DNA of 64,000 nt from Pseudomonas sp. RSB 5.4. Its GTDB lineage: Bacteria > Pseudomonadota > Gammaproteobacteria > Pseudomonadales > Pseudomonadaceae. Position numbers and translations under genes: made by a program. The DNA lies in the NCBI RefSeq assembly GCF_037126175.1, contig NZ_CP146986.1, positions 5,022,501 through 5,086,500 of the forward strand, read 5' to 3'. A model generated the notes under the pieces. It did not search any database and was not told the DNA's origin. It worked only from the letters and a program-made list of their open reading frames with translations. Each line of letters starts with the position of its first letter. The stretch's first letter is position 1. Positions 1 through 64,000 of this stretch are shown here, piece after piece.

Positions 1-313
1 CACCCCAGGACACGCCGATCACATTGACCTGGCCGTAGTCGAGGTAGTCGAGCATCCGCGAGGTCAGCTTCGCCAACCCGGGAAAGCGATAAGGCCGGTT
101 CGGCGTCGACGAGCCGCCGACACCGGGCACGTCGAAGGCGATCACTTCGAGATCCGGATCCAGCGCCGCGACAAACGGAAACACCAACTCCAGGTTGGCG
201 CCGATGCCGTTGAAAATCAGCAAGGGCGTCAAATGAGGCTTGCCGGGGCGTACCGCGGTGCGGAGGGTCTGCCCATCCAGATCGACGGTACGGAAAATGA
301 ACGGTTGCGGCAT
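1..313 (-). CDS. phaZ: Poly(3-hydroxyalkanoate) depolymerase PhaZ, N-terminal part (cut by window edge)
   Basis: This intracellular alpha/beta-hydrolase releases hydroxyacids from medium-chain PHA granules. About 104 N-terminal residues are visible, starting MPQPFIFRTVDLDG at an ATG. The oxyanion-type stretch LIFNGIGANLELVFPF and the segment FDVPGVGGSSTPNRPYRFPG, typical of Pseudomonas PhaZ, can be read, and the window ends within GVSWG at the nucleophile elbow. The catalytic Ser is therefore at the extreme edge, and the Asp and His lie outside. It is downstream of phaC1 on the same strand, as in the usual phaC1-phaZ-phaC2 locus. A long palindrome separates the two genes and may reduce read-through. 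Identity is secure; only completeness is unknown. Confidence 0.93.
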   Translation of the reverse strand, partial: MPQPFIFRTVDLDGQTLRTAVRPGKPHLTPLLIFNGIGANLELVFPFVAALDPDLEVIAFDVPGVGGSSTPNRPYRFPGLAKLTSRMLDYLDYGQVNVIGVSWG

Positions 314-347
314 GCTTCAGGCCCTGTGGATTAATTCATCCCCGCTC

Positions 348-438
348 CCCTGTAGGAGCTGCCGCAGGCTGCGATCTTTTGATCTTGTTTTTTTGAATCA
401 AGATCAAAAGATCGCAGCCTGCGGCAGCTCCTACAGGG
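348..438. repeat. Palindromic dispersed repeat, family B (phaC1-phaZ intergenic)
   Basis: Two arms of about 39 bases (348-386 and 400-438) are near-perfect inverted copies around a T-rich loop. The core reads GGAGCTGCCGCAGGCTGCGA. A second copy is at 31577-31660. The hairpin lies between phaC1 and phaZ and may act as a partial terminator or mRNA-stabilising structure, which is inference. Confidence 0.9.
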
Positions 439-453
439 AGGGCGAGGTGTCAG

Positions 454-2133
454 TTACCGCTCATGTACATAAGTGCCCGGCGAGGCCTCGCCTGCCGGAT
501 ACGCCTTGTTGCCCAGTTTCAGTGGCGCCTTTTTCAGATTGCCCGAGCGCTCGGCCTGCCACGCCTGCCAGTACAGCCACCAGGAATCGGTGTGCTTGGT
601 CGAGTTCTCTTGCCACTCGTCGGCATTGGCGGCCATGCCTTCGCTGGTCATGTAGCGCGATTTCGGGTTGCCCGGCGGATTCAGGATGCTCTGGATGTGC
701 CCGCTGCTCGACAGCACGAACTCGACCTTGCCGCCAAACAGCTGCGCCGACTTGTAGCAGGACTTCCACGGGGTGATGTGGTCGTTGGTGCCGGCCAGCG
801 AGAAGATGTCAGCCGTGACCTGCTTGAGGTCGATCGGCGTGCCGCACACTTCCAGTGCATTGGGGCGAATCAGTGGGTTGTTTTTGAACATCTCGATCAG
901 GTCGCCGTGGAACGCCGCCGGCAACCGGGTGGTGTCGTTGTTCCAGAACAGGATGTCGAACACCGGCGGCTCGTTGCCGAGCAGGTAATTGTTGACCCAG
1001 TAGTTCCAGATCAGATCGTTCGGGCGCATCCACGCGAAGACCTTGGCCATGTCCTTGCCTTCAAGCACACCGGCCTGATACGAGTGACGCTTGGCGGTCT
1101 CGAGGGTCTGCTCGTCGACGAACAGGGCGACGTCGCTGTCCAGCGTGGTATCGAGCACGCTGACCAGCAGGGTCAGGGCGTTGACCTTCTTCTCGCCGAG
1201 CGCGGCATAGTGGCCGAGCAGGGCAGTGCAGGTGATGCCGCCGGAGCAGGCGCCGAGCATGTTGATGTCTTTGCTGCCGGTGATCGCCGTAACCACGTCG
1301 ACCGCTTCCTTCAGCGCATCGATGTAGGTCGACAGGCCCCATTCGCGCTGAGCCTTGGTCGGGTTGCGCCAGCTGACGATGAAGGTCTGCACGTTATTGC
1401 GCAGGCAGAAGCGCGCCAGACTCTTGTCCGGGCTCAGGTCGAAAACGTAGAACTTGTTGATCTGTGGCGGCACCACGAGCAACGGCCGCTCGTGGACCTG
1501 CTCGGTGATCGGCTTGTACTGGATCAGCTCCAGCACGTCGTTGCGAAACACCACCGCGCCTTCGGTCACGCCGAGGCTCTTGCCGACCTCGAACGCGCCC
1601 ATGTTGACCTGGCTCGGCATGCCGCCGTTGTGCACCAGATCCTTGGCCAGATGCGAGAGGCCGTCGAGCAGGCTTTTGCCGCCGGTCTCGAAGAAGCGTT
1701 TGACTGCCGCCGGGTTGGCTGCGGTGTTGGTCGGGGCCATGGCTTCGGTCATCAGGTTGATCACGAAGTGGCCGCGCGCGATGTCTTTGGGTGACAGGCT
1801 GCTGTCGTCGATCCAGGAATGGAGCTCCTTGCGCCACGCCAGGTAAGTTTGCAGATAACGTTTGTAGAGCGGGTTCTGACTCCACGCCGGATCAGCGAAG
1901 CGACGGTCATCGCTGGCCGGTTGCAGTTCGGATTTGCCGAACAGCACGTTCTTCAGTTCAAGACCGAAATGGGTCACGTGCTTGACGCTATGGATCGGTT
2001 GTTTGATGGCCTGGGTCAGCACCATTCGAGCAGAGGCCAGCAGATCCTTTCCGCGCAGCCCAACGACGGGATTAAGCCCCAGGGTGTTTTCCGAGGCTTG
2101 GTACTTCAGGTCATCGTTATTCTTGTTACTCAT
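454..2133 (-). CDS. phaC1: Class II poly(3-hydroxyalkanoate) synthase PhaC1
   Basis: This enzyme polymerises (R)-3-hydroxyacyl-CoA of 6-14 carbons into PHA at the granule surface. The protein has 559 residues, the family's normal length. The lipase-like box GACSGG places the nucleophile at Cys296. Asp451 (in TNDHITPW) and His479 (in SSSGHIQ) complete the triad at the positions known for Pseudomonas PhaC1. It starts at ATG, MSNKNNDDLKYQ. A good sigma-54 type promoter sequence lies about 126-140 bases upstream (2259-2273). It is the first gene of the pha locus, with phaZ downstream. PhaC2 is the paralogue alternative, but C2 normally follows phaZ, so position supports C1. Confidence 0.97.
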   Translation of the reverse strand: MSNKNNDDLKYQASENTLGLNPVVGLRGKDLLASARMVLTQAIKQPIHSVKHVTHFGLELKNVLFGKSELQPASDDRRFADPAWSQNPLYKRYLQTYLAWRKELHSWIDDSSLSPKDIARGHFVINLMTEAMAPTNTAANPAAVKRFFETGGKSLLDGLSHLAKDLVHNGGMPSQVNMGAFEVGKSLGVTEGAVVFRNDVLELIQYKPITEQVHERPLLVVPPQINKFYVFDLSPDKSLARFCLRNNVQTFIVSWRNPTKAQREWGLSTYIDALKEAVDVVTAITGSKDINMLGACSGGITCTALLGHYAALGEKKVNALTLLVSVLDTTLDSDVALFVDEQTLETAKRHSYQAGVLEGKDMAKVFAWMRPNDLIWNYWVNNYLLGNEPPVFDILFWNNDTTRLPAAFHGDLIEMFKNNPLIRPNALEVCGTPIDLKQVTADIFSLAGTNDHITPWKSCYKSAQLFGGKVEFVLSSSGHIQSILNPPGNPKSRYMTSEGMAANADEWQENSTKHTDSWWLYWQAWQAERSGNLKKAPLKLGNKAYPAGEASPGTYVHER

Positions 2134-2258
2134 CTACGACGCTCCATTGTCCTGAGACGAGTACCCGGTTTCTGCTGTGCAGTTCCACAGCGAATGCCAG
2201 GTACTACTGCTCGGGTGACCGTTAATTCTGCATAGCTGCTTTACAGTCGTAGAGCACT

Positions 2259-2273
2259 GCAGGGAACTTGCCA
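2259..2273 (-). promoter_or_regulatory. Putative sigma-54 (-24/-12) promoter of phaC1
   Basis: On the minus strand the sequence TGGCAAGTTCCCTGC fits the consensus TGGCACG-N4-TTGC, with the invariant GG and GC pairs exactly 10 bases apart. The predicted transcript start is near 2247, giving a leader of about 115 bases before the phaC1 ATG. RpoN-dependent phaC1 transcription is known in Pseudomonas. The exact site here is inferred from sequence only. Confidence 0.6.
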
Positions 2274-2390
2274 GCTCCATTGGTTACCCGAGTTTAATTT
2301 TTTTCGCAAGCAGGCCGATCCTCGGCCACACAGCAGCGCATTCAAACAGATGAATTTAGAAAATGCCCTCTAAACAGCAAGAGCCTCGGA

Positions 2391-2768
2391 CTAGAGCATC
2401 AGCTTGACGATCGACTGGTCCGGATCGCGGGTTTTCCCGGCGGCTTTGAGCTCGGCCAGATAATCGGCCCAGAGTACGTCATGACGTCGCCCCAGCTCGT
2501 AGAGGTATTCCCAGGTGAACAAGCCGCTGTCGTGACCGTCGTCGAAGGTCAGTTTCAGTGCGTACTGACCGGCCGGTTCCAGGCCGCTGAGGCCGACATT
2601 GAGCTTGCCGAATTGCAGGATCGGTTTGCCGTGGCCCTGGACCTCGGCGGAAGGGGAATGCACGCGCAGGAATTCGGCGGGCAGGGTGTACTCCTCGCCG
2701 GACGCGTATTTGAGCGTCAGGGTTTTCGAGGCTTTGTGCAGTTTGATGTCGGTGGGGATTGAGGTCAT
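2391..2768 (-). CDS. DUF971 (gamma-butyrobetaine hydroxylase-like N-terminal domain) protein
   Basis: This is a 125-residue single-domain protein, MTSIPTDIKLHKASKTL onward, with the DUF971 features LRVHSPSAEVQGHG and the C-terminal block LFTWEYLYELGRRHDVLWADYL. The same fold forms the N-terminal domain of gamma-butyrobetaine hydroxylase. Free-standing versions are found in many proteobacteria next to hslU, as here, and have been linked to iron-sulphur or metal handling, but the function is not established. The ATG at 2766-2768 is chosen because the longer open frame to 2894 is only translated repeat sequence (MGAGLLAKRP...). It lies between hslU and phaC1 on the same strand. Confidence 0.88.
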   Translation of the reverse strand: MTSIPTDIKLHKASKTLTLKYASGEEYTLPAEFLRVHSPSAEVQGHGKPILQFGKLNVGLSGLEPAGQYALKLTFDDGHDSGLFTWEYLYELGRRHDVLWADYLAELKAAGKTRDPDQSIVKLML

Positions 2769-2805
2769 GGTCTGGCGTCCGTTGTGTGGGCGACCCTGAT
2801 TCAAA

Positions 2806-2895
2806 TGTGGGAGCGGGCTTGCTCGCGAATGCGGTGTGTCAGCCAACATGGGTGTCGACTGGCACGGCCTCTTCGCGAGCAAGCCCGCTCCCACA
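2806..2895. repeat. REP-type palindromic repeat, family A (DUF971-hslU intergenic)
   Basis: This is an inverted pair of the GAGCGGGCTTGCTCGCGAA unit (2806-2829 and 2872-2895) separated by about 42 non-palindromic bases. Other copies in the window are listed separately. It is the source of a spurious N-terminal extension of the DUF971 gene. Confidence 0.9.
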
Positions 2896-2921
2896 GGGTC
2901 CGCTACCGCTGTAAGTATGGC

Positions 2922-4256
2922 TTACAGGATATAACGGGACAGGTCTTCGTTCTGCGCCAATTCGCCCAGATGGCTGTTGACGTACGCAGCGTCGATCAGG
3001 ATCGGCTTGTCGTCATGCGCGCTGGCCAGATCGCCGGCGCTGAACGACACCTCCTCCAGCAAACGCTCGAGCAGCGTGTGCAGACGACGAGCACCGATGT
3101 TCTCGGTCTTCTCGTTGACCTGCCAGGCGATCTCCGCCAGACGCTTGATGCCTTCCGGCTGGAACTGGATGTTCAGGCCTTCGGTTTTCAGCAGCGCGCA
3201 GTATTGCTCGGTGAGCGAAGCGTGCGGCTCGCTGAGGATGCGTTCGAAGTCTTCCGGGCTCAGGGCCTTGAGTTCGACGCGGATCGGCAGACGGCCTTGC
3301 AGCTCGGGCACCAGGTCGCTCGGCTTGCTCAGGTGGAATGCACCGGAAGCGATGAACAGGATGTGGTCGGTCTTGACCATGCCCAGCTTGGTGTTGACGG
3401 TGCAGCCCTCGATCAGCGGCAGCAAGTCGCGCTGTACGCCTTCACGGGACACGTCGGCGCCGCCGACATTGCCGCGCTTGGCGACCTTGTCGATTTCGTC
3501 GATGAACACGATGCCGTGCTGTTCGACCGCTTCCAGCGCCTTGGCCTTCAACTCTTCTTCGTTGACCAGACGCCCGGCCTCTTCGTCGCGCACCAGTTTC
3601 AGCGCTTCCTTGACCTTGAGCTTGCGAGCTTTCTTCTTGCCCTTGCCCATGTTGGCGAACAGGGACTGCAACTGGTTGGTCATTTCTTCCATGCCAGGCG
3701 GCGTGGCGATCTCGATGCCGGCCATTTCGGCGACTTCGATTTCGATTTCCTTGTCGTCCAGTTGACCTTCGCGCAGGCGCTTACGGAACAGTTGGCGGGT
3801 GTTGGAATCCTGAGCCGGCTCTTCGTTGCTGAAGCCCATGCGTGCCGGTGGCAGCAGCGCGTCGAGGATGCGGTCCTCGGCAGCGTCTTCGGCGCGGTGG
3901 CGTACGCGAGTCATTTCCTGCTCGCGGAGCATCTTGATCGCAGCGTCGGCCAGATCACGGATGATCGATTCAACGTCACGGCCGACGTAGCCGACCTCGG
4001 TGAATTTGGTCGCTTCGACCTTGATGAACGGCGCGTTGGCCAGTTTCGCCAGACGACGGGCGATTTCGGTTTTACCGACACCGGTAGGGCCGATCATCAG
4101 GATGTTTTTCGGGGTCACTTCAACACGCAGCTCTTCAGGCAGCTGCATGCGGCGCCAGCGGTTGCGCAGGGCAATCGCGACGGCGCGCTTGGCATCGTCC
4201 TGGCCGATGATATGGCGGTTGAGTTCGTGGACGATTTCGCGGGGAGTCATGGACAT
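2922..4256 (-). CDS. hslU: ATP-dependent protease ATPase subunit HslU (ClpY)
   Basis: HslU is the AAA+ unfoldase that feeds substrates to HslV; the cytoplasmic complex degrades heat-damaged and regulatory proteins. The protein has 444 residues, close to E. coli HslU (443). Walker A GPTGVGKT is near residue 57-64, followed by the pore-loop motif GYVGRDVES, the I-domain insertion (about 110-240), Walker [10 protein letters not shown], sensor region [12 protein letters not shown], and the conserved C-terminal tail DLSRYIL that docks into HslV. It starts [18 protein letters not shown]. It follows hslV by 49 bases on the same strand, as a standard heat-shock operon. Confidence 0.98.
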
Positions 4257-4305
4257 AGTAATTGGCGGTCCTCAAGCAGAAAAAAGCCGTGGCACAGGGG
4301 CCGTA

Positions 4306-4842
4306 TCAGGCTTCTTCAGCGAGATCCTGCTCCTCAATGGTCTGAGTGTGGTTGGTGAATACGCAGATGTCGGCAGCGATGCCCAGTGCGGTTTCGACGA
4401 TTTCACGGGCCGACAGGTCGGTCTTTTTCAACAGTGCGCTGGCTGCAGCCTGTGCATAACCACCGCCGGAACCCATGGCGATCAGGCCATTCTCGGGTTC
4501 GACCACGTCACCGTTGCCGGTGATGATCAGGGACGCGTCCTTGTTGGCGACCGCGAGCATGGCTTCGAGGCGGCTCAGGGAGCGGTCGGTGCGCCATTCT
4601 TTGGCGAGTTCGACAGCGGCGCGGATCAGGTGGCCCTGATGTTTCTCGAGCTGGCCTTCGAAACGTTCGAACAGGGTGAAGGCGTCGGCGGTGGCGCCGG
4701 CGAAACCGGCGATGACCTGGCCGTGGTACAGGCGGCGAACTTTCTTCGCGTTGCCTTTCATCACGGTGTTGCCGAGAGAAACCTGGCCGTCGCCGCCCAT
4801 GACGACTTTGCCGTGGCGGCGGACTGAAACGATGGTGGTCAA
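4306..4842 (-). CDS. hslV: ATP-dependent protease proteolytic subunit HslV (ClpQ), TTG start
   Basis: HslV is the threonine peptidase of the HslUV protease, forming a double hexamer capped by HslU. The start is set at TTG (4840-4842), giving [22 protein letters not shown]. Removal of Met exposes the Thr nucleophile, which the chemistry requires. A GGAGA Shine-Dalgarno lies 8 bases upstream. The ATG in the same frame at 4890 would add 16 residues ahead of the Thr and is unlikely. The product is 178 residues, normal for the family. Lys28/Lys33-type residues and the [14 protein letters not shown] segment are present. It is upstream of hslU. Confidence 0.96.
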
Positions 4843-4953
4843 GGGAAGAGTCTCCACGCAGCGGGGCGAAAATGCCTTATGCCCATTCATATGGGGGTGT
4901 TGGAGAGGATTTCAACCGGGGAGGGTAATGGGAGACGAATGGTCTTTGATGAC

Positions 4954-5085
4954 TGTGGCGAGGGGATTTATCCCCGATGGGGCGCGAAGCGGCCCTGAAA
5001 CCTGCGATTGCAGTCGGTCTGACACACCGCGAATGCTGGATTTACGACTGCTGCGCAGCCGGTCGGGGATAAATCCCCTCACCAC
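4954..5085. repeat. Palindromic dispersed repeat, family C (upstream of hslV)
   Basis: The arms GTGGCGAGGGGATTTATCCC (from 4955) and its inverse (ending 5085) flank about 85 bases. A second copy with the same arms is at 62556-62686. It occupies most of the 284-base gap between the SPOR gene and hslV; no further gene is seen there. Confidence 0.85.
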
Positions 5086-5126
5086 AAGGTTGTGGGCAAC
5101 CTCAGAGTGAGGTGCCCACTGGCCAA

Positions 5127-5834
5127 TCAGCGGCTCTGGCGTTGTTGTAACAACAGGTTGCTGAAGCCGCTGCCCGCCAGTTGTTTCTGCGCAGTCGTCA
5201 GCTGTTCGCGGTTGCTGAACGGGCCAACCAATACGCGGTACCAGGTTTCATCCTTCACTGTGCCCGACTCAACCGAAACGGCCTGGCCGAGCAGAATGAT
5301 CTGCGCCCGTACCTTGTCCGCGTCCGCCTCTTTGCGGAACGAACCGGCCTGGAGGAAGAACTTGGTCACCGGCGCCGCTTTCGCCACCGGTGGCGCTGGC
5401 GGCGGGGTAATGCCCGACAGCGCAGCCTGCGCCCGCGCGGTATCGATCTTCGCCGCTTCCGCCGGGGTGACCGGCGTGGTCGGCACTTGTGGCGTCGGCA
5501 GGGTTTTCTCCGGCACGGCATCCGGCGGCACGATCACTTCCGATTCCGGCAGCAGGGTGTAGAAGTCGTACTTCGGCTTCACCGGTTGTGTCGGGCTCGG
5601 CGGGGTCTTGTTGGCCTCGGCGATTTTCGTGGCTTTCTGCTGTTGCGCTTGCTCGATCTTCTCGCGCTTGACCGTGTCGCTGCCCTTGCCCGGCTCCAGT
5701 TTCATCAGGAACACGATGAACGCACCGACCGTCAGGCCGATGGCCATCCACAGCCAGCCCGGGATCGGTTGCTTTGCAGGAGCTTGGTAACGGCTGGCGC
5801 CACGCTTGGGTGCAGGTTTTTTCTTGGCAGCCAA
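5127..5834 (-). CDS. SPOR-domain membrane protein, FtsN-like
   Basis: This is a 235-residue bitopic inner-membrane protein. It has a basic cytoplasmic N-terminus (AAKKKPAPKRGASRY), one membrane segment (about residues 25-44, GWLWMAIGLTVGAFIVFLM), a long Pro/Thr/Ala-rich periplasmic linker, and a C-terminal SPOR domain (about 158-232, KFFLQAGSFRKEADADKVRA to YRVLVGPFSNREQL). SPOR domains bind denuded septal peptidoglycan, so a role at the division site like FtsN is likely. The start is TTG (5832-5834), one base after the argS stop. No ATG offers a better N-terminus, and the KKK...RGASRY start matches relatives. It is translationally linked to argS. FtsN identity itself is inferred. Confidence 0.85.
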   Translation of the reverse strand: MAAKKKPAPKRGASRYQAPAKQPIPGWLWMAIGLTVGAFIVFLMKLEPGKGSDTVKREKIEQAQQQKATKIAEANKTPPSPTQPVKPKYDFYTLLPESEVIVPPDAVPEKTLPTPQVPTTPVTPAEAAKIDTARAQAALSGITPPPAPPVAKAAPVTKFFLQAGSFRKEADADKVRAQIILLGQAVSVESGTVKDETWYRVLVGPFSNREQLTTAQKQLAGSGFSNLLLQQRQSR

Positions 5835-5835
5835 C

Positions 5836-7572
5836 TTACATGCGCTCCAGAGTTTCCAGGCCCAACAGTTCCAGGCCTTGCTTGAGAGTACGACCGGTCA
5901 GCGCGGCCAGACGCAGACGACTCTGCATCCGGGCCGGCGTTTCGGCGGCGAGGATCGGGCAGTTCTCGTAGAAGCTGGAGAACAGACCGGCGACGTCATA
6001 CAGGTAGGTGCAGAGGATGTGCGGGGTGCCTTTTTCCGCGACGTTGTTCAGCACTTCGCCGAACTGCGCCAGTTTCGCCGCCAGCTCTTGCTCGTGCGCC
6101 GCTTCGAGGACGATCTGGCCCTCGACTTCGCTGAAGTCCTTGCCCAGTTTGCGGAACACACCGGCCACACGGGTGTAGGCGTACAGCAGGTACGGCGCGG
6201 TGTTGCCTTCGAAGTTGAGCATCAGGTCGAAGTTGAAGCTGTAGTCGCTGGTGCGGTGCTTGGACAGGTCGGCGTATTTCACCGCGCCGATGCCGACAAC
6301 CTTGGCGATGTTGCGCAGTTCGTCCTCGGCAAGCTCCGGGTTCTTCTCTTTGACCAGGTTGTAGGCGCGTTCCTGCGCTTCGGTCAGCAGGTCGATCAGC
6401 TTCACGGTGCCGCCGTCACGGGTCTTGAACGGACGGCCATCGGCGCCGTTCATGGTGCCGAAGCCCATGTGCTCCATTTCCATCGGATGGGTCACGAAAC
6501 CGGCCTTGCGCGCCACGGCAAACACTTGCTGGAAGTGCAGGGCCTGACGCTGGTCGACGAAGTACAGTGCGCGGTCAGCTTTCAGTTTGCCAGAGCGATA
6601 GCGCACGGCCGCCAGGTCAGTGGTGGCGTACAGGTAACCGCCGTCAGCCTTGACGATGATCACCGGCAGCGGGTCGCCGTCGGCGTTTTTGAACTCGTCG
6701 AGGAACACGCACTGGGCGCCGTTGCTCTCGACCAGCATGCCAGCGGCTTTCAGATCGTTGACCACATTGATCAGGTCGTCGTTGTAGGCGCTTTCGCCCA
6801 TCACGTCGGCCATGGTCAGTTTGACGTTGAGCAGTTCGTAGATCTTCTGGCAGTGCGACAGCGAGATGTCCTTGAACTTGGTCCACAGCGCCAGGCATTC
6901 GGCATCGCCGGCCTGCAGCTTGACCACCAGGCCACGGGCGCGGTCGGCGAATTCTTCGGACTCGTCGAAACGCTGCTTGGCGGCGCGGTAGAAGTTTTCC
7001 AGATCCGACAGCTCATCGCTGGTGATCGGGTTTTCCTGCAGATACGCCATCAGCATGCCGAACTGGGTGCCCCAGTCGCCCACATGGTTCTGGCGGATCA
7101 CTTCGTCGCCAAGGAACTCGAGAACACGGGCCACGCCGTCGCCGATGATGGTCGAGCGCAAGTGGCCGACGTGCATCTCCTTGGCCAGGTTCGGTGCCGA
7201 CAGGTCGACCACGGTGCGTTGCGCCGGGCCGGCCTTGCGCACGCCAACGTGAGCGTCGGCCAGGGCGGCGTCGAGGCGCGAGGCGAGGGCCTGGGTGTTC
7301 TGGAAGAAATTGATGAAGCCTGGGCCGGCGATTTCGGCCTTGGTGACGTTCTCGTCGGCCGGCAGCGCGGCGATGATTTTCTCCGCCAGATCGCGCGGCT
7401 TCATGCCCGCAGGTTTGGCCAGCATCATGGCGATGTTGCTGGCGAAGTCGCCGTGGGTCTTGTCACGGGCGTTCTCCACCTGAATCGCCGGCGACAGGCC
7501 TTCAGGCAACACACCTTCGTTGACGAGTTGGGTGAGGGCTTGTTGGATCAGCTGGCGAATGGTGTCTTTCAT
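5836..7572 (-). CDS. argS: Arginyl-tRNA synthetase
   Basis: This class I aminoacyl-tRNA synthetase charges tRNA-Arg in the cytoplasm. The 578-residue protein has an N-terminal Add1 domain ([16 protein letters not shown]), the HIGH-type motif [17 protein letters not shown], the KMSKS-equivalent region ([15 protein letters not shown]) and a C-terminal DALR anticodon-binding domain ending LGLETLERM. The ATG at 7570-7572 is chosen because the longer frame to 7728 runs through intergenic and repeat sequence. It is followed after one base by the SPOR gene, so the two are probably cotranscribed. Confidence 0.98.
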
Positions 7573-7705
7573 GGTCTTCTCTTTCGACCGCAAGCGCGGC
7601 GGCGCATCGATGCGCGGGTGGAAAAACTGGGCATTATCCGTTGCGAAGACGGGCTTGCCAACCTTAGCAGGCAGCTTATGGATATGTGGTGACAATTCGG
7701 GCCTA

Positions 7706-7798
7706 TTCGCGAGCAAGCCCGCTCCCACAGGGGATCGGTGTCAGACACATAATCTGTGAACGCCGCAGATCCAATGTGGGAGCGGGCTTGCTCGCGAA
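7706..7798. repeat. REP-type palindromic repeat, family A (argS-priA intergenic)
   Basis: Inverted copies of the GAGCGGGCTTGCTCGCGAA unit (7706-7730 and 7775-7798) lie between priA and argS. The outward order of the arms is the reverse of that at 2806-2895. It is possibly a transcription end for priA. Confidence 0.9.
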
Positions 7799-7811
7799 GG
7801 CGATTTTCAGA

Positions 7812-10031
7812 TCAATACAGATCCACGGGATCGACATCCAGCGACCAGCGCACCGCCCGCCCGCTCGGCATCTGCTCTAATTCCAGCAACCAGCTGCTGA
7901 GCAACCGATGCAGCGGCGCCCGCGCTGTAGCCTGCAACAATAGCTGCGCCCGATACCGACCGGCACGCCGCTCCATCGGCGCCGGCACCGGGCCCAGCAG
8001 TTCGATGCCGGTCAGATTCTGCTCGACCAGCAAGCGCTCGGCCGCGCTGCACGCCTCGTCGAGAAAACCCTCGGCCTGCCCCGGCTTGTGCGCTTCGGCG
8101 CGTAACAGCGCCAGATGCGCAAACGGCGGCAGTCCGGCGGCGCGGCGCTCGCTCAAGGCTTGCTCGGCAAAGGCGAAGTAGCCCTGCTCGGTCAGTTGCA
8201 CCAATAAAGGATGGTCGGCCAGGTGCGTCTGGATGATCACCTTGCCCGGCTCTTCCGCCCGCCCGGCGCGTCCGGCGACCTGCACGATCAATTGCGCCAT
8301 GCGCTCGCTGGCGCGGAAGTCGCCGGAGAACAGTCCGCCGTCGGCATCCAGAATCGACACCAGCGTGACCCGCGGGAAGTGGTGCCCCTTGGCCAACATC
8401 TGCGTGCCGACCAGAATGCATGGCTGACCCTTTTGAATCGTCGCGAACAGTTTATTCATCGCGTCCTTGCGCGAAGTGCTGTCGCGGTCGACCCGCAGCA
8501 CCGGGTAGTCCGGGAACAGAATCGCCAACCGCTCCTCCGCACGCTCGGTGCCGGCGCCCACCGGCCGCAGATCGACCTTGTTGCACTTGGGGCACTGGCG
8601 CGGCGTGCGTTCGACATAGCCGCAGTGGTGGCAGCGCAGCTCGCCATAGCGCTGGTGCACGGTCATCCGCGCATCGCAGCGCGAACACTCGGACATCCAG
8701 CCGCAATCGTGGCACAGCAGCGTCGGGGCAAAGCCGCGCCGGTTGAGGAACACCAGCACCTGTTGGCCGGCGGCAAGGGTCTGGCCGATGGCTTGCTGCA
8801 TCGGCCCGGAAATGCCGCTGTCCAGCGGACGGCTTTTCACGTCCAGCCGCAGGAAACGTGGTTGTTTGGCGCCGCCGGCCCGCTCGTTGAGGCGTAGCAG
8901 GCCATAGCGACCGGTGTAAGCGTTGTGCAGGCTTTCCAGCGAAGGCGTGGCCGAACCGAGGACGATCGGGATGTTTTCCTGGCGCGCGCGCACCAGCGCC
9001 AGATCCCGGGCGTGGTAGCGCAGGCCTTCCTGCTGTTTATAGGAGCCGTCGTGCTCTTCGTCGATGATGATCAACCCCGGATTTTTCATCGGGGTGAACA
9101 GCGCCGAGCGAGTGCCGATAATAATGTCGGCCTCGCCGTCGCGGGCGGCGAGCCAGGCGTCGAGGCGCTCGCGGTCGCTGACCGCCGAGTGCAGCAGGGC
9201 GATGCGTGCGTTGAAGCGCTGCTCGAAACGCGCCAGAGTCTGCGGCCCGAGGTTGATCTCGGGGATCAGCACCAGTGCCTGCTTGCCCGCTTCGAGGGTT
9301 TCGCGGATCAGTTGTAAATAGACTTCGGTCTTGCCGCTGCCGGTGACCCCGGCCAGCAAAAAGGCGTGATAACTGTCGAACCCGGCGCGGATCGCTTCGT
9401 AAGCGGCGCGTTGTTCGGTGTTCAGCGGCAACTCCGGCTGGGCCAGCCAGTGTTCATGGCGCACGCCGGGGGCGTGGCGCCGGATCTCCACTTGCACCAG
9501 GCCCTTGGCCAGCAGCAGGTCGAGGCTGTCCTTGCTCAGCATCAGTTTGCTCAACAACTGATGGGCGACGCCGTGCGGGTGCTGGGCCAGTGTTGCCAGG
9601 GCTTCACGCTGGCGCGGGGCGCGGGCGATGCGTGGATCATCGAGGCTGGCGCCGGGGGCGACCGACCAGAAGCGTTCCTGACGGGCCTCGGCCAGTTCGC
9701 CCTGACGCAGCAGGACCGGCAGCGCCCAGCTCAAGGTATCGCCGAGGCTGTGCTGGTAATACTGGGAGGTCCACAGGCACAGCTTGAACAATGCGGGAGG
9801 CAGTGGCGGGGTGGCATCGAGCAGGGCCAGCGCCGGTTTGAGCTTTTCTGCCGGCACTTCGCTGGTGTCGGTGATCTCGACCAGAATCCCGATCATCTCT
9901 CTGCGCCCGAACGGCACCCGCAGGCGCATGCCCGGCTGCAACTGGGCGCGCGACACCCCGGCCGGCGCCCGATAATCGAACAGGCGGCGCAGGGGCGAAG
10001 GCAGGGCGAGGCGCAGAATGGCGTCGGGCAC
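7812..10031 (-). CDS. priA: Primosomal replication-restart helicase PriA, GTG start
   Basis: PriA is a 3'-5' DNA helicase that recognises stalled forks and reloads the replicative helicase. The product is 739 residues. The 3'-DNA-binding domain is at the N-terminus (VPDAILRLALPSPLRRLFDYRAP). Walker A GVTGSGKTEVYL, the DEEH box (IIDEEHDGSYKQQEG), and the zinc-binding cluster of paired cysteines (CHDCGWMSECSRCD, CHHCGY, CPKC) are followed by helicase motifs V-VI (VGTQMLAKGHHFP, QVAGRAGR). The start GTG at 10029-10031 matches the family N-terminus. The ATG at 10136 lies in a repeat and would add a spurious 35 residues. Confidence 0.97.
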   Translation of the reverse strand: MPDAILRLALPSPLRRLFDYRAPAGVSRAQLQPGMRLRVPFGRREMIGILVEITDTSEVPAEKLKPALALLDATPPLPPALFKLCLWTSQYYQHSLGDTLSWALPVLLRQGELAEARQERFWSVAPGASLDDPRIARAPRQREALATLAQHPHGVAHQLLSKLMLSKDSLDLLLAKGLVQVEIRRHAPGVRHEHWLAQPELPLNTEQRAAYEAIRAGFDSYHAFLLAGVTGSGKTEVYLQLIRETLEAGKQALVLIPEINLGPQTLARFEQRFNARIALLHSAVSDRERLDAWLAARDGEADIIIGTRSALFTPMKNPGLIIIDEEHDGSYKQQEGLRYHARDLALVRARQENIPIVLGSATPSLESLHNAYTGRYGLLRLNERAGGAKQPRFLRLDVKSRPLDSGISGPMQQAIGQTLAAGQQVLVFLNRRGFAPTLLCHDCGWMSECSRCDARMTVHQRYGELRCHHCGYVERTPRQCPKCNKVDLRPVGAGTERAEERLAILFPDYPVLRVDRDSTSRKDAMNKLFATIQKGQPCILVGTQMLAKGHHFPRVTLVSILDADGGLFSGDFRASERMAQLIVQVAGRAGRAEEPGKVIIQTHLADHPLLVQLTEQGYFAFAEQALSERRAAGLPPFAHLALLRAEAHKPGQAEGFLDEACSAAERLLVEQNLTGIELLGPVPAPMERRAGRYRAQLLLQATARAPLHRLLSSWLLELEQMPSGRAVRWSLDVDPVDLY

Positions 10032-10077
10032 GCGGGGGGTCTCTATCAACACGAAAGAAGGGCGAGCGCAGATCAAT

Positions 10078-10166
10078 TGTGGGAGCGGGCTTGCTCGCGA
10101 ATGCGCTGTGTCAGGCACTTTGATGTTGGCTGACACGCCGCCTTCGCGAGCAAGCCCGCTCCCACA
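10078..10166. repeat. REP-type palindromic repeat, family A (priA-rpmE intergenic)
   Basis: An inverted pair of the family A unit (10078-10102 and 10143-10166) lies between the divergent priA and rpmE genes. It gives the false N-terminal extension of the priA frame. Confidence 0.9.
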
Positions 10167-10219
10167 GGAGAATGTGTTCGAGGCCGGGAGCCTAGCAGAC
10201 GGTCGGTCTCAGGGACAGC

Positions 10220-10247
10220 TTGCGCGATTGACATTGTCTGGTAGAAT
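10220..10247 (+). promoter_or_regulatory. Putative sigma-70 promoter of rpmE
   Basis: TTGCGC (10220-10225) and TAGAAT (10242-10247) are separated by 16 bases and lie about 70 bases ahead of the rpmE ATG. A better-looking TTGACA at 10228 has only 8 bases to the -10 box and cannot pair with it. Confidence 0.45.
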
Positions 10248-10316
10248 CCGCGGCCTAATTACGTGCGGTATTCAACAATAGTGTTGGGTGGCGGCACGCT
10301 AGCTGAGGAAGACATC

Positions 10317-10532
10317 ATGAAAGCTGATATCCACCCGAATTACCCAGAAGTTGCAGTAACCTGCAGCTGCGGCAACAAGTTCGAAACCCGTTCGACCTTC
10401 GGCAAAGCCCTGGCGATCGACGTTTGCAACGAGTGCCACCCGTTCTACACCGGTAAGCAGAAGACTCTGGACACCGGTGGCCGCGTTCAGAAGTTCGCCG
10501 ACCGTTTCGGTGCCTTCGGCGCCAAGAAGTAA
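10317..10532 (+). CDS. rpmE: 50S ribosomal protein L31 (zinc-binding form)
   Basis: This 71-residue large-subunit protein is involved in the central inter-subunit bridge. It is the C+ paralogue, since it keeps the four zinc ligands (CSCG near residues 16-18 and CNECH near 37-40). The start ATG (10317) has a GAGGAAG Shine-Dalgarno at a good distance. The frame open to 10263 adds residues unlike any L31. A strong intrinsic terminator follows at 10577-10606, overlapping the start of the next gene. The zinc-free paralogue RpmE2, made under zinc limitation in other species, is not in this window. Confidence 0.97.
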
Positions 10533-10573
10533 GATTGGTCATTCTGGAAAACTTCGACGGTTTCTCCAGGCTG

Positions 10574-11356
10574 ATGAAAAGGGCGTCCCTTGTGGGCGCC
10601 TTTTTTGTGCCTGCGATTTGGCTGTCTGCTGCCCAGGCGTTTTGCCCCACGCCTGCCGGACTGAGCAGCGTCAGCGTCCAGCGTGTGGTCGATGGCGACA
10701 CTCTGCGTCTGAGCGACGGGCGCAGTGTGCGCATGATCGGCCTCAACACGCCGGAGCTGGGCAAGCAGGGCCGCACTGACCAGCCCCTCGCTGTGGCGGC
10801 GCGTAAACGCCTCGAAACACTGGTGGCGGACAGCGGCGGTCGGGTCGGTCTGCTCACCGGCAAGCAGGCCAAAGACCATTACGGCCGTATCCTCGCGCAT
10901 GTTTACAGTGCCAGCGGTACCAATCTTGAAGCGCAGATGCTTGCCGACGGCCTGGGTTTTCAGGTGGCCGTTGCACCGAACGTCGATCTTGTTGCCTGTC
11001 AGCAAGCCGCTGAGCAGAGCGCGCGCACCGCTGGGCGCGGCGTCTGGCGCCAGTCGCCTGTACTGAAAGCGGAGCAGATTCAGCACTCGGGTTTCGCCGT
11101 GGTCAGTGGACGTGTGAGCAAGGTTCAGCGCAATCGCGGCGGAATCTGGATCGAGTTGCAGGACTCGGTTGTATTGCGCGTTGCGCCCAATCTGGTTGGC
11201 CAATTCGACAGTCCCCGATTGCAGGCGCTGAAAGGCAGGCAGGTCGAGGCTCGTGGCTGGGTCGTCGATCGCTCGCGCCGTGGCGGCTTACAACCGGGTC
11301 AACCGCGTTGGCTGCTGCCGCTGACCGATCCATCGATGCTGCAAGGCGCCCGCTGA
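10574..11356 (+). CDS. Secreted thermonuclease-family (SNase-like) protein
   Basis: This is a 260-residue protein with a cleavable signal peptide: MKRA, a hydrophobic stretch, then AAQA-FCPTP with cleavage near residue 23. A staphylococcal-nuclease-like domain follows (about 35-155). Catalytic-type residues are visible: Asp in RVVDGDTLRL, Arg and Glu in VRMIGLNTPELG, and the second Arg in HYGRILAHV. The calcium-site Asp40 equivalent is Asn (LNTPE), as in many relatives. The C-terminal 90 residues form a separate beta-rich, OB-like region. The ATG at 10574 is preferred over GTG 10535 because it gives a proper signal peptide. The rpmE terminator overlaps codons 2-11. Exact substrate is unknown. 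Confidence 0.8.
   Translation: MKRASLVGAFFVPAIWLSAAQAFCPTPAGLSSVSVQRVVDGDTLRLSDGRSVRMIGLNTPELGKQGRTDQPLAVAARKRLETLVADSGGRVGLLTGKQAKDHYGRILAHVYSASGTNLEAQMLADGLGFQVAVAPNVDLVACQQAAEQSARTAGRGVWRQSPVLKAEQIQHSGFAVVSGRVSKVQRNRGGIWIELQDSVVLRVAPNLVGQFDSPRLQALKGRQVEARGWVVDRSRRGGLQPGQPRWLLPLTDPSMLQGAR
10577..10606 (+). terminator. Intrinsic terminator of rpmE, inside the nuclease signal-peptide codons
   Basis: The stem AAAAGGGCG-(T)-CCC pairs with GGG-CGCCTTTTT across a TTGT loop, with one bulged T and one G-U pair, and is followed by a T run. It is 45 bases after the rpmE stop and starts right after the ATG of the next gene. Confidence 0.75.
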
Positions 11357-11539
11357 AGAAAAATTGTAGACATTTTTTCTGTCGATTGTGAACAGTCCAG
11401 CCCTTGTGCGCCGTGGCTCTTGGCCCAAAGTCGTAGGACAGGGCGCTTGACAGGGGTGACTGCTCAGTCTTGTGGGGACTTTGCGAGGCGCGTATCCTCG
11501 CTGACCAGTCTGTCCAACAGTAAAAAGCGGAATGCCAAA

Positions 11540-12808
11540 ATGTCTGATCTGAAAACTGCCGCTCTCGAATATCATGCCAATCCTCGTCCAGGGAAGCTGA
11601 GTGTCGAGCTCACCAAGGCCACTGCTACCGCCCGCGACCTGTCGCTGGCCTACAGCCCCGGCGTAGCTGAACCAGTGCGTGAGATCGCCCGCGATCCTGA
11701 ACTGGCCTACAAATACACCGGCAAGGGCAACCTGGTTGCAGTCATTTCCGATGGCACCGCGATTCTGGGTCTGGGTAACCTCGGCCCACTGGCTTCCAAG
11801 CCGGTCATGGAAGGTAAAGGCGTACTGTTCAAGCGCTTCGCCGGTATCGACGTGTTCGACATCGAAGTCGACTCCGAAAGCCCGCAAGCCTTCATCGACA
11901 CCGTCAAACGCATTTCCATCACCTTTGGTGGCATCAACCTGGAAGACATCAAGGCACCTGAGTGCTTCGAGATCGAACGTGCTCTGATCGAGCAGTGCGA
12001 CATTCCGGTATTCCACGATGACCAGCACGGCACCGCGATCGTGACCGCTGCGGGTATGATCAACGCCCTGGAAATCGCCGGCAAAACCCTGCCGGAAGCC
12101 AAGATCGTCTGCCTCGGCGCCGGCGCTGCGGCCATCTCCTGCATGAAGTTGCTGGTGAGCATGGGCGCAAAAATCGAAAACATCTTCATGGTTGACCGTA
12201 CCGGCGTGATCCACTCCGGCCGTGACGACCTGAACCAGTACAAAGCGGTATTCGCTCACGCCACCGACAAGCGCAGCCTGGCTGATGCCCTGAAAGGCGC
12301 TGATGTGTTCGTCGGTCTGTCCGGCCCGAACTTGCTGAGCCCTGAAGGCCTGCTGTCGATGGCGGCCAACCCGATCGTCTTCGCCTGCTCGAACCCGGAT
12401 CCGGAAATCTCCCCGGAACTGGCGCACGCCACCCGCAGCGACGTGATCATGGCCACCGGTCGTTCCGACTACCCGAACCAGGTCAACAACGTACTGGGCT
12501 TCCCGTTCATCTTCCGCGGTGCCCTGGACGTTCGCGCCAAGCGCATCAACGAAGAAATGAAAGTGGCTGCGGCCAACGCCCTGCGTGAACTGGCCAAGCT
12601 GCCTGTTCCTCAGGACGTGTGCGACGCCTACGGTGGTGCGCCGCTGGAATTCGGCCGTGAGTACATCATTCCGAAGCCAATGGACAAGCGCCTGATCACC
12701 CTGATCTCCGACGCTGTGGCCAAAGCCGCGATCGAGACCGGTGTGGCCACCCTGCCGTATCCGAAGAACTACCCGCTGAAAAGCGTGGATGACGTGTTCA
12801 ACGGCTAA
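11540..12808 (+). CDS. maeB: NAD(P)-dependent malic enzyme (MaeB type, short form)
   Basis: It oxidatively decarboxylates malate to pyruvate and CO2, supplying NAD(P)H and pyruvate during growth on C4 acids. The 422-residue protein contains only the malic-enzyme catalytic and NAD-binding domains and lacks the phosphotransacetylase-like C-terminal domain of E. coli MaeB. The catalytic Tyr region is LAYSPGVAEP, the Lys region is YTGKGNLVAV, metal ligands lie in FHDDQHGTAIV, and the nucleotide fold is at CLGAGAAAISCM. The ATG at 11540 is chosen; the frame to 11420 is unlike relatives. A clear intrinsic terminator follows. Confidence 0.92.
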   Translation: MSDLKTAALEYHANPRPGKLSVELTKATATARDLSLAYSPGVAEPVREIARDPELAYKYTGKGNLVAVISDGTAILGLGNLGPLASKPVMEGKGVLFKRFAGIDVFDIEVDSESPQAFIDTVKRISITFGGINLEDIKAPECFEIERALIEQCDIPVFHDDQHGTAIVTAAGMINALEIAGKTLPEAKIVCLGAGAAAISCMKLLVSMGAKIENIFMVDRTGVIHSGRDDLNQYKAVFAHATDKRSLADALKGADVFVGLSGPNLLSPEGLLSMAANPIVFACSNPDPEISPELAHATRSDVIMATGRSDYPNQVNNVLGFPFIFRGALDVRAKRINEEMKVAAANALRELAKLPVPQDVCDAYGGAPLEFGREYIIPKPMDKRLITLISDAVAKAAIETGVATLPYPKNYPLKSVDDVFNG

Positions 12809-12830
12809 GTCGTTGTAGCGCTTCAATCAG

Positions 12831-12867
12831 AAGCCCCGGCTCGTGAGAGTCGGGGCTTTTTTTGTGC
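12831..12867 (+). terminator. Intrinsic terminator after malic enzyme gene
   Basis: The hairpin AAGCCCCGGC/TCGGGGCTT around a short loop is followed by a run of seven T (about 12857-12863), 23 bases after the stop codon. Confidence 0.88.
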
Positions 12868-12894
12868 CTGTGTGATTTGTGGTGTTCTTCAGTG

Positions 12895-12991
12895 CCTCTT
12901 CGCGAGCAAGCCCGCTCCCACAGGTTTTGTGGTGTGCGCAAATGCTGGCTACAACCCGGGCACTGTGGGAGCGGGCTTGCTCGCGAAGAGG
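12895..12991. repeat. REP-type palindromic repeat, family A (between maeB and mrcA terminators)
   Basis: Inverted arms begin CCTCTTCGCGAGCAAGCCCG and end with the inverse at 12991. They lie between two convergent intrinsic terminators, in the 263-base gap that contains no gene. Confidence 0.9.
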
Positions 12992-13021
12992 CCGGCCCAG
13001 ACAACATAAAATCGCAGCCAT

Positions 13022-13058
13022 AAAAAAGCCCCGCTCTTCTCTCGAAGGCGGGGCTTTT
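13022..13058 (-). terminator. Intrinsic terminator of mrcA
   Basis: On the minus strand, AAAAGCCCCGC and GCGGGGCTTTT form an 11-bp stem with a loop of about 15 bases, followed by T residues, 14 bases after the mrcA stop. The stem is symmetrical enough to act in both directions. Confidence 0.85.
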
Positions 13059-13071
13059 CAATGACACTGGA

Positions 13072-15519
13072 TCAGAACAGGTCGATCGGCGCCTGCTCAT
13101 CCGCCGGTAGCGGACTGCCTGGCGCCGCGCCATTGCCCAGCTCATTCACGGATGGCGGCGTGTCTTCCGACTTGAACAGCTCGAAGTAGGCACCCGGCGT
13201 GCTCGGCGTAGCCGCGCGACCGCTGACCGGGTCTACCCGCAGGCTGAGGATGCCTTCCGGCTCAGGCTGCACGTGCGGCGGCTTGTCCTTCAGCGCAGCC
13301 GACATGTAGTTCATCCAGATCGGCAGCGCCACGGTGCCGCCGAACTCACGGCGCCCGAGGCTTTCTGGCTGGTCGAAACCGGTCCACACGGTGGTCACGT
13401 AATCGCCGTTGTAACCGGAGAACCATGCATCCTTGGAGTCGTTGGTGGTACCGGTCTTGCCCGCGATGTCGCTGCGGCCCATGGCCAGTGCACGGCGCCC
13501 GGTGCCGAGCTTGATCACGTCCTGCAGCATGCTGTTGAGGATGTACGTGGTGCGACCATCGACGATCCGCTCGGCTACTGCCGGTGCTTGTGGCGCTGCT
13601 GCGGCGCCCGGGGCTTCACCCGGAACCGGTGCTGCGTTGACGGTGATCGGCTGAGACGCCGGGGCGGCAAAGCCATCGGTCGCCGAGCCACCCTGTGGCA
13701 CGGTCGGCGGGTTGGCGACGAACAGCGTGTCGCCGTTGCGGCTTTCGATCTTGTCGATGATGTACGGGGTGATCTTGTAGCCGCCGTTGGCGAAGGTGCT
13801 CCAGCCGGTAGCGATCTCCATCGGCGTCAGGGTCGCGGTACCCAGCGCCAGCGACAGGTTCGGCGGCAGGTCCTGCTTGTTGAAGCCGAAGCGGGTGATG
13901 TAGTCGATGGTCTTGCCGACGCCCATCGCCTGCAGCAGGCGGATCGACACCAGGTTACGCGACTTGTACAGCGCCTCGCGCAGACGGATCGGGCCGAGGA
14001 AGGTGTTGGTGTCGTTCTTCGGTCGCCAGACTTTATCCAGGTACTCGTCGACGAACACGATCGGCGCGTCGTTGACCAGGGTCGCGGCGGTGTAACCGCT
14101 GTCCAGCGCAGCGCTGTAGACGAACGGCTTGAAGCTCGAACCCGGCTGACGCTTGGCCTGCAGGGCGCGGTTGTAGTTGCTCTGCTCGAAAGCGAAGCCG
14201 CCGACCAGCGAGCGGATCGCGCCGTTCTGCGGATCCAGCGACACCAGCGCGCCTTGCGCCTGTGGAATCTGGCTGAATTTCAGCGAATTGTTCGGCTGAC
14301 GCTGCACGCGAATCAGATCGCCGACCTGCGCCACATCCGACGGCTGACGCGGTGCGGCGCCCATGCTGTTGGTGTTGAGGAACGGCCGCGCCCATTTCAT
14401 GGTGTCCCAGGCGACATGTTCTTCGCCGCTACGGGTCAGCACCTGCAAGCCATTCTTGTCGACCTGGGTGACGATGGCCGGCTCCAGGCTGCTGATGGTG
14501 CGCTGCTTGGTCAGCTCGGTGGCCCAGGCTTCGTGGGTCTTGCCCGGCAGGCGCGACTCAGGGCCGCGGTAGCCGTGACGCTGGTCGTAGGTCATCAAAC
14601 CTTCGTGCAGCGCGGTGTTGGCCATTTCCTGCAGGTTGCTCGGCACCGTGGTGGTGACGCGGAAGCCTTCGGTATAGGCGTCGCTGCCATAGCGGCCGAC
14701 CATTTCGGCACGGGCCATTTCAGCGATGTACGGTGCGTTCACTTCCGGGGTCGGCACGTGATAGCTGGCGTTCAGTGGCTCGTTGATCGCGGCGGTGTAA
14801 TCAGCCTCGGAGATCTTCCCGAGCTTGTACATGCGCCCGAGGATCCAGTCGCGACGTTCCTTGCTGCGCGCCGGGTTGGCCAGCGGGTTGAAGCGCGACG
14901 GGGCTTTTGGCAGGCCGGCGATCATCGCCATCTGCGCCAGGCTGACGTCGCGGATCGACTTGCCGTAATACACCTGCGCCGCCGCCTCGATGCCATAGGC
15001 GCGGTTACCCAGATAAATCTTGTTCACGTACAGCTCAAGGATCTCGTCCTTGGTCAGCTGCCGCTCGATCTGCAGGGCCAGAAGGATCTCGGTGGTTTTG
15101 CGCGAGAAGCTACGCTCGCTGGTCAGGAAGAAGTTCTTCGCCACCTGCATGGTGATGGTGCTGCCGCCGGACTGAATGTGTCCGCTTTTGACCAATTGGG
15201 TCGCGGCACGCATCAGGCTGCTCGGATCGACGCCATAGTGGTTGGCGAAATTGTCGTCTTCAGCACTTAGTAACGCATTAATGAAATTGGGGGGAATGTC
15301 GGCGAAACGGATCGGAGTCCGGCGCATTTCGCCAAATTCTGCGATCAATTTGTTATCGCTGCTGTAGACCCGCAATGGAATCTGCAACTGAATGCTTCGC
15401 AGCGCCTCCACAGAGGGCAAACCCGGACTAAGGTAAAGAAACGCGCCGCTGAGACCTAAAAGCAGTCCGCAGAAAACGGCGACGATGGACCAACCGAAAA
15501 ATTTCAGCAGACGAATCAA
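13072..15519 (-). CDS. mrcA: Penicillin-binding protein 1A (class A, bifunctional), TTG start
   Basis: This is an inner-membrane peptidoglycan glycosyltransferase/transpeptidase for cell elongation. The 815-residue protein has an N-terminal membrane anchor (about 8-30), a GT51 domain with the catalytic Glu in LSAEDDNFANHYGVD and STITMQVAKNFFLT, and an OB-like insert. The transpeptidase follows with SxxK at QPGSSFKPF, SxN at SRNLVS and KTGT at IAGKTGTTNDSKD. The TTG at 15517-15519 (MIRLLKFFGW) matches the start region of Pseudomonas PonA. The frame to 15576 adds a Cys-rich tail not expected. It diverges from pilM, as in P. aeruginosa (ponA-pilM). The exact start is moderately certain. Confidence 0.95.
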   Translation of the reverse strand: MIRLLKFFGWSIVAVFCGLLLGLSGAFLYLSPGLPSVEALRSIQLQIPLRVYSSDNKLIAEFGEMRRTPIRFADIPPNFINALLSAEDDNFANHYGVDPSSLMRAATQLVKSGHIQSGGSTITMQVAKNFFLTSERSFSRKTTEILLALQIERQLTKDEILELYVNKIYLGNRAYGIEAAAQVYYGKSIRDVSLAQMAMIAGLPKAPSRFNPLANPARSKERRDWILGRMYKLGKISEADYTAAINEPLNASYHVPTPEVNAPYIAEMARAEMVGRYGSDAYTEGFRVTTTVPSNLQEMANTALHEGLMTYDQRHGYRGPESRLPGKTHEAWATELTKQRTISSLEPAIVTQVDKNGLQVLTRSGEEHVAWDTMKWARPFLNTNSMGAAPRQPSDVAQVGDLIRVQRQPNNSLKFSQIPQAQGALVSLDPQNGAIRSLVGGFAFEQSNYNRALQAKRQPGSSFKPFVYSAALDSGYTAATLVNDAPIVFVDEYLDKVWRPKNDTNTFLGPIRLREALYKSRNLVSIRLLQAMGVGKTIDYITRFGFNKQDLPPNLSLALGTATLTPMEIATGWSTFANGGYKITPYIIDKIESRNGDTLFVANPPTVPQGGSATDGFAAPASQPITVNAAPVPGEAPGAAAAPQAPAVAERIVDGRTTYILNSMLQDVIKLGTGRRALAMGRSDIAGKTGTTNDSKDAWFSGYNGDYVTTVWTGFDQPESLGRREFGGTVALPIWMNYMSAALKDKPPHVQPEPEGILSLRVDPVSGRAATPSTPGAYFELFKSEDTPPSVNELGNGAAPGSPLPADEQAPIDLF

Positions 15520-15708
15520 GGCTTTTGGACATCCAGGGCAAAGAATGAATTTGGCGACAGGGTTCCGGGAACACACAGAACAACCCGCGCCGGCAGTAAA
15601 AAGCGGAAAAAAACGCTGGGCATTATAAGCACTTTTCTGCTGGGGGCGTCATTTGCGCTTCTGTCAAGGCGCGGAGAAGGAACGCAATGTGTATTACAGA
15701 GTCCGTAA

Positions 15709-16799
<1,091 letters not shown>

Positions 16800-16800
<1 letters not shown>

Positions 16801-17366
16801 TGGCGCGGATCAACCTTCTCCCCTGGCGCGAGGAGCGCCGCGAAGAGCGGCGCAAGCGCTTCCTGCTGATCCTGATCGGGGTCTTCGTCGGTTCGGTGGG
16901 TGCAGTGTTCATTGCCGATCAGATCTTCGATGCCGCCATCGAGCGGCAGGCCGCGCGCAATGCCTACATCGGCAAGCAGATAGCGGTGGTCGACGAACGG
17001 ATCAAGCAGATCAGCGAACTCAAGGCCCGGCGCCAGCAACTGGTCGAGCGCATGCGCATCATCCAGGACTTGCAGGGCAACCGGCAGATCAGTGGACGGA
17101 TCTTCGATCAACTGGCACGCACGCTGCCGGATGGCGTGTATTTCACCAGCGTGAAACTGGTGGGCAAGACGCTGACCATCAATGGCGCGGCCGAGTCCAA
17201 TAATCGGGTTTCGGAGCTGATGCGCAATCTGGATGCCTCCGACTGGTTTGACGCGCCCAGCCTCAACGAGGTGAAGGCGACGACCGCCGGTCAGGTGGAT
17301 CAGGCCAACGTCTTTCAGCTGACCGTTCGTCAGACCCAGCCAGCCGTGACGGAGGGCGACAAATGA
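16800..17366 (+). CDS. pilN: Type IV pilus assembly protein PilN
   Basis: PilN is a bitopic inner-membrane protein of 188 residues. A short cytoplasmic peptide MARINLLPWREERREERR carries the INLLPWR motif that binds PilM. One membrane helix follows (about 21-42), then a coiled coil (about 48-95) and a small ferredoxin-like periplasmic domain that pairs with PilO. Its ATG overlaps the pilM stop by one base. It helps align the inner-membrane motor with the PilQ secretin through PilO and PilP. Confidence 0.96.
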
Positions 17367-17986
17367 AACCGTCCGAATGGCTGCAGAGTCTGCGCAATAT
17401 CGACTTCAACGATCTGGATACCAGCAACATCGGTTCCTGGCCGGCCGCGGTGAAAACCATCGCGGGAGCGTTGCTGGCGGTGCTGGTGTTGGCGCTTGGC
17501 TATAACTTTTTCATCAGCGACATGGAAAACCAGCTGGAAGCCAAGCATCAGGAAGAAGACACCTTGAAGGAGCAGTTCGCCAGCAAGGCGCACATGGCCG
17601 CCAACCTGGAGCTGTACACCCAGCAGATGAAGGAGATGGAAAACTCCTTCGGCGTGCTCCTGCGGCAGTTGCCCAGCGACACTGAAGTCCCGGGGTTGCT
17701 GGAAGACATCACCCGCACCGGGTTGGGCAGTGGCCTCGAATTCGAAGAGATCAAGCTGCTGCCGGAAGTGACCCAGCCGTTCTACATCGAGTTGCCGATC
17801 CAGATCACCGTCACCGGGGCTTACCACGACCTCGCCACTTTCGTCAGTGGCGTCGCCGGGTTGCCACGGATCGTCACGTTGCACGATTTCGAACTGGCGC
17901 CGGCCAACCCCGAAGGCGGGACGAAGCTGCGCATGAGCATCCTCGCCAAGACCTACCGCTATAACGACAAGGGGCTGGAAAAATGA
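17363..17986 (+). CDS. pilO: Type IV pilus assembly protein PilO
   Basis: PilO is a bitopic inner-membrane partner of PilN, 207 residues. It has a cytoplasmic N-terminus (MKPSEWLQSLRNIDFNDLD), a membrane helix near residues 30-52, coiled coils (about 55-95) and a C-terminal ferredoxin-like domain (about 115-200, ending KTYRYNDKGLEK). The ATG overlaps the pilN stop by four bases (ATGA). It forms the PilNO heterodimer and binds the PilP lipoprotein. Confidence 0.96.
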   Translation: MKPSEWLQSLRNIDFNDLDTSNIGSWPAAVKTIAGALLAVLVLALGYNFFISDMENQLEAKHQEEDTLKEQFASKAHMAANLELYTQQMKEMENSFGVLLRQLPSDTEVPGLLEDITRTGLGSGLEFEEIKLLPEVTQPFYIELPIQITVTGAYHDLATFVSGVAGLPRIVTLHDFELAPANPEGGTKLRMSILAKTYRYNDKGLEK

Positions 17987-18510
17987 CCCCGATCCGTTAT
18001 TTCGCCCTGTCGATGCTGGTGCTTGGCCTCAGTGGTTGCGGCAGCAGTGACGAATTCAGCGACCTCGACGCTTACATGAACGAAGTGCGTCTGCGCCCGG
18101 CGGGCAAGATCGAGCCGACGCCGACGTTCCATTCCTACCCCACGTTTACCTACAGCGCGGCCAACCTGCGCAGCCCGTTCTCGCGTCAGGTGCGCGTCGA
18201 TCTGGCCGGGCAGCAGCGCGGCTCGCGCAATGTCAAACCCGACCCCAACCGGGTCAAGCAATACCTCGAAGGTTTCAACATCGAGCAGTTTGAAATGGTC
18301 GGCACCATCTCCAATGCCTCCGGCTCCTTTGCCCTGCTGCGTGGGGCCGGCGGTGTGCATCGGCTGAAGGTCGGCGACTATCTGGGGCGCAACGACGGGC
18401 GCATCGTGGCGATCAGCGCCACGCAGGTCGATGTGGTCGAGATCGTGCCCGACGGCGAAGGCGCCTGGCTGGAACGTCCGCGCACCATTCCTTTGAAAGA
18501 GCACTCATAG
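17983..18510 (+). CDS. pilP: Type IV pilus assembly lipoprotein PilP
   Basis: PilP is a 175-residue inner-membrane lipoprotein. The signal peptide MTPIRYFALSMLVLGLSGC ends in the lipobox LSGC (Cys19). Next comes an extended region that binds PilNO, then a beta-sandwich HR domain (about 95-175, VGTISNASGSFALLRGAGG) that contacts the N0 domain of PilQ. The ATGA overlap with pilO indicates translational coupling. Confidence 0.95.
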   Translation: MTPIRYFALSMLVLGLSGCGSSDEFSDLDAYMNEVRLRPAGKIEPTPTFHSYPTFTYSAANLRSPFSRQVRVDLAGQQRGSRNVKPDPNRVKQYLEGFNIEQFEMVGTISNASGSFALLRGAGGVHRLKVGDYLGRNDGRIVAISATQVDVVEIVPDGEGAWLERPRTIPLKEHS

Positions 18511-18523
18511 TGGAAGTCGAACA

Positions 18524-20596
18524 ATGAACAGGATTTTTTCCACCCTCGGTTTTTCGCTATGGATAGCGCTGCTGTCACCGATGGTTCAGGCGGCCAGTCT
18601 CAAGGCGCTGGATGTCGCGGCGTTACCGGGTGACCGCATCGAGTTGAAGCTGTCGTTCGACGGCCCACCACCGCAGCCCAAGGGCTACACCACCGAATCT
18701 CCGGCGCGAATCGCGCTGGATCTGCCGGGTGTCGCCAGCCAGCTGACGAGCAAGACCCGCGATCTGGGCAGCGGCAATGCGCGAACGGCGACAGTGGTCG
18801 AGGCCAACGACCGCACGCGCCTGATCATCAACCTGACGCAACTGACGCCCTACACCTCGCGGGTTGAGGGTAACAATCTGTTCGTGGTGGTCGGGCAGGG
18901 CGCCAAGCCTGCTGCGCCGCGCCCAGCCGCTGCTGCGCCACGACCGGTCGCGGCTCCGGCGAAGGCTTACGCCCCCGTTGCTAAGGCCATTCGTGGCGTG
19001 GACTTCCAACGTGGCACCGCGGGCGAGGGCAACGTGGTCATTGATCTGTCGGACCCGACCATCGCCCCGGATATCCAGGAGCATGACGGCAAGATCATCC
19101 TCAGTTTTGCCCGCACCCAGTTGCCCGACAGGCTGCGGGTGCGCCTCGACGTCAAGGACTTCGCCACGCCTGTGCAGTTCGTCAACGCCGCCGCCACCGG
19201 TGATCGTGCGGTCATCACCGTCGAACCCAGCGGCACGTTCGACTATTCCACCTACCAGACCGATAACAAACTGACCGTCAGCATTCGCCCGATGACGGTC
19301 GATGACCTGCAAAAACGCAATGCCGAGCGCCAGGCCTACAGTGGCGAAAAACTCTCGCTGAATTTTCAGGACATCGATGTGCGCTCGGTGCTGCAACTGA
19401 TCGCCGATTTCACCAACCTCAACCTGGTGGCCAGCGATACGGTGCAAGGCGGTATTACCCTGCGTCTGCAAAACGTGCCATGGGATCAGGCGCTGGACCT
19501 GGTGCTGAAAACCAAAGGGCTGGATAAACGCAAGATCGGCAACGTGTTGCTGGTGGCGCCGGCCGACGAAATCGCTGCCCGCGAGCGCCAGGAGCTGGAG
19601 TCGCAGAAACAGATCGCCGAACTGGCACCGCTGCGCCGCGAGCTGCTGCAAGTGAACTACGCCAAGGCGGCGGACATCGCCAAGCTGTTCCAATCGGTGA
19701 CCAGCGCCGAGGCGAAAATCGACGAGCGCGGCTCGATCACCGTCGATGAGCGCACCAACAACATCATTGCCTACCAGACCCAGGATCGCCTCGATGAACT
19801 GCGGCGGATCGTGGCGCAACTGGATATTCCGGTGCGTCAGGTGATGATCGAGGCGCGGATTGTCGAGGCCAACGTCGATTACGACAAGAGTCTGGGTGTG
19901 CGCTGGGGCGGTTCGATCCAGAACAAGGGCAACTGGAACACCTCCGGGGTCAGCAATGGCACCTCTACCACCATTGGCACACCGGGCAGCACCAGCACCA
20001 ATTCGCCGTTCGTCGACATGGGCACGATCGGTAATACCTCGGGGATCGGCATCGCCTTCATCACCGACAATGTGCTGCTCGATCTTGAGCTGACCGCCAT
20101 GGAGAAGACCGGCAACGGTGAAATCGTCTCGCAGCCGAAAGTGGTTACCTCCGACAAAGAGACCGCAAAGATCCTCAAGGGCACCGAGATTCCGTATCAG
20201 GAAGCCAGCTCCAGCGGCGCGACGTCGGTGTCGTTCAAGGAAGCTTCGCTGTCCCTGGAAGTAACGCCTCAGATCACCCCTGACAACCGCATCATCATGG
20301 AGGTCAAAGTCACCAAGGACGAACCGGACTACCTGAACAAAGTGCAGGATGTACCGCCGATCAAGAAGAACGAGGTCAACGCCAAGGTGCTGGTGAACGA
20401 CGGCGAGACCATCGTGATTGGCGGTGTTTTCTCAAATACTCAAAGCAAGGTCGTAGATAAGGTGCCATTTCTTGGCGATGTGCCGTATCTTGGCCGCCTT
20501 TTCCGGCGTGATGTGGTTTCGGAGAAAAAATCCGAGCTGCTGGTATTTCTCACTCCGCGTATTATGAATAACCAGGCGATTGCTGTGAGTCGTTGA
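18524..20596 (+). CDS. pilQ: Type IV pilus secretin PilQ
   Basis: PilQ is the outer-membrane gated channel through which the pilus passes. The 690-residue protein has a signal peptide ([17 protein letters not shown]... cleaved after VQA, near residue 24), AMIN domains for peptidoglycan binding (about 25-115 and 155-250, separated by an Ala/Pro linker), N0/STN and N1 modules (about 275-430) and the secretin beta-barrel core (about 440-690). The conserved secretin motif [16 protein letters not shown] lies near the end. It is slightly shorter than P. aeruginosa PilQ, with the difference likely in the linker. It begins 13 bases after pilP. Confidence 0.96.
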
Positions 20597-20600
20597 TTCT

Positions 20601-21119
20601 GTGCGAAATTTGATTCTTGTAGGACCGATGGGCGCTGGAAAAAGCACCATCGGCCGGTTGCTGGCCAAAGAGCTGCGCCTGCCGTTCAAAGATTCCGACA
20701 AGGAAATTGAACTGCGCACGGGCGCCAATATCCCGTGGATCTTCGACAAGGAAGGCGAGCCCGGCTTTCGCGACCGTGAGCAGGCGATGATCGCCGAGCT
20801 GTGCGCTTTCGACGGCGTGGTGCTGGCGACTGGCGGCGGCGCGGTGATGCGCGATGCCAACCGCAAGGCCCTGCACGAGGGCGGGCGGGTGGTGTATCTG
20901 CACGCCTCCGTCGAGCAGCAGGTCGGCCGCACGTCGCGCGACCGCAATCGTCCTTTGCTGCGCACCGCCGATCCGGCGAAAACCCTGCGTGACCTGCTGG
21001 CGATCCGTGATCCGCTCTATCGGGAAATCGCCGATCTGGTGGTGGAAACCGACGAGCGGCCACCGCGTATGGTGGTGCTCGACATTCTCGACCGTCTGGC
21101 GCAGCTTCCACCCCGTTAA
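20601..21119 (+). CDS. aroK: Shikimate kinase, GTG start
   Basis: It phosphorylates shikimate to shikimate-3-phosphate with ATP in aromatic amino-acid synthesis. The 172-residue protein starts at GTG 20601, only four bases after the pilQ stop. Walker [10 protein letters not shown], the shikimate-binding DKEIELRTG and the GGGAVM segment are present, with the lid Arg in RDRNRPLLR. It is directly upstream of aroB, the conserved aroKB pair; the overlap of this pair with the pil operon is usual in proteobacteria. Confidence 0.97.
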
Positions 21120-21270
21120 AGCATCGCCCGAAATGCGCTATCCTCGGCGTCCTGTCAGAGCCGCCGAGGTTGTGGCGGATGGCGTGCGAGCGGCGTCATA
21201 CCCGCTATAGGCTGCAGACAACCAATAATTCAGGGCAGGACGCCTGCTTCCATCTTCACTGTGGGGACAC

Positions 21271-22371
21271 ATGCAGACACTCAAGGTCGATCTAGGCGAG
21301 CGCAGCTACCCGATTCATATTGGCGAAGGTTTGTTGGATCAGCCTGAGTTGCTGGCGCCGCATATCCACGGGCGGCAGGTGGCAATCATCTCTAACGAGA
21401 CCGTTGCGCCGCTCTATCTCGAACGTCTGACCCGCAGCCTGGCGCAGTTCTCGGTGATCTCGGTGGTGCTGCCGGACGGCGAAGCCTTCAAGAACTGGGA
21501 AACCCTGCAACTGATCTTCGACGGCCTGCTGACCGCCCGTCATGACCGCCGCACCACGATCATCGCCCTCGGCGGCGGTGTCATCGGTGACATGGCCGGT
21601 TTCGCCGCCGCTTGCTACCAGCGCGGCGTCGACTTCATCCAGATTCCTACCACGCTGCTGTCCCAGGTCGATTCGTCGGTGGGCGGCAAGACCGGCATCA
21701 ACCACCCGTTGGGCAAGAACATGGTCGGCGCGTTCTATCAGCCGAACGTGGTGCTGATCGATACCGCGTCCCTGAAAACCCTGCCAGAGCGTGAGCTGTC
21801 CGCCGGTCTGGCCGAAGTCATCAAGTACGGTCTGATCTGCGACGAGCCGTTCCTGGCCTGGCTCGAAGACAACGTCGACGCTCTGCGCGCGCTGGACCAG
21901 AAGGCCCTGACCTACGCCATCGAGCGTTCCTGCGCGGCCAAGGCGGCAGTGGTCGGTGCCGATGAGAAGGAAACCGGCGTGCGCGCCACGCTCAATCTCG
22001 GCCACACCTTCGGCCACGCCATCGAGACCCACATGGGCTATGGTGTCTGGTTGCATGGTGAGGCGGTCGCCGCAGGTACGGTGATGGCGCTGGAAATGTC
22101 CGCGCGGCTGGGCTGGATCAGCGAGCAGGAACGTGATCGCGGCATTCGGCTGTTTCAGCGTGCCGGTCTGCCGGTGATCCCGCCGGAAGAAATGACCGAA
22201 GCCGATTTTCTCGAACATATGGCAATTGATAAAAAAGTGATCGACGGTCGTCTGCGCCTGGTGCTGCTGCGCCGGATGGGCGAAGCGGTGGTGACCGCCG
22301 ATTATCCGAAAGAGGTTCTACAGGCCACGCTGGGAGCGGATTACCGCGCTCTGGCTCAGCTTAAAGGTTAA
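21271..22371 (+). CDS. aroB: 3-dehydroquinate synthase
   Basis: It cyclises DAHP to 3-dehydroquinate, the second step of the shikimate pathway, using NAD and zinc. The 366-residue protein has the NAD-binding [14 protein letters not shown], the substrate segment [22 protein letters not shown], the metal ligand Glu in [11 protein letters not shown] and the two His in [10 protein letters not shown] and LHGEAVAAG. The start [18 protein letters not shown] matches the family. It lies 151 bases after aroK and 10 before the SPOR/AAA gene. Confidence 0.98.
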
Positions 22372-22381
22372 TAAGATTCCG

Positions 22382-23971
22382 ATGACTAGTTTGCATGCCG
22401 ACGAGGCGTTCCTCGGCCATTTCCAGTTAAGTCACGACCCTTTCGCGCCGCGGGTGCCGGGCTTCAAATTCTTCCCGGCCCAGCGCAAGCCGGTGCTGGG
22501 GCAACTGCACCACCTGGCGCGTTACAGCCAGTTGCTGCTGGTGGTCACCGGCCCGCAAGGCAGCGGCAAGACCCTGCTGCGCCAGGCGCTGGTGGCCAGC
22601 ACCAACAAGCAATCGGTGCAAAGTGTCGTGGTGTCGGCCCGTGGGGCCGGCGATGCCGCCGGCGTGCTGCGTCAGGTTGCTCAGGCGCTGGACGTGGCGC
22701 AGGCCGAGGTCGGCGCGATTCTGGCGCAAGTGGTGCAGCTGGCACTGACCGGGCAGGAAGTCTATCTGCTGGTGGATGATGCCGAGCAGCTTGACGAATC
22801 TGCGCTCGAGGCGCTGATGGCGCTGGGTGCCGGTGCGCCGGAAGGTCGTCCACACGTGTTCCTGTTCGGTGAATCGTCGCTGATCGCGCAACTGGAGGCC
22901 TTGCACCTCGAGGAAGAGCGCTTCCACGTCATCGAACTGCAGCCGTACACCGAAGAAGAGACCCGCGAATATCTCGACCAACGGCTCGAAGGTGCGGGCC
23001 GGGGTGTCGAACTTTTCACCGCGGATCAGATCTCTGAGATTCACGAAAGCGCCGAGGGTTGGCCTGGCAACATCAACCAGGTCGCTCGCGATGCACTGAT
23101 CGAAGTCATGATTGCCAGCCGCTCTGCGGTCAAGCGTCCAAGTATGGGGTTCAACATGCCGAAGAAACACGTATTGGCGATTTCCGCCGTCGTTGTGGTC
23201 GCGGTCGCCGCCGCCTGGCTGATGCCGGGTCGCAACAAGGCGCCAACCACTGGCGCACCCGCCAACGAACAGGCACAACTGCCGTTGGGCCAAGGCGCCA
23301 AGGGTGGCGCGCCGAACGTCGAGTTCGCCGGCAATACCCAGCCGATGCCGCTGCCGCTGGTCGGCAACTCGCAACCGGTGATGCGCGGCCCGCTGGCTGA
23401 GGCTGCTGGCGGCATCACCGAAGGCGACGACGGCGTGCCGGTCGAAGGTTCCAGCGCGACGCCGCCGACCGTAACGACTTCCGCACCACCAGCAGGTGTT
23501 CCGGCCGGCCCGGCGCCAACCCCGGTTCCGGTGCCAGCCGCCAAGCCGACCCCGGCACCGACTCAGGTCGCCAGCGCCAAGCCTGCTCCGGCAGCGCCAG
23601 CGGCCAAACCGACTCCGGCTCCGGCCAAGCCTGTTGCTGCCGCCAAACCGGCGGAGAAGCCGGTTACCGTGGCCAAGGCTGCCGGTGGCAGCTGGTACGC
23701 CGGTCAGCCGACCAGCAATTACGTGGTGCAGATCCTCGGCACCAGCTCCGAAGCGACCGCGCAAAACTTCGTCAAGGAGCAGGGCGGCGAGTACCGTTAT
23801 TTCAAGAAAGTCCTCAACGGCAAGCCTCTCTACGTGATCACCTACGGCAACTTCGCCAATCGTGATGCAGCCGTTTCTGCCATCAAGGCCTTGCCAGCGA
23901 AGGTTCAGGCTGGTAAACCTTGGCCTCGCACTGTCGCCAGCGTCCAACAGGAACTGGCAACAACTCGCTGA
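22382..23971 (+). CDS. AAA ATPase/SPOR-domain membrane protein (DamX-like)
   Basis: This 529-residue protein has an ExeA/GspA-like AAA domain at the N-terminus (about 15-245; Walker A VTGPQGSGKTLLR, Walker B VYLLVDDAEQLDE), one membrane helix (about 262-280, LAISAVVVVAVAAAWLM) and a long Ala/Pro/Thr-rich periplasmic region with repeated AKPTPAP units (about 350-435). A C-terminal SPOR domain (about 448-525, NYVVQILGTSSEATAQ) would bind septal peptidoglycan. In E. coli the gene after aroB is damX, a division-associated SPOR protein, so the neighbourhood supports that role. The AAA domain may control the complex; this is inferred. Confidence 0.85.
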   Translation: MTSLHADEAFLGHFQLSHDPFAPRVPGFKFFPAQRKPVLGQLHHLARYSQLLLVVTGPQGSGKTLLRQALVASTNKQSVQSVVVSARGAGDAAGVLRQVAQALDVAQAEVGAILAQVVQLALTGQEVYLLVDDAEQLDESALEALMALGAGAPEGRPHVFLFGESSLIAQLEALHLEEERFHVIELQPYTEEETREYLDQRLEGAGRGVELFTADQISEIHESAEGWPGNINQVARDALIEVMIASRSAVKRPSMGFNMPKKHVLAISAVVVVAVAAAWLMPGRNKAPTTGAPANEQAQLPLGQGAKGGAPNVEFAGNTQPMPLPLVGNSQPVMRGPLAEAAGGITEGDDGVPVEGSSATPPTVTTSAPPAGVPAGPAPTPVPVPAAKPTPAPTQVASAKPAPAAPAAKPTPAPAKPVAAAKPAEKPVTVAKAAGGSWYAGQPTSNYVVQILGTSSEATAQNFVKEQGGEYRYFKKVLNGKPLYVITYGNFANRDAAVSAIKALPAKVQAGKPWPRTVASVQQELATTR

Positions 23972-24149
23972 AGATTCGGCGGCCTTACCCAGGCCGCCTC
24001 TCCAAGCACCTCAAAATTTCTACGAGTGCGCGCCGTCTCTACAGACCGCGTGCCTTGTGGTGTCTGCGTCACAGTAGTCTTTGAGTCGTTGCAGTCAGAA
24101 TTAAAAAAGTTTTGACTAGCACAGCAGATCGCTTTAAACCTTTCACAAA

Positions 24150-24170
24150 TGCGACATAGATTTGCGACAT
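24150..24170. promoter_or_regulatory. Direct repeat TGCGACAT upstream of the gltB promoter
   Basis: Two copies of TGCGACAT (24150-24157 and 24163-24170) begin 13 bases apart, followed by TTCGTCGTC, and lie just upstream of the -35 box of gltB. Position suggests an activator site, but I cannot name the protein. The rest of the 350-base gap 23972-24321 shows no gene. Confidence 0.35.
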
Positions 24171-24183
24171 TTCGTCGTCAAAT

Positions 24184-24212
24184 TTGTGAGCGTCTGTGTC
24201 GCTGTGTACAAT
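24184..24212 (+). promoter_or_regulatory. Putative sigma-70 promoter of gltBD
   Basis: TTGTGA (24184-24189) and TACAAT (24207-24212) have the ideal 17-base spacing. Transcription would begin near 24219, leaving a leader of about 100 bases before the gltB ATG. Confidence 0.6.
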
Positions 24213-24321
24213 GACCACCCTTTTGCCCCCGCAAAGCCGGCGTACGTTCGGCGCGGTCAGCAAGTGGTTGAATTGAAAAGAAATTTGCCTCGAAAAGAGG
24301 CAGCCTGGTGAGAAAGTGTCT

Positions 24322-27300
24322 ATGAAAGCAGGTCTGTACCAACCAGATGAATTCAAGGATAACTGCGGTTTCGGCCTGATAGCCCATATGCAGGGCGAGC
24401 CCAGTCATACCCTTTTGCAAACGGCCATCGAGGCCCTGACCTGCATGACCCACCGCGGTGGGATTAATGCCGACGGCAAGACCGGTGACGGTTGCGGTCT
24501 GCTGATTCAAAAGCCTGACGCGTTCCTGCGGGCGATTGCCCAGGAAAACTTCAGCGTCGAGCTGCCCAAGCAATATGCCGTGGGCATGGTCTTCTTCAAC
24601 CAGGATCCGGCCAAGGCTGAAGCCGCTCGCGAGAACATGAACCGCGAGATCCTCGCTGAAGGCCTGCAACTGATCGGCTGGCGCAAAGTGCCGATCGACA
24701 CCAGCGTCCTCGGCCGCCTGGCCCTTGAGCGCCTGCCGCAGATTGAGCAGGTGTACATTGGCGGTGAAGGCCTGAGCGATCAGGACATGGCGGTCAAGCT
24801 GTTCAGCGCCCGTCGTCGCTCGTCGGTGGCCAACGCCGCCGACACCGACCACTACATCTGCAGCTTTTCGCACAAGACCATCATCTATAAAGGCCTGATG
24901 ATGCCGGCCGACCTGGCCGCGTTCTATCCGGACCTCGGTGACCAGCGCCTGCAAACCGCGATCTGCGTGTTCCACCAGCGCTTTTCCACCAACACCCTGC
25001 CGAAATGGCCGCTGGCCCAGCCATTCCGCTTCCTCGCCCACAACGGCGAGATCAACACCATTACCGGTAACCGTAACTGGGCGCAGGCCCGTCGGACCAA
25101 GTTCACCAACGATCTGATGGATCTGGAAGAACTCGGCCCGCTGGTCAACCGTGTCGGTTCCGACTCCTCGAGCATGGACAACATGCTTGAACTGATGGTC
25201 ACCGGTGGCATCGACCTGTTCCGTGGCGTGCGGATGATCATTCCGCCTGCGTGGCAGAACGTTGAAACCATGGACCCGGATCTGCGTGCGTTCTACGAGT
25301 ACAACTCGATGCACATGGAACCGTGGGACGGCCCGGCCGGCGTGGTGATGACCGATGGTCGTTACGCGGTGTGCCTGCTCGACCGTAACGGTCTGCGTCC
25401 GGCGCGCTGGGTCACCACCACCAACGGTTTCATCACCGTTGCTTCGGAAATCGGCGTCTGGAACTACCAGCCAGAAGACGTGATCGCCAAGGGCCGTGTC
25501 GGCCCGGGCCAGATCCTCGCCGTGGACACCGAAACCGGGCAGATCCTCGACACCGACGCGATCGACAACCGTCTGAAATCCCGTCATCCGTACAAGCAAT
25601 GGCTGCGCAAGAACGCCCTGCGCATCCAGGCGACCATGGAAGACAACGACCACGGTTCGGCGTTCTACGATGTCGATCAGCTCAAGCAATACATGAAGAT
25701 GTATCAGGTCACGTTCGAAGAGCGTGATCAGGTGCTGCGTCCGCTCGGCGAACAGGGCTACGAAGCCGTCGGTTCGATGGGCGATGACACGCCGATGGCC
25801 GTGCTGTCGCAGCGTGTGCGCACGCCGTACGACTATTTCCGCCAGCAGTTCGCGCAGGTCACCAACCCGCCGATCGACCCGCTGCGTGAAGCGATCGTGA
25901 TGTCGCTGGAAATCTGCCTCGGTGCCGAGCGCAACATCTTCCAGGAATCGCCGGAACACGCCTCGCGCGTGATCCTCAGCTCGCCAGTGATCTCGCCGGC
26001 CAAGTGGCGCTCGTTGATGAACCTCGACCGCCCGGGTTTCGAGCGGCAGATCATCGACCTCAACTACGACGAAAGCGTCGGCCTCGAAGCGGCGATCCGC
26101 AACGTCGCCGATCAGGCTGAAGAAGCCGTGCGTGCCGGGCGTACCCAGATCGTTCTGAGCGACCGTCATATCGCGCCGGGCAAACTGCCGATCCACGCTT
26201 CGCTGGCGACCGGCGCGGTGCACCACCGCCTGACCGAAAAAGGTCTGCGCTGCGATTCCAACATCCTTGTGGAAACCGCGACCGCACGCGATCCGCATCA
26301 CTTTGCGGTGCTGATCGGTTTCGGCGCCTCGGCGGTCTATCCGTTCCTGGCCTACGAAGTGCTGGGTGACCTGATCCGTACCGGTGAAGTGCTGGGCGAC
26401 CTCTATGAGGTGTTCAAGAACTACCGTAAGGGCATCACCAAAGGTCTGCTGAAGATCCTGTCGAAGATGGGCATCTCGACCATCGCATCGTACCGCGGTG
26501 CGCAGCTGTTCGAAGCCATCGGCCTGTCCGAAGAAGTGTGCGAGCTGAGCTTCCGTGGCGTGCCGAGCCGCATCAAGGGTGCGCGTTTCGTCGACATCGA
26601 AGCCGAGCAGAAAGCTCTGGCCACCGAAGCCTGGAGTCCGCGCAAGCCGATCCAGCAGGGCGGTCTGCTGAAGTTCGTTCACGGCGGCGAATATCACGCG
26701 TACAACCCGGACGTGGTCAACACCTTGCAAGCCGCCGTGCAGCAGGGCGACTACGCCAAGTTCAAGGAATACACCTCGCTGGTGGACAACCGTCCGGTGT
26801 CGATGATTCGCGACCTGTTCAAGGTCAAGACCCTCGACAAGCCGCTGGACATCAGTGAAATCGAGCCGCTGGAATCGGTGCTCAAGCGCTTCGACTCCGC
26901 CGGTATCTCGCTGGGCGCACTGTCGCCGGAAGCTCACGAAGCCCTGGCCGAAGCCATGAACCGCCTCGGTGCGCGTTCCAACTCCGGCGAAGGCGGCGAA
27001 GACCCGGCACGTTACGGCACGATCAAGAGCTCGAAAATCAAGCAGGTCGCGACCGGCCGTTTCGGTGTAACCCCGGAATACCTGGTCAACGCCGAAGTGC
27101 TGCAGATCAAGGTCGCTCAGGGCGCCAAGCCGGGCGAGGGCGGGCAACTGCCGGGCGGTAAGGTCAACGGGCTGATCGCCAAGCTGCGTTATGCAGTGCC
27201 GGGCGTGACCCTGATCTCGCCGCCGCCGCACCACGACATCTACTCGATCGAAGACTTGTCGCAATTGATCTTCGACCTGAAACAGGTCAACCCGAAGGCA

Positions 27301-28767
27301 CTGGTTTCGGTGAAACTGGTCGCTGAAGCCGGCGTTGGCACCATCGCTGCCGGTGTGGCCAAGGCCTATGCGGACTTGATCACCATCTCCGGCTACGACG
27401 GTGGCACGGGTGCTTCGCCGCTGACCTCGATCAAATACGCGGGCGCGCCGTGGGAACTCGGCCTGGCTGAAACCCACCAGACCCTGCGCGGCAACGACCT
27501 GCGCGGCAAAGTCCGGGTGCAGACCGACGGTGGCCTGAAAACCGGCCTCGACGTGATCAAGGCAGCGATCCTCGGCGCCGAAAGCTTCGGCTTCGGTACT
27601 GCACCGATGATCGCGCTGGGCTGCAAATACCTGCGCATCTGCCACCTGAACAACTGCGCCACCGGCGTTGCGACGCAGAACGAGAAGCTGCGCAAGGATC
27701 ACTACATCGGTACCGTCGACATGGTGGTGAACTTCTTCACCTACGTCGCCGAAGAAACCCGTGAGTGGCTGGCCAAGCTCGGCGTGCGTTCCCTCGAAGA
27801 GCTGATCGGCCGTACCGATCTGCTGGAAATCCTCGAAGGCCAGACCGCCAAGCAACATCATCTGGATCTGACCCCGCTGCTGGGCAGCGATCACATCCCG
27901 GCGGACAAACCGCAATTCTGCGGCGTTGAGCGCAACCCGCCGTTCGACCAGGGCCTGCTGGCCGAGAAAATGGTCGACATGGCGACCTCGGCGATCAACG
28001 ACCTCAGCGGTGCCGAGTTCGAACTGGACATCTGCAACTGCGACCGTTCGATCGGCGCGCGGATCTCCGGCGAAATCGCGCGCAAGCACGGCAATCAGGG
28101 CATGGCCAACGCGCCGATCACCTTCCGCTTCAAAGGCACGGCCGGTCAGAGCTTCGGCGTGTGGAACGCTGGCGGTCTGCACATGTACCTGGAAGGCGAC
28201 GCCAACGACTACGTCGGCAAAGGCATGACTGGCGGCAAACTGGTCATCGTGCCGCCGAAGGGCAGCGTCTATCAGACTCAGAACAGCGCCATCATCGGCA
28301 ACACCTGCCTGTACGGCGCCACCGGCGGCAAGTTGTTCGCCGCCGGCACCGCGGGCGAGCGTTTCGCTGTGCGTAACTCCGGTGCCCACACGGTCGTGGA
28401 AGGCACTGGCGATCACTGCTGCGAGTACATGACCGGTGGTTTCGTCTGCGTCCTGGGCAAGACCGGTTACAACTTCGGCTCTGGCATGACCGGTGGTTTC
28501 GCCTACGTGCTCGACCAGGACAACACCTTCGTTGACCGGGTCAACCACGAACTGGTGGAAATCCAGCGGATCAGCGGCGAGGCGATGGAAGCCTACCGCA
28601 GCCACTTGCAGAACGTGCTGAACGAGTACGTCAAGGAAACCGAGAGCGAGTGGGGTCGTGAACTCGCCGAAAACCTTGATGACTACCTGCGCCGTTTCTG
28701 GCTGGTGAAGCCTAAGGCTGCCAACCTGAAATCGTTGCTTTCCAGCACTCGTGCCAACCCGCAGTGA
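24322..28767 (+). CDS. gltB: Glutamate synthase (NADPH) large subunit
   Basis: It transfers the amide of glutamine to 2-oxoglutarate; with glutamine synthetase it assimilates ammonium. The 1481-residue product has an N-terminal class II glutaminase domain with nucleophile Cys15 ([10 protein letters not shown]), the central domain, and the FMN-binding synthase barrel ([22 protein letters not shown]). The 3Fe-4S ligands are [12 protein letters not shown], and the C-terminal GXGXG beta-helix runs [22 protein letters not shown] 24322 is preferred over GTG 24316. Compared with E. coli the propeptide before Cys is short (14 residues). It is followed by gltD after 33 bases. Confidence 0.98.
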
Positions 28768-30219
<1,452 letters not shown>

Positions 30220-30249
30220 TTATATTTCAGCCTGAAATGCGCTCAAAAA

Positions 30250-30339
30250 TGTGGGAGCGGGCTTGCTCGCGAAGAGGGAGTGTCAGTCGACAGATTTGTT
30301 GCCTGACCCACCGCTTTCGCGAGCAAGCCCGCTCCCACA
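30250..30339. repeat. REP-type palindromic repeat, family A (gltD-hemE intergenic)
   Basis: An inverted pair of the GAGCGGGCTTGCTCGCGAA unit spans 30250-30339, starting 30 bases after gltD, possibly ending the gltBD transcript. Confidence 0.9.
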
Positions 30340-30461
30340 TTGGTTTCTGTGCGCTCAATACAGCGCAATAAATTGACCCGATAGACAAAAGGCTGACCTG
30401 CATCCGTGCCTTTTGCGTCGCGCTCTGAGAAAATGCCCGCACTTTTTTTCCGGATGCCGAC

Positions 30462-31529
30462 ATGACTGCCCTGAAGAACGACCGTTTCCTCCGCGCCCTG
30501 CTCAAGCAACCTGTAGACGTCACCCCGGTGTGGATGATGCGCCAGGCCGGCCGCTACCTGCCTGAATACCGCGCCAGCCGTGCCCAGGCCGGTGATTTCA
30601 TGAGCCTGTGCATGAATCCGGAATTCGCTTGCGAAGTCACGTTGCAACCGCTCGACCGCTACCCGCAACTGGACGCGGCGATCCTGTTTTCCGACATCCT
30701 CACCATCCCCGATGCCATGGGCCAAGGCCTGTACTTCGAGACCGGTGAAGGCCCGCGCTTCAAGAAAGTCGTCAGCACCCTGGCGGACATCGAAGCGTTG
30801 CCGATCCCTGATCCACACAAAGACCTTGGCTATGTGATGGACGCGGTCAGCACCATCCGCCGCGAGCTGAATGGCCGTGTGCCGCTGATCGGCTTCTCTG
30901 GCAGCCCGTGGACCCTCGCCACTTACATGGTTGAAGGCGGCTCGTCGAAAGACTTCCGCAAAACCAAGGCGATGCTCTACGACAACCCGCAAGCCATGCA
31001 CCTGCTGCTGGACAAGCTGGCGCAGTCGGTGACGTCGTATCTCAACGGCCAGATCATGGCTGGCGCGCAAGCGGTGCAGATCTTCGATACCTGGGGCGGC
31101 AACCTGTCGGCGGCGGCGTACCAGGAATTCTCCCTGGCCTACATGAAGAAAATCGTCAGCGGCCTGATCCGCGAGCACGACGGTCGCAAGGTGCCGGTGA
31201 TCCTCTTCACCAAGAACGGCGGCCTGTGGCTGGAAAGCATCGCCGAGGCCGGCGCCGACGCATTGGGTCTGGACTGGACCTGCGACATCGGCAACGCCCG
31301 CGCCCGCGTCGGCGACAAGGTCGCGCTGCAAGGCAACATGGACCCGACCGTGCTCTACGCCAAACCGGAGGCGATCCGCACCGAAGTCGGGCGCATTCTG
31401 GCCAGCTACGGCAAGGGCAGCGGCCACGTGTTCAACCTTGGCCACGGCATCACCCCTGAGGTCGATCCGGAGCATGCGGGCGCGTTCCTGCGCGCGGTGC
31501 ATGAGTTGTCGGCGCAGTATCACGAGTGA
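30462..31529 (+). CDS. hemE: Uroporphyrinogen decarboxylase
   Basis: It removes four carboxyl groups from uroporphyrinogen III to give coproporphyrinogen III in haem synthesis, without a cofactor. The 355-residue protein shows the signature [17 protein letters not shown] (Arg substrate ligands), the Asp in [14 protein letters not shown], the second signature [13 protein letters not shown] and the His in [13 protein letters not shown]. The ATG at 30462 is the family start. A strong intrinsic terminator follows 13 bases after the stop. Confidence 0.98.
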
Positions 31530-31541
31530 TCGACGCGCAAT

Positions 31542-31573
31542 AGAAAACGCCCGGCTTATGCCGGGCGTTTTTG
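31542..31573 (+). terminator. Intrinsic terminator of hemE
   Basis: AAAACGCCCGGC and GCCGGGCGTTTTT form a 12-bp stem around a TTAT loop, ending in T residues. Confidence 0.9.
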
Positions 31574-31576
31574 TAC

Positions 31577-31660
31577 AAGATCAAAAGATCGCAGCCTGCG
31601 GCAGTTCCTACATTGGGATTCGCGTTTCCCTGTAGGAGCTGCCGCAGGCTGCGATCTTTT
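31577..31660. repeat. Palindromic dispersed repeat, family B (hemE-MFS intergenic)
   Basis: The arms 31577-31613 and 31631-31660 are inverted copies of the unit with core GGAGCTGCCGCAGGCTGCGA. It is the same family as 348-438 but with the opposite arm order. It directly follows the hemE terminator and the end of the MFS gene. Confidence 0.88.
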
Positions 31661-31664
31661 GCTT

Positions 31665-32939
31665 TTAAGCTTTCACACCACCAAGTGGCGGCAACTTCGC
31701 CAGTTTCAACGCCACCAGCAGTGCCACCAGCAACAGCGCACCAATAAACAACCCAATCCCGTTCCAGCCGCCCAAATGCCAGAACACCCCGCCCGCCGTG
31801 CCGGCAATGCTGGAGCCTGCGTAATAACTGAACAGGTACAACGACGACGCCTGCCCCTTGGCCTTCAGCGCCCGGCGCCCGATCCAGCTGCTCGCCACCG
31901 AGTGCGCGCCGAAGAAGCCGAAGGTGAAGATCAGCATGCCGACGATCACCAGCAGCAGCGGGGTGAACATTGTCAGCGCGAGGCCGGCGAACATCAGGGC
32001 AATCGTCGCCCACAGCACTTTGCGCCGCCCCAGTTTGTCCGCCAACGAACCGATCTTCGCCGAACTGTAGATGCCCGACAGATACACCACCGACAGCAAG
32101 CCGACGAACACCTGATCGAGGTTGTACGGCGCGGCGAGCAGGCGATAGCCGATGTAGTTGAACAGGGTGACGAACGCCCCCATCAGCACGAAGGCTTCAA
32201 GAAACAGCAGCGGCAGACCGGCATCGCGAAAGTGCATGGTGAAGCCGTCGAGCAGGCTGCGCGGGTGCAGTGAGCGTGAGCGGAAGTTGCGCGACTCGGG
32301 AAGGATTTTCCAGAACACTGCCGCCGCAATCAGCGCCAGACCGCCGATCACCAGCATTGCGGTGTGCCAGCTGACGAAGTCGATCAGCACCCCGGTGATC
32401 AAGCGGCCGCTCATCCCGCCAATCGCGTTGCCGCCGATGTACAGGCCCATCGCCAGGCCGATGTGCTGCGGGTGGATTTCCTCGCTCAGGTAAGTCATCG
32501 CCACGGCCGCCAGACCGCTCAGTGACAGCCCGATCAACGCGCGCATGATCAGCACGCCGTGCCAGCTCGGCATCATCGAGCTGGCGATGGTGCACAGCGC
32601 GGCAGCGAACAGCGCTGCGACCATCACCGGTTTACGCCCGATCCGGTCGGAAATCGGTCCGGTGATCAGCAGACCGAAGGCCAGCATGCCGGTCGCCACC
32701 GACAGAATCAGGCTGCTCTGCGCGGCATTGATCGAATATTCGTGGGACAGCAGCGGCATCATCGGCTGCACGCAGTACAACAGGGCGAAGGTCGCGAAGC
32801 CGCCGCTGAACAGCGCCAGCACCGTGCGCATGAACATCGGCGTGCCTTTTTCGATGTAGATCTCCTGCAACTCGGCGATCACATCGTCGGCTGCGGCAGG
32901 CGGGACTTCATGGGCCAGGGGGGCGACAACTGTTTTCAC
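31665..32939 (-). CDS. Major facilitator superfamily transporter (YnfM/DHA1-like)
   Basis: This is a 424-residue inner-membrane exporter with 12 predicted helices from about residue 36 onward. The MFS motif is visible as GPISDRIGRKPVM between helices 2 and 3 and again as GSLADKLGRRKVL in the second half. Relatives of the YnfM/AraJ group export sugars, drugs or unknown metabolites; the substrate cannot be told from sequence. The start is set at GTG 32937-32939, with GAGG seven bases upstream; the ATG at 32984 would overlap the probable regulator site. It is divergent from the adjacent LysR-type gene, its likely regulator. Confidence 0.85.
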   Translation of the reverse strand: MKTVVAPLAHEVPPAAADDVIAELQEIYIEKGTPMFMRTVLALFSGGFATFALLYCVQPMMPLLSHEYSINAAQSSLILSVATGMLAFGLLITGPISDRIGRKPVMVAALFAAALCTIASSMMPSWHGVLIMRALIGLSLSGLAAVAMTYLSEEIHPQHIGLAMGLYIGGNAIGGMSGRLITGVLIDFVSWHTAMLVIGGLALIAAAVFWKILPESRNFRSRSLHPRSLLDGFTMHFRDAGLPLLFLEAFVLMGAFVTLFNYIGYRLLAAPYNLDQVFVGLLSVVYLSGIYSSAKIGSLADKLGRRKVLWATIALMFAGLALTMFTPLLLVIVGMLIFTFGFFGAHSVASSWIGRRALKAKGQASSLYLFSYYAGSSIAGTAGGVFWHLGGWNGIGLFIGALLLVALLVALKLAKLPPLGGVKA

Positions 32940-33001
32940 TTCAGACCTCGGAGGGCACGGCCGGGCAGGCAATGAAAAAATCATATAGCTGGCTAATGTT
33001 T

Positions 33002-33033
33002 CTATCCAATATATTGTTCGACCTGTTTGATAG
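33002..33033. promoter_or_regulatory. Possible LysR operator between the MFS and LysR genes
   Basis: The 118-base divergent gap is AT-rich compared with its surroundings and contains the perfect palindrome CAATATATTG (33007-33016) and outer inverted CTATC/GATAG (33002-33006 and 33029-33033). LysR regulators usually bind such dyads in divergent promoters. The exact site is a guess. Confidence 0.35.
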
Positions 33034-33057
33034 CTTTAACGACCTAATGGGGTTTCC

Positions 33058-33960
33058 ATGGAATTGCGTCATCTGCGCTACTTCATCGCTGTCGCCGAAG
33101 AACTGCATTTCGGCCGCGCAGCACAGGTGCTGGGGATCTCCCAGCCGCCGCTGAGTCAGCAGATTCAGGCGCTGGAGCAAGAGGTCGGCGCGCGGTTGTT
33201 CGAACGCACCAATCGTCGGGTCGAGCTGAGCGAGGCCGGCCGATTGTTTCTGGAGGAGGCGCGGCTGGTGCTGGCGCAGGTCGACAAAGCGGCGGATGTG
33301 GCTCGGCGTGCGCAACTCGGCGAACTCGGCGAATTGAAGATTGGCTTCACCTCGTCGGCGCCGTTCAACTCGACCATTCCCCAGGCAATTTTTGCCTTTC
33401 GCCAGCGTTTCCCGGCGGTGCACCTGAACCTGCGGGAGATGAGCAGCACGCAAGTCGCCGAAGGGCTGGTGGATGAGTCGATCGAGGTCGGCATCATGCG
33501 TCCACTGGGTCTGCCGGATTCGCTGAATGTGGTGGAGCTGATGCGTGAGCCGCTGGTGGCGGTGCTTGGTTCCAAACATCCGCTGGCGCAGGGCAGCGAG
33601 GAAGGGCTGTTCCTCTCGGCGCTGGCGCTGGAGCCGTTCGTGTTCTTTCCACGCAGCTACGGCAGCGGGCTGTATGCGCAACTGCTCAGTCTGGCCCGTG
33701 ATGCCGGGTTCAGCCCGCACTTCGCCCAGGAGGCCGGGGAGGCGATGACCATCATTGGTCTGGTTGCAGCGGGGCTGGGGGTTTCGGTGTTGCCGGCGTC
33801 GTATCAGCGGATGCGCATCGACGGCGTGGTCTACCGGCCATTGCTCGATCCGGAGGCGGTGTCGGCGGTGTGGCTGGTGCAGCGCAAGGATCAGAAATCG
33901 CCGATGGCCAAGGCGTTTGTCGAACTGCTGACGCGCAAGGTTGAGCCTTCATCAGTGTGA
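33058..33960 (+). CDS. LysR-type transcriptional regulator
   Basis: This 300-residue regulator has an N-terminal winged HTH (about 1-60, MELRHLRYFIAVAEELHFGRAA, LGISQPPLSQQIQALEQEVG), a linker helix and a periplasmic-binding-like effector domain (about 90-295). The sequence resembles the BenM/CatR-like group (FGRAAQVLGISQPPLSQQI), but the inducer is not evident. It is divergent from the MFS transporter with 118 bases between, so it most likely controls that gene and itself. Confidence 0.9.
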   Translation: MELRHLRYFIAVAEELHFGRAAQVLGISQPPLSQQIQALEQEVGARLFERTNRRVELSEAGRLFLEEARLVLAQVDKAADVARRAQLGELGELKIGFTSSAPFNSTIPQAIFAFRQRFPAVHLNLREMSSTQVAEGLVDESIEVGIMRPLGLPDSLNVVELMREPLVAVLGSKHPLAQGSEEGLFLSALALEPFVFFPRSYGSGLYAQLLSLARDAGFSPHFAQEAGEAMTIIGLVAAGLGVSVLPASYQRMRIDGVVYRPLLDPEAVSAVWLVQRKDQKSPMAKAFVELLTRKVEPSSV

Positions 33961-33972
33961 TGCCTGCCGGCC

Positions 33973-34040
33973 TCTTCGCGAGCAAGCCCGCTCCCACCCT
34001 GGAATACGTTCCCCTGTGGGAGCGGGCTTGCTCGCGAAGA
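33973..34040. repeat. REP-type palindromic repeat, family A, short spacer
   Basis: Inverted family A arms have only about 18 bases between them, placed between the convergent LysR gene and the first small secreted-protein gene. Confidence 0.88.
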
Positions 34041-34063
34041 CGCCCGCCCAAACAACACATTTC

Positions 34064-34501
34064 TCAGGGCAACCGCACCAAATCCCCCTTCAACGCCACC
34101 CGCGTCACAAACACCCCGGCCCGGCACTCATAGGTATTCAAATCCTTGCGCACATGCTGGTCGTAATAACTGACGATATTGACCACCGCATTCGCCCCGA
34201 CCCGCTTGGCATCGGCCTGCAACTTGATCAGGTTTGACTGCAGCACCCACTCGCAGGAATCGTGATCGCTCTTGTTGAAGCCGTTGGTGCGTAAATCGCT
34301 GACCACATCCCGGCGCAACAACTGCTGCGTGCCCTGCGGCCCATTGCCAATCAGATAGAACTTCACACTGCCATCCAGCCGCCCGGCGCGAATCGCATCC
34401 GAGAGCACGGTTTCGAACGGCATGTACATCAGGTTGGTGGCGTGGCTGGCGCTGGGCAATAGCCCGAGGAGTGCGACGGCGATCAGGGCTTTCACTTGCA
34501 T
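34064..34501 (-). CDS. Small secreted protein, tandem paralogue 1 (function unknown)
   Basis: This 145-residue protein begins MQVKALIAVALLGLLPSASHA, a signal peptide cleaved near residue 21. The mature part shares with the next gene the blocks DGSVKFYL, N-FNK-D---CEWV-QS, GANAV-NIVS-Y, YEC-AG and VALKGDL. Two conserved cysteines could form a disulfide. Similar Pseudomonas proteins are sometimes labelled excinuclease ATPase subunit; nothing here supports that, since there is no Walker motif or zinc finger. ATG 34499-34501 is chosen because AAGGAG lies six bases upstream. It lies 149 bases downstream of its paralogue. Confidence 0.78.
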   Translation of the reverse strand: MQVKALIAVALLGLLPSASHATNLMYMPFETVLSDAIRAGRLDGSVKFYLIGNGPQGTQQLLRRDVVSDLRTNGFNKSDHDSCEWVLQSNLIKLQADAKRVGANAVVNIVSYYDQHVRKDLNTYECRAGVFVTRVALKGDLVRLP

Positions 34502-34612
34502 GGTCATCTCCTTGACGGTGAAAGAGAACCGCGAGTGTTCGAACGATGGGCTCGCCGTTCCGGCAGGCATGACGCGGCAACCTGCCAGAGCGAGTGTAGA
34601 TGCTGAAAACGA

Positions 34613-34635
34613 AGAGGGCGCCGAAAGGCGCCCTT
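34613..34635 (-). terminator. Hairpin between the two small secreted-protein genes
   Basis: AGGGCGCC and GGCGCCCT form an 8-bp GC-rich stem with a GAAA/TTTC tetraloop. On the minus strand it is followed by TCTTCGTTTTC, a weak T tract. It lies 16-38 bases after the stop of the upstream paralogue. Confidence 0.55.
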
Positions 34636-34650
34636 TGTCGTTTCTGGCAA

Positions 34651-35094
34651 TTACTGAACCGTCGCCAGATCACCCTTCAACGCAACACCGGCCATGATCG
34701 CGCCGGCGTGGCATTCGTAGTTCTTCGCGTCTTTGTGCTCGTTGCTCTTGTAGAAGCTGACGATGTTGGTCACGGCGTTGGCGCCGGCGCTTTTGGCGGC
34801 CTGGTGCAGGCTGATGATGGCCGATTGCACGACCCATTCGCAGGCTTCCTGATCGGTCTTGTTGAAGGCGTTGGTCTTTTTGTTGGTCACGGCGCCGCTG
34901 CTCAGAACGGTGACTTTACCGGGCGGGGTGGTGCCGGCCAGGTAGAACTTTACGCTGCCGTCGATCTTGCCGCTGCGGGTGGCTTCGGCAACCGCTTTGT
35001 CGAACGGCAGCATGACCTGTGTATCCCGGGCCTGGCTGACTGCCGGCAGGGCGCAAAGCAGCAGGGTGGTGATGGCGAGTTTGTTGAAACGCAT
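34651..35094 (-). CDS. Small secreted protein, tandem paralogue 2 (function unknown)
   Basis: This 147-residue protein has a signal peptide (MRFNKLAITTLLLCALPAVSQA) and the same conserved blocks as the preceding entry: DGSVKFYL, NAFNKTDQEACEWVVQS, GANAVTNIVSFYK, YECHAG and VALKGDL. The GANAV-NIVS segment recalls small YbjQ-like folds, but this is only a resemblance. The AAGGAGACCTCC Shine-Dalgarno is strong. It starts 29 bases after the stop of the last aryl polyene gene, so it may be read from that operon. No function can be assigned. Confidence 0.78.
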   Translation of the reverse strand: MRFNKLAITTLLLCALPAVSQARDTQVMLPFDKAVAEATRSGKIDGSVKFYLAGTTPPGKVTVLSSGAVTNKKTNAFNKTDQEACEWVVQSAIISLHQAAKSAGANAVTNIVSFYKSNEHKDAKNYECHAGAIMAGVALKGDLATVQ

Positions 35095-35123
35095 GGAGGT
35101 CTCCTTGACCTGGATTGATTCGG

Positions 35124-36350
35124 TTAAGGCCAGCGACGGAAAATCAACGAGGTGTTGACGCCACCAAAAGCGAAGTTGTTGTTCATCACGTATTCGTGGT
35201 GCATCGAGCGGAATTCGCCGCGCAGGTAATCGAGCTTGCCGCAGTGCGGGTCGACCTCATCGAGGTTGAGCGTGTGCACGTACAGGTCGCGATTGAGCAT
35301 TTCGATGCTGAACCACGACTCCAGCGCGCCGCAGGCCCCCAGCGTGTGGCCGAGGAAACTCTTCTGCGAGCTGATCGGCATGTGTTCGCCGAACAGACTG
35401 CTGGTCGCCAGTGTTTCGGCAATGTCGCCCTGTTCTGTAGCAGTGCCGTGACCGTTGACGTAACCGATGGCATCCGGCGTCAGTCCGGCGTCTTCCAGCG
35501 CCAGTTCCATGGCGCGGCGCATGGTGATCTGCTCGGGGCGGGTGGTGTGCTGGCCGTCGGCGTTGCTGCCGAAACCGACGATTTCCGCGTGGATCCGCGC
35601 ACCCCGGGCGAGGGCATGCTCCAGCTCTTCGAGCACCAGCATGCCGCCACCTTCGCCGATCACCAGACCGTCGCGGCCCTTGTCATACGGGCGTGGGCTG
35701 GTCTGTGGCGCATCGTTTTTCAGGCTGGTGGCGTAGAGCGCGTCGAAGACCATGGCTTCGGTCGGGCACAGCTCTTCGGCACCGCCGGCGAGCATCAGTG
35801 GCAAGCGACCGAACTTGATCGCCTCGTAGGCGTAGCCGATCCCCTGGCTGCCGCTGGTGCAGGCGCTGGACGTCGGGATCAGCCGCCCGGTGAGGCCGAA
35901 GAAGATGCTGATGTTGGCCGCGGTGGTGTGCGGCATCATCCGCACGTAGGAGTTGGCGTTGAGGCCTTCGGCCACGGAGTTCAGCAGCATGTTGCCGAAG
36001 GCCTTGATCTCGTCGGTGCTGCCGGTGGACGAACCGCAGGCCACGCCCATGCGCCCGTCCTTGATCGATTCGTCGCCGAGCAGGCCGGCGTCGGCCAGCG
36101 CCTGTTCCGCCGCGCCCACCGCCAGCCGTGACACCCGGCCCATGCTGCGCAGTTGCTTGCGGGTCCAGTGCGGCGGTACGACAAAATCATCGATCGGCCC
36201 GGCCAGACGGGTGTTGAGTTCGCTGAAGCGGTCCCACTCGTCCATGCGGCGGATGCCGCTGCGGTTGGCCGCGAAGTTGCCGGCGATGGTCTGCCAGTCG
36301 CTGCCCAGCGAGGTGATGCCGGCCATGCCGGTGACGACGACGCGCTTCAT
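35124..36350 (-). CDS. Beta-ketoacyl-ACP synthase, aryl polyene cluster (ApeR-like position)
   Basis: This FabF-type condensing enzyme of 408 residues has the complete Cys-His-His set: Cys in SSACTSGSQGIG, His in VNGHGTATEQGD and His in SFLGHTLGACGALE. The late NNNFAFGGVNTSL is also typical. In the type II system it would extend the aryl polyene chain with malonyl-ACP. It is the last gene in the operon; the order KS-DH-KR-KS (38728 to 35124) equals apeO-P-Q-R of known aryl polyene loci. The start ATG 36348-36350 overlaps the ketoreductase stop by one base with GGAGG nine bases ahead; a GTG six bases earlier is the alternative. Confidence 0.9.
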   Translation of the reverse strand: MKRVVVTGMAGITSLGSDWQTIAGNFAANRSGIRRMDEWDRFSELNTRLAGPIDDFVVPPHWTRKQLRSMGRVSRLAVGAAEQALADAGLLGDESIKDGRMGVACGSSTGSTDEIKAFGNMLLNSVAEGLNANSYVRMMPHTTAANISIFFGLTGRLIPTSSACTSGSQGIGYAYEAIKFGRLPLMLAGGAEELCPTEAMVFDALYATSLKNDAPQTSPRPYDKGRDGLVIGEGGGMLVLEELEHALARGARIHAEIVGFGSNADGQHTTRPEQITMRRAMELALEDAGLTPDAIGYVNGHGTATEQGDIAETLATSSLFGEHMPISSQKSFLGHTLGACGALESWFSIEMLNRDLYVHTLNLDEVDPHCGKLDYLRGEFRSMHHEYVMNNNFAFGGVNTSLIFRRWP

Positions 36351-37078
36351 CAGCACAAGCCTCCGTTGACCGCCAGGACCTGGCGGGTGATGTACGAGGC
36401 TTCCGCCGACATCAGGAAATTAACCGCAGCGGCCACCTCTTGCGGGGTGCCCATGCGTTGTGCGGGGATCATTTTCATCAGCTCTTCCACCGGCACGTTT
36501 TCGTCGAGCATCGCCGTGTCGATCAGGCCCGGCGCGACGCAGTTAACGGTGATTTTGCGCTTGCCCAGTTCGATCGCCAACGCTTTCGCCGCACCGATCA
36601 CCCCGGCCTTGGAGGCGCTGTAGTTGACCTGGCCACGGTTGCCGATTAATCCCGACACCGAGGTGATGCAGACGATCCGACCGGCGGCGCGACGACGGAT
36701 CATCGGCATCATCACCGGGTGCAGGACGTTGTAGAAACCGTCGAGGTTGGTACGCAGCACCACGTCCCAATCGTCGTCGCTCAGCGCCGGAAAGGCGCCA
36801 TCACGGGTCAGGCCGGCGTTGAGCACCACGCCGTAATAGGCGCCGTGGGTTTCGACGTCGGCTTCGAGAATGGTCTTGCAGGTTTCGCGGTCGGCGACGT
36901 CGAATTGCAGGATGCGCGCGTTGCGGCCCAACGCTTCGACTTCGGCTTTCACCGCTTGGGCTTCAGCCACGCCGCTGCGGCAATGCAGGACGATGTCGTG
37001 CCCGGCCTGCGCCAGACGCAAGGCAATGGCGCGGCCGATGCCACGGCTGGAGCCGGTGACCAGTACGGATTCAGTCAT
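36350..37078 (-). CDS. 3-oxoacyl-ACP reductase, FabG family, aryl polyene cluster (ApeQ-like)
   Basis: This NADPH-dependent short-chain reductase of 242 residues reduces the beta-keto group formed by the ketosynthases. The cofactor motif is TGSSRGIGRA (residues about 8-17). NAG is at LNAGLTRDG, the catalytic Ser lies in SVSGLIG, and the YxxxK motif is NYSASKAG. ATG 37076-37078 lies eight bases inside the upstream dehydratase gene. In aryl polyene synthesis each cycle stops at the enoyl stage, because no enoyl reductase is present, and that is true here. Confidence 0.92.
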   Translation of the reverse strand: MTESVLVTGSSRGIGRAIALRLAQAGHDIVLHCRSGVAEAQAVKAEVEALGRNARILQFDVADRETCKTILEADVETHGAYYGVVLNAGLTRDGAFPALSDDDWDVVLRTNLDGFYNVLHPVMMPMIRRRAAGRIVCITSVSGLIGNRGQVNYSASKAGVIGAAKALAIELGKRKITVNCVAPGLIDTAMLDENVPVEELMKMIPAQRMGTPQEVAAAVNFLMSAEASYITRQVLAVNGGLC

Positions 37079-37535
37079 CGTTCGACTCTCTGTTTTGTTC
37101 AAGGTATTGGCTGGGCTGCGGCGGGCGGAACACGTTCAGGCGGGCGCTAGCCTCGATGCCGGGGGCGTTGATGTGGCATTCGAAAACACCCATGCCGTTG
37201 TCGTCTTCCAGCGAACGGATGCCGTGGATGGTCAGTTCGCTGCCGGCCGGAAACGCCTCGACGTTGCACTCGAACTTGCGGCTGCCGAGGAGGAAGCCGA
37301 GCTCGACCGGTTTGCCCTTCAAGCGAGCATGACAACCGGCGAACGCGGCGACGCTCTGCGCCATCAACTCGATGCCGACCCACGCCGGCAGGCTGCCGTC
37401 GGGCAGGTTGAACAAGCCGTCGGGCTTGACCGTGAGGCGGGTGTGGATCTGCTCCTCGTCGAAGCTGAGGATGCGGTCGATCAGAATCATGTCGCCAGCG
37501 TGGGGCAGCAGTTCGGCGAGCGGCCAGTCGTTCAT
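37071..37535 (-). CDS. Hot-dog 3-hydroxyacyl-ACP dehydratase (ApeP-like)
   Basis: This 154-residue hot-dog protein begins MNDWPLAELLPHAGDMILIDRIL. The LPHAGDM--ID motif and the helix WVGIELMAQSVAAFAG (conserved Glu56) are typical of the ApeP family. Such proteins work with an ApeI-type partner to dehydrate hydroxyacyl-ACP and build the all-trans polyene. The partner domain is probably the C-terminal part of the fused protein at 49124-50803. The ATGA overlap with the upstream ketosynthase indicates coupling. Confidence 0.88.
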   Translation of the reverse strand: MNDWPLAELLPHAGDMILIDRILSFDEEQIHTRLTVKPDGLFNLPDGSLPAWVGIELMAQSVAAFAGCHARLKGKPVELGFLLGSRKFECNVEAFPAGSELTIHGIRSLEDDNGMGVFECHINAPGIEASARLNVFRPPQPSQYLEQNRESNDD

Positions 37536-38728
37536 GGGGCGTCTCCGATAATCAGGCTGACGTTGTTGCCGCCGAAGGCAAACGAGTTGCTCATCAGGTA
37601 GCGGGGTGCAGTGGACGACAGGCGCTCGCTCGCGGTCACCCACTTCAGCACCGGCAAGTCGGGGTCGGGCTGGGCATCCCAGACGTGTGGCGGCAAGGCT
37701 TGCTGCGGGTTGTCGGCGCTCAGGCTCAGCCAGCAAAACGCCGCTTCGAGGGCGCCGGCCGCGCCAAGGGTGTGGCCGGTCATCGGCTTGGTCGACGAGC
37801 AAGCCACGCCGTCGGGGAACAGCGTGGCGACGGCCAGACTTTCCATCGCATCGTTGTGCTGGGTCGCCGTGCCATGCAGGTTCAGGTAGCTGATTTGCGT
37901 CGCTTGCAGCTGTGCGCGGCTCAAGGCTTTCTGCATCGCTTGCAGGGCGCCGCGACCGCTCGGTTCCGGCGCGGAAATATGATGCGCGTCGGAGCTGGCG
38001 CCGCTGCCGAGCAGGGCAATGGCCGGGCCATCGCTGCGCTGCTTGCTCATCAGGAACAGCACCGCCGCTTCGCCGATGTTGATACCGTTGCGGTTGGCCG
38101 AGAACGGATTGCAGCGCTCGTCGGACACCGCTTCCAGCGCGCTGAAACCGTTGAGCGTCAGTTTGCACAGGCTGTCGACCCCGCCGCACAGCACCGCGTC
38201 GCACAGGCCCAGATCGAGCAGACGCTGCGCGCTCATCAACGCCCGCGCACTGGACGTGCAGGCGGTGGAAATCACATAGGCCGGGCCGCTGAGTTGCAGC
38301 CAGTCGGCGAGAAAGTTCGCCGGGGCGCCGAGTTCCTGTTGCCGATAGTCGTACTCGCCAGGGAACTGCTGCTCGCGAAGGTAGTGCGCCAGCCCGCGGC
38401 TGGCTTCGTCGATGCCCGAGGTGCTGGTGCCGAGCACCACGCCAATACGCTCACGACCGTAGGTCTGAATCGCCCGGTCGATGTCCTCGCGAATCTGCAG
38501 CGCGGCTTCCAGCAGCAGTTGATTGTTGCGGCTGCTCTGCTCGGCCAGTTCGGCCGGAATCGCCGCCAGCTCACCGTGCACCGCCGCTACCGGCAACTCA
38601 CGCCCGGCCACCCAGCCAGACTCGCGGCGCATGCCCGAGCAGTCACCGGCAAACAGGTTGTGCGCGACCTGTTGCTTGTCGCGGCCCAGCGCGCAGATCA
38701 CGCCGAGGGCATTGAGGTAGGCAGTCAT
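37532..38728 (-). CDS. Beta-ketoacyl-ACP synthase, aryl polyene cluster (ApeO-like)
   Basis: This 398-residue condensing enzyme carries the full triad: Cys in ISTACTSSARAL, His in NLHGTATQHND and His in MTGHTLGAAGALEA, with SNSFAFGGNNVSLII at the C-terminus. By position it corresponds to the KS of the KS/CLF pair that elongates the aryl starter. The chain-length partner could be the shorter protein at 52632-53360. The ATG overlaps the upstream lipoprotein stop (ATGA). Assignment to ApeO rests on gene order and family, not on a search. Confidence 0.9.
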   Translation of the reverse strand: MTAYLNALGVICALGRDKQQVAHNLFAGDCSGMRRESGWVAGRELPVAAVHGELAAIPAELAEQSSRNNQLLLEAALQIREDIDRAIQTYGRERIGVVLGTSTSGIDEASRGLAHYLREQQFPGEYDYRQQELGAPANFLADWLQLSGPAYVISTACTSSARALMSAQRLLDLGLCDAVLCGGVDSLCKLTLNGFSALEAVSDERCNPFSANRNGINIGEAAVLFLMSKQRSDGPAIALLGSGASSDAHHISAPEPSGRGALQAMQKALSRAQLQATQISYLNLHGTATQHNDAMESLAVATLFPDGVACSSTKPMTGHTLGAAGALEAAFCWLSLSADNPQQALPPHVWDAQPDPDLPVLKWVTASERLSSTAPRYLMSNSFAFGGNNVSLIIGDAP

Positions 38729-39336
38729 GGCGTCGGTTCACCGAGGGGAGAAACCCGATAGTGCGGGCCTTGGGGCAGGTTCAATTCAAAGCTCAACGGT
38801 TGTGCATATCGGATCGTCCAGCGCGGCGGCAGCGTGCGTTGCTTGCCCTGCTGCTGCGCGGCGGGGTAATTGCGCACCAGCTCGCCGGACGGGGTCAGGG
38901 CGAACAGCAACGCGGCAAACAGCTCCCGGGCTTCCGGGTTGGGCGGCAGCAGCCCGTCGGCCTGCCAGTGCCCATCGATCAGTTGCTGACGGGCCTGGGG
39001 AATGCCCAGCGGATCCATCATCGACCAGCGGATGCCAGGGCCTTCGCGCTGGATCACCAACAGCCAGTCCTGACGCTGATCGGCCTGTTGGCGTTCGATG
39101 TGCAGTTGCAGCGGCAATGGCAGCGTCGGGCTGCTCGCGGGCAACGGCGCCTGGCTGGCGCAACCACTCAGCAGCAGAGAGCAGAGCGCCAATATCAGCC
39201 ACCCCAGAATCCCTGTGGGAGCTGGCTTGCCAGCGATGGCTTTGGCACATCCAAAATTGAGTCCGACTGACCCACCGCTATCGCTGGCAAGCCAGCTCCC
39301 ACAGGGGGACAGGTGTGCAGGTCGATAGCGGTGCAT
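38725..39336 (-). CDS. DUF3261-type lipoprotein with an in-frame REP element in its N-terminus
   Basis: This is a 203-residue outer-membrane-type lipoprotein: hydrophobic LGWLILALCSLLLSGC gives a lipobox (LSGC, Cys near residue 59), then a DUF3261 domain with WSMMDPLGIPQARQQL. Family members occur in aryl polyene loci and probably help place the pigment in the outer membrane. ATG 39334-39336 overlaps the methyltransferase stop by one base, like all junctions in this operon, but the first 45 or so residues are translated repeat (39211-39306), open in frame. Either the signal peptide now has a very long N-region, or translation begins at the TTG near 39176. Confidence 0.75.
   Translation of the reverse strand: MHRYRPAHLSPCGSWLASDSGGSVGLNFGCAKAIAGKPAPTGILGWLILALCSLLLSGCASQAPLPASSPTLPLPLQLHIERQQADQRQDWLLVIQREGPGIRWSMMDPLGIPQARQQLIDGHWQADGLLPPNPEARELFAALLFALTPSGELVRNYPAAQQQGKQRTLPPRWTIRYAQPLSFELNLPQGPHYRVSPLGEPTP
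39211..39306. repeat. REP-type repeat (family A variant) inside the DUF3261 lipoprotein gene
   Basis: The arms GTGGGAGCTGGCTTGCCAGC and its inverse span 96 bases, exactly 32 codons, with no stop in the lipoprotein frame. All other copies but one are intergenic to whole transcription units. Insertion here lengthens the region before the signal-peptide core. Confidence 0.88.
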
Positions 39337-40061
39337 CAGATATCACCTTGCAATGGCTTGCGCGCGACGACATTCACCAACGTTTCCTCACGCTCGCCAA
39401 ACGGCTTCGGCTTGCGCACCCCAAACCGCTCCAGCAGTCCAAAATCCTGCGATCGGCTCCACCACAGATACGGGTACGAGACATTGCGTTCGTCGAACTC
39501 GAAACCCTGCTGGCGAATCATCTCCAGGTATTGCGCCGCGCTCTTCTGCACATGCATCGGATGGCGGAACAGCCAGCGAATCACCCAGGTATCAATGTAA
39601 GCCTCGGTGGACTCGGCGAACAGCAGATAACCGCCCGGCTTCAGTACGCGGTAGAACTCGGCGAGGGCTTTTTCCTGTTCGACCAGATGATGAAAGGTCT
39701 GGTGGCAGAACAGCAGGTCGACACTGGCGTCCGCCACATTGAGCGTCGCGCAATCGCTGCCGATCAGCTCCACATCGAAGCCCTGCCGCGCCGCTTCTTC
39801 GGCGCTCAGTTGCAGGCTGTGCGGATCGGCATCGACGCCGATCAGACGCTGTGGGGCGAAGGTCTGGCGCAGGTGGCGGAACGATTTGCCCTGACCGCAG
39901 CCGGCATCCAGCACCACCGGATGGGCCGGCAGCGACTCGCTGAACAATCCGCGCAAATTGTTGATCGCCACGCGCAGCACGTGGTGCTGCCAGGTGTGGC
40001 TGCGCAGGAACCAGAAACCGAAGCGGGTTTCCTCGACGTAGCTGTCGCTCAAGTAATTCAT
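39336..40061 (-). CDS. Class I SAM-dependent methyltransferase, aryl polyene cluster
   Basis: This 241-residue enzyme has SAM-binding motif I VLDAGCGQGKSFRHL (about 49-63), acidic motif II LIGVDADPHSL and post-motifs LKPGGYLLFAEST. Aryl polyenes often carry O- or C-methyl groups on the ring, so it probably methylates the aryl head. The ATGA overlap with the upstream flavoenzyme suggests that both tailor the same group. The substrate is inferred from context. Confidence 0.85.
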   Translation of the reverse strand: MNYLSDSYVEETRFGFWFLRSHTWQHHVLRVAINNLRGLFSESLPAHPVVLDAGCGQGKSFRHLRQTFAPQRLIGVDADPHSLQLSAEEAARQGFDVELIGSDCATLNVADASVDLLFCHQTFHHLVEQEKALAEFYRVLKPGGYLLFAESTEAYIDTWVIRWLFRHPMHVQKSAAQYLEMIRQQGFEFDERNVSYPYLWWSRSQDFGLLERFGVRKPKPFGEREETLVNVVARKPLQGDI

Positions 40062-41305
40062 GGGGCGTCCTTTGCACAGAGTTCGGAAATCATCTTCAAC
40101 CGGCGGCGCGCTTCGCTGACGAACGGGTTGCGTTCATCCCAGGCGTAACCGGCGAGGATCGAGCAGATCATCCGGCGAATCTCCGCCTGACTGTCTTGGT
40201 AAAAGATCACGTCCTGAAAGGTGCCGGCGTACCAGCCCTCGACGTAGCAGCGGAAGGTATCGACCCCGCGCTTGAGCGGTTCGGCGAACTCGCGCTGCCA
40301 GTCGACGGTTTCGCCCTGCAACTGCCGGTGCAAGACCGCCGCGGCCATGCTCGCCGAACGCATGGCGATGGTTACGCCGGAAGAGAACACCGGGTCGAGA
40401 AATTCTGCGGCATTGCCAAGCAGGGCGAAGCCCGGGCCGTGCAGGGTTTTCACATTCGCCGCATAACCGCCGAGGGTGCGCGCCGGGGTATCCCACACCG
40501 CGTTGTTCAATACACCGGCGAGGCTCGGGGTTTCGGCGATGAAACCGCGCAGGCAGGCATCCAGATCGCTGTCGCGCCCCTGGAAGTGATCGGCGGCAGC
40601 GACCACGCCCACCGAGCAGCGCCCGTTGCTGAACGGGATCGTCCAGAACCAGATGTCGCGGTGCTCGGGGTGGGTGGTGACGAGGATCTTCTCGCGGTCG
40701 AAGGCCGGGTTGTCGATGTGATCTTCAACGTGGGTGAACACCGCTTGGCGCACCGGGAAATTCGAGGGTGCTTCCAGATCGAGCAAACGCGACAGCACCC
40801 GCCCGTAACCGCTGGCATCGAGCACGAAATCCGCTTCGACGCGGTATTCGCTGCCGTCCTCGCGCAGCACATCGAGCTGCGGTCTGGCCCGGTCGAAATC
40901 CACGCGGACGATGGCATCGCCGTAGCGGATTTCGGCACCCTGCAATTCAGCCTGATCGGCCAACAGCTTGTCGAAGTCGGCGCGCTGCACCTGGAATGTG
41001 GTTGGCTTGCCTGCGGTGAAGGTGTCGCTGAAATCGAAGGCACTGTAGCGCTCGCCCCAGGCGAAGGCGGCACCGGTCTTACACTGGAACCCGGCGGCGT
41101 TGACGGCGTCGAGCATGCCGGCCTCTTCGACGAAATCCAGGCAATGGCTGAGCAGACTTTCACCGATGGAAAACCTCGGGAAATGCTGGCGCTCGATCAC
41201 CAGCACATCGTGGCCTTTGCGCTTGAGCAACGCGGCGGCGATGGCCCCGGAAGGGCCCGCGCCAATGATCACGACCTGACGGGATTCCATTTCAACGATT
41301 GGCAC
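40058..41305 (-). CDS. Flavin-dependent halogenase-like FAD oxidoreductase, aryl polyene cluster
   Basis: This 415-residue flavoprotein has the FAD dinucleotide motif VIIGAGPSGAIAA (residues 13-25) and FPRFSIGESLL (42-52). Two signatures of flavin-dependent halogenases are present: WFWTIP (219-224; consensus WxWxIP) and FLDPVFSSG (302-310; consensus FxxPxxSxG). Lys76 in QCKTGAAFAWG lies where phenol/pyrrole halogenases keep the catalytic lysine. These point to halogenation of the aromatic head, as in brominated xanthomonadins, rather than plain hydroxylation. The start is GTG 41305 with GGGAG five bases upstream; ATG 41290 lacks a site. It overlaps the antiporter gene by 14 bases. Family membership is firm; activity is inferred. 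Confidence 0.82.
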   Translation of the reverse strand: MPIVEMESRQVVIIGAGPSGAIAAALLKRKGHDVLVIERQHFPRFSIGESLLSHCLDFVEEAGMLDAVNAAGFQCKTGAAFAWGERYSAFDFSDTFTAGKPTTFQVQRADFDKLLADQAELQGAEIRYGDAIVRVDFDRARPQLDVLREDGSEYRVEADFVLDASGYGRVLSRLLDLEAPSNFPVRQAVFTHVEDHIDNPAFDREKILVTTHPEHRDIWFWTIPFSNGRCSVGVVAAADHFQGRDSDLDACLRGFIAETPSLAGVLNNAVWDTPARTLGGYAANVKTLHGPGFALLGNAAEFLDPVFSSGVTIAMRSASMAAAVLHRQLQGETVDWQREFAEPLKRGVDTFRCYVEGWYAGTFQDVIFYQDSQAEIRRMICSILAGYAWDERNPFVSEARRRLKMISELCAKDAP

Positions 41306-42452
41306 GTGAGCTCCCGAGCGCAGTGGCGGTGGTTTTCAGGGGCGCGCGGTGCAGGCCGATCAGGGCCGGCAACAGCGTCGCGATCAGGCCCATCAGCATC
41401 AGCGCGAAGTACAGCGCCGGGCTGATGAGCTGTTGTTGCAGCAGCAGGTTGAGAAAGACGATTTCACTCAGCCCGCGAATATTCAGCAGCACGCTTTCGC
41501 GCCAGCGGCTGGCGCCTTCGAACGACGCACCGGCCCAGCCCAGGCCGAGCCAGTTGCCGAGCAGTTTACTGGCAATCGGCAACAGCAGCAGCGCCGCCCA
41601 TTGCACCGCGCCGAGGCTGGCGAGGGCGCTGTGCACGTCGATCTGCACGATGCCGAAGGTGAGGATCAGCGGGATCGCGATCCATGTCTGCAAACGGCTC
41701 ATCCACCGCGCCGGCAATGGCAGCACCAACGGCACCTTCAGCAAGGCCATGCACAGCAGATAACCGATGCCGAAAATCAGCGCGTTGAGTTTGTAGTGCT
41801 CGGCCAGCACCAGCAGCGCAAAGAAGCCGAGGCTGTAGGTCAGCGGGCGACGCACGCGCAACAGATGCAACAGCGCCGGCACGCAGGCCAGACCCAGCGG
41901 CAGCAACAGGCTGCTCAGATGCAGACTGCCCTGAGCCAGGCCGAACAGCGTCCAGCAGGTCAGATCGATGAGGATTGCGGTCTGCACCAGACGCCGGGTG
42001 GCGGCGGGCGGGTAATTGATGTGGCGCAGGTACAGGTACAGCACCGGGATCGCGGTAATCGCGAATACCAGACCGATCGCCAGCGAGTTCAGCCACGGTT
42101 GCGCCGGCAGCAGCCAGCAGGCGGCGGCCAGACCGCAGGCGAACGGCACGGTAAAACTCGGCACGGCGATTTTCACGCTCTGGCGGTCCAGTCGCAGGTC
42201 GATCACATCACTGAGAATGTGCCCGAGCAACAGCGCGAAACTCAGGCTGTAGAGGTCTTTCAGCCAACCCGGCGCAATCAGTTCGGCACCGCTGAGTTGC
42301 CAGCCCGGTTCGATGCAGAAGTACATCAGCAGCGGCAACCCGAAGCTGGCCAGCAGCAACTGGCTGACGATCGGGATCAGGCCGAAATGCCGGCCGATAC
42401 GGGTCACCACAGCGAACAGCGCCAGGGCCAGCAGCCAGAAACCGACGACCAT
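41292..42452 (-). CDS. CPA2-type cation/proton antiporter-like membrane protein, aryl polyene cluster
   Basis: This 386-residue polytopic protein has about 11-12 helices. Family marks are VFAITAIPVLYLYL, LIDLTCWTLF (an Asp in the core helix) and LLNIRGLSEIVFLNLLLQ followed by ISPALYFALMLMGLIATLL, close to the Kef/CPA2 signature. It lacks the cytoplasmic RCK/TrkA domain of KefB/C. Its job in a pigment operon is unknown; it could balance ions or protons for the neighbouring RND-type exporter. Its ATG overlaps the exporter's stop by one base. Confidence 0.75.
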   Translation of the reverse strand: MVVGFWLLALALFAVVTRIGRHFGLIPIVSQLLLASFGLPLLMYFCIEPGWQLSGAELIAPGWLKDLYSLSFALLLGHILSDVIDLRLDRQSVKIAVPSFTVPFACGLAAACWLLPAQPWLNSLAIGLVFAITAIPVLYLYLRHINYPPAATRRLVQTAILIDLTCWTLFGLAQGSLHLSSLLLPLGLACVPALLHLLRVRRPLTYSLGFFALLVLAEHYKLNALIFGIGYLLCMALLKVPLVLPLPARWMSRLQTWIAIPLILTFGIVQIDVHSALASLGAVQWAALLLLPIASKLLGNWLGLGWAGASFEGASRWRESVLLNIRGLSEIVFLNLLLQQQLISPALYFALMLMGLIATLLPALIGLHRAPLKTTATALGSSRANR

Positions 42453-44791
42453 CACGCTGTCGGCTCCGCGACGCTGGCGCTGTGGACGTGACGTCCGGCC
42501 CACGGCGCCAGAATGAAACTGAACGCCAGCCCCAGGCTCACCGCCAGGCCGAAGTTGCTCACCGCCGGCGTGCTCGACACCGCCAGCAGACCGAACGACA
42601 ACCAGGTCGTCAGCGCCGCCAGCAAGGTGCCCAGCAAGCTGACAGCCGCACCGCCAACCTGCTCACGCATGAGGATCGCGTAATCGACGCTGATCGCCGT
42701 CACCAGCAGCAGGCCGAACAGGCTGAACAGGGTCAGCGGCTGACCGAGCCAACCGAGGCTGGCAAGGCTGCACAGCGCTGCCAGCAGCGGCAGGGCGACG
42801 ATGCGCAAGGCGCCGCCGAAGCCGAACGGCACGATCAGCACCAGCACGATCAACACACAGGAGGCGAGTTTCAGTTCGGCGGCGCTGATCTGAGTCGCGG
42901 CGAACACGTTGTTCAATTCGCCGAGACGATCCACCAGCATCACGCCCGGCAAGTCCAGGGCTTGCACCCGCAGCAGTGACGGATTGTTCAGACCTTGCAG
43001 GCTGGTCATCGCCGCCACGCCGTCAGCGGTCGGGCCGAGCCACAGCGTGCGGTAAGGCTCGCCCAGCGGCCCGGCGAGTGCCGCGTCGATGTCCTCGGCG
43101 GGCAGACTCTGCAACTGCTGCAGTTCGGTTTGCAACGCCGCGAGCGGTACGCCGAGATCCAGTAATGGCTGCCAGTATTGCGGCAGTTTGCTCAGCGCTT
43201 CGCGAACCTGCTGTTGCTGGCTCGGCGGACTGAGCAGTTGATCGAGGGCCAGATAGCCTTGCAGTTTGTCGAGGTTGACCAGTTGCTGCAGGCGCTCGCT
43301 CAGTGCGGCCTGACGCTCCAGCAGTTGCTGCTGATTGGCGGCGCGCACGAGGAAGAACTGGCTGGTCGGCTGATAGCCGGTGATGCGTGCGATGGTCTGC
43401 GCTTCATCGGTCAGGCGTTGTGGCGCACCGACCCACTGGCGGATGTCGTTCTTGCTTTGCAGCTGCACCAGACCGCCAACGCAGAACGCGACCAACAGCG
43501 CCAGCAGCACCGGGGTGCGCACGTGTTCGAGCAGAGTTTCGCGCAGTTGCACCAGACGCTCGGCCAGACGCAGCGGCCATTGCGCCGGGACCAGTTCAAC
43601 ATTTTTCAGTAGGGCCGGCAGCAGGCACACCGCCGACAGATACGCCCCGAGCAAACCGGCGGCGGAGAACACCGCGATTTGCGTCAGCGCCGGGAAGGGC
43701 GTCCAGGCCAGCGCCAGATAACCGATGGCGCTGGTGATCAGGCTCAGCGTCAGCCCGGAGAGTGTCAGGCGCAGGGCTGGCCAGCTGCGCCACGGCTTCA
43801 GGCTCCAGCTTTTCGACAGATAGTGCAGCGGATAATCCACCGCCACGCCGATCAGGCTGGAACCAAGCACCAGCGTCATCACGTGCATGTGGCCGAACAG
43901 CGCCACGCAAGCCACCGCGCCGAACAGCATGCCCACCAGCACCGGCACGAACGCCAGCAACACCCGCCAGCGGCGAAACACCAACAGCAGCAACAGCAGA
44001 ATGCCGAGAGTGGCGCCGCCGCCGACCCAGGTCATTTCGCGGGTGGCTTGTTGCTGACCGTTGGCGGCGTACAGCAGACCACTGGCGGCCAACAGTTGCA
44101 CGTCGGATTTCGCCGCCTGCTCGCGACTGTGCTGCAGCAGATCGGCGACTTTCAGCGGCAGGTTCATGTCGAAGGCATTGCCGGTGGTGCGCGCGCGCAG
44201 CAGCACCCAGCTCTTGCCGTCGGCATCGGCGACCAGTGCGCCGCTGCCGATGTCCAGTTGCACCGCGCCGTGCTTCGGCTGGCTGTTCTGGATACGCCCG
44301 GTGAGACCCAGCCAGTCGTCCTGGCTCGGCACCAGGGTAAAACCGTTGAACGGATCGAACAGTGCCTGCACCCGTTGCTGAATGAACGCATCGGGATGCT
44401 CGGTCAGCAGTTGCCGATCATCCGCCGAAAGCATCGCCAGTCGCCCTTGCAGCAATTGTGTGCGCAGCGCTGGCAGATCCGCCTGCAGGTTCCACTGGAC
44501 CTTTTCGAACAGACCGCTGGCCTGCCATTGCTCGCCGAGGGTCTGCGCCATGGCCACCGCTTGCTGGCGATCGGCGTGGCCGACCAGCACCAGCATTTCC
44601 CGATTGAGCGGTTCCTGCATACGTTGTTCGGCGCGCAGTTCGAGGGCATCAGGGTTGGTGCCGGGCACCAGTTCCATGAGGTTGGCCGACAGCGGCGCAT
44701 CGCCGCGCCACTGCCACCCGGCCAGCGCGACGACCGCCAGCAGCAGGATCAGGAACAGCCACGGCAGCCTGCGTTCACTCGGCAAAGTCAT
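42452..44791 (-). CDS. MMPL/RND-family exporter, aryl polyene cluster
   Basis: This 779-residue inner-membrane protein has the MMPL architecture: one N-terminal helix, a periplasmic loop (about 35-240), five to six helices (about 245-400, TWVGGGATLGILLLLLLVF, VLGSSLIGVAVDYPLHYLS), a second loop (about 430-630) and the last helix bundle with ISVDYAILMREQVG. Acidic residues in the VAVDYPLHY and ISVDYAI helices fit proton relay sites. Such proteins in aryl polyene loci are thought to move the lipid-linked pigment toward the outer membrane, working with the LolA-like protein encoded just upstream (17-base overlap). Confidence 0.88.
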   Translation of the reverse strand: MTLPSERRLPWLFLILLLAVVALAGWQWRGDAPLSANLMELVPGTNPDALELRAEQRMQEPLNREMLVLVGHADRQQAVAMAQTLGEQWQASGLFEKVQWNLQADLPALRTQLLQGRLAMLSADDRQLLTEHPDAFIQQRVQALFDPFNGFTLVPSQDDWLGLTGRIQNSQPKHGAVQLDIGSGALVADADGKSWVLLRARTTGNAFDMNLPLKVADLLQHSREQAAKSDVQLLAASGLLYAANGQQQATREMTWVGGGATLGILLLLLLVFRRWRVLLAFVPVLVGMLFGAVACVALFGHMHVMTLVLGSSLIGVAVDYPLHYLSKSWSLKPWRSWPALRLTLSGLTLSLITSAIGYLALAWTPFPALTQIAVFSAAGLLGAYLSAVCLLPALLKNVELVPAQWPLRLAERLVQLRETLLEHVRTPVLLALLVAFCVGGLVQLQSKNDIRQWVGAPQRLTDEAQTIARITGYQPTSQFFLVRAANQQQLLERQAALSERLQQLVNLDKLQGYLALDQLLSPPSQQQQVREALSKLPQYWQPLLDLGVPLAALQTELQQLQSLPAEDIDAALAGPLGEPYRTLWLGPTADGVAAMTSLQGLNNPSLLRVQALDLPGVMLVDRLGELNNVFAATQISAAELKLASCVLIVLVLIVPFGFGGALRIVALPLLAALCSLASLGWLGQPLTLFSLFGLLLVTAISVDYAILMREQVGGAAVSLLGTLLAALTTWLSFGLLAVSSTPAVSNFGLAVSLGLAFSFILAPWAGRHVHSASVAEPTA

Positions 44792-45377
44792 GTTGCTCCG
44801 TGTCGCTCAACGGTTGACCGGCGCTGCTGTCTTTCATGCGCAGCACGGTGCTGTCGCCCTGGGTTTCCAACAGTTCGATGGTCTGCACCAGTTCACCGCC
44901 GTCGATATTGATCTGCTTGAACACTTGCTTGAGCAGCAGCGAACGCGGGGTCAGAGTGAGTTTCCACTGCTGTGCGTCGCCGCTCAGGGCCAGCTCGAAA
45001 TCCCGTTGCAGGCCGCTGCTGTCACCTTGCAGCACGGCGAGGAACAAGCGGTTCTGCTCGGCCCCGGCGCTCTTGTTCGGCAGCAGTTGCCAAGCGTTGC
45101 CATCGCGTCGCGCGATGCCGTTGGCGGTGATGCGGTAATCCTGTTGCAGCGGGGTCTTGAGCAGCCAGAGCAGGCCGTGATTTTTCGCCAGGACGAAGTT
45201 GCCCTTGCTGATCAACGGTTGAGGCAGGGCGCGCAGATGTTTTTCCTGAATGAACTGGCCGTGGATCACTTCCGGTTTCGCCAGTTGTTCGCTGAGCTGT
45301 TGCAGGTCGAAGGCGTTGGCCAGCGTCGACACGGCGAGCAGCGCCATCGCGCCAAGGCATTTGCAGAACAGGTTCAT
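44775..45377 (-). CDS. LolA-like outer-membrane lipoprotein carrier protein, aryl polyene cluster
   Basis: This 200-residue periplasmic protein has the signal peptide MNLFCKCLGAMALLAVSTLANA cleaved near residue 22. The mature domain is LolA-like, with GQFIQEKHLRALPQPLISKGNF near its start and a half-barrel of hydrophobic strands. It would shield a hydrophobic aryl polyene lipid during transit across the periplasm to the outer membrane. Chromosomal lolA is elsewhere, so this is a cluster-specific paralogue. ATGA overlap with the thioesterase gene. Confidence 0.85.
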   Translation of the reverse strand: MNLFCKCLGAMALLAVSTLANAFDLQQLSEQLAKPEVIHGQFIQEKHLRALPQPLISKGNFVLAKNHGLLWLLKTPLQQDYRITANGIARRDGNAWQLLPNKSAGAEQNRLFLAVLQGDSSGLQRDFELALSGDAQQWKLTLTPRSLLLKQVFKQINIDGGELVQTIELLETQGDSTVLRMKDSSAGQPLSDTEQHDFAE

Positions 45378-45799
45378 CGCAGCATCCTTTCCACCGCATC
45401 GGTGAACACTTTGGGTGAGGCCAGTTGCATCTCGCGGCTGCTGATCTCGACCGCCACCTGCACCGAGCTGGCACGGGTCAGGCGCTCGCCGGTCTGCAGG
45501 TCGGTGATCAGATAATTGATCTTCAAACGGTTCTCCCACTCCACCAGACTGGCGCGTACGTTCAAGCGCTGGCCGAACACCGCGCCACGTACATAACGCA
45601 GTTGCAGGTCGATGATCGGCCACGCGTAGCCGGACTCGGACATCTGCGTGTAGTTGTGGCCGATCTGGTCGAGCAGCGCGCAGCGCGCCACTTCCAGGTA
45701 CTTCACGTAATGCCCGTGCCAGACCACGTGCATGGTGTCGATGTCAAAGAACGGCACGAGGATTTCCGTGTCGGCGTGCAGCACTCCGGCGCTACGCAT
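45374..45799 (-). CDS. Acyl-CoA/acyl-ACP thioesterase, 4HBT (YbgC-like) family
   Basis: This 141-residue hot-dog thioesterase has the catalytic motif FFDIDTMHVVWHGHYVKYLE (Asp near residue 19, with HGHY). It could release or edit acyl-ACP intermediates; thioesterases of this type occur in aryl polyene loci (ApeK position). The ATG lies eight bases inside the ammonia-lyase gene. Whether it acts on the mature polyene or on starter acids is unknown. Confidence 0.85.
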   Translation of the reverse strand: MRSAGVLHADTEILVPFFDIDTMHVVWHGHYVKYLEVARCALLDQIGHNYTQMSESGYAWPIIDLQLRYVRGAVFGQRLNVRASLVEWENRLKINYLITDLQTGERLTRASSVQVAVEISSREMQLASPKVFTDAVERMLR

Positions 45800-47336
45800 G
45801 CAGCCTCCAGTGTTGTTCGGCGATGCGTTGCAGGCACAGGCGCAGTTCGCCTTCCAGCGCGCGGTCTTCGATGACCGGCGGGAAGTCCTTGGCCAACTCT
45901 TCGTGCATGGCGGCCAGCGAAGGTGGCAGCGCGCGTGCGCCTTCATCGCGCCCGCGCAACCAGACGCCCTGATTGGCCGCGAGCAACGTGGCGGCGGCGA
46001 CCTGTTCGGTCAGTTCCAGTACGCGGATCGCGTCGCGGGCGGCGATGGTGCCCATGCTCACCTTGTCCTGGTTATGGCACTCGGTGGAGCGTGAGAACAC
46101 GCTGGCCGGCATGGTGTTTTTCAGCGCTTCGGCGGTCCAGGCGCTGGTGCCGATCTGCACGGCCTTGAAACCGTGATTGATCATGGCGCGATCCGCCGGG
46201 GCGCCGGACAGATTGCTCGGCAAACCGTGGTTGTAGCGCTCGTCCACCAGCAGTGCGAGTTGCCGGTCGAGCAGGTCGGCGACGTTGGCCACCAGATTTT
46301 TCAGGCTGTCCATGGCGAACGCGATGTGCCCGCCGTAGAAGTGCCCGCCGTGCAGCACGCGCTCGGCGTCGGCGTCGATGATCGGGTTGTCGTTGGCGCT
46401 GTTGAGTTCGGTCTCGATGAACGCACGCAGCCAGTTCAGGCTGTCGGCCAGCACCCCGAGCACGTGCGGGGCGCAGCGCAGCGAGTAGCGATCCTGCAGG
46501 CGATGCAGCGGCGCGGTCGGCGCGTCGATCGCCAGATCCTTGCGCAGCCATGCGGCGACTTGCATCTGCCCCGGATGCGGTTTGGCGGCGAACAGACGCT
46601 CGTCGAAGTGTTCCGGATTGCCTTGCAGCGCGACCACGTTGAGCGCGGTGATGCGCGTGGCCAGTTGCAGCAGATAGTCGGCGCGGGCGAAGGCGAGGCA
46701 GGCGAGACCGGTCATCACCGCCGTGCCGTTCATCAAGGCCAGCGCTTCTTTCGGACGCAGCACCAATGGCGTCCAGCCCAGTTCGCGATGCACGTCGGCC
46801 GCTTGCCGGCGTTCGCCACGGAACAACACTTCGCGCTCGCCGGACAGGGTGGCGGCGACGTAGGACAGCGGCGTCAGATCGCCGCTGGCCCCGACCGAAC
46901 CTTCTTCGGGGATCAGCGGCAGGATGTCGTGTTCAAGGAAGGCGTGCAGGCGCTCCAGCAGTTCGATGCGCACCCCGGACACGCCGTGACACAGCGACTG
47001 CAAGCGCGCCGCCAGCACCGCGCGGGTGGCTTGCGGGTCGAGCAGTTTGCCGAGGCCGCAGCCGTGGAAGGTGTAGAGATGACGCGGCAGTGCCTCGACG
47101 TGATGCAGCGGCACCGCGACCACGCAGGAGTCGCCGTAACCGGTGGTCACGCCGTAGATCACGCCTTCCTTGTCCAGCAGCGAATCGAGAAACCGCGCGC
47201 CTTTGGCGATGCGCTCGCGGTAGGCGGCGTCGCTCTGCAACTGCACGGGCGCCTGACGGTTGGCCAGGGCCAGCACGTCTTCGATGCGCAAAGGGCGTTC
47301 GCCGAAGGTTACCGGCTCATGGGTTGGCGTCGTCAT
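45792..47336 (-). CDS. Aromatic amino-acid ammonia-lyase (HAL/PAL/TAL family), aryl polyene cluster
   Basis: This 514-residue MIO enzyme eliminates ammonia from an aromatic amino acid. The Ala150-Ser151-Gly152 triad in GSVGASGDLTPLSYVA forms the MIO cofactor, and the catalytic Tyr is Tyr61 (VIYGVTTGYGDS). At the substrate-selectivity pair it has Phe90-His91 (LYTFHGCGLG), where bacterial TAL has His-Leu, PAL Phe-Leu and HAL Ser-His. Inside a pigment operon, and far from hut genes, it most likely makes coumarate or cinnamate as the aryl starter, rather than degrading histidine. Exact substrate is open. It overlaps the upstream acyltransferase by 20 bases. Confidence 0.87.
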   Translation of the reverse strand: MTTPTHEPVTFGERPLRIEDVLALANRQAPVQLQSDAAYRERIAKGARFLDSLLDKEGVIYGVTTGYGDSCVVAVPLHHVEALPRHLYTFHGCGLGKLLDPQATRAVLAARLQSLCHGVSGVRIELLERLHAFLEHDILPLIPEEGSVGASGDLTPLSYVAATLSGEREVLFRGERRQAADVHRELGWTPLVLRPKEALALMNGTAVMTGLACLAFARADYLLQLATRITALNVVALQGNPEHFDERLFAAKPHPGQMQVAAWLRKDLAIDAPTAPLHRLQDRYSLRCAPHVLGVLADSLNWLRAFIETELNSANDNPIIDADAERVLHGGHFYGGHIAFAMDSLKNLVANVADLLDRQLALLVDERYNHGLPSNLSGAPADRAMINHGFKAVQIGTSAWTAEALKNTMPASVFSRSTECHNQDKVSMGTIAARDAIRVLELTEQVAAATLLAANQGVWLRGRDEGARALPPSLAAMHEELAKDFPPVIEDRALEGELRLCLQRIAEQHWRLHA

Positions 47337-48264
47337 CGGTCTTCCAGAAAGGGTAAAAGTTGAACCATTGGTGCGGGGCTTCGAGGCAATAGTGACTCAG
47401 GCGCTGCGCGTAGCGGGTGGCCCACTGATGAATGACCTGCTCGCGCTCGCGGCGCGTCCACGTCACGCTGTCGGCGAACGGTTCGAGGGTCAGGCGATAG
47501 TGGCCGTCCGCTTGTTTCAGGCACATCAGCAGATTGACCGGGCATTTGAGCAAGCCGGCCAGCAGCCACGGGCCTTGCGGAAACGCTGCGGGGTGGCCGA
47601 GAAAGTCCACGCTGACGCTGCGCCCGCCGTGCAACGGCACGCGGTCGCCGGCAATCGCCAGCCATTCGCCGCGCTCCAGGCGTTCGTGCAGTTGCAGCAT
47701 GATCACCGGGTCCAGTTCGCTGACCTGAATCAGGCGCAGATTGGTCGCCCCGGCTTCGCCCAGCAAGCGGTTGAACTGCTCGGCGTGCTTGGTGTGCACC
47801 AGCACGTTCATGGTGACCTTTTCGCCGATCTCCGCCAGCGCCCGGCACACTTCGAGGTTACCCAGATGCGCGCCGACCAGCAGTTGCCCGCGACTGCCGC
47901 GCAACTGATTGCGCAGCAGTGCCGGGTCGATGATTTCGATCTGCTCGATACGGATCTTGCCGTTCCACACGTCGAGCTTGTCGAGCAGCGAATCGGCGAA
48001 CGCCATGAACTGGCGGAACACCCGCCAATAACTCGGGCGCAATTCGGCGCGGTTGCTCCAGTCAGCCAGCCGTTGCTGGTATTGCCAGGCACTGTTGCGC
48101 GCGGTGCGGCCGAACAGGAAGAAGTACAGGACGATGCCGTACAGCAGCGGACTGAGCAGGCGCCGGCCAAGCACTTTGGCGGCGAACGCGGTGAATTTCA
48201 TCAGCAGGAAGCTGCCGCGCTCTTCGCGGTCGGCCCAGTGCTTCTTGTCGGTCTCGACGCTCAT
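47317..48264 (-). CDS. LpxL/HtrB-like acyltransferase, aryl polyene cluster
   Basis: This 315-residue membrane-associated acyltransferase of the lipid A acyltransferase family has a catalytic HX4E motif, HLGNLE (near residue 130), the arginine region AIAGDRVPLHGGRSV and FPQGPWLLAGLLKCPVN. It would esterify the polyene carboxylate onto a lipid or sugar acceptor, anchoring the pigment in the outer membrane. The ATGA overlap with the upstream glycosyltransferase fits joint assembly of the lipid head. The frame open to 48540 is the shadow of the glycosyltransferase. Confidence 0.86.
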   Translation of the reverse strand: MSVETDKKHWADREERGSFLLMKFTAFAAKVLGRRLLSPLLYGIVLYFFLFGRTARNSAWQYQQRLADWSNRAELRPSYWRVFRQFMAFADSLLDKLDVWNGKIRIEQIEIIDPALLRNQLRGSRGQLLVGAHLGNLEVCRALAEIGEKVTMNVLVHTKHAEQFNRLLGEAGATNLRLIQVSELDPVIMLQLHERLERGEWLAIAGDRVPLHGGRSVSVDFLGHPAAFPQGPWLLAGLLKCPVNLLMCLKQADGHYRLTLEPFADSVTWTRREREQVIHQWATRYAQRLSHYCLEAPHQWFNFYPFWKTDDDANP

Positions 48265-48995
48265 GCTCGCCACCGGCGCCAGAGGATGACGGGCAGGCGC
48301 AGCAGCATGCCGAAGAACAACCGGGTGTGCATACTGGAAATCAGCGCGTTGTCGTGGAACAGGCGGAAGTGCGAGACGCCGTCCAGCGGGTAATGCACGC
48401 TGGTCTGCAACCAGCGCATCGGCTGGTTGCGCCACGACAGGCGCACGAGGATGTCGGAGTCGAAATCCATGCGCTTGCCGACTCGCGCCGAGTCGATCAG
48501 CGCCAGCGTCGGGGCCAGCGGATAGACGCGAAAGCCGCACATTGAATCGCGAATCTGCAGCGACAGCGTGTTGATCCAGACCATCACGTGGGTCAGATAA
48601 CGCGCGTACAAACGGCCCTTGGGCACGCTCTCGTCAAACAGCGGATAACCGCAGATCATCGCGTCCGGGTGGGCGCGGGATTCCTCGACGAAACGGGCGA
48701 CGTCGTGCAGGTCGTGCTGGCCATCGGCGTCCACTTGCAGGGCATGAGTGAAGCCCAGCCGCGCCGCTTCGCGCAGGCCGGTCATCACCGCGCCGCCCTT
48801 GCCCTGATTGAGGGTCAGGCGCACCAGATGCACGTGGTCGCGTTCGGCCAGCGCATCCAGCACTCGCGCGCAGGACGGGGTGCTGGCGTCATCCACCAGA
48901 ATGCACGGCAGGCCTTGGGCGAGCAGCGCGTCGACCACGGTGCCAATCGCGGTTTCATGGTTGTAGACCGGAATCACGGCGCAAGGGTTATGCAT
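48261..48995 (-). CDS. Family 2 glycosyltransferase, aryl polyene cluster
   Basis: This 244-residue GT-A enzyme has the nucleotide-sugar fold VIPVYNHETAIGTVVDALL, the first acidic site LVDDAST and the DxD-type metal site DADGQHD, and no membrane anchor except a C-terminal amphipathic stretch. It probably adds a sugar to the glycerol or lipid carrying the polyene. ATG 48993-48995 is chosen with GGGG nine bases upstream; ATG 49004 overlaps that site. It is separated from the upstream gene by a palindromic repeat, the only large gap in the operon. Confidence 0.85.
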   Translation of the reverse strand: MHNPCAVIPVYNHETAIGTVVDALLAQGLPCILVDDASTPSCARVLDALAERDHVHLVRLTLNQGKGGAVMTGLREAARLGFTHALQVDADGQHDLHDVARFVEESRAHPDAMICGYPLFDESVPKGRLYARYLTHVMVWINTLSLQIRDSMCGFRVYPLAPTLALIDSARVGKRMDFDSDILVRLSWRNQPMRWLQTSVHYPLDGVSHFRLFHDNALISSMHTRLFFGMLLRLPVILWRRWRA

Positions 48996-49010
48996 TGACG
49001 ACATCCCCAC

Positions 49011-49121
49011 TGTGGCGAGGGAGCTTGCTCCCGCTCGAGTGCGCAGCACTCGCTCGCAGTTTTTCGTGATCCGAGTTTGGGGCCGCTTCGCAGCCCAGCG
49101 GGAGCAAGCTCCCTCGCCACA
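49011..49121. repeat. Palindromic repeat (family C variant) inside the aryl polyene operon
   Basis: The arms TGTGGCGAGGGAGCTTGCTC (from 49011) and its inverse (to 49121) flank about 60 bases. It fills the gap between the ligase-dehydratase gene and the glycosyltransferase gene, where the rest of the operon shows overlapping stops and starts. Confidence 0.88.
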
Positions 49122-49123
49122 GG

Positions 49124-50803
49124 TTATGCATCGGCGGCTCCTAGCAGGATTCGCCCGCTGGAGCAGGTCGCGGTGTCATTGCGGTAGGCGAAATACAGCT
49201 TGCCGCGTTCGGGATCGAAACGCAGGTGCAGCTGGATTTCATCGCCCGGGCGCACCAGTTGCTGGAATTTCAGCACTTCCATGCCGGCAAATTTGCCGGG
49301 CAGGTTCAGCAGTTGCTGACCGAGGTTCAGTGCCCATTCGACCTGGACTACGCCGGGCAGCACCGGGGCCTTGGGGAAGTGACCGCTGAAGTAGGCCAGG
49401 TCCGGCGGAACACTCAATTGCAGGCTCCACTCGCCGTCGGTTTCGAGCTGTTCCAGCACTTCCGGGGCTTTCGGCCGTGGCGCCAGCAGCAGCGCTTCGA
49501 TGTCGGCCTGCGGCAGCTTGCCCTGGCTGTTCAGCGGCAGTTGCCGCACCAGACGCCAGCGCCGGGGCAAGGCCAAGGCTTCGCAATGCTGGCTCAGGTG
49601 TTTGCGCAGGGCTTCGGTCAGGTTGCGACGGCCCTGTTCACGCAAGGCAAACAGGCCTGCGTCGCTGAGCACCAGCAAGGCCCCCAGCACCGCACGGTTT
49701 TCCTGAACCACGCCCAGGCGTGCTTCGGCGACCCAGTCGTGGGCGATCAGCGCCTGTTCCAGCATCGGCAGGGAGATACGCTTCTCTTCGAGTTTGACGA
49801 TGCGGTCCAGCCGCCCGAGCAGTTCGAAACGCCCGTCGGCAGCGATGCGCGCGGCGTCGGCGGTGTGTTCGACATGCCCGGCGGGCAAGTACGGTGAAGC
49901 GATCAGCAGGGCGCCGTCGCTGTCCTGACTCAGTTCAACCCCGGCGAAGGGCTGCCACAGGCTGGCGCCCTGACGCCAGCCGATGCCACCGGTTTCCGAG
50001 CTGCCGAGGATTTCCGTCGGCCACTGGTGCAGGCGTTGCTGCAGACTCTGTGCTGCGTCTGCCGGTAACGCACCGCCGGAGGAAAACACCCGGCGCACGG
50101 CACTCAGAGCCGGCCAGTCGAGGTTGTCGCCCATGCGCTTGAGCAGCGCCGGGCTGGCGACCCAGGCGAAGGCCGGGTGTTCGCGGCTGGCGCGCTGCAG
50201 GTCTTCCGAGAATGCCAGTTGCTTGCGCCCGAACGGACGTCCGGCGCACAGCGGCCACAGCACCCGGAACAACAAACCGTAGATGTGCTGGGTGGCGACG
50301 CTGCCGATGATCCAGGCTTCACCGAGATCCGCGCCCCACAGTTGCTCCAGTGCCTCGACCTCGTTGGCCAGTTGGCGCAAGGTCTTGTCGATGCGCTTGG
50401 GTTCACCGCTGGAGCCGGAGGTGCACAGGCTCAGGCGGCACTGCACGAGATCGAGTTCGGCGCCGGGCAGGGCCGGCTGCAGCAGATCGCTCAAGTGAGC
50501 ATCATCGGGGTGATCGCTCAACCACAGATCGACCTCACTCGACCAGCGCTGGCGGGTCTGCGCTTGCAGGTCGGAGGGCAGCAGGACGGCGACGCCGGCG
50601 CGCCAGGCTCCGAGCAGGGCGATGGCGAGGTCGGCGGCATCTTCCAGATGTACCGCCATGCGCTGCACGCCGCGTGCCTGCAGGCCGGCGGCAACGCTCA
50701 GCGCCTGCTCGCGCAGTTGCGTGTGGTCGAGCGCCGGGGCGGCGCTGATCGCGCGCTCCGGCAGGGCCTTGAGCAACAGTTGCTCAAGTTTTATCCAGTT
50801 CAT
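49124..50803 (-). CDS. Fused acyl-ACP synthetase (adenylation) and hot-dog dehydratase (ApeH-ApeI-like)
   Basis: This 559-residue protein has two parts. Residues 1 to about 445 are an ANL-superfamily adenylating domain with P-loop [11 protein letters not shown] (128-138), motif [26 protein letters not shown] hinge region and the A10 lysine segment NSQGKLPQ. Residues from about 465 are a FabZ/FabA-like dehydratase with [20 protein letters not shown] (His475). The first part would load the aryl acid starter onto an ACP; the second pairs with the ApeP-like protein for dehydration. In other loci these are separate genes. The ATG overlaps the membrane-protein gene by four bases. Confidence 0.88.
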
Positions 50804-51345
50804 TTACGGCCTCTTACCCGTTGTCGTATCAGCCATTCAATGGCAAACATCAGGCCGATCAATCCGTAGGAGATCAGGCCGGTGTACAACATCCACCAAT
50901 GCAGCGGCGCCCACAGGGTCAGGAGCGCGGCGCACAAACCGTTGCAGAAGAAAAACACGCTCCAGGCCACGGTGACCTGGCGGGTGTAGCGGATCGCCTC
51001 GGGCGGCAGGTGCGGCTCGCGCAGTCGCGCCAGGCGCTCGACCATCGGCGGCCCGTATTTCAGGCTCAGGCTGAACAGCACCAGCATGAAGCCGCTGATC
51101 AACACCGGATACCAGCGCAGCAACAGCGGACTGTCGAACAGCGCCAGCAGCAGGCAGAACACGATCGCCACACAGGCCATCCAGCGGCTGCCGGGCTTGC
51201 GTTCGCCGGTCAGCGCGCGCGCCAGCCACAGGCCGCCCAGCAGCAGTCCGAACTGCCACGGGGCGAAGTGCTCCATGCCGAAATACACCGCAAAGGGGTA
51301 CAGCAGCCCCGCCAACAGCAGGCCGAGGCCGATCAATCGGCTCAT
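50800..51345 (-). CDS. Integral membrane protein, COG4648-type, aryl polyene cluster
   Basis: This 181-residue protein has about six hydrophobic segments, with a conserved stretch REPHLPPEAIRYTRQVTVAWSVFFFCNGL and a basic C-terminus RQRVRGRK. Relatives occur next to the ACP genes in aryl polyene loci (ApeG position), often as a small membrane protein of unknown function. It overlaps genes on both sides by four bases. No enzyme motif is seen. Confidence 0.75.
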   Translation of the reverse strand: MSRLIGLGLLLAGLLYPFAVYFGMEHFAPWQFGLLLGGLWLARALTGERKPGSRWMACVAIVFCLLLALFDSPLLLRWYPVLISGFMLVLFSLSLKYGPPMVERLARLREPHLPPEAIRYTRQVTVAWSVFFFCNGLCAALLTLWAPLHWWMLYTGLISYGLIGLMFAIEWLIRQRVRGRK

Positions 51346-51596
51346 GCGGCCGGTTGAACCAGACGGTAGACCGCCTCGACCACGTCACCGACAGTGCGCA
51401 CCGATTTGAATTCTTCGGCGGCGATTTTCTTGCCGGTCTGGCGTTTGATGTGATCGATCAGGTCGACCGCGTCGATGCTGTCGATTTCCAGATCCTGATA
51501 CAGGTTGGACTCCAGGCTGATCCGCGCCGGATCCAGTTCGAACAGCTCGACCAAGGCATCGCGCAGGGTGTTGAAAATGTCGTCACGAGTTTGCAT
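51342..51596 (-). CDS. Acyl carrier protein, aryl polyene cluster (ApeF-like)
   Basis: This 84-residue ACP has the phosphopantetheine site at Ser40 in LEIDSIDAVDLIDH. It carries either the starter or the elongating polyketide as a thioester. It is nine bases downstream of a second, distinct ACP gene. Two unlike ACPs are typical of aryl polyene synthases, where one is specialised for chain extension. Confidence 0.92.
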   Translation of the reverse strand: MQTRDDIFNTLRDALVELFELDPARISLESNLYQDLEIDSIDAVDLIDHIKRQTGKKIAAEEFKSVRTVGDVVEAVYRLVQPAA

Positions 51597-51605
51597 GGTC
51601 CGGTC

Positions 51606-51866
51606 TCAAGCTGCCTGTTTTGCCGTGACGAACGCCGCAAGGCTCGCCACGTTGGTGAAATGGTTACGGGTGTCTTTGGCGTCGGCGTCGATCTTGATGC
51701 CGTACTTTTTCTGGATCGCCAGACCCAGTTCCAGTGCGTCGACGGAATCCAGGCCCAGGCCTTCGCCGAACAGCGTCTGCTCGTCGCCGATGTCGTCGAC
51801 GCTGATGTCTTCGAGGCCCAGGGCGTCGATGATCAGCAGTTTTATTTCACGGTGCAGATCGCTCAT
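51606..51866 (-). CDS. Acyl carrier protein, aryl polyene cluster (ApeE-like)
   Basis: This 86-residue ACP has the attachment Ser41 in LGLDSVDALELGLAIQ. The start is MSDLHREIKLLII at ATG 51864-51866, inside the end of the upstream acyltransferase gene (20-base overlap). It differs strongly from the adjacent ACP, arguing for separate roles rather than a recent duplication. Confidence 0.92.
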   Translation of the reverse strand: MSDLHREIKLLIIDALGLEDISVDDIGDEQTLFGEGLGLDSVDALELGLAIQKKYGIKIDADAKDTRNHFTNVASLAAFVTAKQAA

Positions 51867-52656
51867 CTTCGGCGAGCTCCTTGATGTAGTAAGAGTGCAA
51901 ATAATCATTGAGCTTGCGCGAGGCCTGCGGTGCAGGGCCTTGCGTGGCGAAAGTCTGTGGATCTATATCGGCCCCGATACGAAAACTGAAGTGCACGCGG
52001 CGGTGGGGGATGCGATACCAGGGTTCGGCCTTGGTCAGGGTGGTCGGATTGACCTTGATGACCACTGGCGTAAGGATTTTCGCACCGCGCAGGGCAATCG
52101 CCGCCGCCCCCCGATGAAAGGCTGGCGCCTGACCGGGTTGAGTGCGCGTGCCCTCGGGGAAAATGATCAGGGTCTGGCCGTTTTGCAGGGATTCGGCCGC
52201 GGCATCGAGCATGTCCATGCTGCCGTCATTGCTAATGTATTCGGTGCTGCGCAGCGGGCCGCGGGTGAAGGGGTTTTCCCACAGGCTTTTCTTCACCACG
52301 CAATTGGCCTGACGCACCAGGCCGATCAGGAACACCACGTCGATCAGCGACGGATGGTTGGCGATGATCATCTGCCCCGGCCGGCCGAGGCGTTCCGCCC
52401 CTTGAATTTCATAGGTCAGGACGCCGGTGCGGGCCATGAACCGCACGAAAAACCAGAACAACCGACTGACGGTCTGCCGCGCGCGTTGGCGATGCTTGAG
52501 CGCGTCTCCCGGCAAATAGCCGAGCAACGGGAACACCAGCAGGCGCAGGCACAGCCCGCCCAGCCCGAACAGAGCGAAACTGGCGGCGGTGGCCAGCAAG
52601 CGCCAGTAATAGGCGTCGCGGTTTTTCTCGGTCACGGGTTGCGTTGCCAGGTCCAT
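51847..52656 (-). CDS. 1-acylglycerol-3-phosphate acyltransferase (PlsC)-like protein, aryl polyene cluster
   Basis: This 269-residue membrane-associated acyltransferase has two N-terminal hydrophobic segments (about 18-50), the catalytic HX4D box NHPSLIDVVF, the FPEGTRTQPG motif and the late PVVIKVNP. It may transfer an acyl or polyene group to a glycerophosphate-type acceptor. ATG 52654-52656 is inside the upstream gene by 25 bases. The longer frame to 52842 is a shadow of that gene. Corresponds by order to ApeD. Confidence 0.87.
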   Translation of the reverse strand: MDLATQPVTEKNRDAYYWRLLATAASFALFGLGGLCLRLLVFPLLGYLPGDALKHRQRARQTVSRLFWFFVRFMARTGVLTYEIQGAERLGRPGQMIIANHPSLIDVVFLIGLVRQANCVVKKSLWENPFTRGPLRSTEYISNDGSMDMLDAAAESLQNGQTLIIFPEGTRTQPGQAPAFHRGAAAIALRGAKILTPVVIKVNPTTLTKAEPWYRIPHRRVHFSFRIGADIDPQTFATQGPAPQASRKLNDYLHSYYIKELAEDERSAP

Positions 52657-53360
52657 ACACGATTTTTCCAGGCATGTTGGCAATGGGATTGCTGGCCGAG
52701 CAGGGTGCGCAACAGATTGAGCGCGTGTGGCCATTGCGCTTTGGACAGTGCCTCCGGGCCGCTGTTCAGGGTCAGCTGCCAGTCGGTACCGGGAGTGAGC
52801 AGCAGACCCAGCGCATAAGGGAACGGCACATCGTCGACCCAATGCGAATAGGCCTCGGGCGGCTGTTCTTCGGTGATGATCAGCAGCACCGCCGGAGCGC
52901 CTTCAGCGAGCAGGGCGGCGGCTTCGACGATGCCGTGCTCCAGGCCATCGCCTGCGGCCGCCAGTGCAGTCATTTCGCTGGTTTCGCCGCGCATGATCGA
53001 CCACAGACCGATGATTGCGTTGTGCACCGACAGGCTGAACTGGGTCGGCGACAACGGCTCGTCCTTGGCCAGATCACTGAGGATCTCGAAGGTACGCGGG
53101 GTTTCGCCGTGGCGCGAAACAAACACCAGCGGCAGGTTCTCCCGTCCGTCGGCCAGCGGCCAGCCGACACTGAACGCCATGCGCGCCAGGCGGCTGAGCC
53201 GACGGCGCTGCATGGCCGGTAGAAACGACACATCGGGCGCGACATCGCTGCCCGGGAGCACGACCGGTTGTCGGCTCCAGGCCTGCCACGCGTCCACGCT
53301 GTCGAGCCCCGGGGCCCACGCGCGCCATTGGGCGATGTTGAAGTTGATCACGGAGTTCAT
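52632..53360 (-). CDS. Partial ketosynthase-like protein (Ketoacyl-synt_2 / chain-length-factor family)
   Basis: This 243-residue protein is similar to the N-terminal half of beta-ketoacyl synthases in the form found at the front of aryl polyene operons. SPTQFSLSVHNAIIGLWSIMRG and TALAAAGDGLEHGIVEAAALL are recognisable. No catalytic Cys is seen in that region and the C-terminal half with the histidines is absent, so it is probably a non-catalytic partner, perhaps a chain-length factor. It is the first gene of the operon. The ATG at 53358-53360 directly follows a GC-rich hairpin that contains its ribosome-binding site. Confidence 0.82.
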   Translation of the reverse strand: MNSVINFNIAQWRAWAPGLDSVDAWQAWSRQPVVLPGSDVAPDVSFLPAMQRRRLSRLARMAFSVGWPLADGRENLPLVFVSRHGETPRTFEILSDLAKDEPLSPTQFSLSVHNAIIGLWSIMRGETSEMTALAAAGDGLEHGIVEAAALLAEGAPAVLLIITEEQPPEAYSHWVDDVPFPYALGLLLTPGTDWQLTLNSGPEALSKAQWPHALNLLRTLLGQQSHCQHAWKNRVWTWQRNP

Positions 53361-53374
53361 CCCGCCCCTGCGGG
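53361..53374 (-). promoter_or_regulatory. Hairpin covering the ribosome-binding site of the aryl polyene operon
   Basis: On the minus strand CCCGC-AGGG-GCGGG ends at the base before the ATG of the first operon gene. The AGGGG ribosome-binding sequence lies in the loop and stem. Read on the plus strand the same bases form a stem followed by CTTTTA, which is terminator-like but follows no plus-strand gene. Confidence 0.5.
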
Positions 53375-53711
53375 CTTTTATGACGCTTTGAGTCGCCAAA
53401 GCCGCGGCTGACCTGACGTGGCGCTTGGCGCCGGGTGGCGCGCATTATCCCGGTGCGACGAGTGTGTAGCAAATGTTGGTTACGTTTTGCTCAACGAAAT
53501 GTACTGAGTGGTTCGCGGAAAAACTGTCACTTGGCCATTATCCAGATCGTGAGCGATTTGTCTGTCGGGCAAATCAGCGCACAGGGGAGGTTTTTGCCCT
53601 CTGTTCCCGCTGATTTTTGCGCCTGACTCTGTAGTCCGCGTCGTTGAAGGTAGCGAAGCGCACGCACAGGCAACTACACTCGGTCATTCTTTGATACACG
53701 GAGGTTTTGTC
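53375..53711. other. Divergent intergenic region between the aryl polyene operon and parA
   Basis: About 337 bases contain no open frame that resembles a protein. It must hold the promoter of the aryl polyene operon and that of parA. I find no confident -35/-10 pair. The inner part (about 53460-53560) is lower in GC than the flanks. Confidence 0.6.
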
Positions 53712-54482
53712 ATGCGGCGCGTGGTGTTCAATCAGAAAGGTGGCGTGGGCAAATCCAGCATTGCCTGCAATCTGGCGGCGGTGAGTGCCAGCGAGGGCTA
53801 TCGCACGCTATTGGTCGACCTCGATGCCCAGGCCAACTCCACTCAGTATCTGACGGGGCTCACCGGGAATGACATACCGATGGGCATTGCCGACTTCTTC
53901 AAGCAGACCCTGTCTTCCGGTCCGTTCTCGAAGAAAAACCAGGCCGACATCTACGAAACCCCGTTCGACAACCTGCACATCATCACCGCCACCGCTGAAC
54001 TGGCCGATCTGCAGCCCAAGCTTGAGGCCAAGCACAAGATCAACAAGCTGCGTAAGTTGCTGGATGAACTGGATGGCGAATACGACCGGATTTATCTCGA
54101 CACCCCTCCCGCGCTGAACTTTTACGCGGTATCGGCACTGATTGCCGCTGATCGTGTGCTGATTCCCTTCGATTGCGACAGCTTCTCGCGTCAGGCGCTG
54201 TACGGCCTGCTGGCGGAGATCGAAGAGTTGAAGGAAGACCACAATGAAGGGCTGGAAGTCGAAGGCATCGTGGTCAACCAGTTCCAGGCCCGGGCCAGCC
54301 TGCCGCAGCAGATACTCGATGAGTTGATTGCCGAGGGCTTGCCGGTGCTGCCGGTGTACCTGAACAGCTCGGTGCGCATGCGCGAGTCGCACCAGGCCAG
54401 CACCCCGCTGATCCACCTCGACCCTAGGCACAAACTGACGCAGCAGTTCGTCGAACTGCACAACCTGCTCGAAGACCACTGA
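53712..54482 (+). CDS. ParA/MinD-family ATPase without a ParB partner
   Basis: This 256-residue deviant Walker ATPase has motif [16 protein letters not shown] with the signature Lys (residues about 9-16), A' [11 protein letters not shown] and [11 protein letters not shown]. Such ATPases position DNA, chromosomes or protein complexes. There is no parB, no centromere-like array and no flagellar or chemotaxis partner beside it, so the cargo is unknown. GGAGG lies seven bases before ATG 53712. It is divergent from the aryl polyene operon. Confidence 0.87.
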
Positions 54483-54506
54483 TTTCCGGATTGCACCCCA
54501 CCGTCC

Positions 54507-54596
54507 TGTGAGAGCGAGCCTGCTCGCGAAGAGGCCAGCACATTCAACATCTCTGTTGACTGAACGGACGCCTTCGCGAGCAGGCTCGCTCCCACA
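54507..54596. repeat. REP-type palindromic repeat, family A variant (parA-trxC)
   Basis: Arms TGAGAGCGAGCCTGCTCGCG and inverse carry GAGCGAGCCTGCTCGC in place of GAGCGGGCTTGCTCGC. It lies between the convergent parA and trxC genes. Confidence 0.85.
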
Positions 54597-54612
54597 TTGG
54601 TTCTCTGGAGGG

Positions 54613-55047
54613 TCAGATGCCCTGGCTACGCAGCCACGCCATCAACTGCGGCAACGGAAATGCCCCGCTCTGACGCGCCACTTCCCGACCGTTCTTGAAC
54701 AGAATCAGGCTCGGAATCGAACGAATCCCCAACTGCGCCGACAACTGTTGATTGGCCTCGCTGTCGAGCTTGGCCAACCGGCACTTGCCCGCCAACTGCG
54801 CCGCCGCCTGCTCGAACACCGGCGCAAACGACTTGCACGGCCCACACCAGTCCGCCCACACATCCACCAACAACGGCAGATCACCTTTGATCTGGCTGGC
54901 GTAGTCGCCTTGCTTGAGTTCGAACGGCTTGCTCAACAGCACCGCGGATTTGCAGCGCCCGCACTTCGGCTGATCGCCCAGGCGTTCGGCGGGGATGCGG
55001 TTGAGGCCGTTGCAGACGGGGCAGGGGATTAGGAGTGGTTCAGACAT
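54613..55047 (-). CDS. trxC: Thioredoxin 2 (zinc-binding, TrxC)
   Basis: This 144-residue cytoplasmic disulfide reductase is often induced by oxidative stress. The N-terminal zinc finger has two CxxC pairs, CPVC and CGRC. The thioredoxin fold carries the active site WADWCGPCKSFAP, cis-Pro in RSIPSLILF and a short C-terminal helix. ATG 55045-55047 gives MSEPLLIPCPVCNG, the expected start; the frame to 55107 adds an unrelated 20 residues. Length agrees with E. coli TrxC (139). Confidence 0.96.
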   Translation of the reverse strand: MSEPLLIPCPVCNGLNRIPAERLGDQPKCGRCKSAVLLSKPFELKQGDYASQIKGDLPLLVDVWADWCGPCKSFAPVFEQAAAQLAGKCRLAKLDSEANQQLSAQLGIRSIPSLILFKNGREVARQSGAFPLPQLMAWLRSQGI

Positions 55048-55230
55048 GATGGGCTCTCGGGCAGGAAGTCTATAAGTCTGATCTGGAGGCAAAGTCGCGA
55101 TTATCAAGGAATTGGTCTGTAGGTCATTACCATCTTCACTTAAGGAAAGAACCTACGCGCGTCGGGGCCGAGTCTGATTATCCGTATTTGATCTAATTGA
55201 TATCTTGTGCCGACCTGAATGGAATAACTC

Positions 55231-55767
55231 TTGGACTCCATCCCTATGGCCTTCACAACGGGTAAACGTCTTTCGCTCTCACAGCTTTTAGAAGGATCTG
55301 AGTCTGTTAAAGACTTAAATGTCCGCGCGATTTACTCGCTTGCCGGGGACTTTGTTGGTTTCGAGAATGTTTGGCTAGATTCCGGTGCTGACCAAAATCC
55401 GGATTTCTTTCCTCGTCCGCTGCGTCGGCCAGAAAATGAAGAGGATTACGACGCCTTGGTTCAGGCCGTCGACGAGATCCTTGAGATAACCGGTGATGAT
55501 GGTTCGCATCCACTCGCGAGCCTGCTGGACATCATCAGTGACTGGATTGAGGAGTGGGATAGCACGCATCATCCGACGCCGAAACCACCAGGTCATGAAG
55601 TGTTGGGATATTTGATGCGTGAACATGGTTTGACCCAGAGCGATTTGCCCGGGGTCGGTACTCAGTCAGTTGTCTCGGAAGTCCTTAGCGGCAAGCGGCA
55701 GTTAAACTTGCGGCAGGTTCGCTGGCTGGCCGAGTTTTTCAAGCTTCCTGTAGACGTATTTGTCTAA
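55231..55767 (+). CDS. HigA-like HTH regulator with an unexplained N-terminal region
   Basis: Of its 178 residues, about 67 onward match the HigA2/antitoxin-type regulator layout: NEEDYDALVQAVDEILE, a spacer helix, then an XRE HTH, LGYLMREHGLTQSDLPGVGTQSVVSEVLSGKRQLN, ending LAEFFKLPVDVFV. Residues 1-60 are not part of that family and I do not recognise them. No toxin gene lies beside it: trxC is upstream and divergent, selO is convergent after six bases. The sequence is AT-richer than its neighbours and uses TTA codons at several sites, suggesting transfer. The start may be TTG 55231 (TGGAA ahead) or ATG 55246. Confidence 0.7.
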   Translation: MDSIPMAFTTGKRLSLSQLLEGSESVKDLNVRAIYSLAGDFVGFENVWLDSGADQNPDFFPRPLRRPENEEDYDALVQAVDEILEITGDDGSHPLASLLDIISDWIEEWDSTHHPTPKPPGHEVLGYLMREHGLTQSDLPGVGTQSVVSEVLSGKRQLNLRQVRWLAEFFKLPVDVFV

Positions 55768-55773
55768 GACGTC

Positions 55774-57276
<1,503 letters not shown>

Positions 57277-57285
57277 TTAGACCGG

Positions 57286-60200
57286 TTAGTCGAGTTTGGC
57301 CGGCGGCGGCTCTTGCAGCGGCTTTTGCTCGCCGCTGATCGGCACGATGGTTTTGCTGTCGTCCTCGACCGGCACCAACTTGTATTCCTGGCCGTGAAGG
57401 TTCTTCAGGTACACCTCCATCTGGCGGAACGAGATGTTGATGTGCTGCTTCTTGAACTCGCGGTTAATGAAGCGGTTCACTTCGTCGATCACCGGGTTGC
57501 GGTCACCGAGGTCGCGCACGTGCATGCGCAATTCGTGGTCGAGGGTGCTTTCGCCGAAGTTGAGGAAGTACACGTGCGGCTCGGGTTCCTTGAGGACGCG
57601 CGGGTTTTCCCGGGCGGCCTTGAGCAGCAGTTCCTTGACCAGATCCAGATCGGAGCCGTAGTCCACGCCGAGTTTCAGGGTGACGCGGGTGATGGTGTCG
57701 GTCAGCGACCAGTTGATCAGTTGCCCTGTGATGAACGTCTTGTTCGGGACAATGATGTCCTTGCGGTCGAAGTCGGTGATGGTCGTGGCGCGGATGCGGA
57801 TCTTGCTCACCGTGCCGGACAGGTTGCCGATGGTGATGGTGTCGCCGATCCGCACCGGGCGTTCGAACAGGATCATGATGCCGGAGATGAAGTTCGCGAA
57901 GATCTCCTGCATACCGAAACCGAGGCCGACTGACAGCGCCGCCACCAGCCACTGCAACTTGTCCCAACTGACGCCGAGAGTCGACAGCGTGGAGACAAAA
58001 CCGACGCCGGCGATCACGTAAGACAGCAGCGTCGTGGTCGCATAGGCGCTGCCCTGCGCCAGATTGAGTTTCGACAGCACTAATACTTCGAGCAGACCCG
58101 GCAAGTTGCGCGCCAGCGCGAAGGTGATGCCGATGATGATCAGCGCACCGAGCATGTCGCCGATGCTGATCGGCACCATGCTCATGTTCGCCCCGGTGCC
58201 GCTGGTGTATTCGTAGAGGGTGATGTTGTCGAGGTACGAGAACACCGAGATCAGGTCGGCCCAGACCCAGTACAGCGCGGCGATGAAGCCACCGAGCAGC
58301 GCCAGACGGATCAGACGCAGCGACTGTTCGTTGACCTTTTCGATGTCCAGGGTCGGCTCTTCGATCACCGCTTCGCCGTCGCCGGCCTCTTTCGCGGCCT
58401 GGCGTTTGGCCAGGGCGCGCTGGTAAGCCAGACGGCGTGCGGCAACCGCCAGACCACGGACGAAGGTGGCTTCGATCACCAGCCAGAACATCAGCAGGTA
58501 CAGGGTGTTGATCAACCGGTCGCTGAGTTTCAGCGCGGTGTAGTAGTAGCCGAAGCATACCGCGACGAACAGGGCGATCGGCAGCAGGGTGAACATGATG
58601 CCGACGGCCTTGCGGAACAGCGAAGCGTTTTCATGGGCCGGACTGCTGATCAACAGGCGGCTGAGCAGCCATGCCATCAGCGCATAGCAGGTCAGCACCA
58701 CCGGCATGCCCAGTACATCGTCTGCCAGCGCCGCCGGTTGCAGCTCGGCGACAGCCACGACCGCCACCAGTGCCATGACCACCAGGCCCAGGCGACGTAC
58801 CCAGCCTTGAAGGAATTCGACCTGTGGTTTTTCCCAGCGAAAGTGCAACTCGGCCACGCCGCCCGGCGCGAGAATCCGGTAGGCGGTGTAGAACACCAGC
58901 CACGCCTGGCCCATTTGCAGCAGCGCCGCGCCCATGTTGGCGTTTTGCCCGCGGGCGTCGATTTGCAGGGCCAGACCGCACAGGCCCAGACCCAGGGCTA
59001 CCGGCATCGCCAGCAGAATGTTGATCAGGATCGCCTGCGGCGTGTGCCACTGGCTGTCGCGCTTGAAGTGACCGATGTCCTGGTGAACCTTGTTCAGCCG
59101 CGCATACAGATGTTTGCGCCGCCACAGCAGCGCGCCAATCAAAAGGGCCAGCGGCAGGAACAGCAGTGGACGCTGGGTCAGGCCGTCGGTCAGTTCGCTC
59201 AGGCTCGACGCCAGCGGCAGGGTGTCGACCTGACGCTTGAGCCGCTCCGGAACGCCGCGTATCCATTCAGCGTCCAGCGGTTTGTTGCTGGGAATCCAGA
59301 ACATCTGCTCATCAAGGGTCGCGCGCAGGCTTTGCGCGGTGCTCAGCAGTTGTTTCTGATTGAGCTGCAGGGTGATCGATTCGTTGAGTACCGCGCTCAG
59401 TTCGCGGTTCAGGCGTTCCAGCAGATCGGCGCGGGTATTGGCCAGATCCAGCAGGCTCCTGCGCAACTGCGGGGTGACTTGCTCCGGCGGCTGGGTGGAG
59501 AGCAGATTGTCGACGTAGGTCGCCGGGTTGCTCAGCAGTTCGCGCTGCTGGCTGACTTCGAACTGATACAGGCGAATGTCGGCGATCTGGTCCGCCAGAT
59601 CGCGGTCGACCTTGAGTCGTGGCAACGCCTGTTTCTGCTTGTAGAGAATCTTCGACAGCAACAGGCTGCCCTTGAGCACGTTGATCTGCTCGTCGAGGGC
59701 CGAGTCGCTCTGGGTCAGGCTGTCGAGTTGCTGTTTGGTTTGCAGGTTCTGCTGGGTGACTTCGTTGAGGCGGTCAGTGCTTTTGAGCAAGTAGTCGGAA
59801 AGCTTGAGGTTGGCCGCGCTTTCGCTGGCGAGCAGGCTGCTGCCGCCGGCCTTCTGCGCCTCGATCGATTGCTGGGTCACGGTTTCCTGCGACTGCGCCA
59901 GACGTTTCTGGTTGATCAGGGTCTGCAGTTCCTGGATCTCGCGGTCGAGACGGTCGGATTTCTCCGAGAGCAGATCGTGCTGGCTGTTGCCCAGATCCTG
60001 CAACTGGCTGTTGCCCGCCAGTTCCTGACGGCGCAGCGGGATCAGCGCGTTCAGCGCGGCCAGTTCGGCGTTCAACTGGTCGCGTTGTTCGGCGCTGACG
60101 GTCTTGCCGCTGTCCTTGCCGGACTTGAGGATGGTGTTGATCTGCTGGATGCGCGTCTGGCTGGCGGAGATTTCCGCCTGGGCGCGCTCGGGACGAGTCT

Positions 60201-60639
60201 GGGCGGTGATGATCAGGCTGTTGGCATCGGCCAGCGCTTTTTGCAGATCGCTTTGCTGGGTCGAGCGATCCGTGAGGATCTGCTCCAGCTGCGGGATCGA
60301 CTCCCTGGGGAAACGCTGCGCCATCGGCACCACCGCCGTGGCCTTGAGGCGTGCCAGTTCGCGGGTGTTCTCGATGGTCTGCCGAGGGGCGGAGGCCAGT
60401 TGTTGCTTGAGGTCGATCAGCTTCTGGTCGTAGTCACGCCGGTTGTTGAGCTGATTGAGGGTATTTTGCAGGACCGTCTGCAGGCTCTTTTTATCGGCAT
60501 CCGGCAGTTTGCTGTCGGCCAGTTTGTCCAGGCTGGCCTGCACGGCTTCGCTGGACGGTGGTTCGGCGGCATACAGCGGGCCGACGGAAAGACTCAGGCC
60601 CAGCAGGGCCGCGAAAAAGAAAGAGCGCAGGGTAGGCAT
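57286..60639 (-). CDS. mscK: Large mechanosensitive channel, MscK (KefA) type
   Basis: This 1117-residue inner-membrane channel is close to E. coli MscK (1120). The signal peptide is MPTLRSFFFAALLGLSLS...YAAEP. A long periplasmic coiled-coil region (about 25-480, rich in Gln/Leu heptads) is followed by about 10-11 helices (about 490-930). The MscS core is GVSWDKLQWLVAALSVGLGFGMQEIFANFISGIMILFERPVRIGDTI with pore-helix Gly/Ala packing, and a cytoplasmic beta and alpha/beta cage ends PPPAKLD. It releases solutes on hypo-osmotic shock. It follows the antiporter gene by 34 bases and precedes selO. Confidence 0.93.
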   Translation of the reverse strand: MPTLRSFFFAALLGLSLSVGPLYAAEPPSSEAVQASLDKLADSKLPDADKKSLQTVLQNTLNQLNNRRDYDQKLIDLKQQLASAPRQTIENTRELARLKATAVVPMAQRFPRESIPQLEQILTDRSTQQSDLQKALADANSLIITAQTRPERAQAEISASQTRIQQINTILKSGKDSGKTVSAEQRDQLNAELAALNALIPLRRQELAGNSQLQDLGNSQHDLLSEKSDRLDREIQELQTLINQKRLAQSQETVTQQSIEAQKAGGSSLLASESAANLKLSDYLLKSTDRLNEVTQQNLQTKQQLDSLTQSDSALDEQINVLKGSLLLSKILYKQKQALPRLKVDRDLADQIADIRLYQFEVSQQRELLSNPATYVDNLLSTQPPEQVTPQLRRSLLDLANTRADLLERLNRELSAVLNESITLQLNQKQLLSTAQSLRATLDEQMFWIPSNKPLDAEWIRGVPERLKRQVDTLPLASSLSELTDGLTQRPLLFLPLALLIGALLWRRKHLYARLNKVHQDIGHFKRDSQWHTPQAILINILLAMPVALGLGLCGLALQIDARGQNANMGAALLQMGQAWLVFYTAYRILAPGGVAELHFRWEKPQVEFLQGWVRRLGLVVMALVAVVAVAELQPAALADDVLGMPVVLTCYALMAWLLSRLLISSPAHENASLFRKAVGIMFTLLPIALFVAVCFGYYYTALKLSDRLINTLYLLMFWLVIEATFVRGLAVAARRLAYQRALAKRQAAKEAGDGEAVIEEPTLDIEKVNEQSLRLIRLALLGGFIAALYWVWADLISVFSYLDNITLYEYTSGTGANMSMVPISIGDMLGALIIIGITFALARNLPGLLEVLVLSKLNLAQGSAYATTTLLSYVIAGVGFVSTLSTLGVSWDKLQWLVAALSVGLGFGMQEIFANFISGIMILFERPVRIGDTITIGNLSGTVSKIRIRATTITDFDRKDIIVPNKTFITGQLINWSLTDTITRVTLKLGVDYGSDLDLVKELLLKAARENPRVLKEPEPHVYFLNFGESTLDHELRMHVRDLGDRNPVIDEVNRFINREFKKQHINISFRQMEVYLKNLHGQEYKLVPVEDDSKTIVPISGEQKPLQEPPPAKLD

Positions 60640-60673
60640 AGAGACCGGTCAAGCAAGTGAGAGTGGACGCAGT

Positions 60674-62416
60674 TTAGAGGAAGAGACCGGGACCCGGGCG
60701 ACTTCCTTCGGGGAATCTGACGCCCACTTTGCCGATCTTGTTCCCGTCCATGACCGCAACCGTCCAGTGGGTGTTGTTCCACTCCACCTGGTCGCCAACG
60801 ATCGGTGCACCACCGACCTTCTGGGCAATGAAAGCACCCAGGGTCATGTCCGGATCGATGCCCTCGGCCGGCAACCCGTAAAGCGCTGCAACCGCTTTAA
60901 GCTGGGCGTCTCCTTCGAGTACGAAGTCACCGAAGAAGCGCAGATCCAGACCACGTTGCGGTGCCTGGCTGAACAGTTTGCCGAGGGCCGGAAGGTTGTG
61001 TTCATGGCCGATCACACACAGCAAATCATCGACTTCCAGCACCGTACTACCCGACGGATGGAGCAGTTGCTGGCCACGAAACAGGGCCGCGATGCGGGTA
61101 CCTTCGGGCATTTTCAGCTCGCGCAGGGGTGAACCGATGCACCATTTTTCGGCGCCGAGCTTGTAAACGAACAGCTCCCACTCGCTGGTGATGTGCACTT
61201 CCAGCGCTGAACGGGAGATCGGTGCAGGCTCCGGCGGTACCGTCACCTTGAGCAGTTTGGCCACCCATGGCAGGCTCGTGCCCTGCACCAGCAGCGACAC
61301 CAAAACGATGAAGAACGCGAGGTTGAAGTACAGCTGCGCATTCGGCAGCCCAGCCATCAACGGGAACACCGCGAGAATGATCGGGACCGCGCCGCGCAGA
61401 CCGACCCAGGAAATAAACGCTTTCTCGCGGCCATGGAACGCCTTGAACGGCAGCAGGCCGACCAGCACCGACAGCGGGCGGGCGAACAGAATCATCCACA
61501 GCGCCAGCCCCAGCGCGGGCAGGGCGATCGGCAGCAGGTCATGCGGGGTGACCAGCAGGCCCAGCACGAGGAACATGCCGATCTGCGCCAGCCATGCCAT
61601 GCCGTCGAGCATGTGCAGGATGCCGTGACGGCTGCGCACCGGGCGGTTGCCGATCACCAGACCGCACAGGTACACCGCGAGGAAGCCGCTGCCGTGCAGG
61701 GCGTTGGTCAGGGCGAACACCACCAGACCACCGGCGATCACCAGAATCGGGTACAGGCCGGTGGCGAGGTTGATCCGGTTGACCAGTTGCAGCATCAGCC
61801 AGCCACCACCCAGACCGATCACGCCACCGATGCCGAACTCGCGCACCAGATGCCCGAGCAGGCTCCAGTGCAGGCCGGTCTGGCCGCTGGCGAGCATGTC
61901 GATCAGGGTCACGGTGAGGAACACCGCCATCGGGTCGTTGCTGCCGGATTCGATTTCCAGGCTGGCGGTCACCCGTTCGTTGAGGCCCTTGCCGCCGAGC
62001 AGCGAGAACACCGCGGCGGCGTCCGTGGAGCCGACGATGGCGCCGATCAGCAGGCCCTGAATCAGGTTCAGGTCGAACAGCCACGCGGCGGCCATGCCGG
62101 TCAACCCGGTGGTGATCAACACCCCGACCGTCGCCAGCGACAGCGCCGGCCACAAGGCCACACGGAAACTCGAAACCCGGGTGCGCAAGCCACCGTCGAG
62201 GAGGATCACCGCGAGCGCGAGGTTGCCGACCAGATAAGCCGTCGGGTAGTTATCGAAAATGATCCCGCCGCCATCGACCCCGGCGGTCATGCCGACCGCG
62301 AGGATGATCACCAGAATGGGGATGCCGAGACGGGAGGAAAGTGAGCTGACAAGAATGCTTGCACCTACCAGCAACGCGCCGATCAAGAACAGGCTGTTGA
62401 TGGTCGTCGCATTCAA
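60674..62416 (-). CDS. cvrA: Potassium/sodium-proton antiporter, CvrA/NhaP2 type (CPA1)
   Basis: This 580-residue protein has 12-13 helices (about 1-395) with the ion-site motifs [17 protein letters not shown] and [14 protein letters not shown], and [17 protein letters not shown] cytoplasmic TrkA-C domain (about 405-490, [20 protein letters not shown]) and a CorC/HlyC-type domain (about 500-575, [24 protein letters not shown]) follow. These two regulatory domains define the K+/H+ antiporter group that controls cell volume and cytoplasmic potassium. The link with mscK 34 bases downstream suggests a common osmotic role. Confidence 0.93.
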
Positions 62417-62555
62417 AGGCAGTACTCCAGAAGCGTAAAGACGGGCACAAACTGACCATGCAGTCTGCGTGCCAGCGATTCTAACCTGTTGAAATGTGAT
62501 GCTGTCAAAAAGCTTTTTACGCTGGCATCACATTGAATGTGCACCGAATGAAAAC

Positions 62556-62686
62556 TGTGGCGAGGGGATTTATCCCCGATCGGCTGCGAAGCAGTCGTAA
62601 ACCGGTTGATGGGGCAAACCTGATCCACCTTGTTAGCCGGGTTTGGGGCGGCTTCGCCACCCATCGGGGATGAATCCCCTCGCCAC
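62556..62686. repeat. Palindromic dispersed repeat, family C (MCP-cvrA gap)
   Basis: Arms GTGGCGAGGGGATTTATCCC and its inverse flank about 85 bases, a partner of the copy at 4954-5085. The gap of about 300 bases between cvrA and the chemoreceptor gene holds this repeat and nothing else that I can identify. Confidence 0.87.
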
Positions 62687-62717
62687 AAAGGAGTTTCTCC
62701 AGCCACTGCATGGGGGA

Positions 62718-64000
62718 TTAAAGGCTGAAGCGCCCAACCATATTGTTCAGATCCAGCGCCAGGCGCGACAGCTCGTTGCTCGCCGCACTGGTCTGATTCG
62801 CGCCGGTGGCCGATTGCACCGAGAGGTCGCGGATGTTCACCAGGTTGCGATCGACTTCGCGGGCCACTTGCGCCTGCTCTTCGGCGGCGCTGGCGATCAC
62901 CAGGTTGCGCTCGTTGATTTCGACGATCGCGGTGTTGATGGTGTCCAGCGACATCCCGGCACCACGGGCAATGTTCAGCGTCGATTCAGCGCGCTCGGTG
63001 CTGTTGCGCATCGAATCCACGGCGTGTTCGGTGCCACTCTGGATGCTGCCGATCATGCGTTCGATTTCGCTGGTCGACTGCTGGGTGCGATGTGCCAGGG
63101 CACGAACCTCGTCCGCCACCACGGCAAAACCACGCCCGGCTTCACCGGCACGCGCCGCTTCAATCGCCGCGTTCAGGGCCAGCAGGTTGGTCTGATCCGC
63201 CAGACCACGAATCACATCCAGCACCTTGCCGATGTCGCGGGATTCATTCGCCAGATCGCCGATCAGGGTCGCGGTGCTCTGCACATCGGCGCTCATGCGT
63301 TCGATGGCGCTGACGGTTTCCTGTACCAGGTCACGGCCATCGCCGGCCGAGGTGGTGGCGTTCTTCGAGGCTTCCGAAGTGCTCACCGCATTGCGCGCGA
63401 CTTCTTCCACGGCGCTGGTCATCTCGTTGACGGCGGTGGCGGCCTGCTCGATTTCGTTGTTCTGCTGCGTCAGGCCACGGGCGCTTTCGTCGGTGACACT
63501 GTTCAGTTCTTCAGCGGCGGAAGCCAGTTGCGTGGCCGAGCCGGAGATGCGCTGCAAGGTGTCGCGCAACTTCGATTGCATCTTGGCCATGGCGGCCAAC
63601 AGACGTCCGGCTTCGTCGGTGCCGTCGACGTGGATCGGCTGGGTCAGGTTGCCTTCGGCGATGGTTTCCGCCGCGTCCAGCGCTTTGGAGATCGGCTTGG
63701 TGATGCTGATGGTCAGCAGCCAGGCGAACAGGAAAGTCAGACCGGTGGCGATGACCAACAGGGTGACCACCAGATTGAACGCCGAGGAATACTGGTCGAC
63801 CGCCTCTTGATTGGTCTGGCTGATCTGCTCGCCGTTGATCTGCATCAGGCGGTTGAGCACGGTGTTCATCGCTTCGGAGTTGTTCAGCAACTCGGTGTTG
63901 AGCAGGTTGCGCAACTCGTCCACCTGATTGTTGCGCGACAGCGTTTTCATCCGGTCTTCGATCTGGCGGTACTGGCCCAGCAACTGCACATATTGATCGT
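62718..64000 (-). CDS. Methyl-accepting chemotaxis protein, C-terminal part (cut by window edge)
   Basis: About 427 residues are visible; the frame stays open to the edge, so the N-terminus is missing. A periplasmic helical segment ([20 protein letters not shown], as in 4-helix-bundle ligand domains) is followed by a membrane helix ([21 protein letters not shown]), a HAMP domain ([18 protein letters not shown]) and the signalling helices. The hairpin tip is [35 protein letters not shown] with [11 protein letters not shown], exact for class-defining MCPs. The protein ends MVGRFSL, without a CheR-docking pentapeptide. The ligand is unknown. Confidence 0.93.

Follow-up and report, generated by a model that had tools for sequence, protein, structure and literature searches.

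An intact halogenase-type flavoprotein with Asn in place of Asp in a Pseudomonas aryl polyene cluster

A 415-residue flavoprotein gene was analysed in a 64 000-nucleotide stretch of Pseudomonas sp. RSB 5.4 DNA (the window). Its product is a real, intact enzyme of halogenase type and is ordinary for the aryl polyene (APE) cluster in which it is encoded. The one clear departure in its sequence from the known halogenases compared is Asn for Asp in the FAD motif. The gene and its motif sites are as follows.

40058..41305, minus strand: FAD-dependent halogenase-like protein, 415 residues, GTG start
41078..41080, minus strand: codon of Lys76 in the motif KTGAAF, in one alignment column with the conserved Lys that reference halogenases carry
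40634..40651, minus strand: WFWTIP (W.W.IP motif), residues 219-224, from the minus-strand translation
40412..40414, minus strand: codon of Asn298, 'GN' against the 'GD' of six reference halogenases and of APE group II (defined below), from alignments
40376..40402, minus strand: FLDPVFSSG (F..P..S.G motif), residues 302-310, from the minus-strand translation

The open reading frame runs from 41305 to 40058 on the minus strand; the plus strand happens to be open there too. Lys76, WFWTIP and FLDPVFSSG were found in the minus-strand translation exactly where an earlier note on this DNA had put them, the context of Lys76 being FQCKTGAAFAWG. In the alignments Lys76 falls in the column of the catalytic Lys of five reference halogenases and of PltA, and 3nix has a Lys there too. 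The stop of the gene overlaps the methyltransferase start by ATGA, which bears out the neighbouring methyltransferase of the earlier note, and 14 bases are shared with the upstream reading frame; because of these overlaps the gene is probably translated together with both neighbours. It gave the sole PF04820 match in the whole genome (the model is unspecific, with matches in five of 14 control genomes), and the sole outcome with PADLOC was a desaturase match, weak at 29.7 bits.

The gene lies within an APE cluster, as the earlier note had stated. The cluster reaches from 53399 down to 35124, on the minus strand, and carries KS/CLF, KR, DH, ACPs, AMP-ligase, GT/AT, LolA and RND genes in one run. 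Its other members are listed below.

52632..53399, minus strand: chain-length-factor-like ketosynthase (ApeC-like), PF13723
51847..52842 (longest ORF), minus strand: lysophospholipid acyltransferase (ApeD-like)
51606..51908, minus strand: acyl carrier protein
51342..51596, minus strand: acyl carrier protein
50800..51345, minus strand: membrane protein at the ApeG (COG4648) place, by position as in PMC8253772 Table 1, no Pfam hit
49124..50803, minus strand: AMP-ligase fused to an ApeI-like dehydratase
48261..49049 (longest ORF), minus strand: family 2 glycosyltransferase
47317..48540 (longest ORF), minus strand: lipid A type acyltransferase
45792..47336, minus strand: aromatic amino acid ammonia-lyase
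45374..45946 (longest ORF), minus strand: 4HBT thioesterase (ApeK-like)
44775..45623 (longest ORF, true start probably internal), minus strand: LolA-like carrier (ApeL-like)
42452..44791, minus strand: MMPL/RND exporter (ApeM-like)
41292..42503, minus strand: multi-spanning membrane protein by the look of its sequence, no Pfam match
39336..40061, minus strand: SAM-dependent methyltransferase, overlapping the flavoprotein gene by ATGA
38725..39336 (longest ORF), minus strand: small lipoprotein-like protein, candidate ApeN-like, assigned by position
37532..38728, minus strand: beta-ketoacyl-ACP synthase (ApeO-like), PRK09185, over cut-off
37071..37535, minus strand: ApeP-like dehydratase, 74.5 bits against a cut-off of 27 (matched stretch 37083-37535)
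36350..37102, minus strand: 3-ketoacyl-ACP reductase (ApeQ-like)
35124..36356, minus strand: beta-ketoacyl-ACP synthase (ApeR-like), PRK09116, over cut-off

The candidate ApeN-like protein scored below the cut-off of 22.3 against DUF3261 (E 0.084, 13.2 bits). According to PMC8253772 Table 1, the apeA-R cluster of E. coli CFT073 shares with the present cluster two ACPs, ketosynthases with a chain-length factor, KR, two DH, ligase, GT/AT, LolA, RND, thioesterase and methyltransferase; that table contains no flavoenzyme, ammonia-lyase or antiporter-like membrane protein. The flexirubin enzyme FlxA supplies the 4-coumarate start (PMC3992019), and by analogy the ammonia-lyase of 45792..47336 may supply 4-coumarate here. 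The flavoprotein gene is not strictly tied to such a lyase: of the 51 group I loci, 39 have a lyase match scoring 200 bits or more in the stretch examined. For the membrane protein of 41292..42503, between exporter and flavoenzyme, a tblastn relative (E ≤ 1e-4) was seen in six of the 51 group I loci; Azoarcus arcG, annotated as an Na+/H+ antiporter, also stands in an APE cluster (PMC3949708).

A sample of 398 genomes from the phylum was surveyed for the gene, using E ≤ 1e-20 as the homologue cut-off and PF13723 over cut-off as the APE marker. A homologue was present in 62 genomes and the marker in 89; 61 genomes had both, and one (G176) had the homologue without the marker. The marker stands without a homologue in 28 genomes, 11 of them from family f14, outside which the homologue accompanies the marker in 61 of 78 genomes. 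The 62 carriers were divided into 47 of group I (identity at least 46%, own genome included) and 15 of group II (best match 28-37%). Within its own genus the gene occurs in ten of the 11 sampled genomes, own genome included, so that rarity in the genus is ruled out and the earlier expectation of something unusual in Pseudomonas finds no support, either there or in view of the 61 carriers among 89 genomes with the APE marker. The gene was present with intact motifs at all 80 named Pseudomonas loci examined, with identities up to 98%; these were the top 80 among 447 matches to the query and do not amount to a survey.

Stretches of up to 20 kb were examined around the gene in all 46 other group I genomes and in ten of the 15 group II genomes, and five more group I loci were added from the family of G228, a family with Vibrio-like relatives. 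Matches of 60 bits or more to three or more of the eight ape queries (the three ketosynthase queries can match one gene) were seen at 50 of 51 group I and eight of ten group II loci, the exceptions being L127, L152 and L153. In 13 of 20 inspected group I loci the gene was flanked by a long exporter-like and a small lipoprotein-like reading frame, judged by length and look only. Some group II relatives among the matches listed are from Gallionellaceae and other Nitrosomonadales.

The nearest solved relative was 3nix, followed by ChlB4, PltA, Mpy16, FasV and Bmp2, with hydroxylases farther off. In the fold comparison 3nix ranked first by Z, the next eight entries were halogenases (42.5-37.1, Bmp2 twice) and hydroxylases followed at 35.4. 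By profile, the nine closest halogenase sequences scored 127-180 bits, and CtcP and PltM scored 73-79 bits. The solved homologues being mostly halogenases, the earlier assignment to a halogenase-type enzyme stands; characterised hydroxylases or reductases, which the earlier note had named as the closest relatives that would speak against it, were nearest neither by profile score nor by fold.

ChlB4 (7fco), PltA (5dbj), Mpy16 (5buk), Bmp2 (5bva), FasV (8zop) and CndH (3e1t) share the predicted fold of the query. The aligned halogenases have the Lys, W.W.IP and F..P..S.G in common with it at 23-29% identity (structural alignments), and differ in having GD where it has GN. PltA, Mpy16, ChlB4 and CndH share with the query a Phe at the position where tryptophan halogenases have Glu. 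The entry 3nix is a putative flavoprotein/dehydrogenase of Cytophaga hutchinsonii, which presumably makes a flexirubin-type pigment.

A tree was computed from 40 sequences: the window protein, P0168, P0242, 30 of the 61 loci (20 of 51 group I, ten of ten group II), the aligned parts of five reference halogenases, 3nix and L189. With 3nix among them, the group I and II sequences formed a clade (34/34, UFBoot 100) against the five halogenases and L189, the reference halogenases thus falling outside the APE flavoprotein clade in a tree built without PltA and Bmp2. Group II was recovered as a clade (10/10, UFBoot 90); group I was recovered (24/24) with a UFBoot of only 42 and the long-branched L177 inside. 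The FastTree version gave supports of 0.186 (group I) and 0.538 (group II) under midpoint rooting. Group II homologues have 28-37% identity to the query, keep GD and differ at the C-terminus.

W.W.IP, F..P..S.G and K.GA.F each occurred in one of the 269 stop-to-stop segments of at least 100 residues in the window, and W.W.IP and F..P..S.G occurred together in one. In 4273 segments of 61 further loci, selected for holding a homologue, W.W.IP was found in 62, all 62 of which also had F..P..S.G and 61 of which had K.GA.F; F..P..S.G (76 segments) and K.GA.F (71) were more frequent and each is therefore less specific taken alone. Taken as a set, the motifs are thus the mark of a family, and chance does not explain them. 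The three motifs were kept in all 291 distinct group I sequences (query included), and all three patterns were present in 241/241 group I proteins (240 among the matches listed plus the query), in 51/51 group I loci and in 10/10 group II loci. The group II proteins among the matches listed had W.W.IP and F..P..S.G in 120/120 cases and K.GA.F in 105/120; the other 15 (within P0330-P0356) read K.GVEF or K.GGEF, with the Lys kept in every one. The proteins listed are the best 120 per search and so lean towards close relatives. Database names of group I proteins include 'tryptophan 7-halogenase'.

As non-halogenase controls, the QhpG (NF049967) and LodB (NF038171) models gave no match over cut-off in 114 genomes each. 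Among 11 weak places of the QhpG model, seven proteins (L180-L185 and L188) had all three motifs and were group II-like, L186 had two motifs, and L189 had WLWHIV instead of W.W.IP; L187, L190, L191 and L192 were set aside. A homologue without W.W.IP is thus one sequence, L189, and is no proper non-halogenase control.

The query has Asn298 in place of the GD-motif Asp. 'GN' ahead of F..P..S.G was found in 241/241 listed group I proteins and 51/51 group I loci, and 'GD' in 120/120 listed group II proteins and 10/10 group II loci; in the alignments the five reference halogenases, PltA and L189 have GD and 3nix has GN. The Asp of the GD motif is an FAD contact general to the flavoprotein superfamily, and we know of no published halogenase criterion that includes it.

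Naming of such APE-cluster genes as halogenases is already in print: Wang 2013 shows halogenase genes accompanying the KS-CLF pair in several genomes (PMC3691225, Fig. 5 legend) and Schoner 2014 annotates Azoarcus arcA as 'halogenase' (PMC3949708). By annotation, these xanthomonadin-type genes (Xanthomonas; Azoarcus arcA) are of the same gene and cluster kind as the present one. Xanthomonadins differ among themselves in how they are methylated and brominated (PMC3691225), and among flexirubins it is methylation and/or chlorination that varies (PMC3992019). A halogenase-like gene next to a methylation gene is therefore nothing odd, and the earlier note's view that a halogenated and methylated product would be unusual is rejected.

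In favour of halogenation, chlorinated flexirubins and brominated xanthomonadins exist, and a Lysobacter cluster without a halogenase gene gave a pigment for which PMC3691225 describes no bromine isotope ions. The flexirubin of Chitinophaga pinensis is C43H54O4 (PMC3992019). Against it, the Azoarcus pigment arcuflavin is C41H52O4 and is called non-brominated in PMC3949708, although its cluster has arcA, so the gene does not predict halogen. The Azoarcus medium was LB with 0.5% NaCl (PMC3949708); at most bromide was therefore missing. The Aliivibrio fischeri protein P0168 keeps every motif, and the gene for the L175 protein, 98% identical to it and probably from A. fischeri or a very close relative, adjoins genes for an O-methyltransferase and an APE chain-length factor. 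The A. fischeri pigment, from an expressed construct that may have lacked the gene, is reportedly halogen-free. No report of an enzyme activity in the APE flavoprotein family was found in searches of open-licence papers. The motifs alone do not show that the Pseudomonas pigment is halogenated; its halogenation is plausible. Of the readings considered, a halogenase limited by bromide agrees best with the pigment facts, followed by a repurposed enzyme.

Motifs, predicted fold, cluster and conservation together point to the APE/flexirubin flavin enzyme, a protein of the flavin-dependent halogenase type that would halogenate an aryl polyene intermediate; we give this reading an even chance. A separate flavin reductase would supply FADH2, which with O2 and halide would yield HOX at the flavin. 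HOX would pass the W.W.IP strand on its way to Lys76, where an electron-rich aryl polyene intermediate, probably ACP-bound, would be halogenated beside the phenol or on the chain. Halogenation would fall close in time to methylation, as the overlapping methyltransferase gene suggests, and may be conditional on bromide.

The strongest competitor, which we consider rather unlikely, is a halogenase-descended flavoenzyme catalysing another reaction on the aryl polyene (polyene redox, isomerisation or peroxide chemistry, for example) and leaving the product unhalogenated. In its favour, GN replaces GD throughout the group I sequences examined. A further point is the contrast between homologues in 61 of the 89 genomes with the APE marker (61 of the 78 not in f14) and an arcuflavin that is halogen-free from a chloride medium, with the caveat that ArcA may belong to group II. 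E. coli, moreover, makes its APE without a flavoenzyme gene in the cluster of PMC8253772 Table 1, so the enzyme is not needed for the core polyene. Loss of halogenation, however, would be hard to square with an invariant Lys, W.W.IP and F..P..S.G, and the nearest solved relatives apart from 3nix are halogenases. That the enzyme hydroxylates the aromatic head group in the manner of p-hydroxybenzoate hydroxylases is improbable: those hydroxylases scored at most 43 bits against the 127-180 and 73-79 bits of the halogenases, W.W.IP and the Lys are halogenase features, and arcuflavin would need no extra oxygen by count. Still further down, we see hardly any likelihood of a decayed enzyme carried along in the cluster. 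No pigment structure from Pseudomonas was found in searches of open-licence papers, so nothing there shows that the enzyme is used; the open frame, the stop overlapping the methyltransferase start and motifs conserved over distant families argue against decay.

The halogenating reading bears on a wider group, groups I and II together reaching about two thirds of the sampled APE-marker genomes. Tentatively, and at somewhat less than an even chance, we regard group I as a distinct class, with halogenase motifs kept and Asp changed to Asn, that reflects either overlooked bromination of APEs, one of the largest bacterial pigment families, in media without bromide or an undescribed polyene reaction. 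Were the enzyme a true halide-dependent halogenase, the published structures of pigments from cultures poor in bromide might lack something, and many halogenases could be drawn from the group; were it not halogenating, halogenase motifs would be poor predictors of halogenation. For Pseudomonas sp. alone the gene is routine, and the noteworthy points are the Asn-for-Asp change and the mismatch between motifs and pigments.

Several minor observations were made. The group I locus L127 (genome G328) matched only KR among the ape queries, which may mean that its cluster decayed or was relocated. In G060, G112, G212 and G230 (family f39; L169) a single contig carries two divergent homologues near each other. 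The plasmid records NZ_CP119140.1 and NZ_CP119142.1, labelled Neisseria gonorrhoeae, hold a homologue of about 55% identity whose alignment is split in two, so either an interrupted gene or a wrong label on the records may be the cause. Just past the cluster, two small secreted-looking proteins (ORFs of 147 and 168 residues) are encoded on the minus strand within 34064-35094. The 147-residue protein had no Pfam match over cut-off; the two are alike, with ...DGSVKFYL... in each, and may stem from a tandem duplication.
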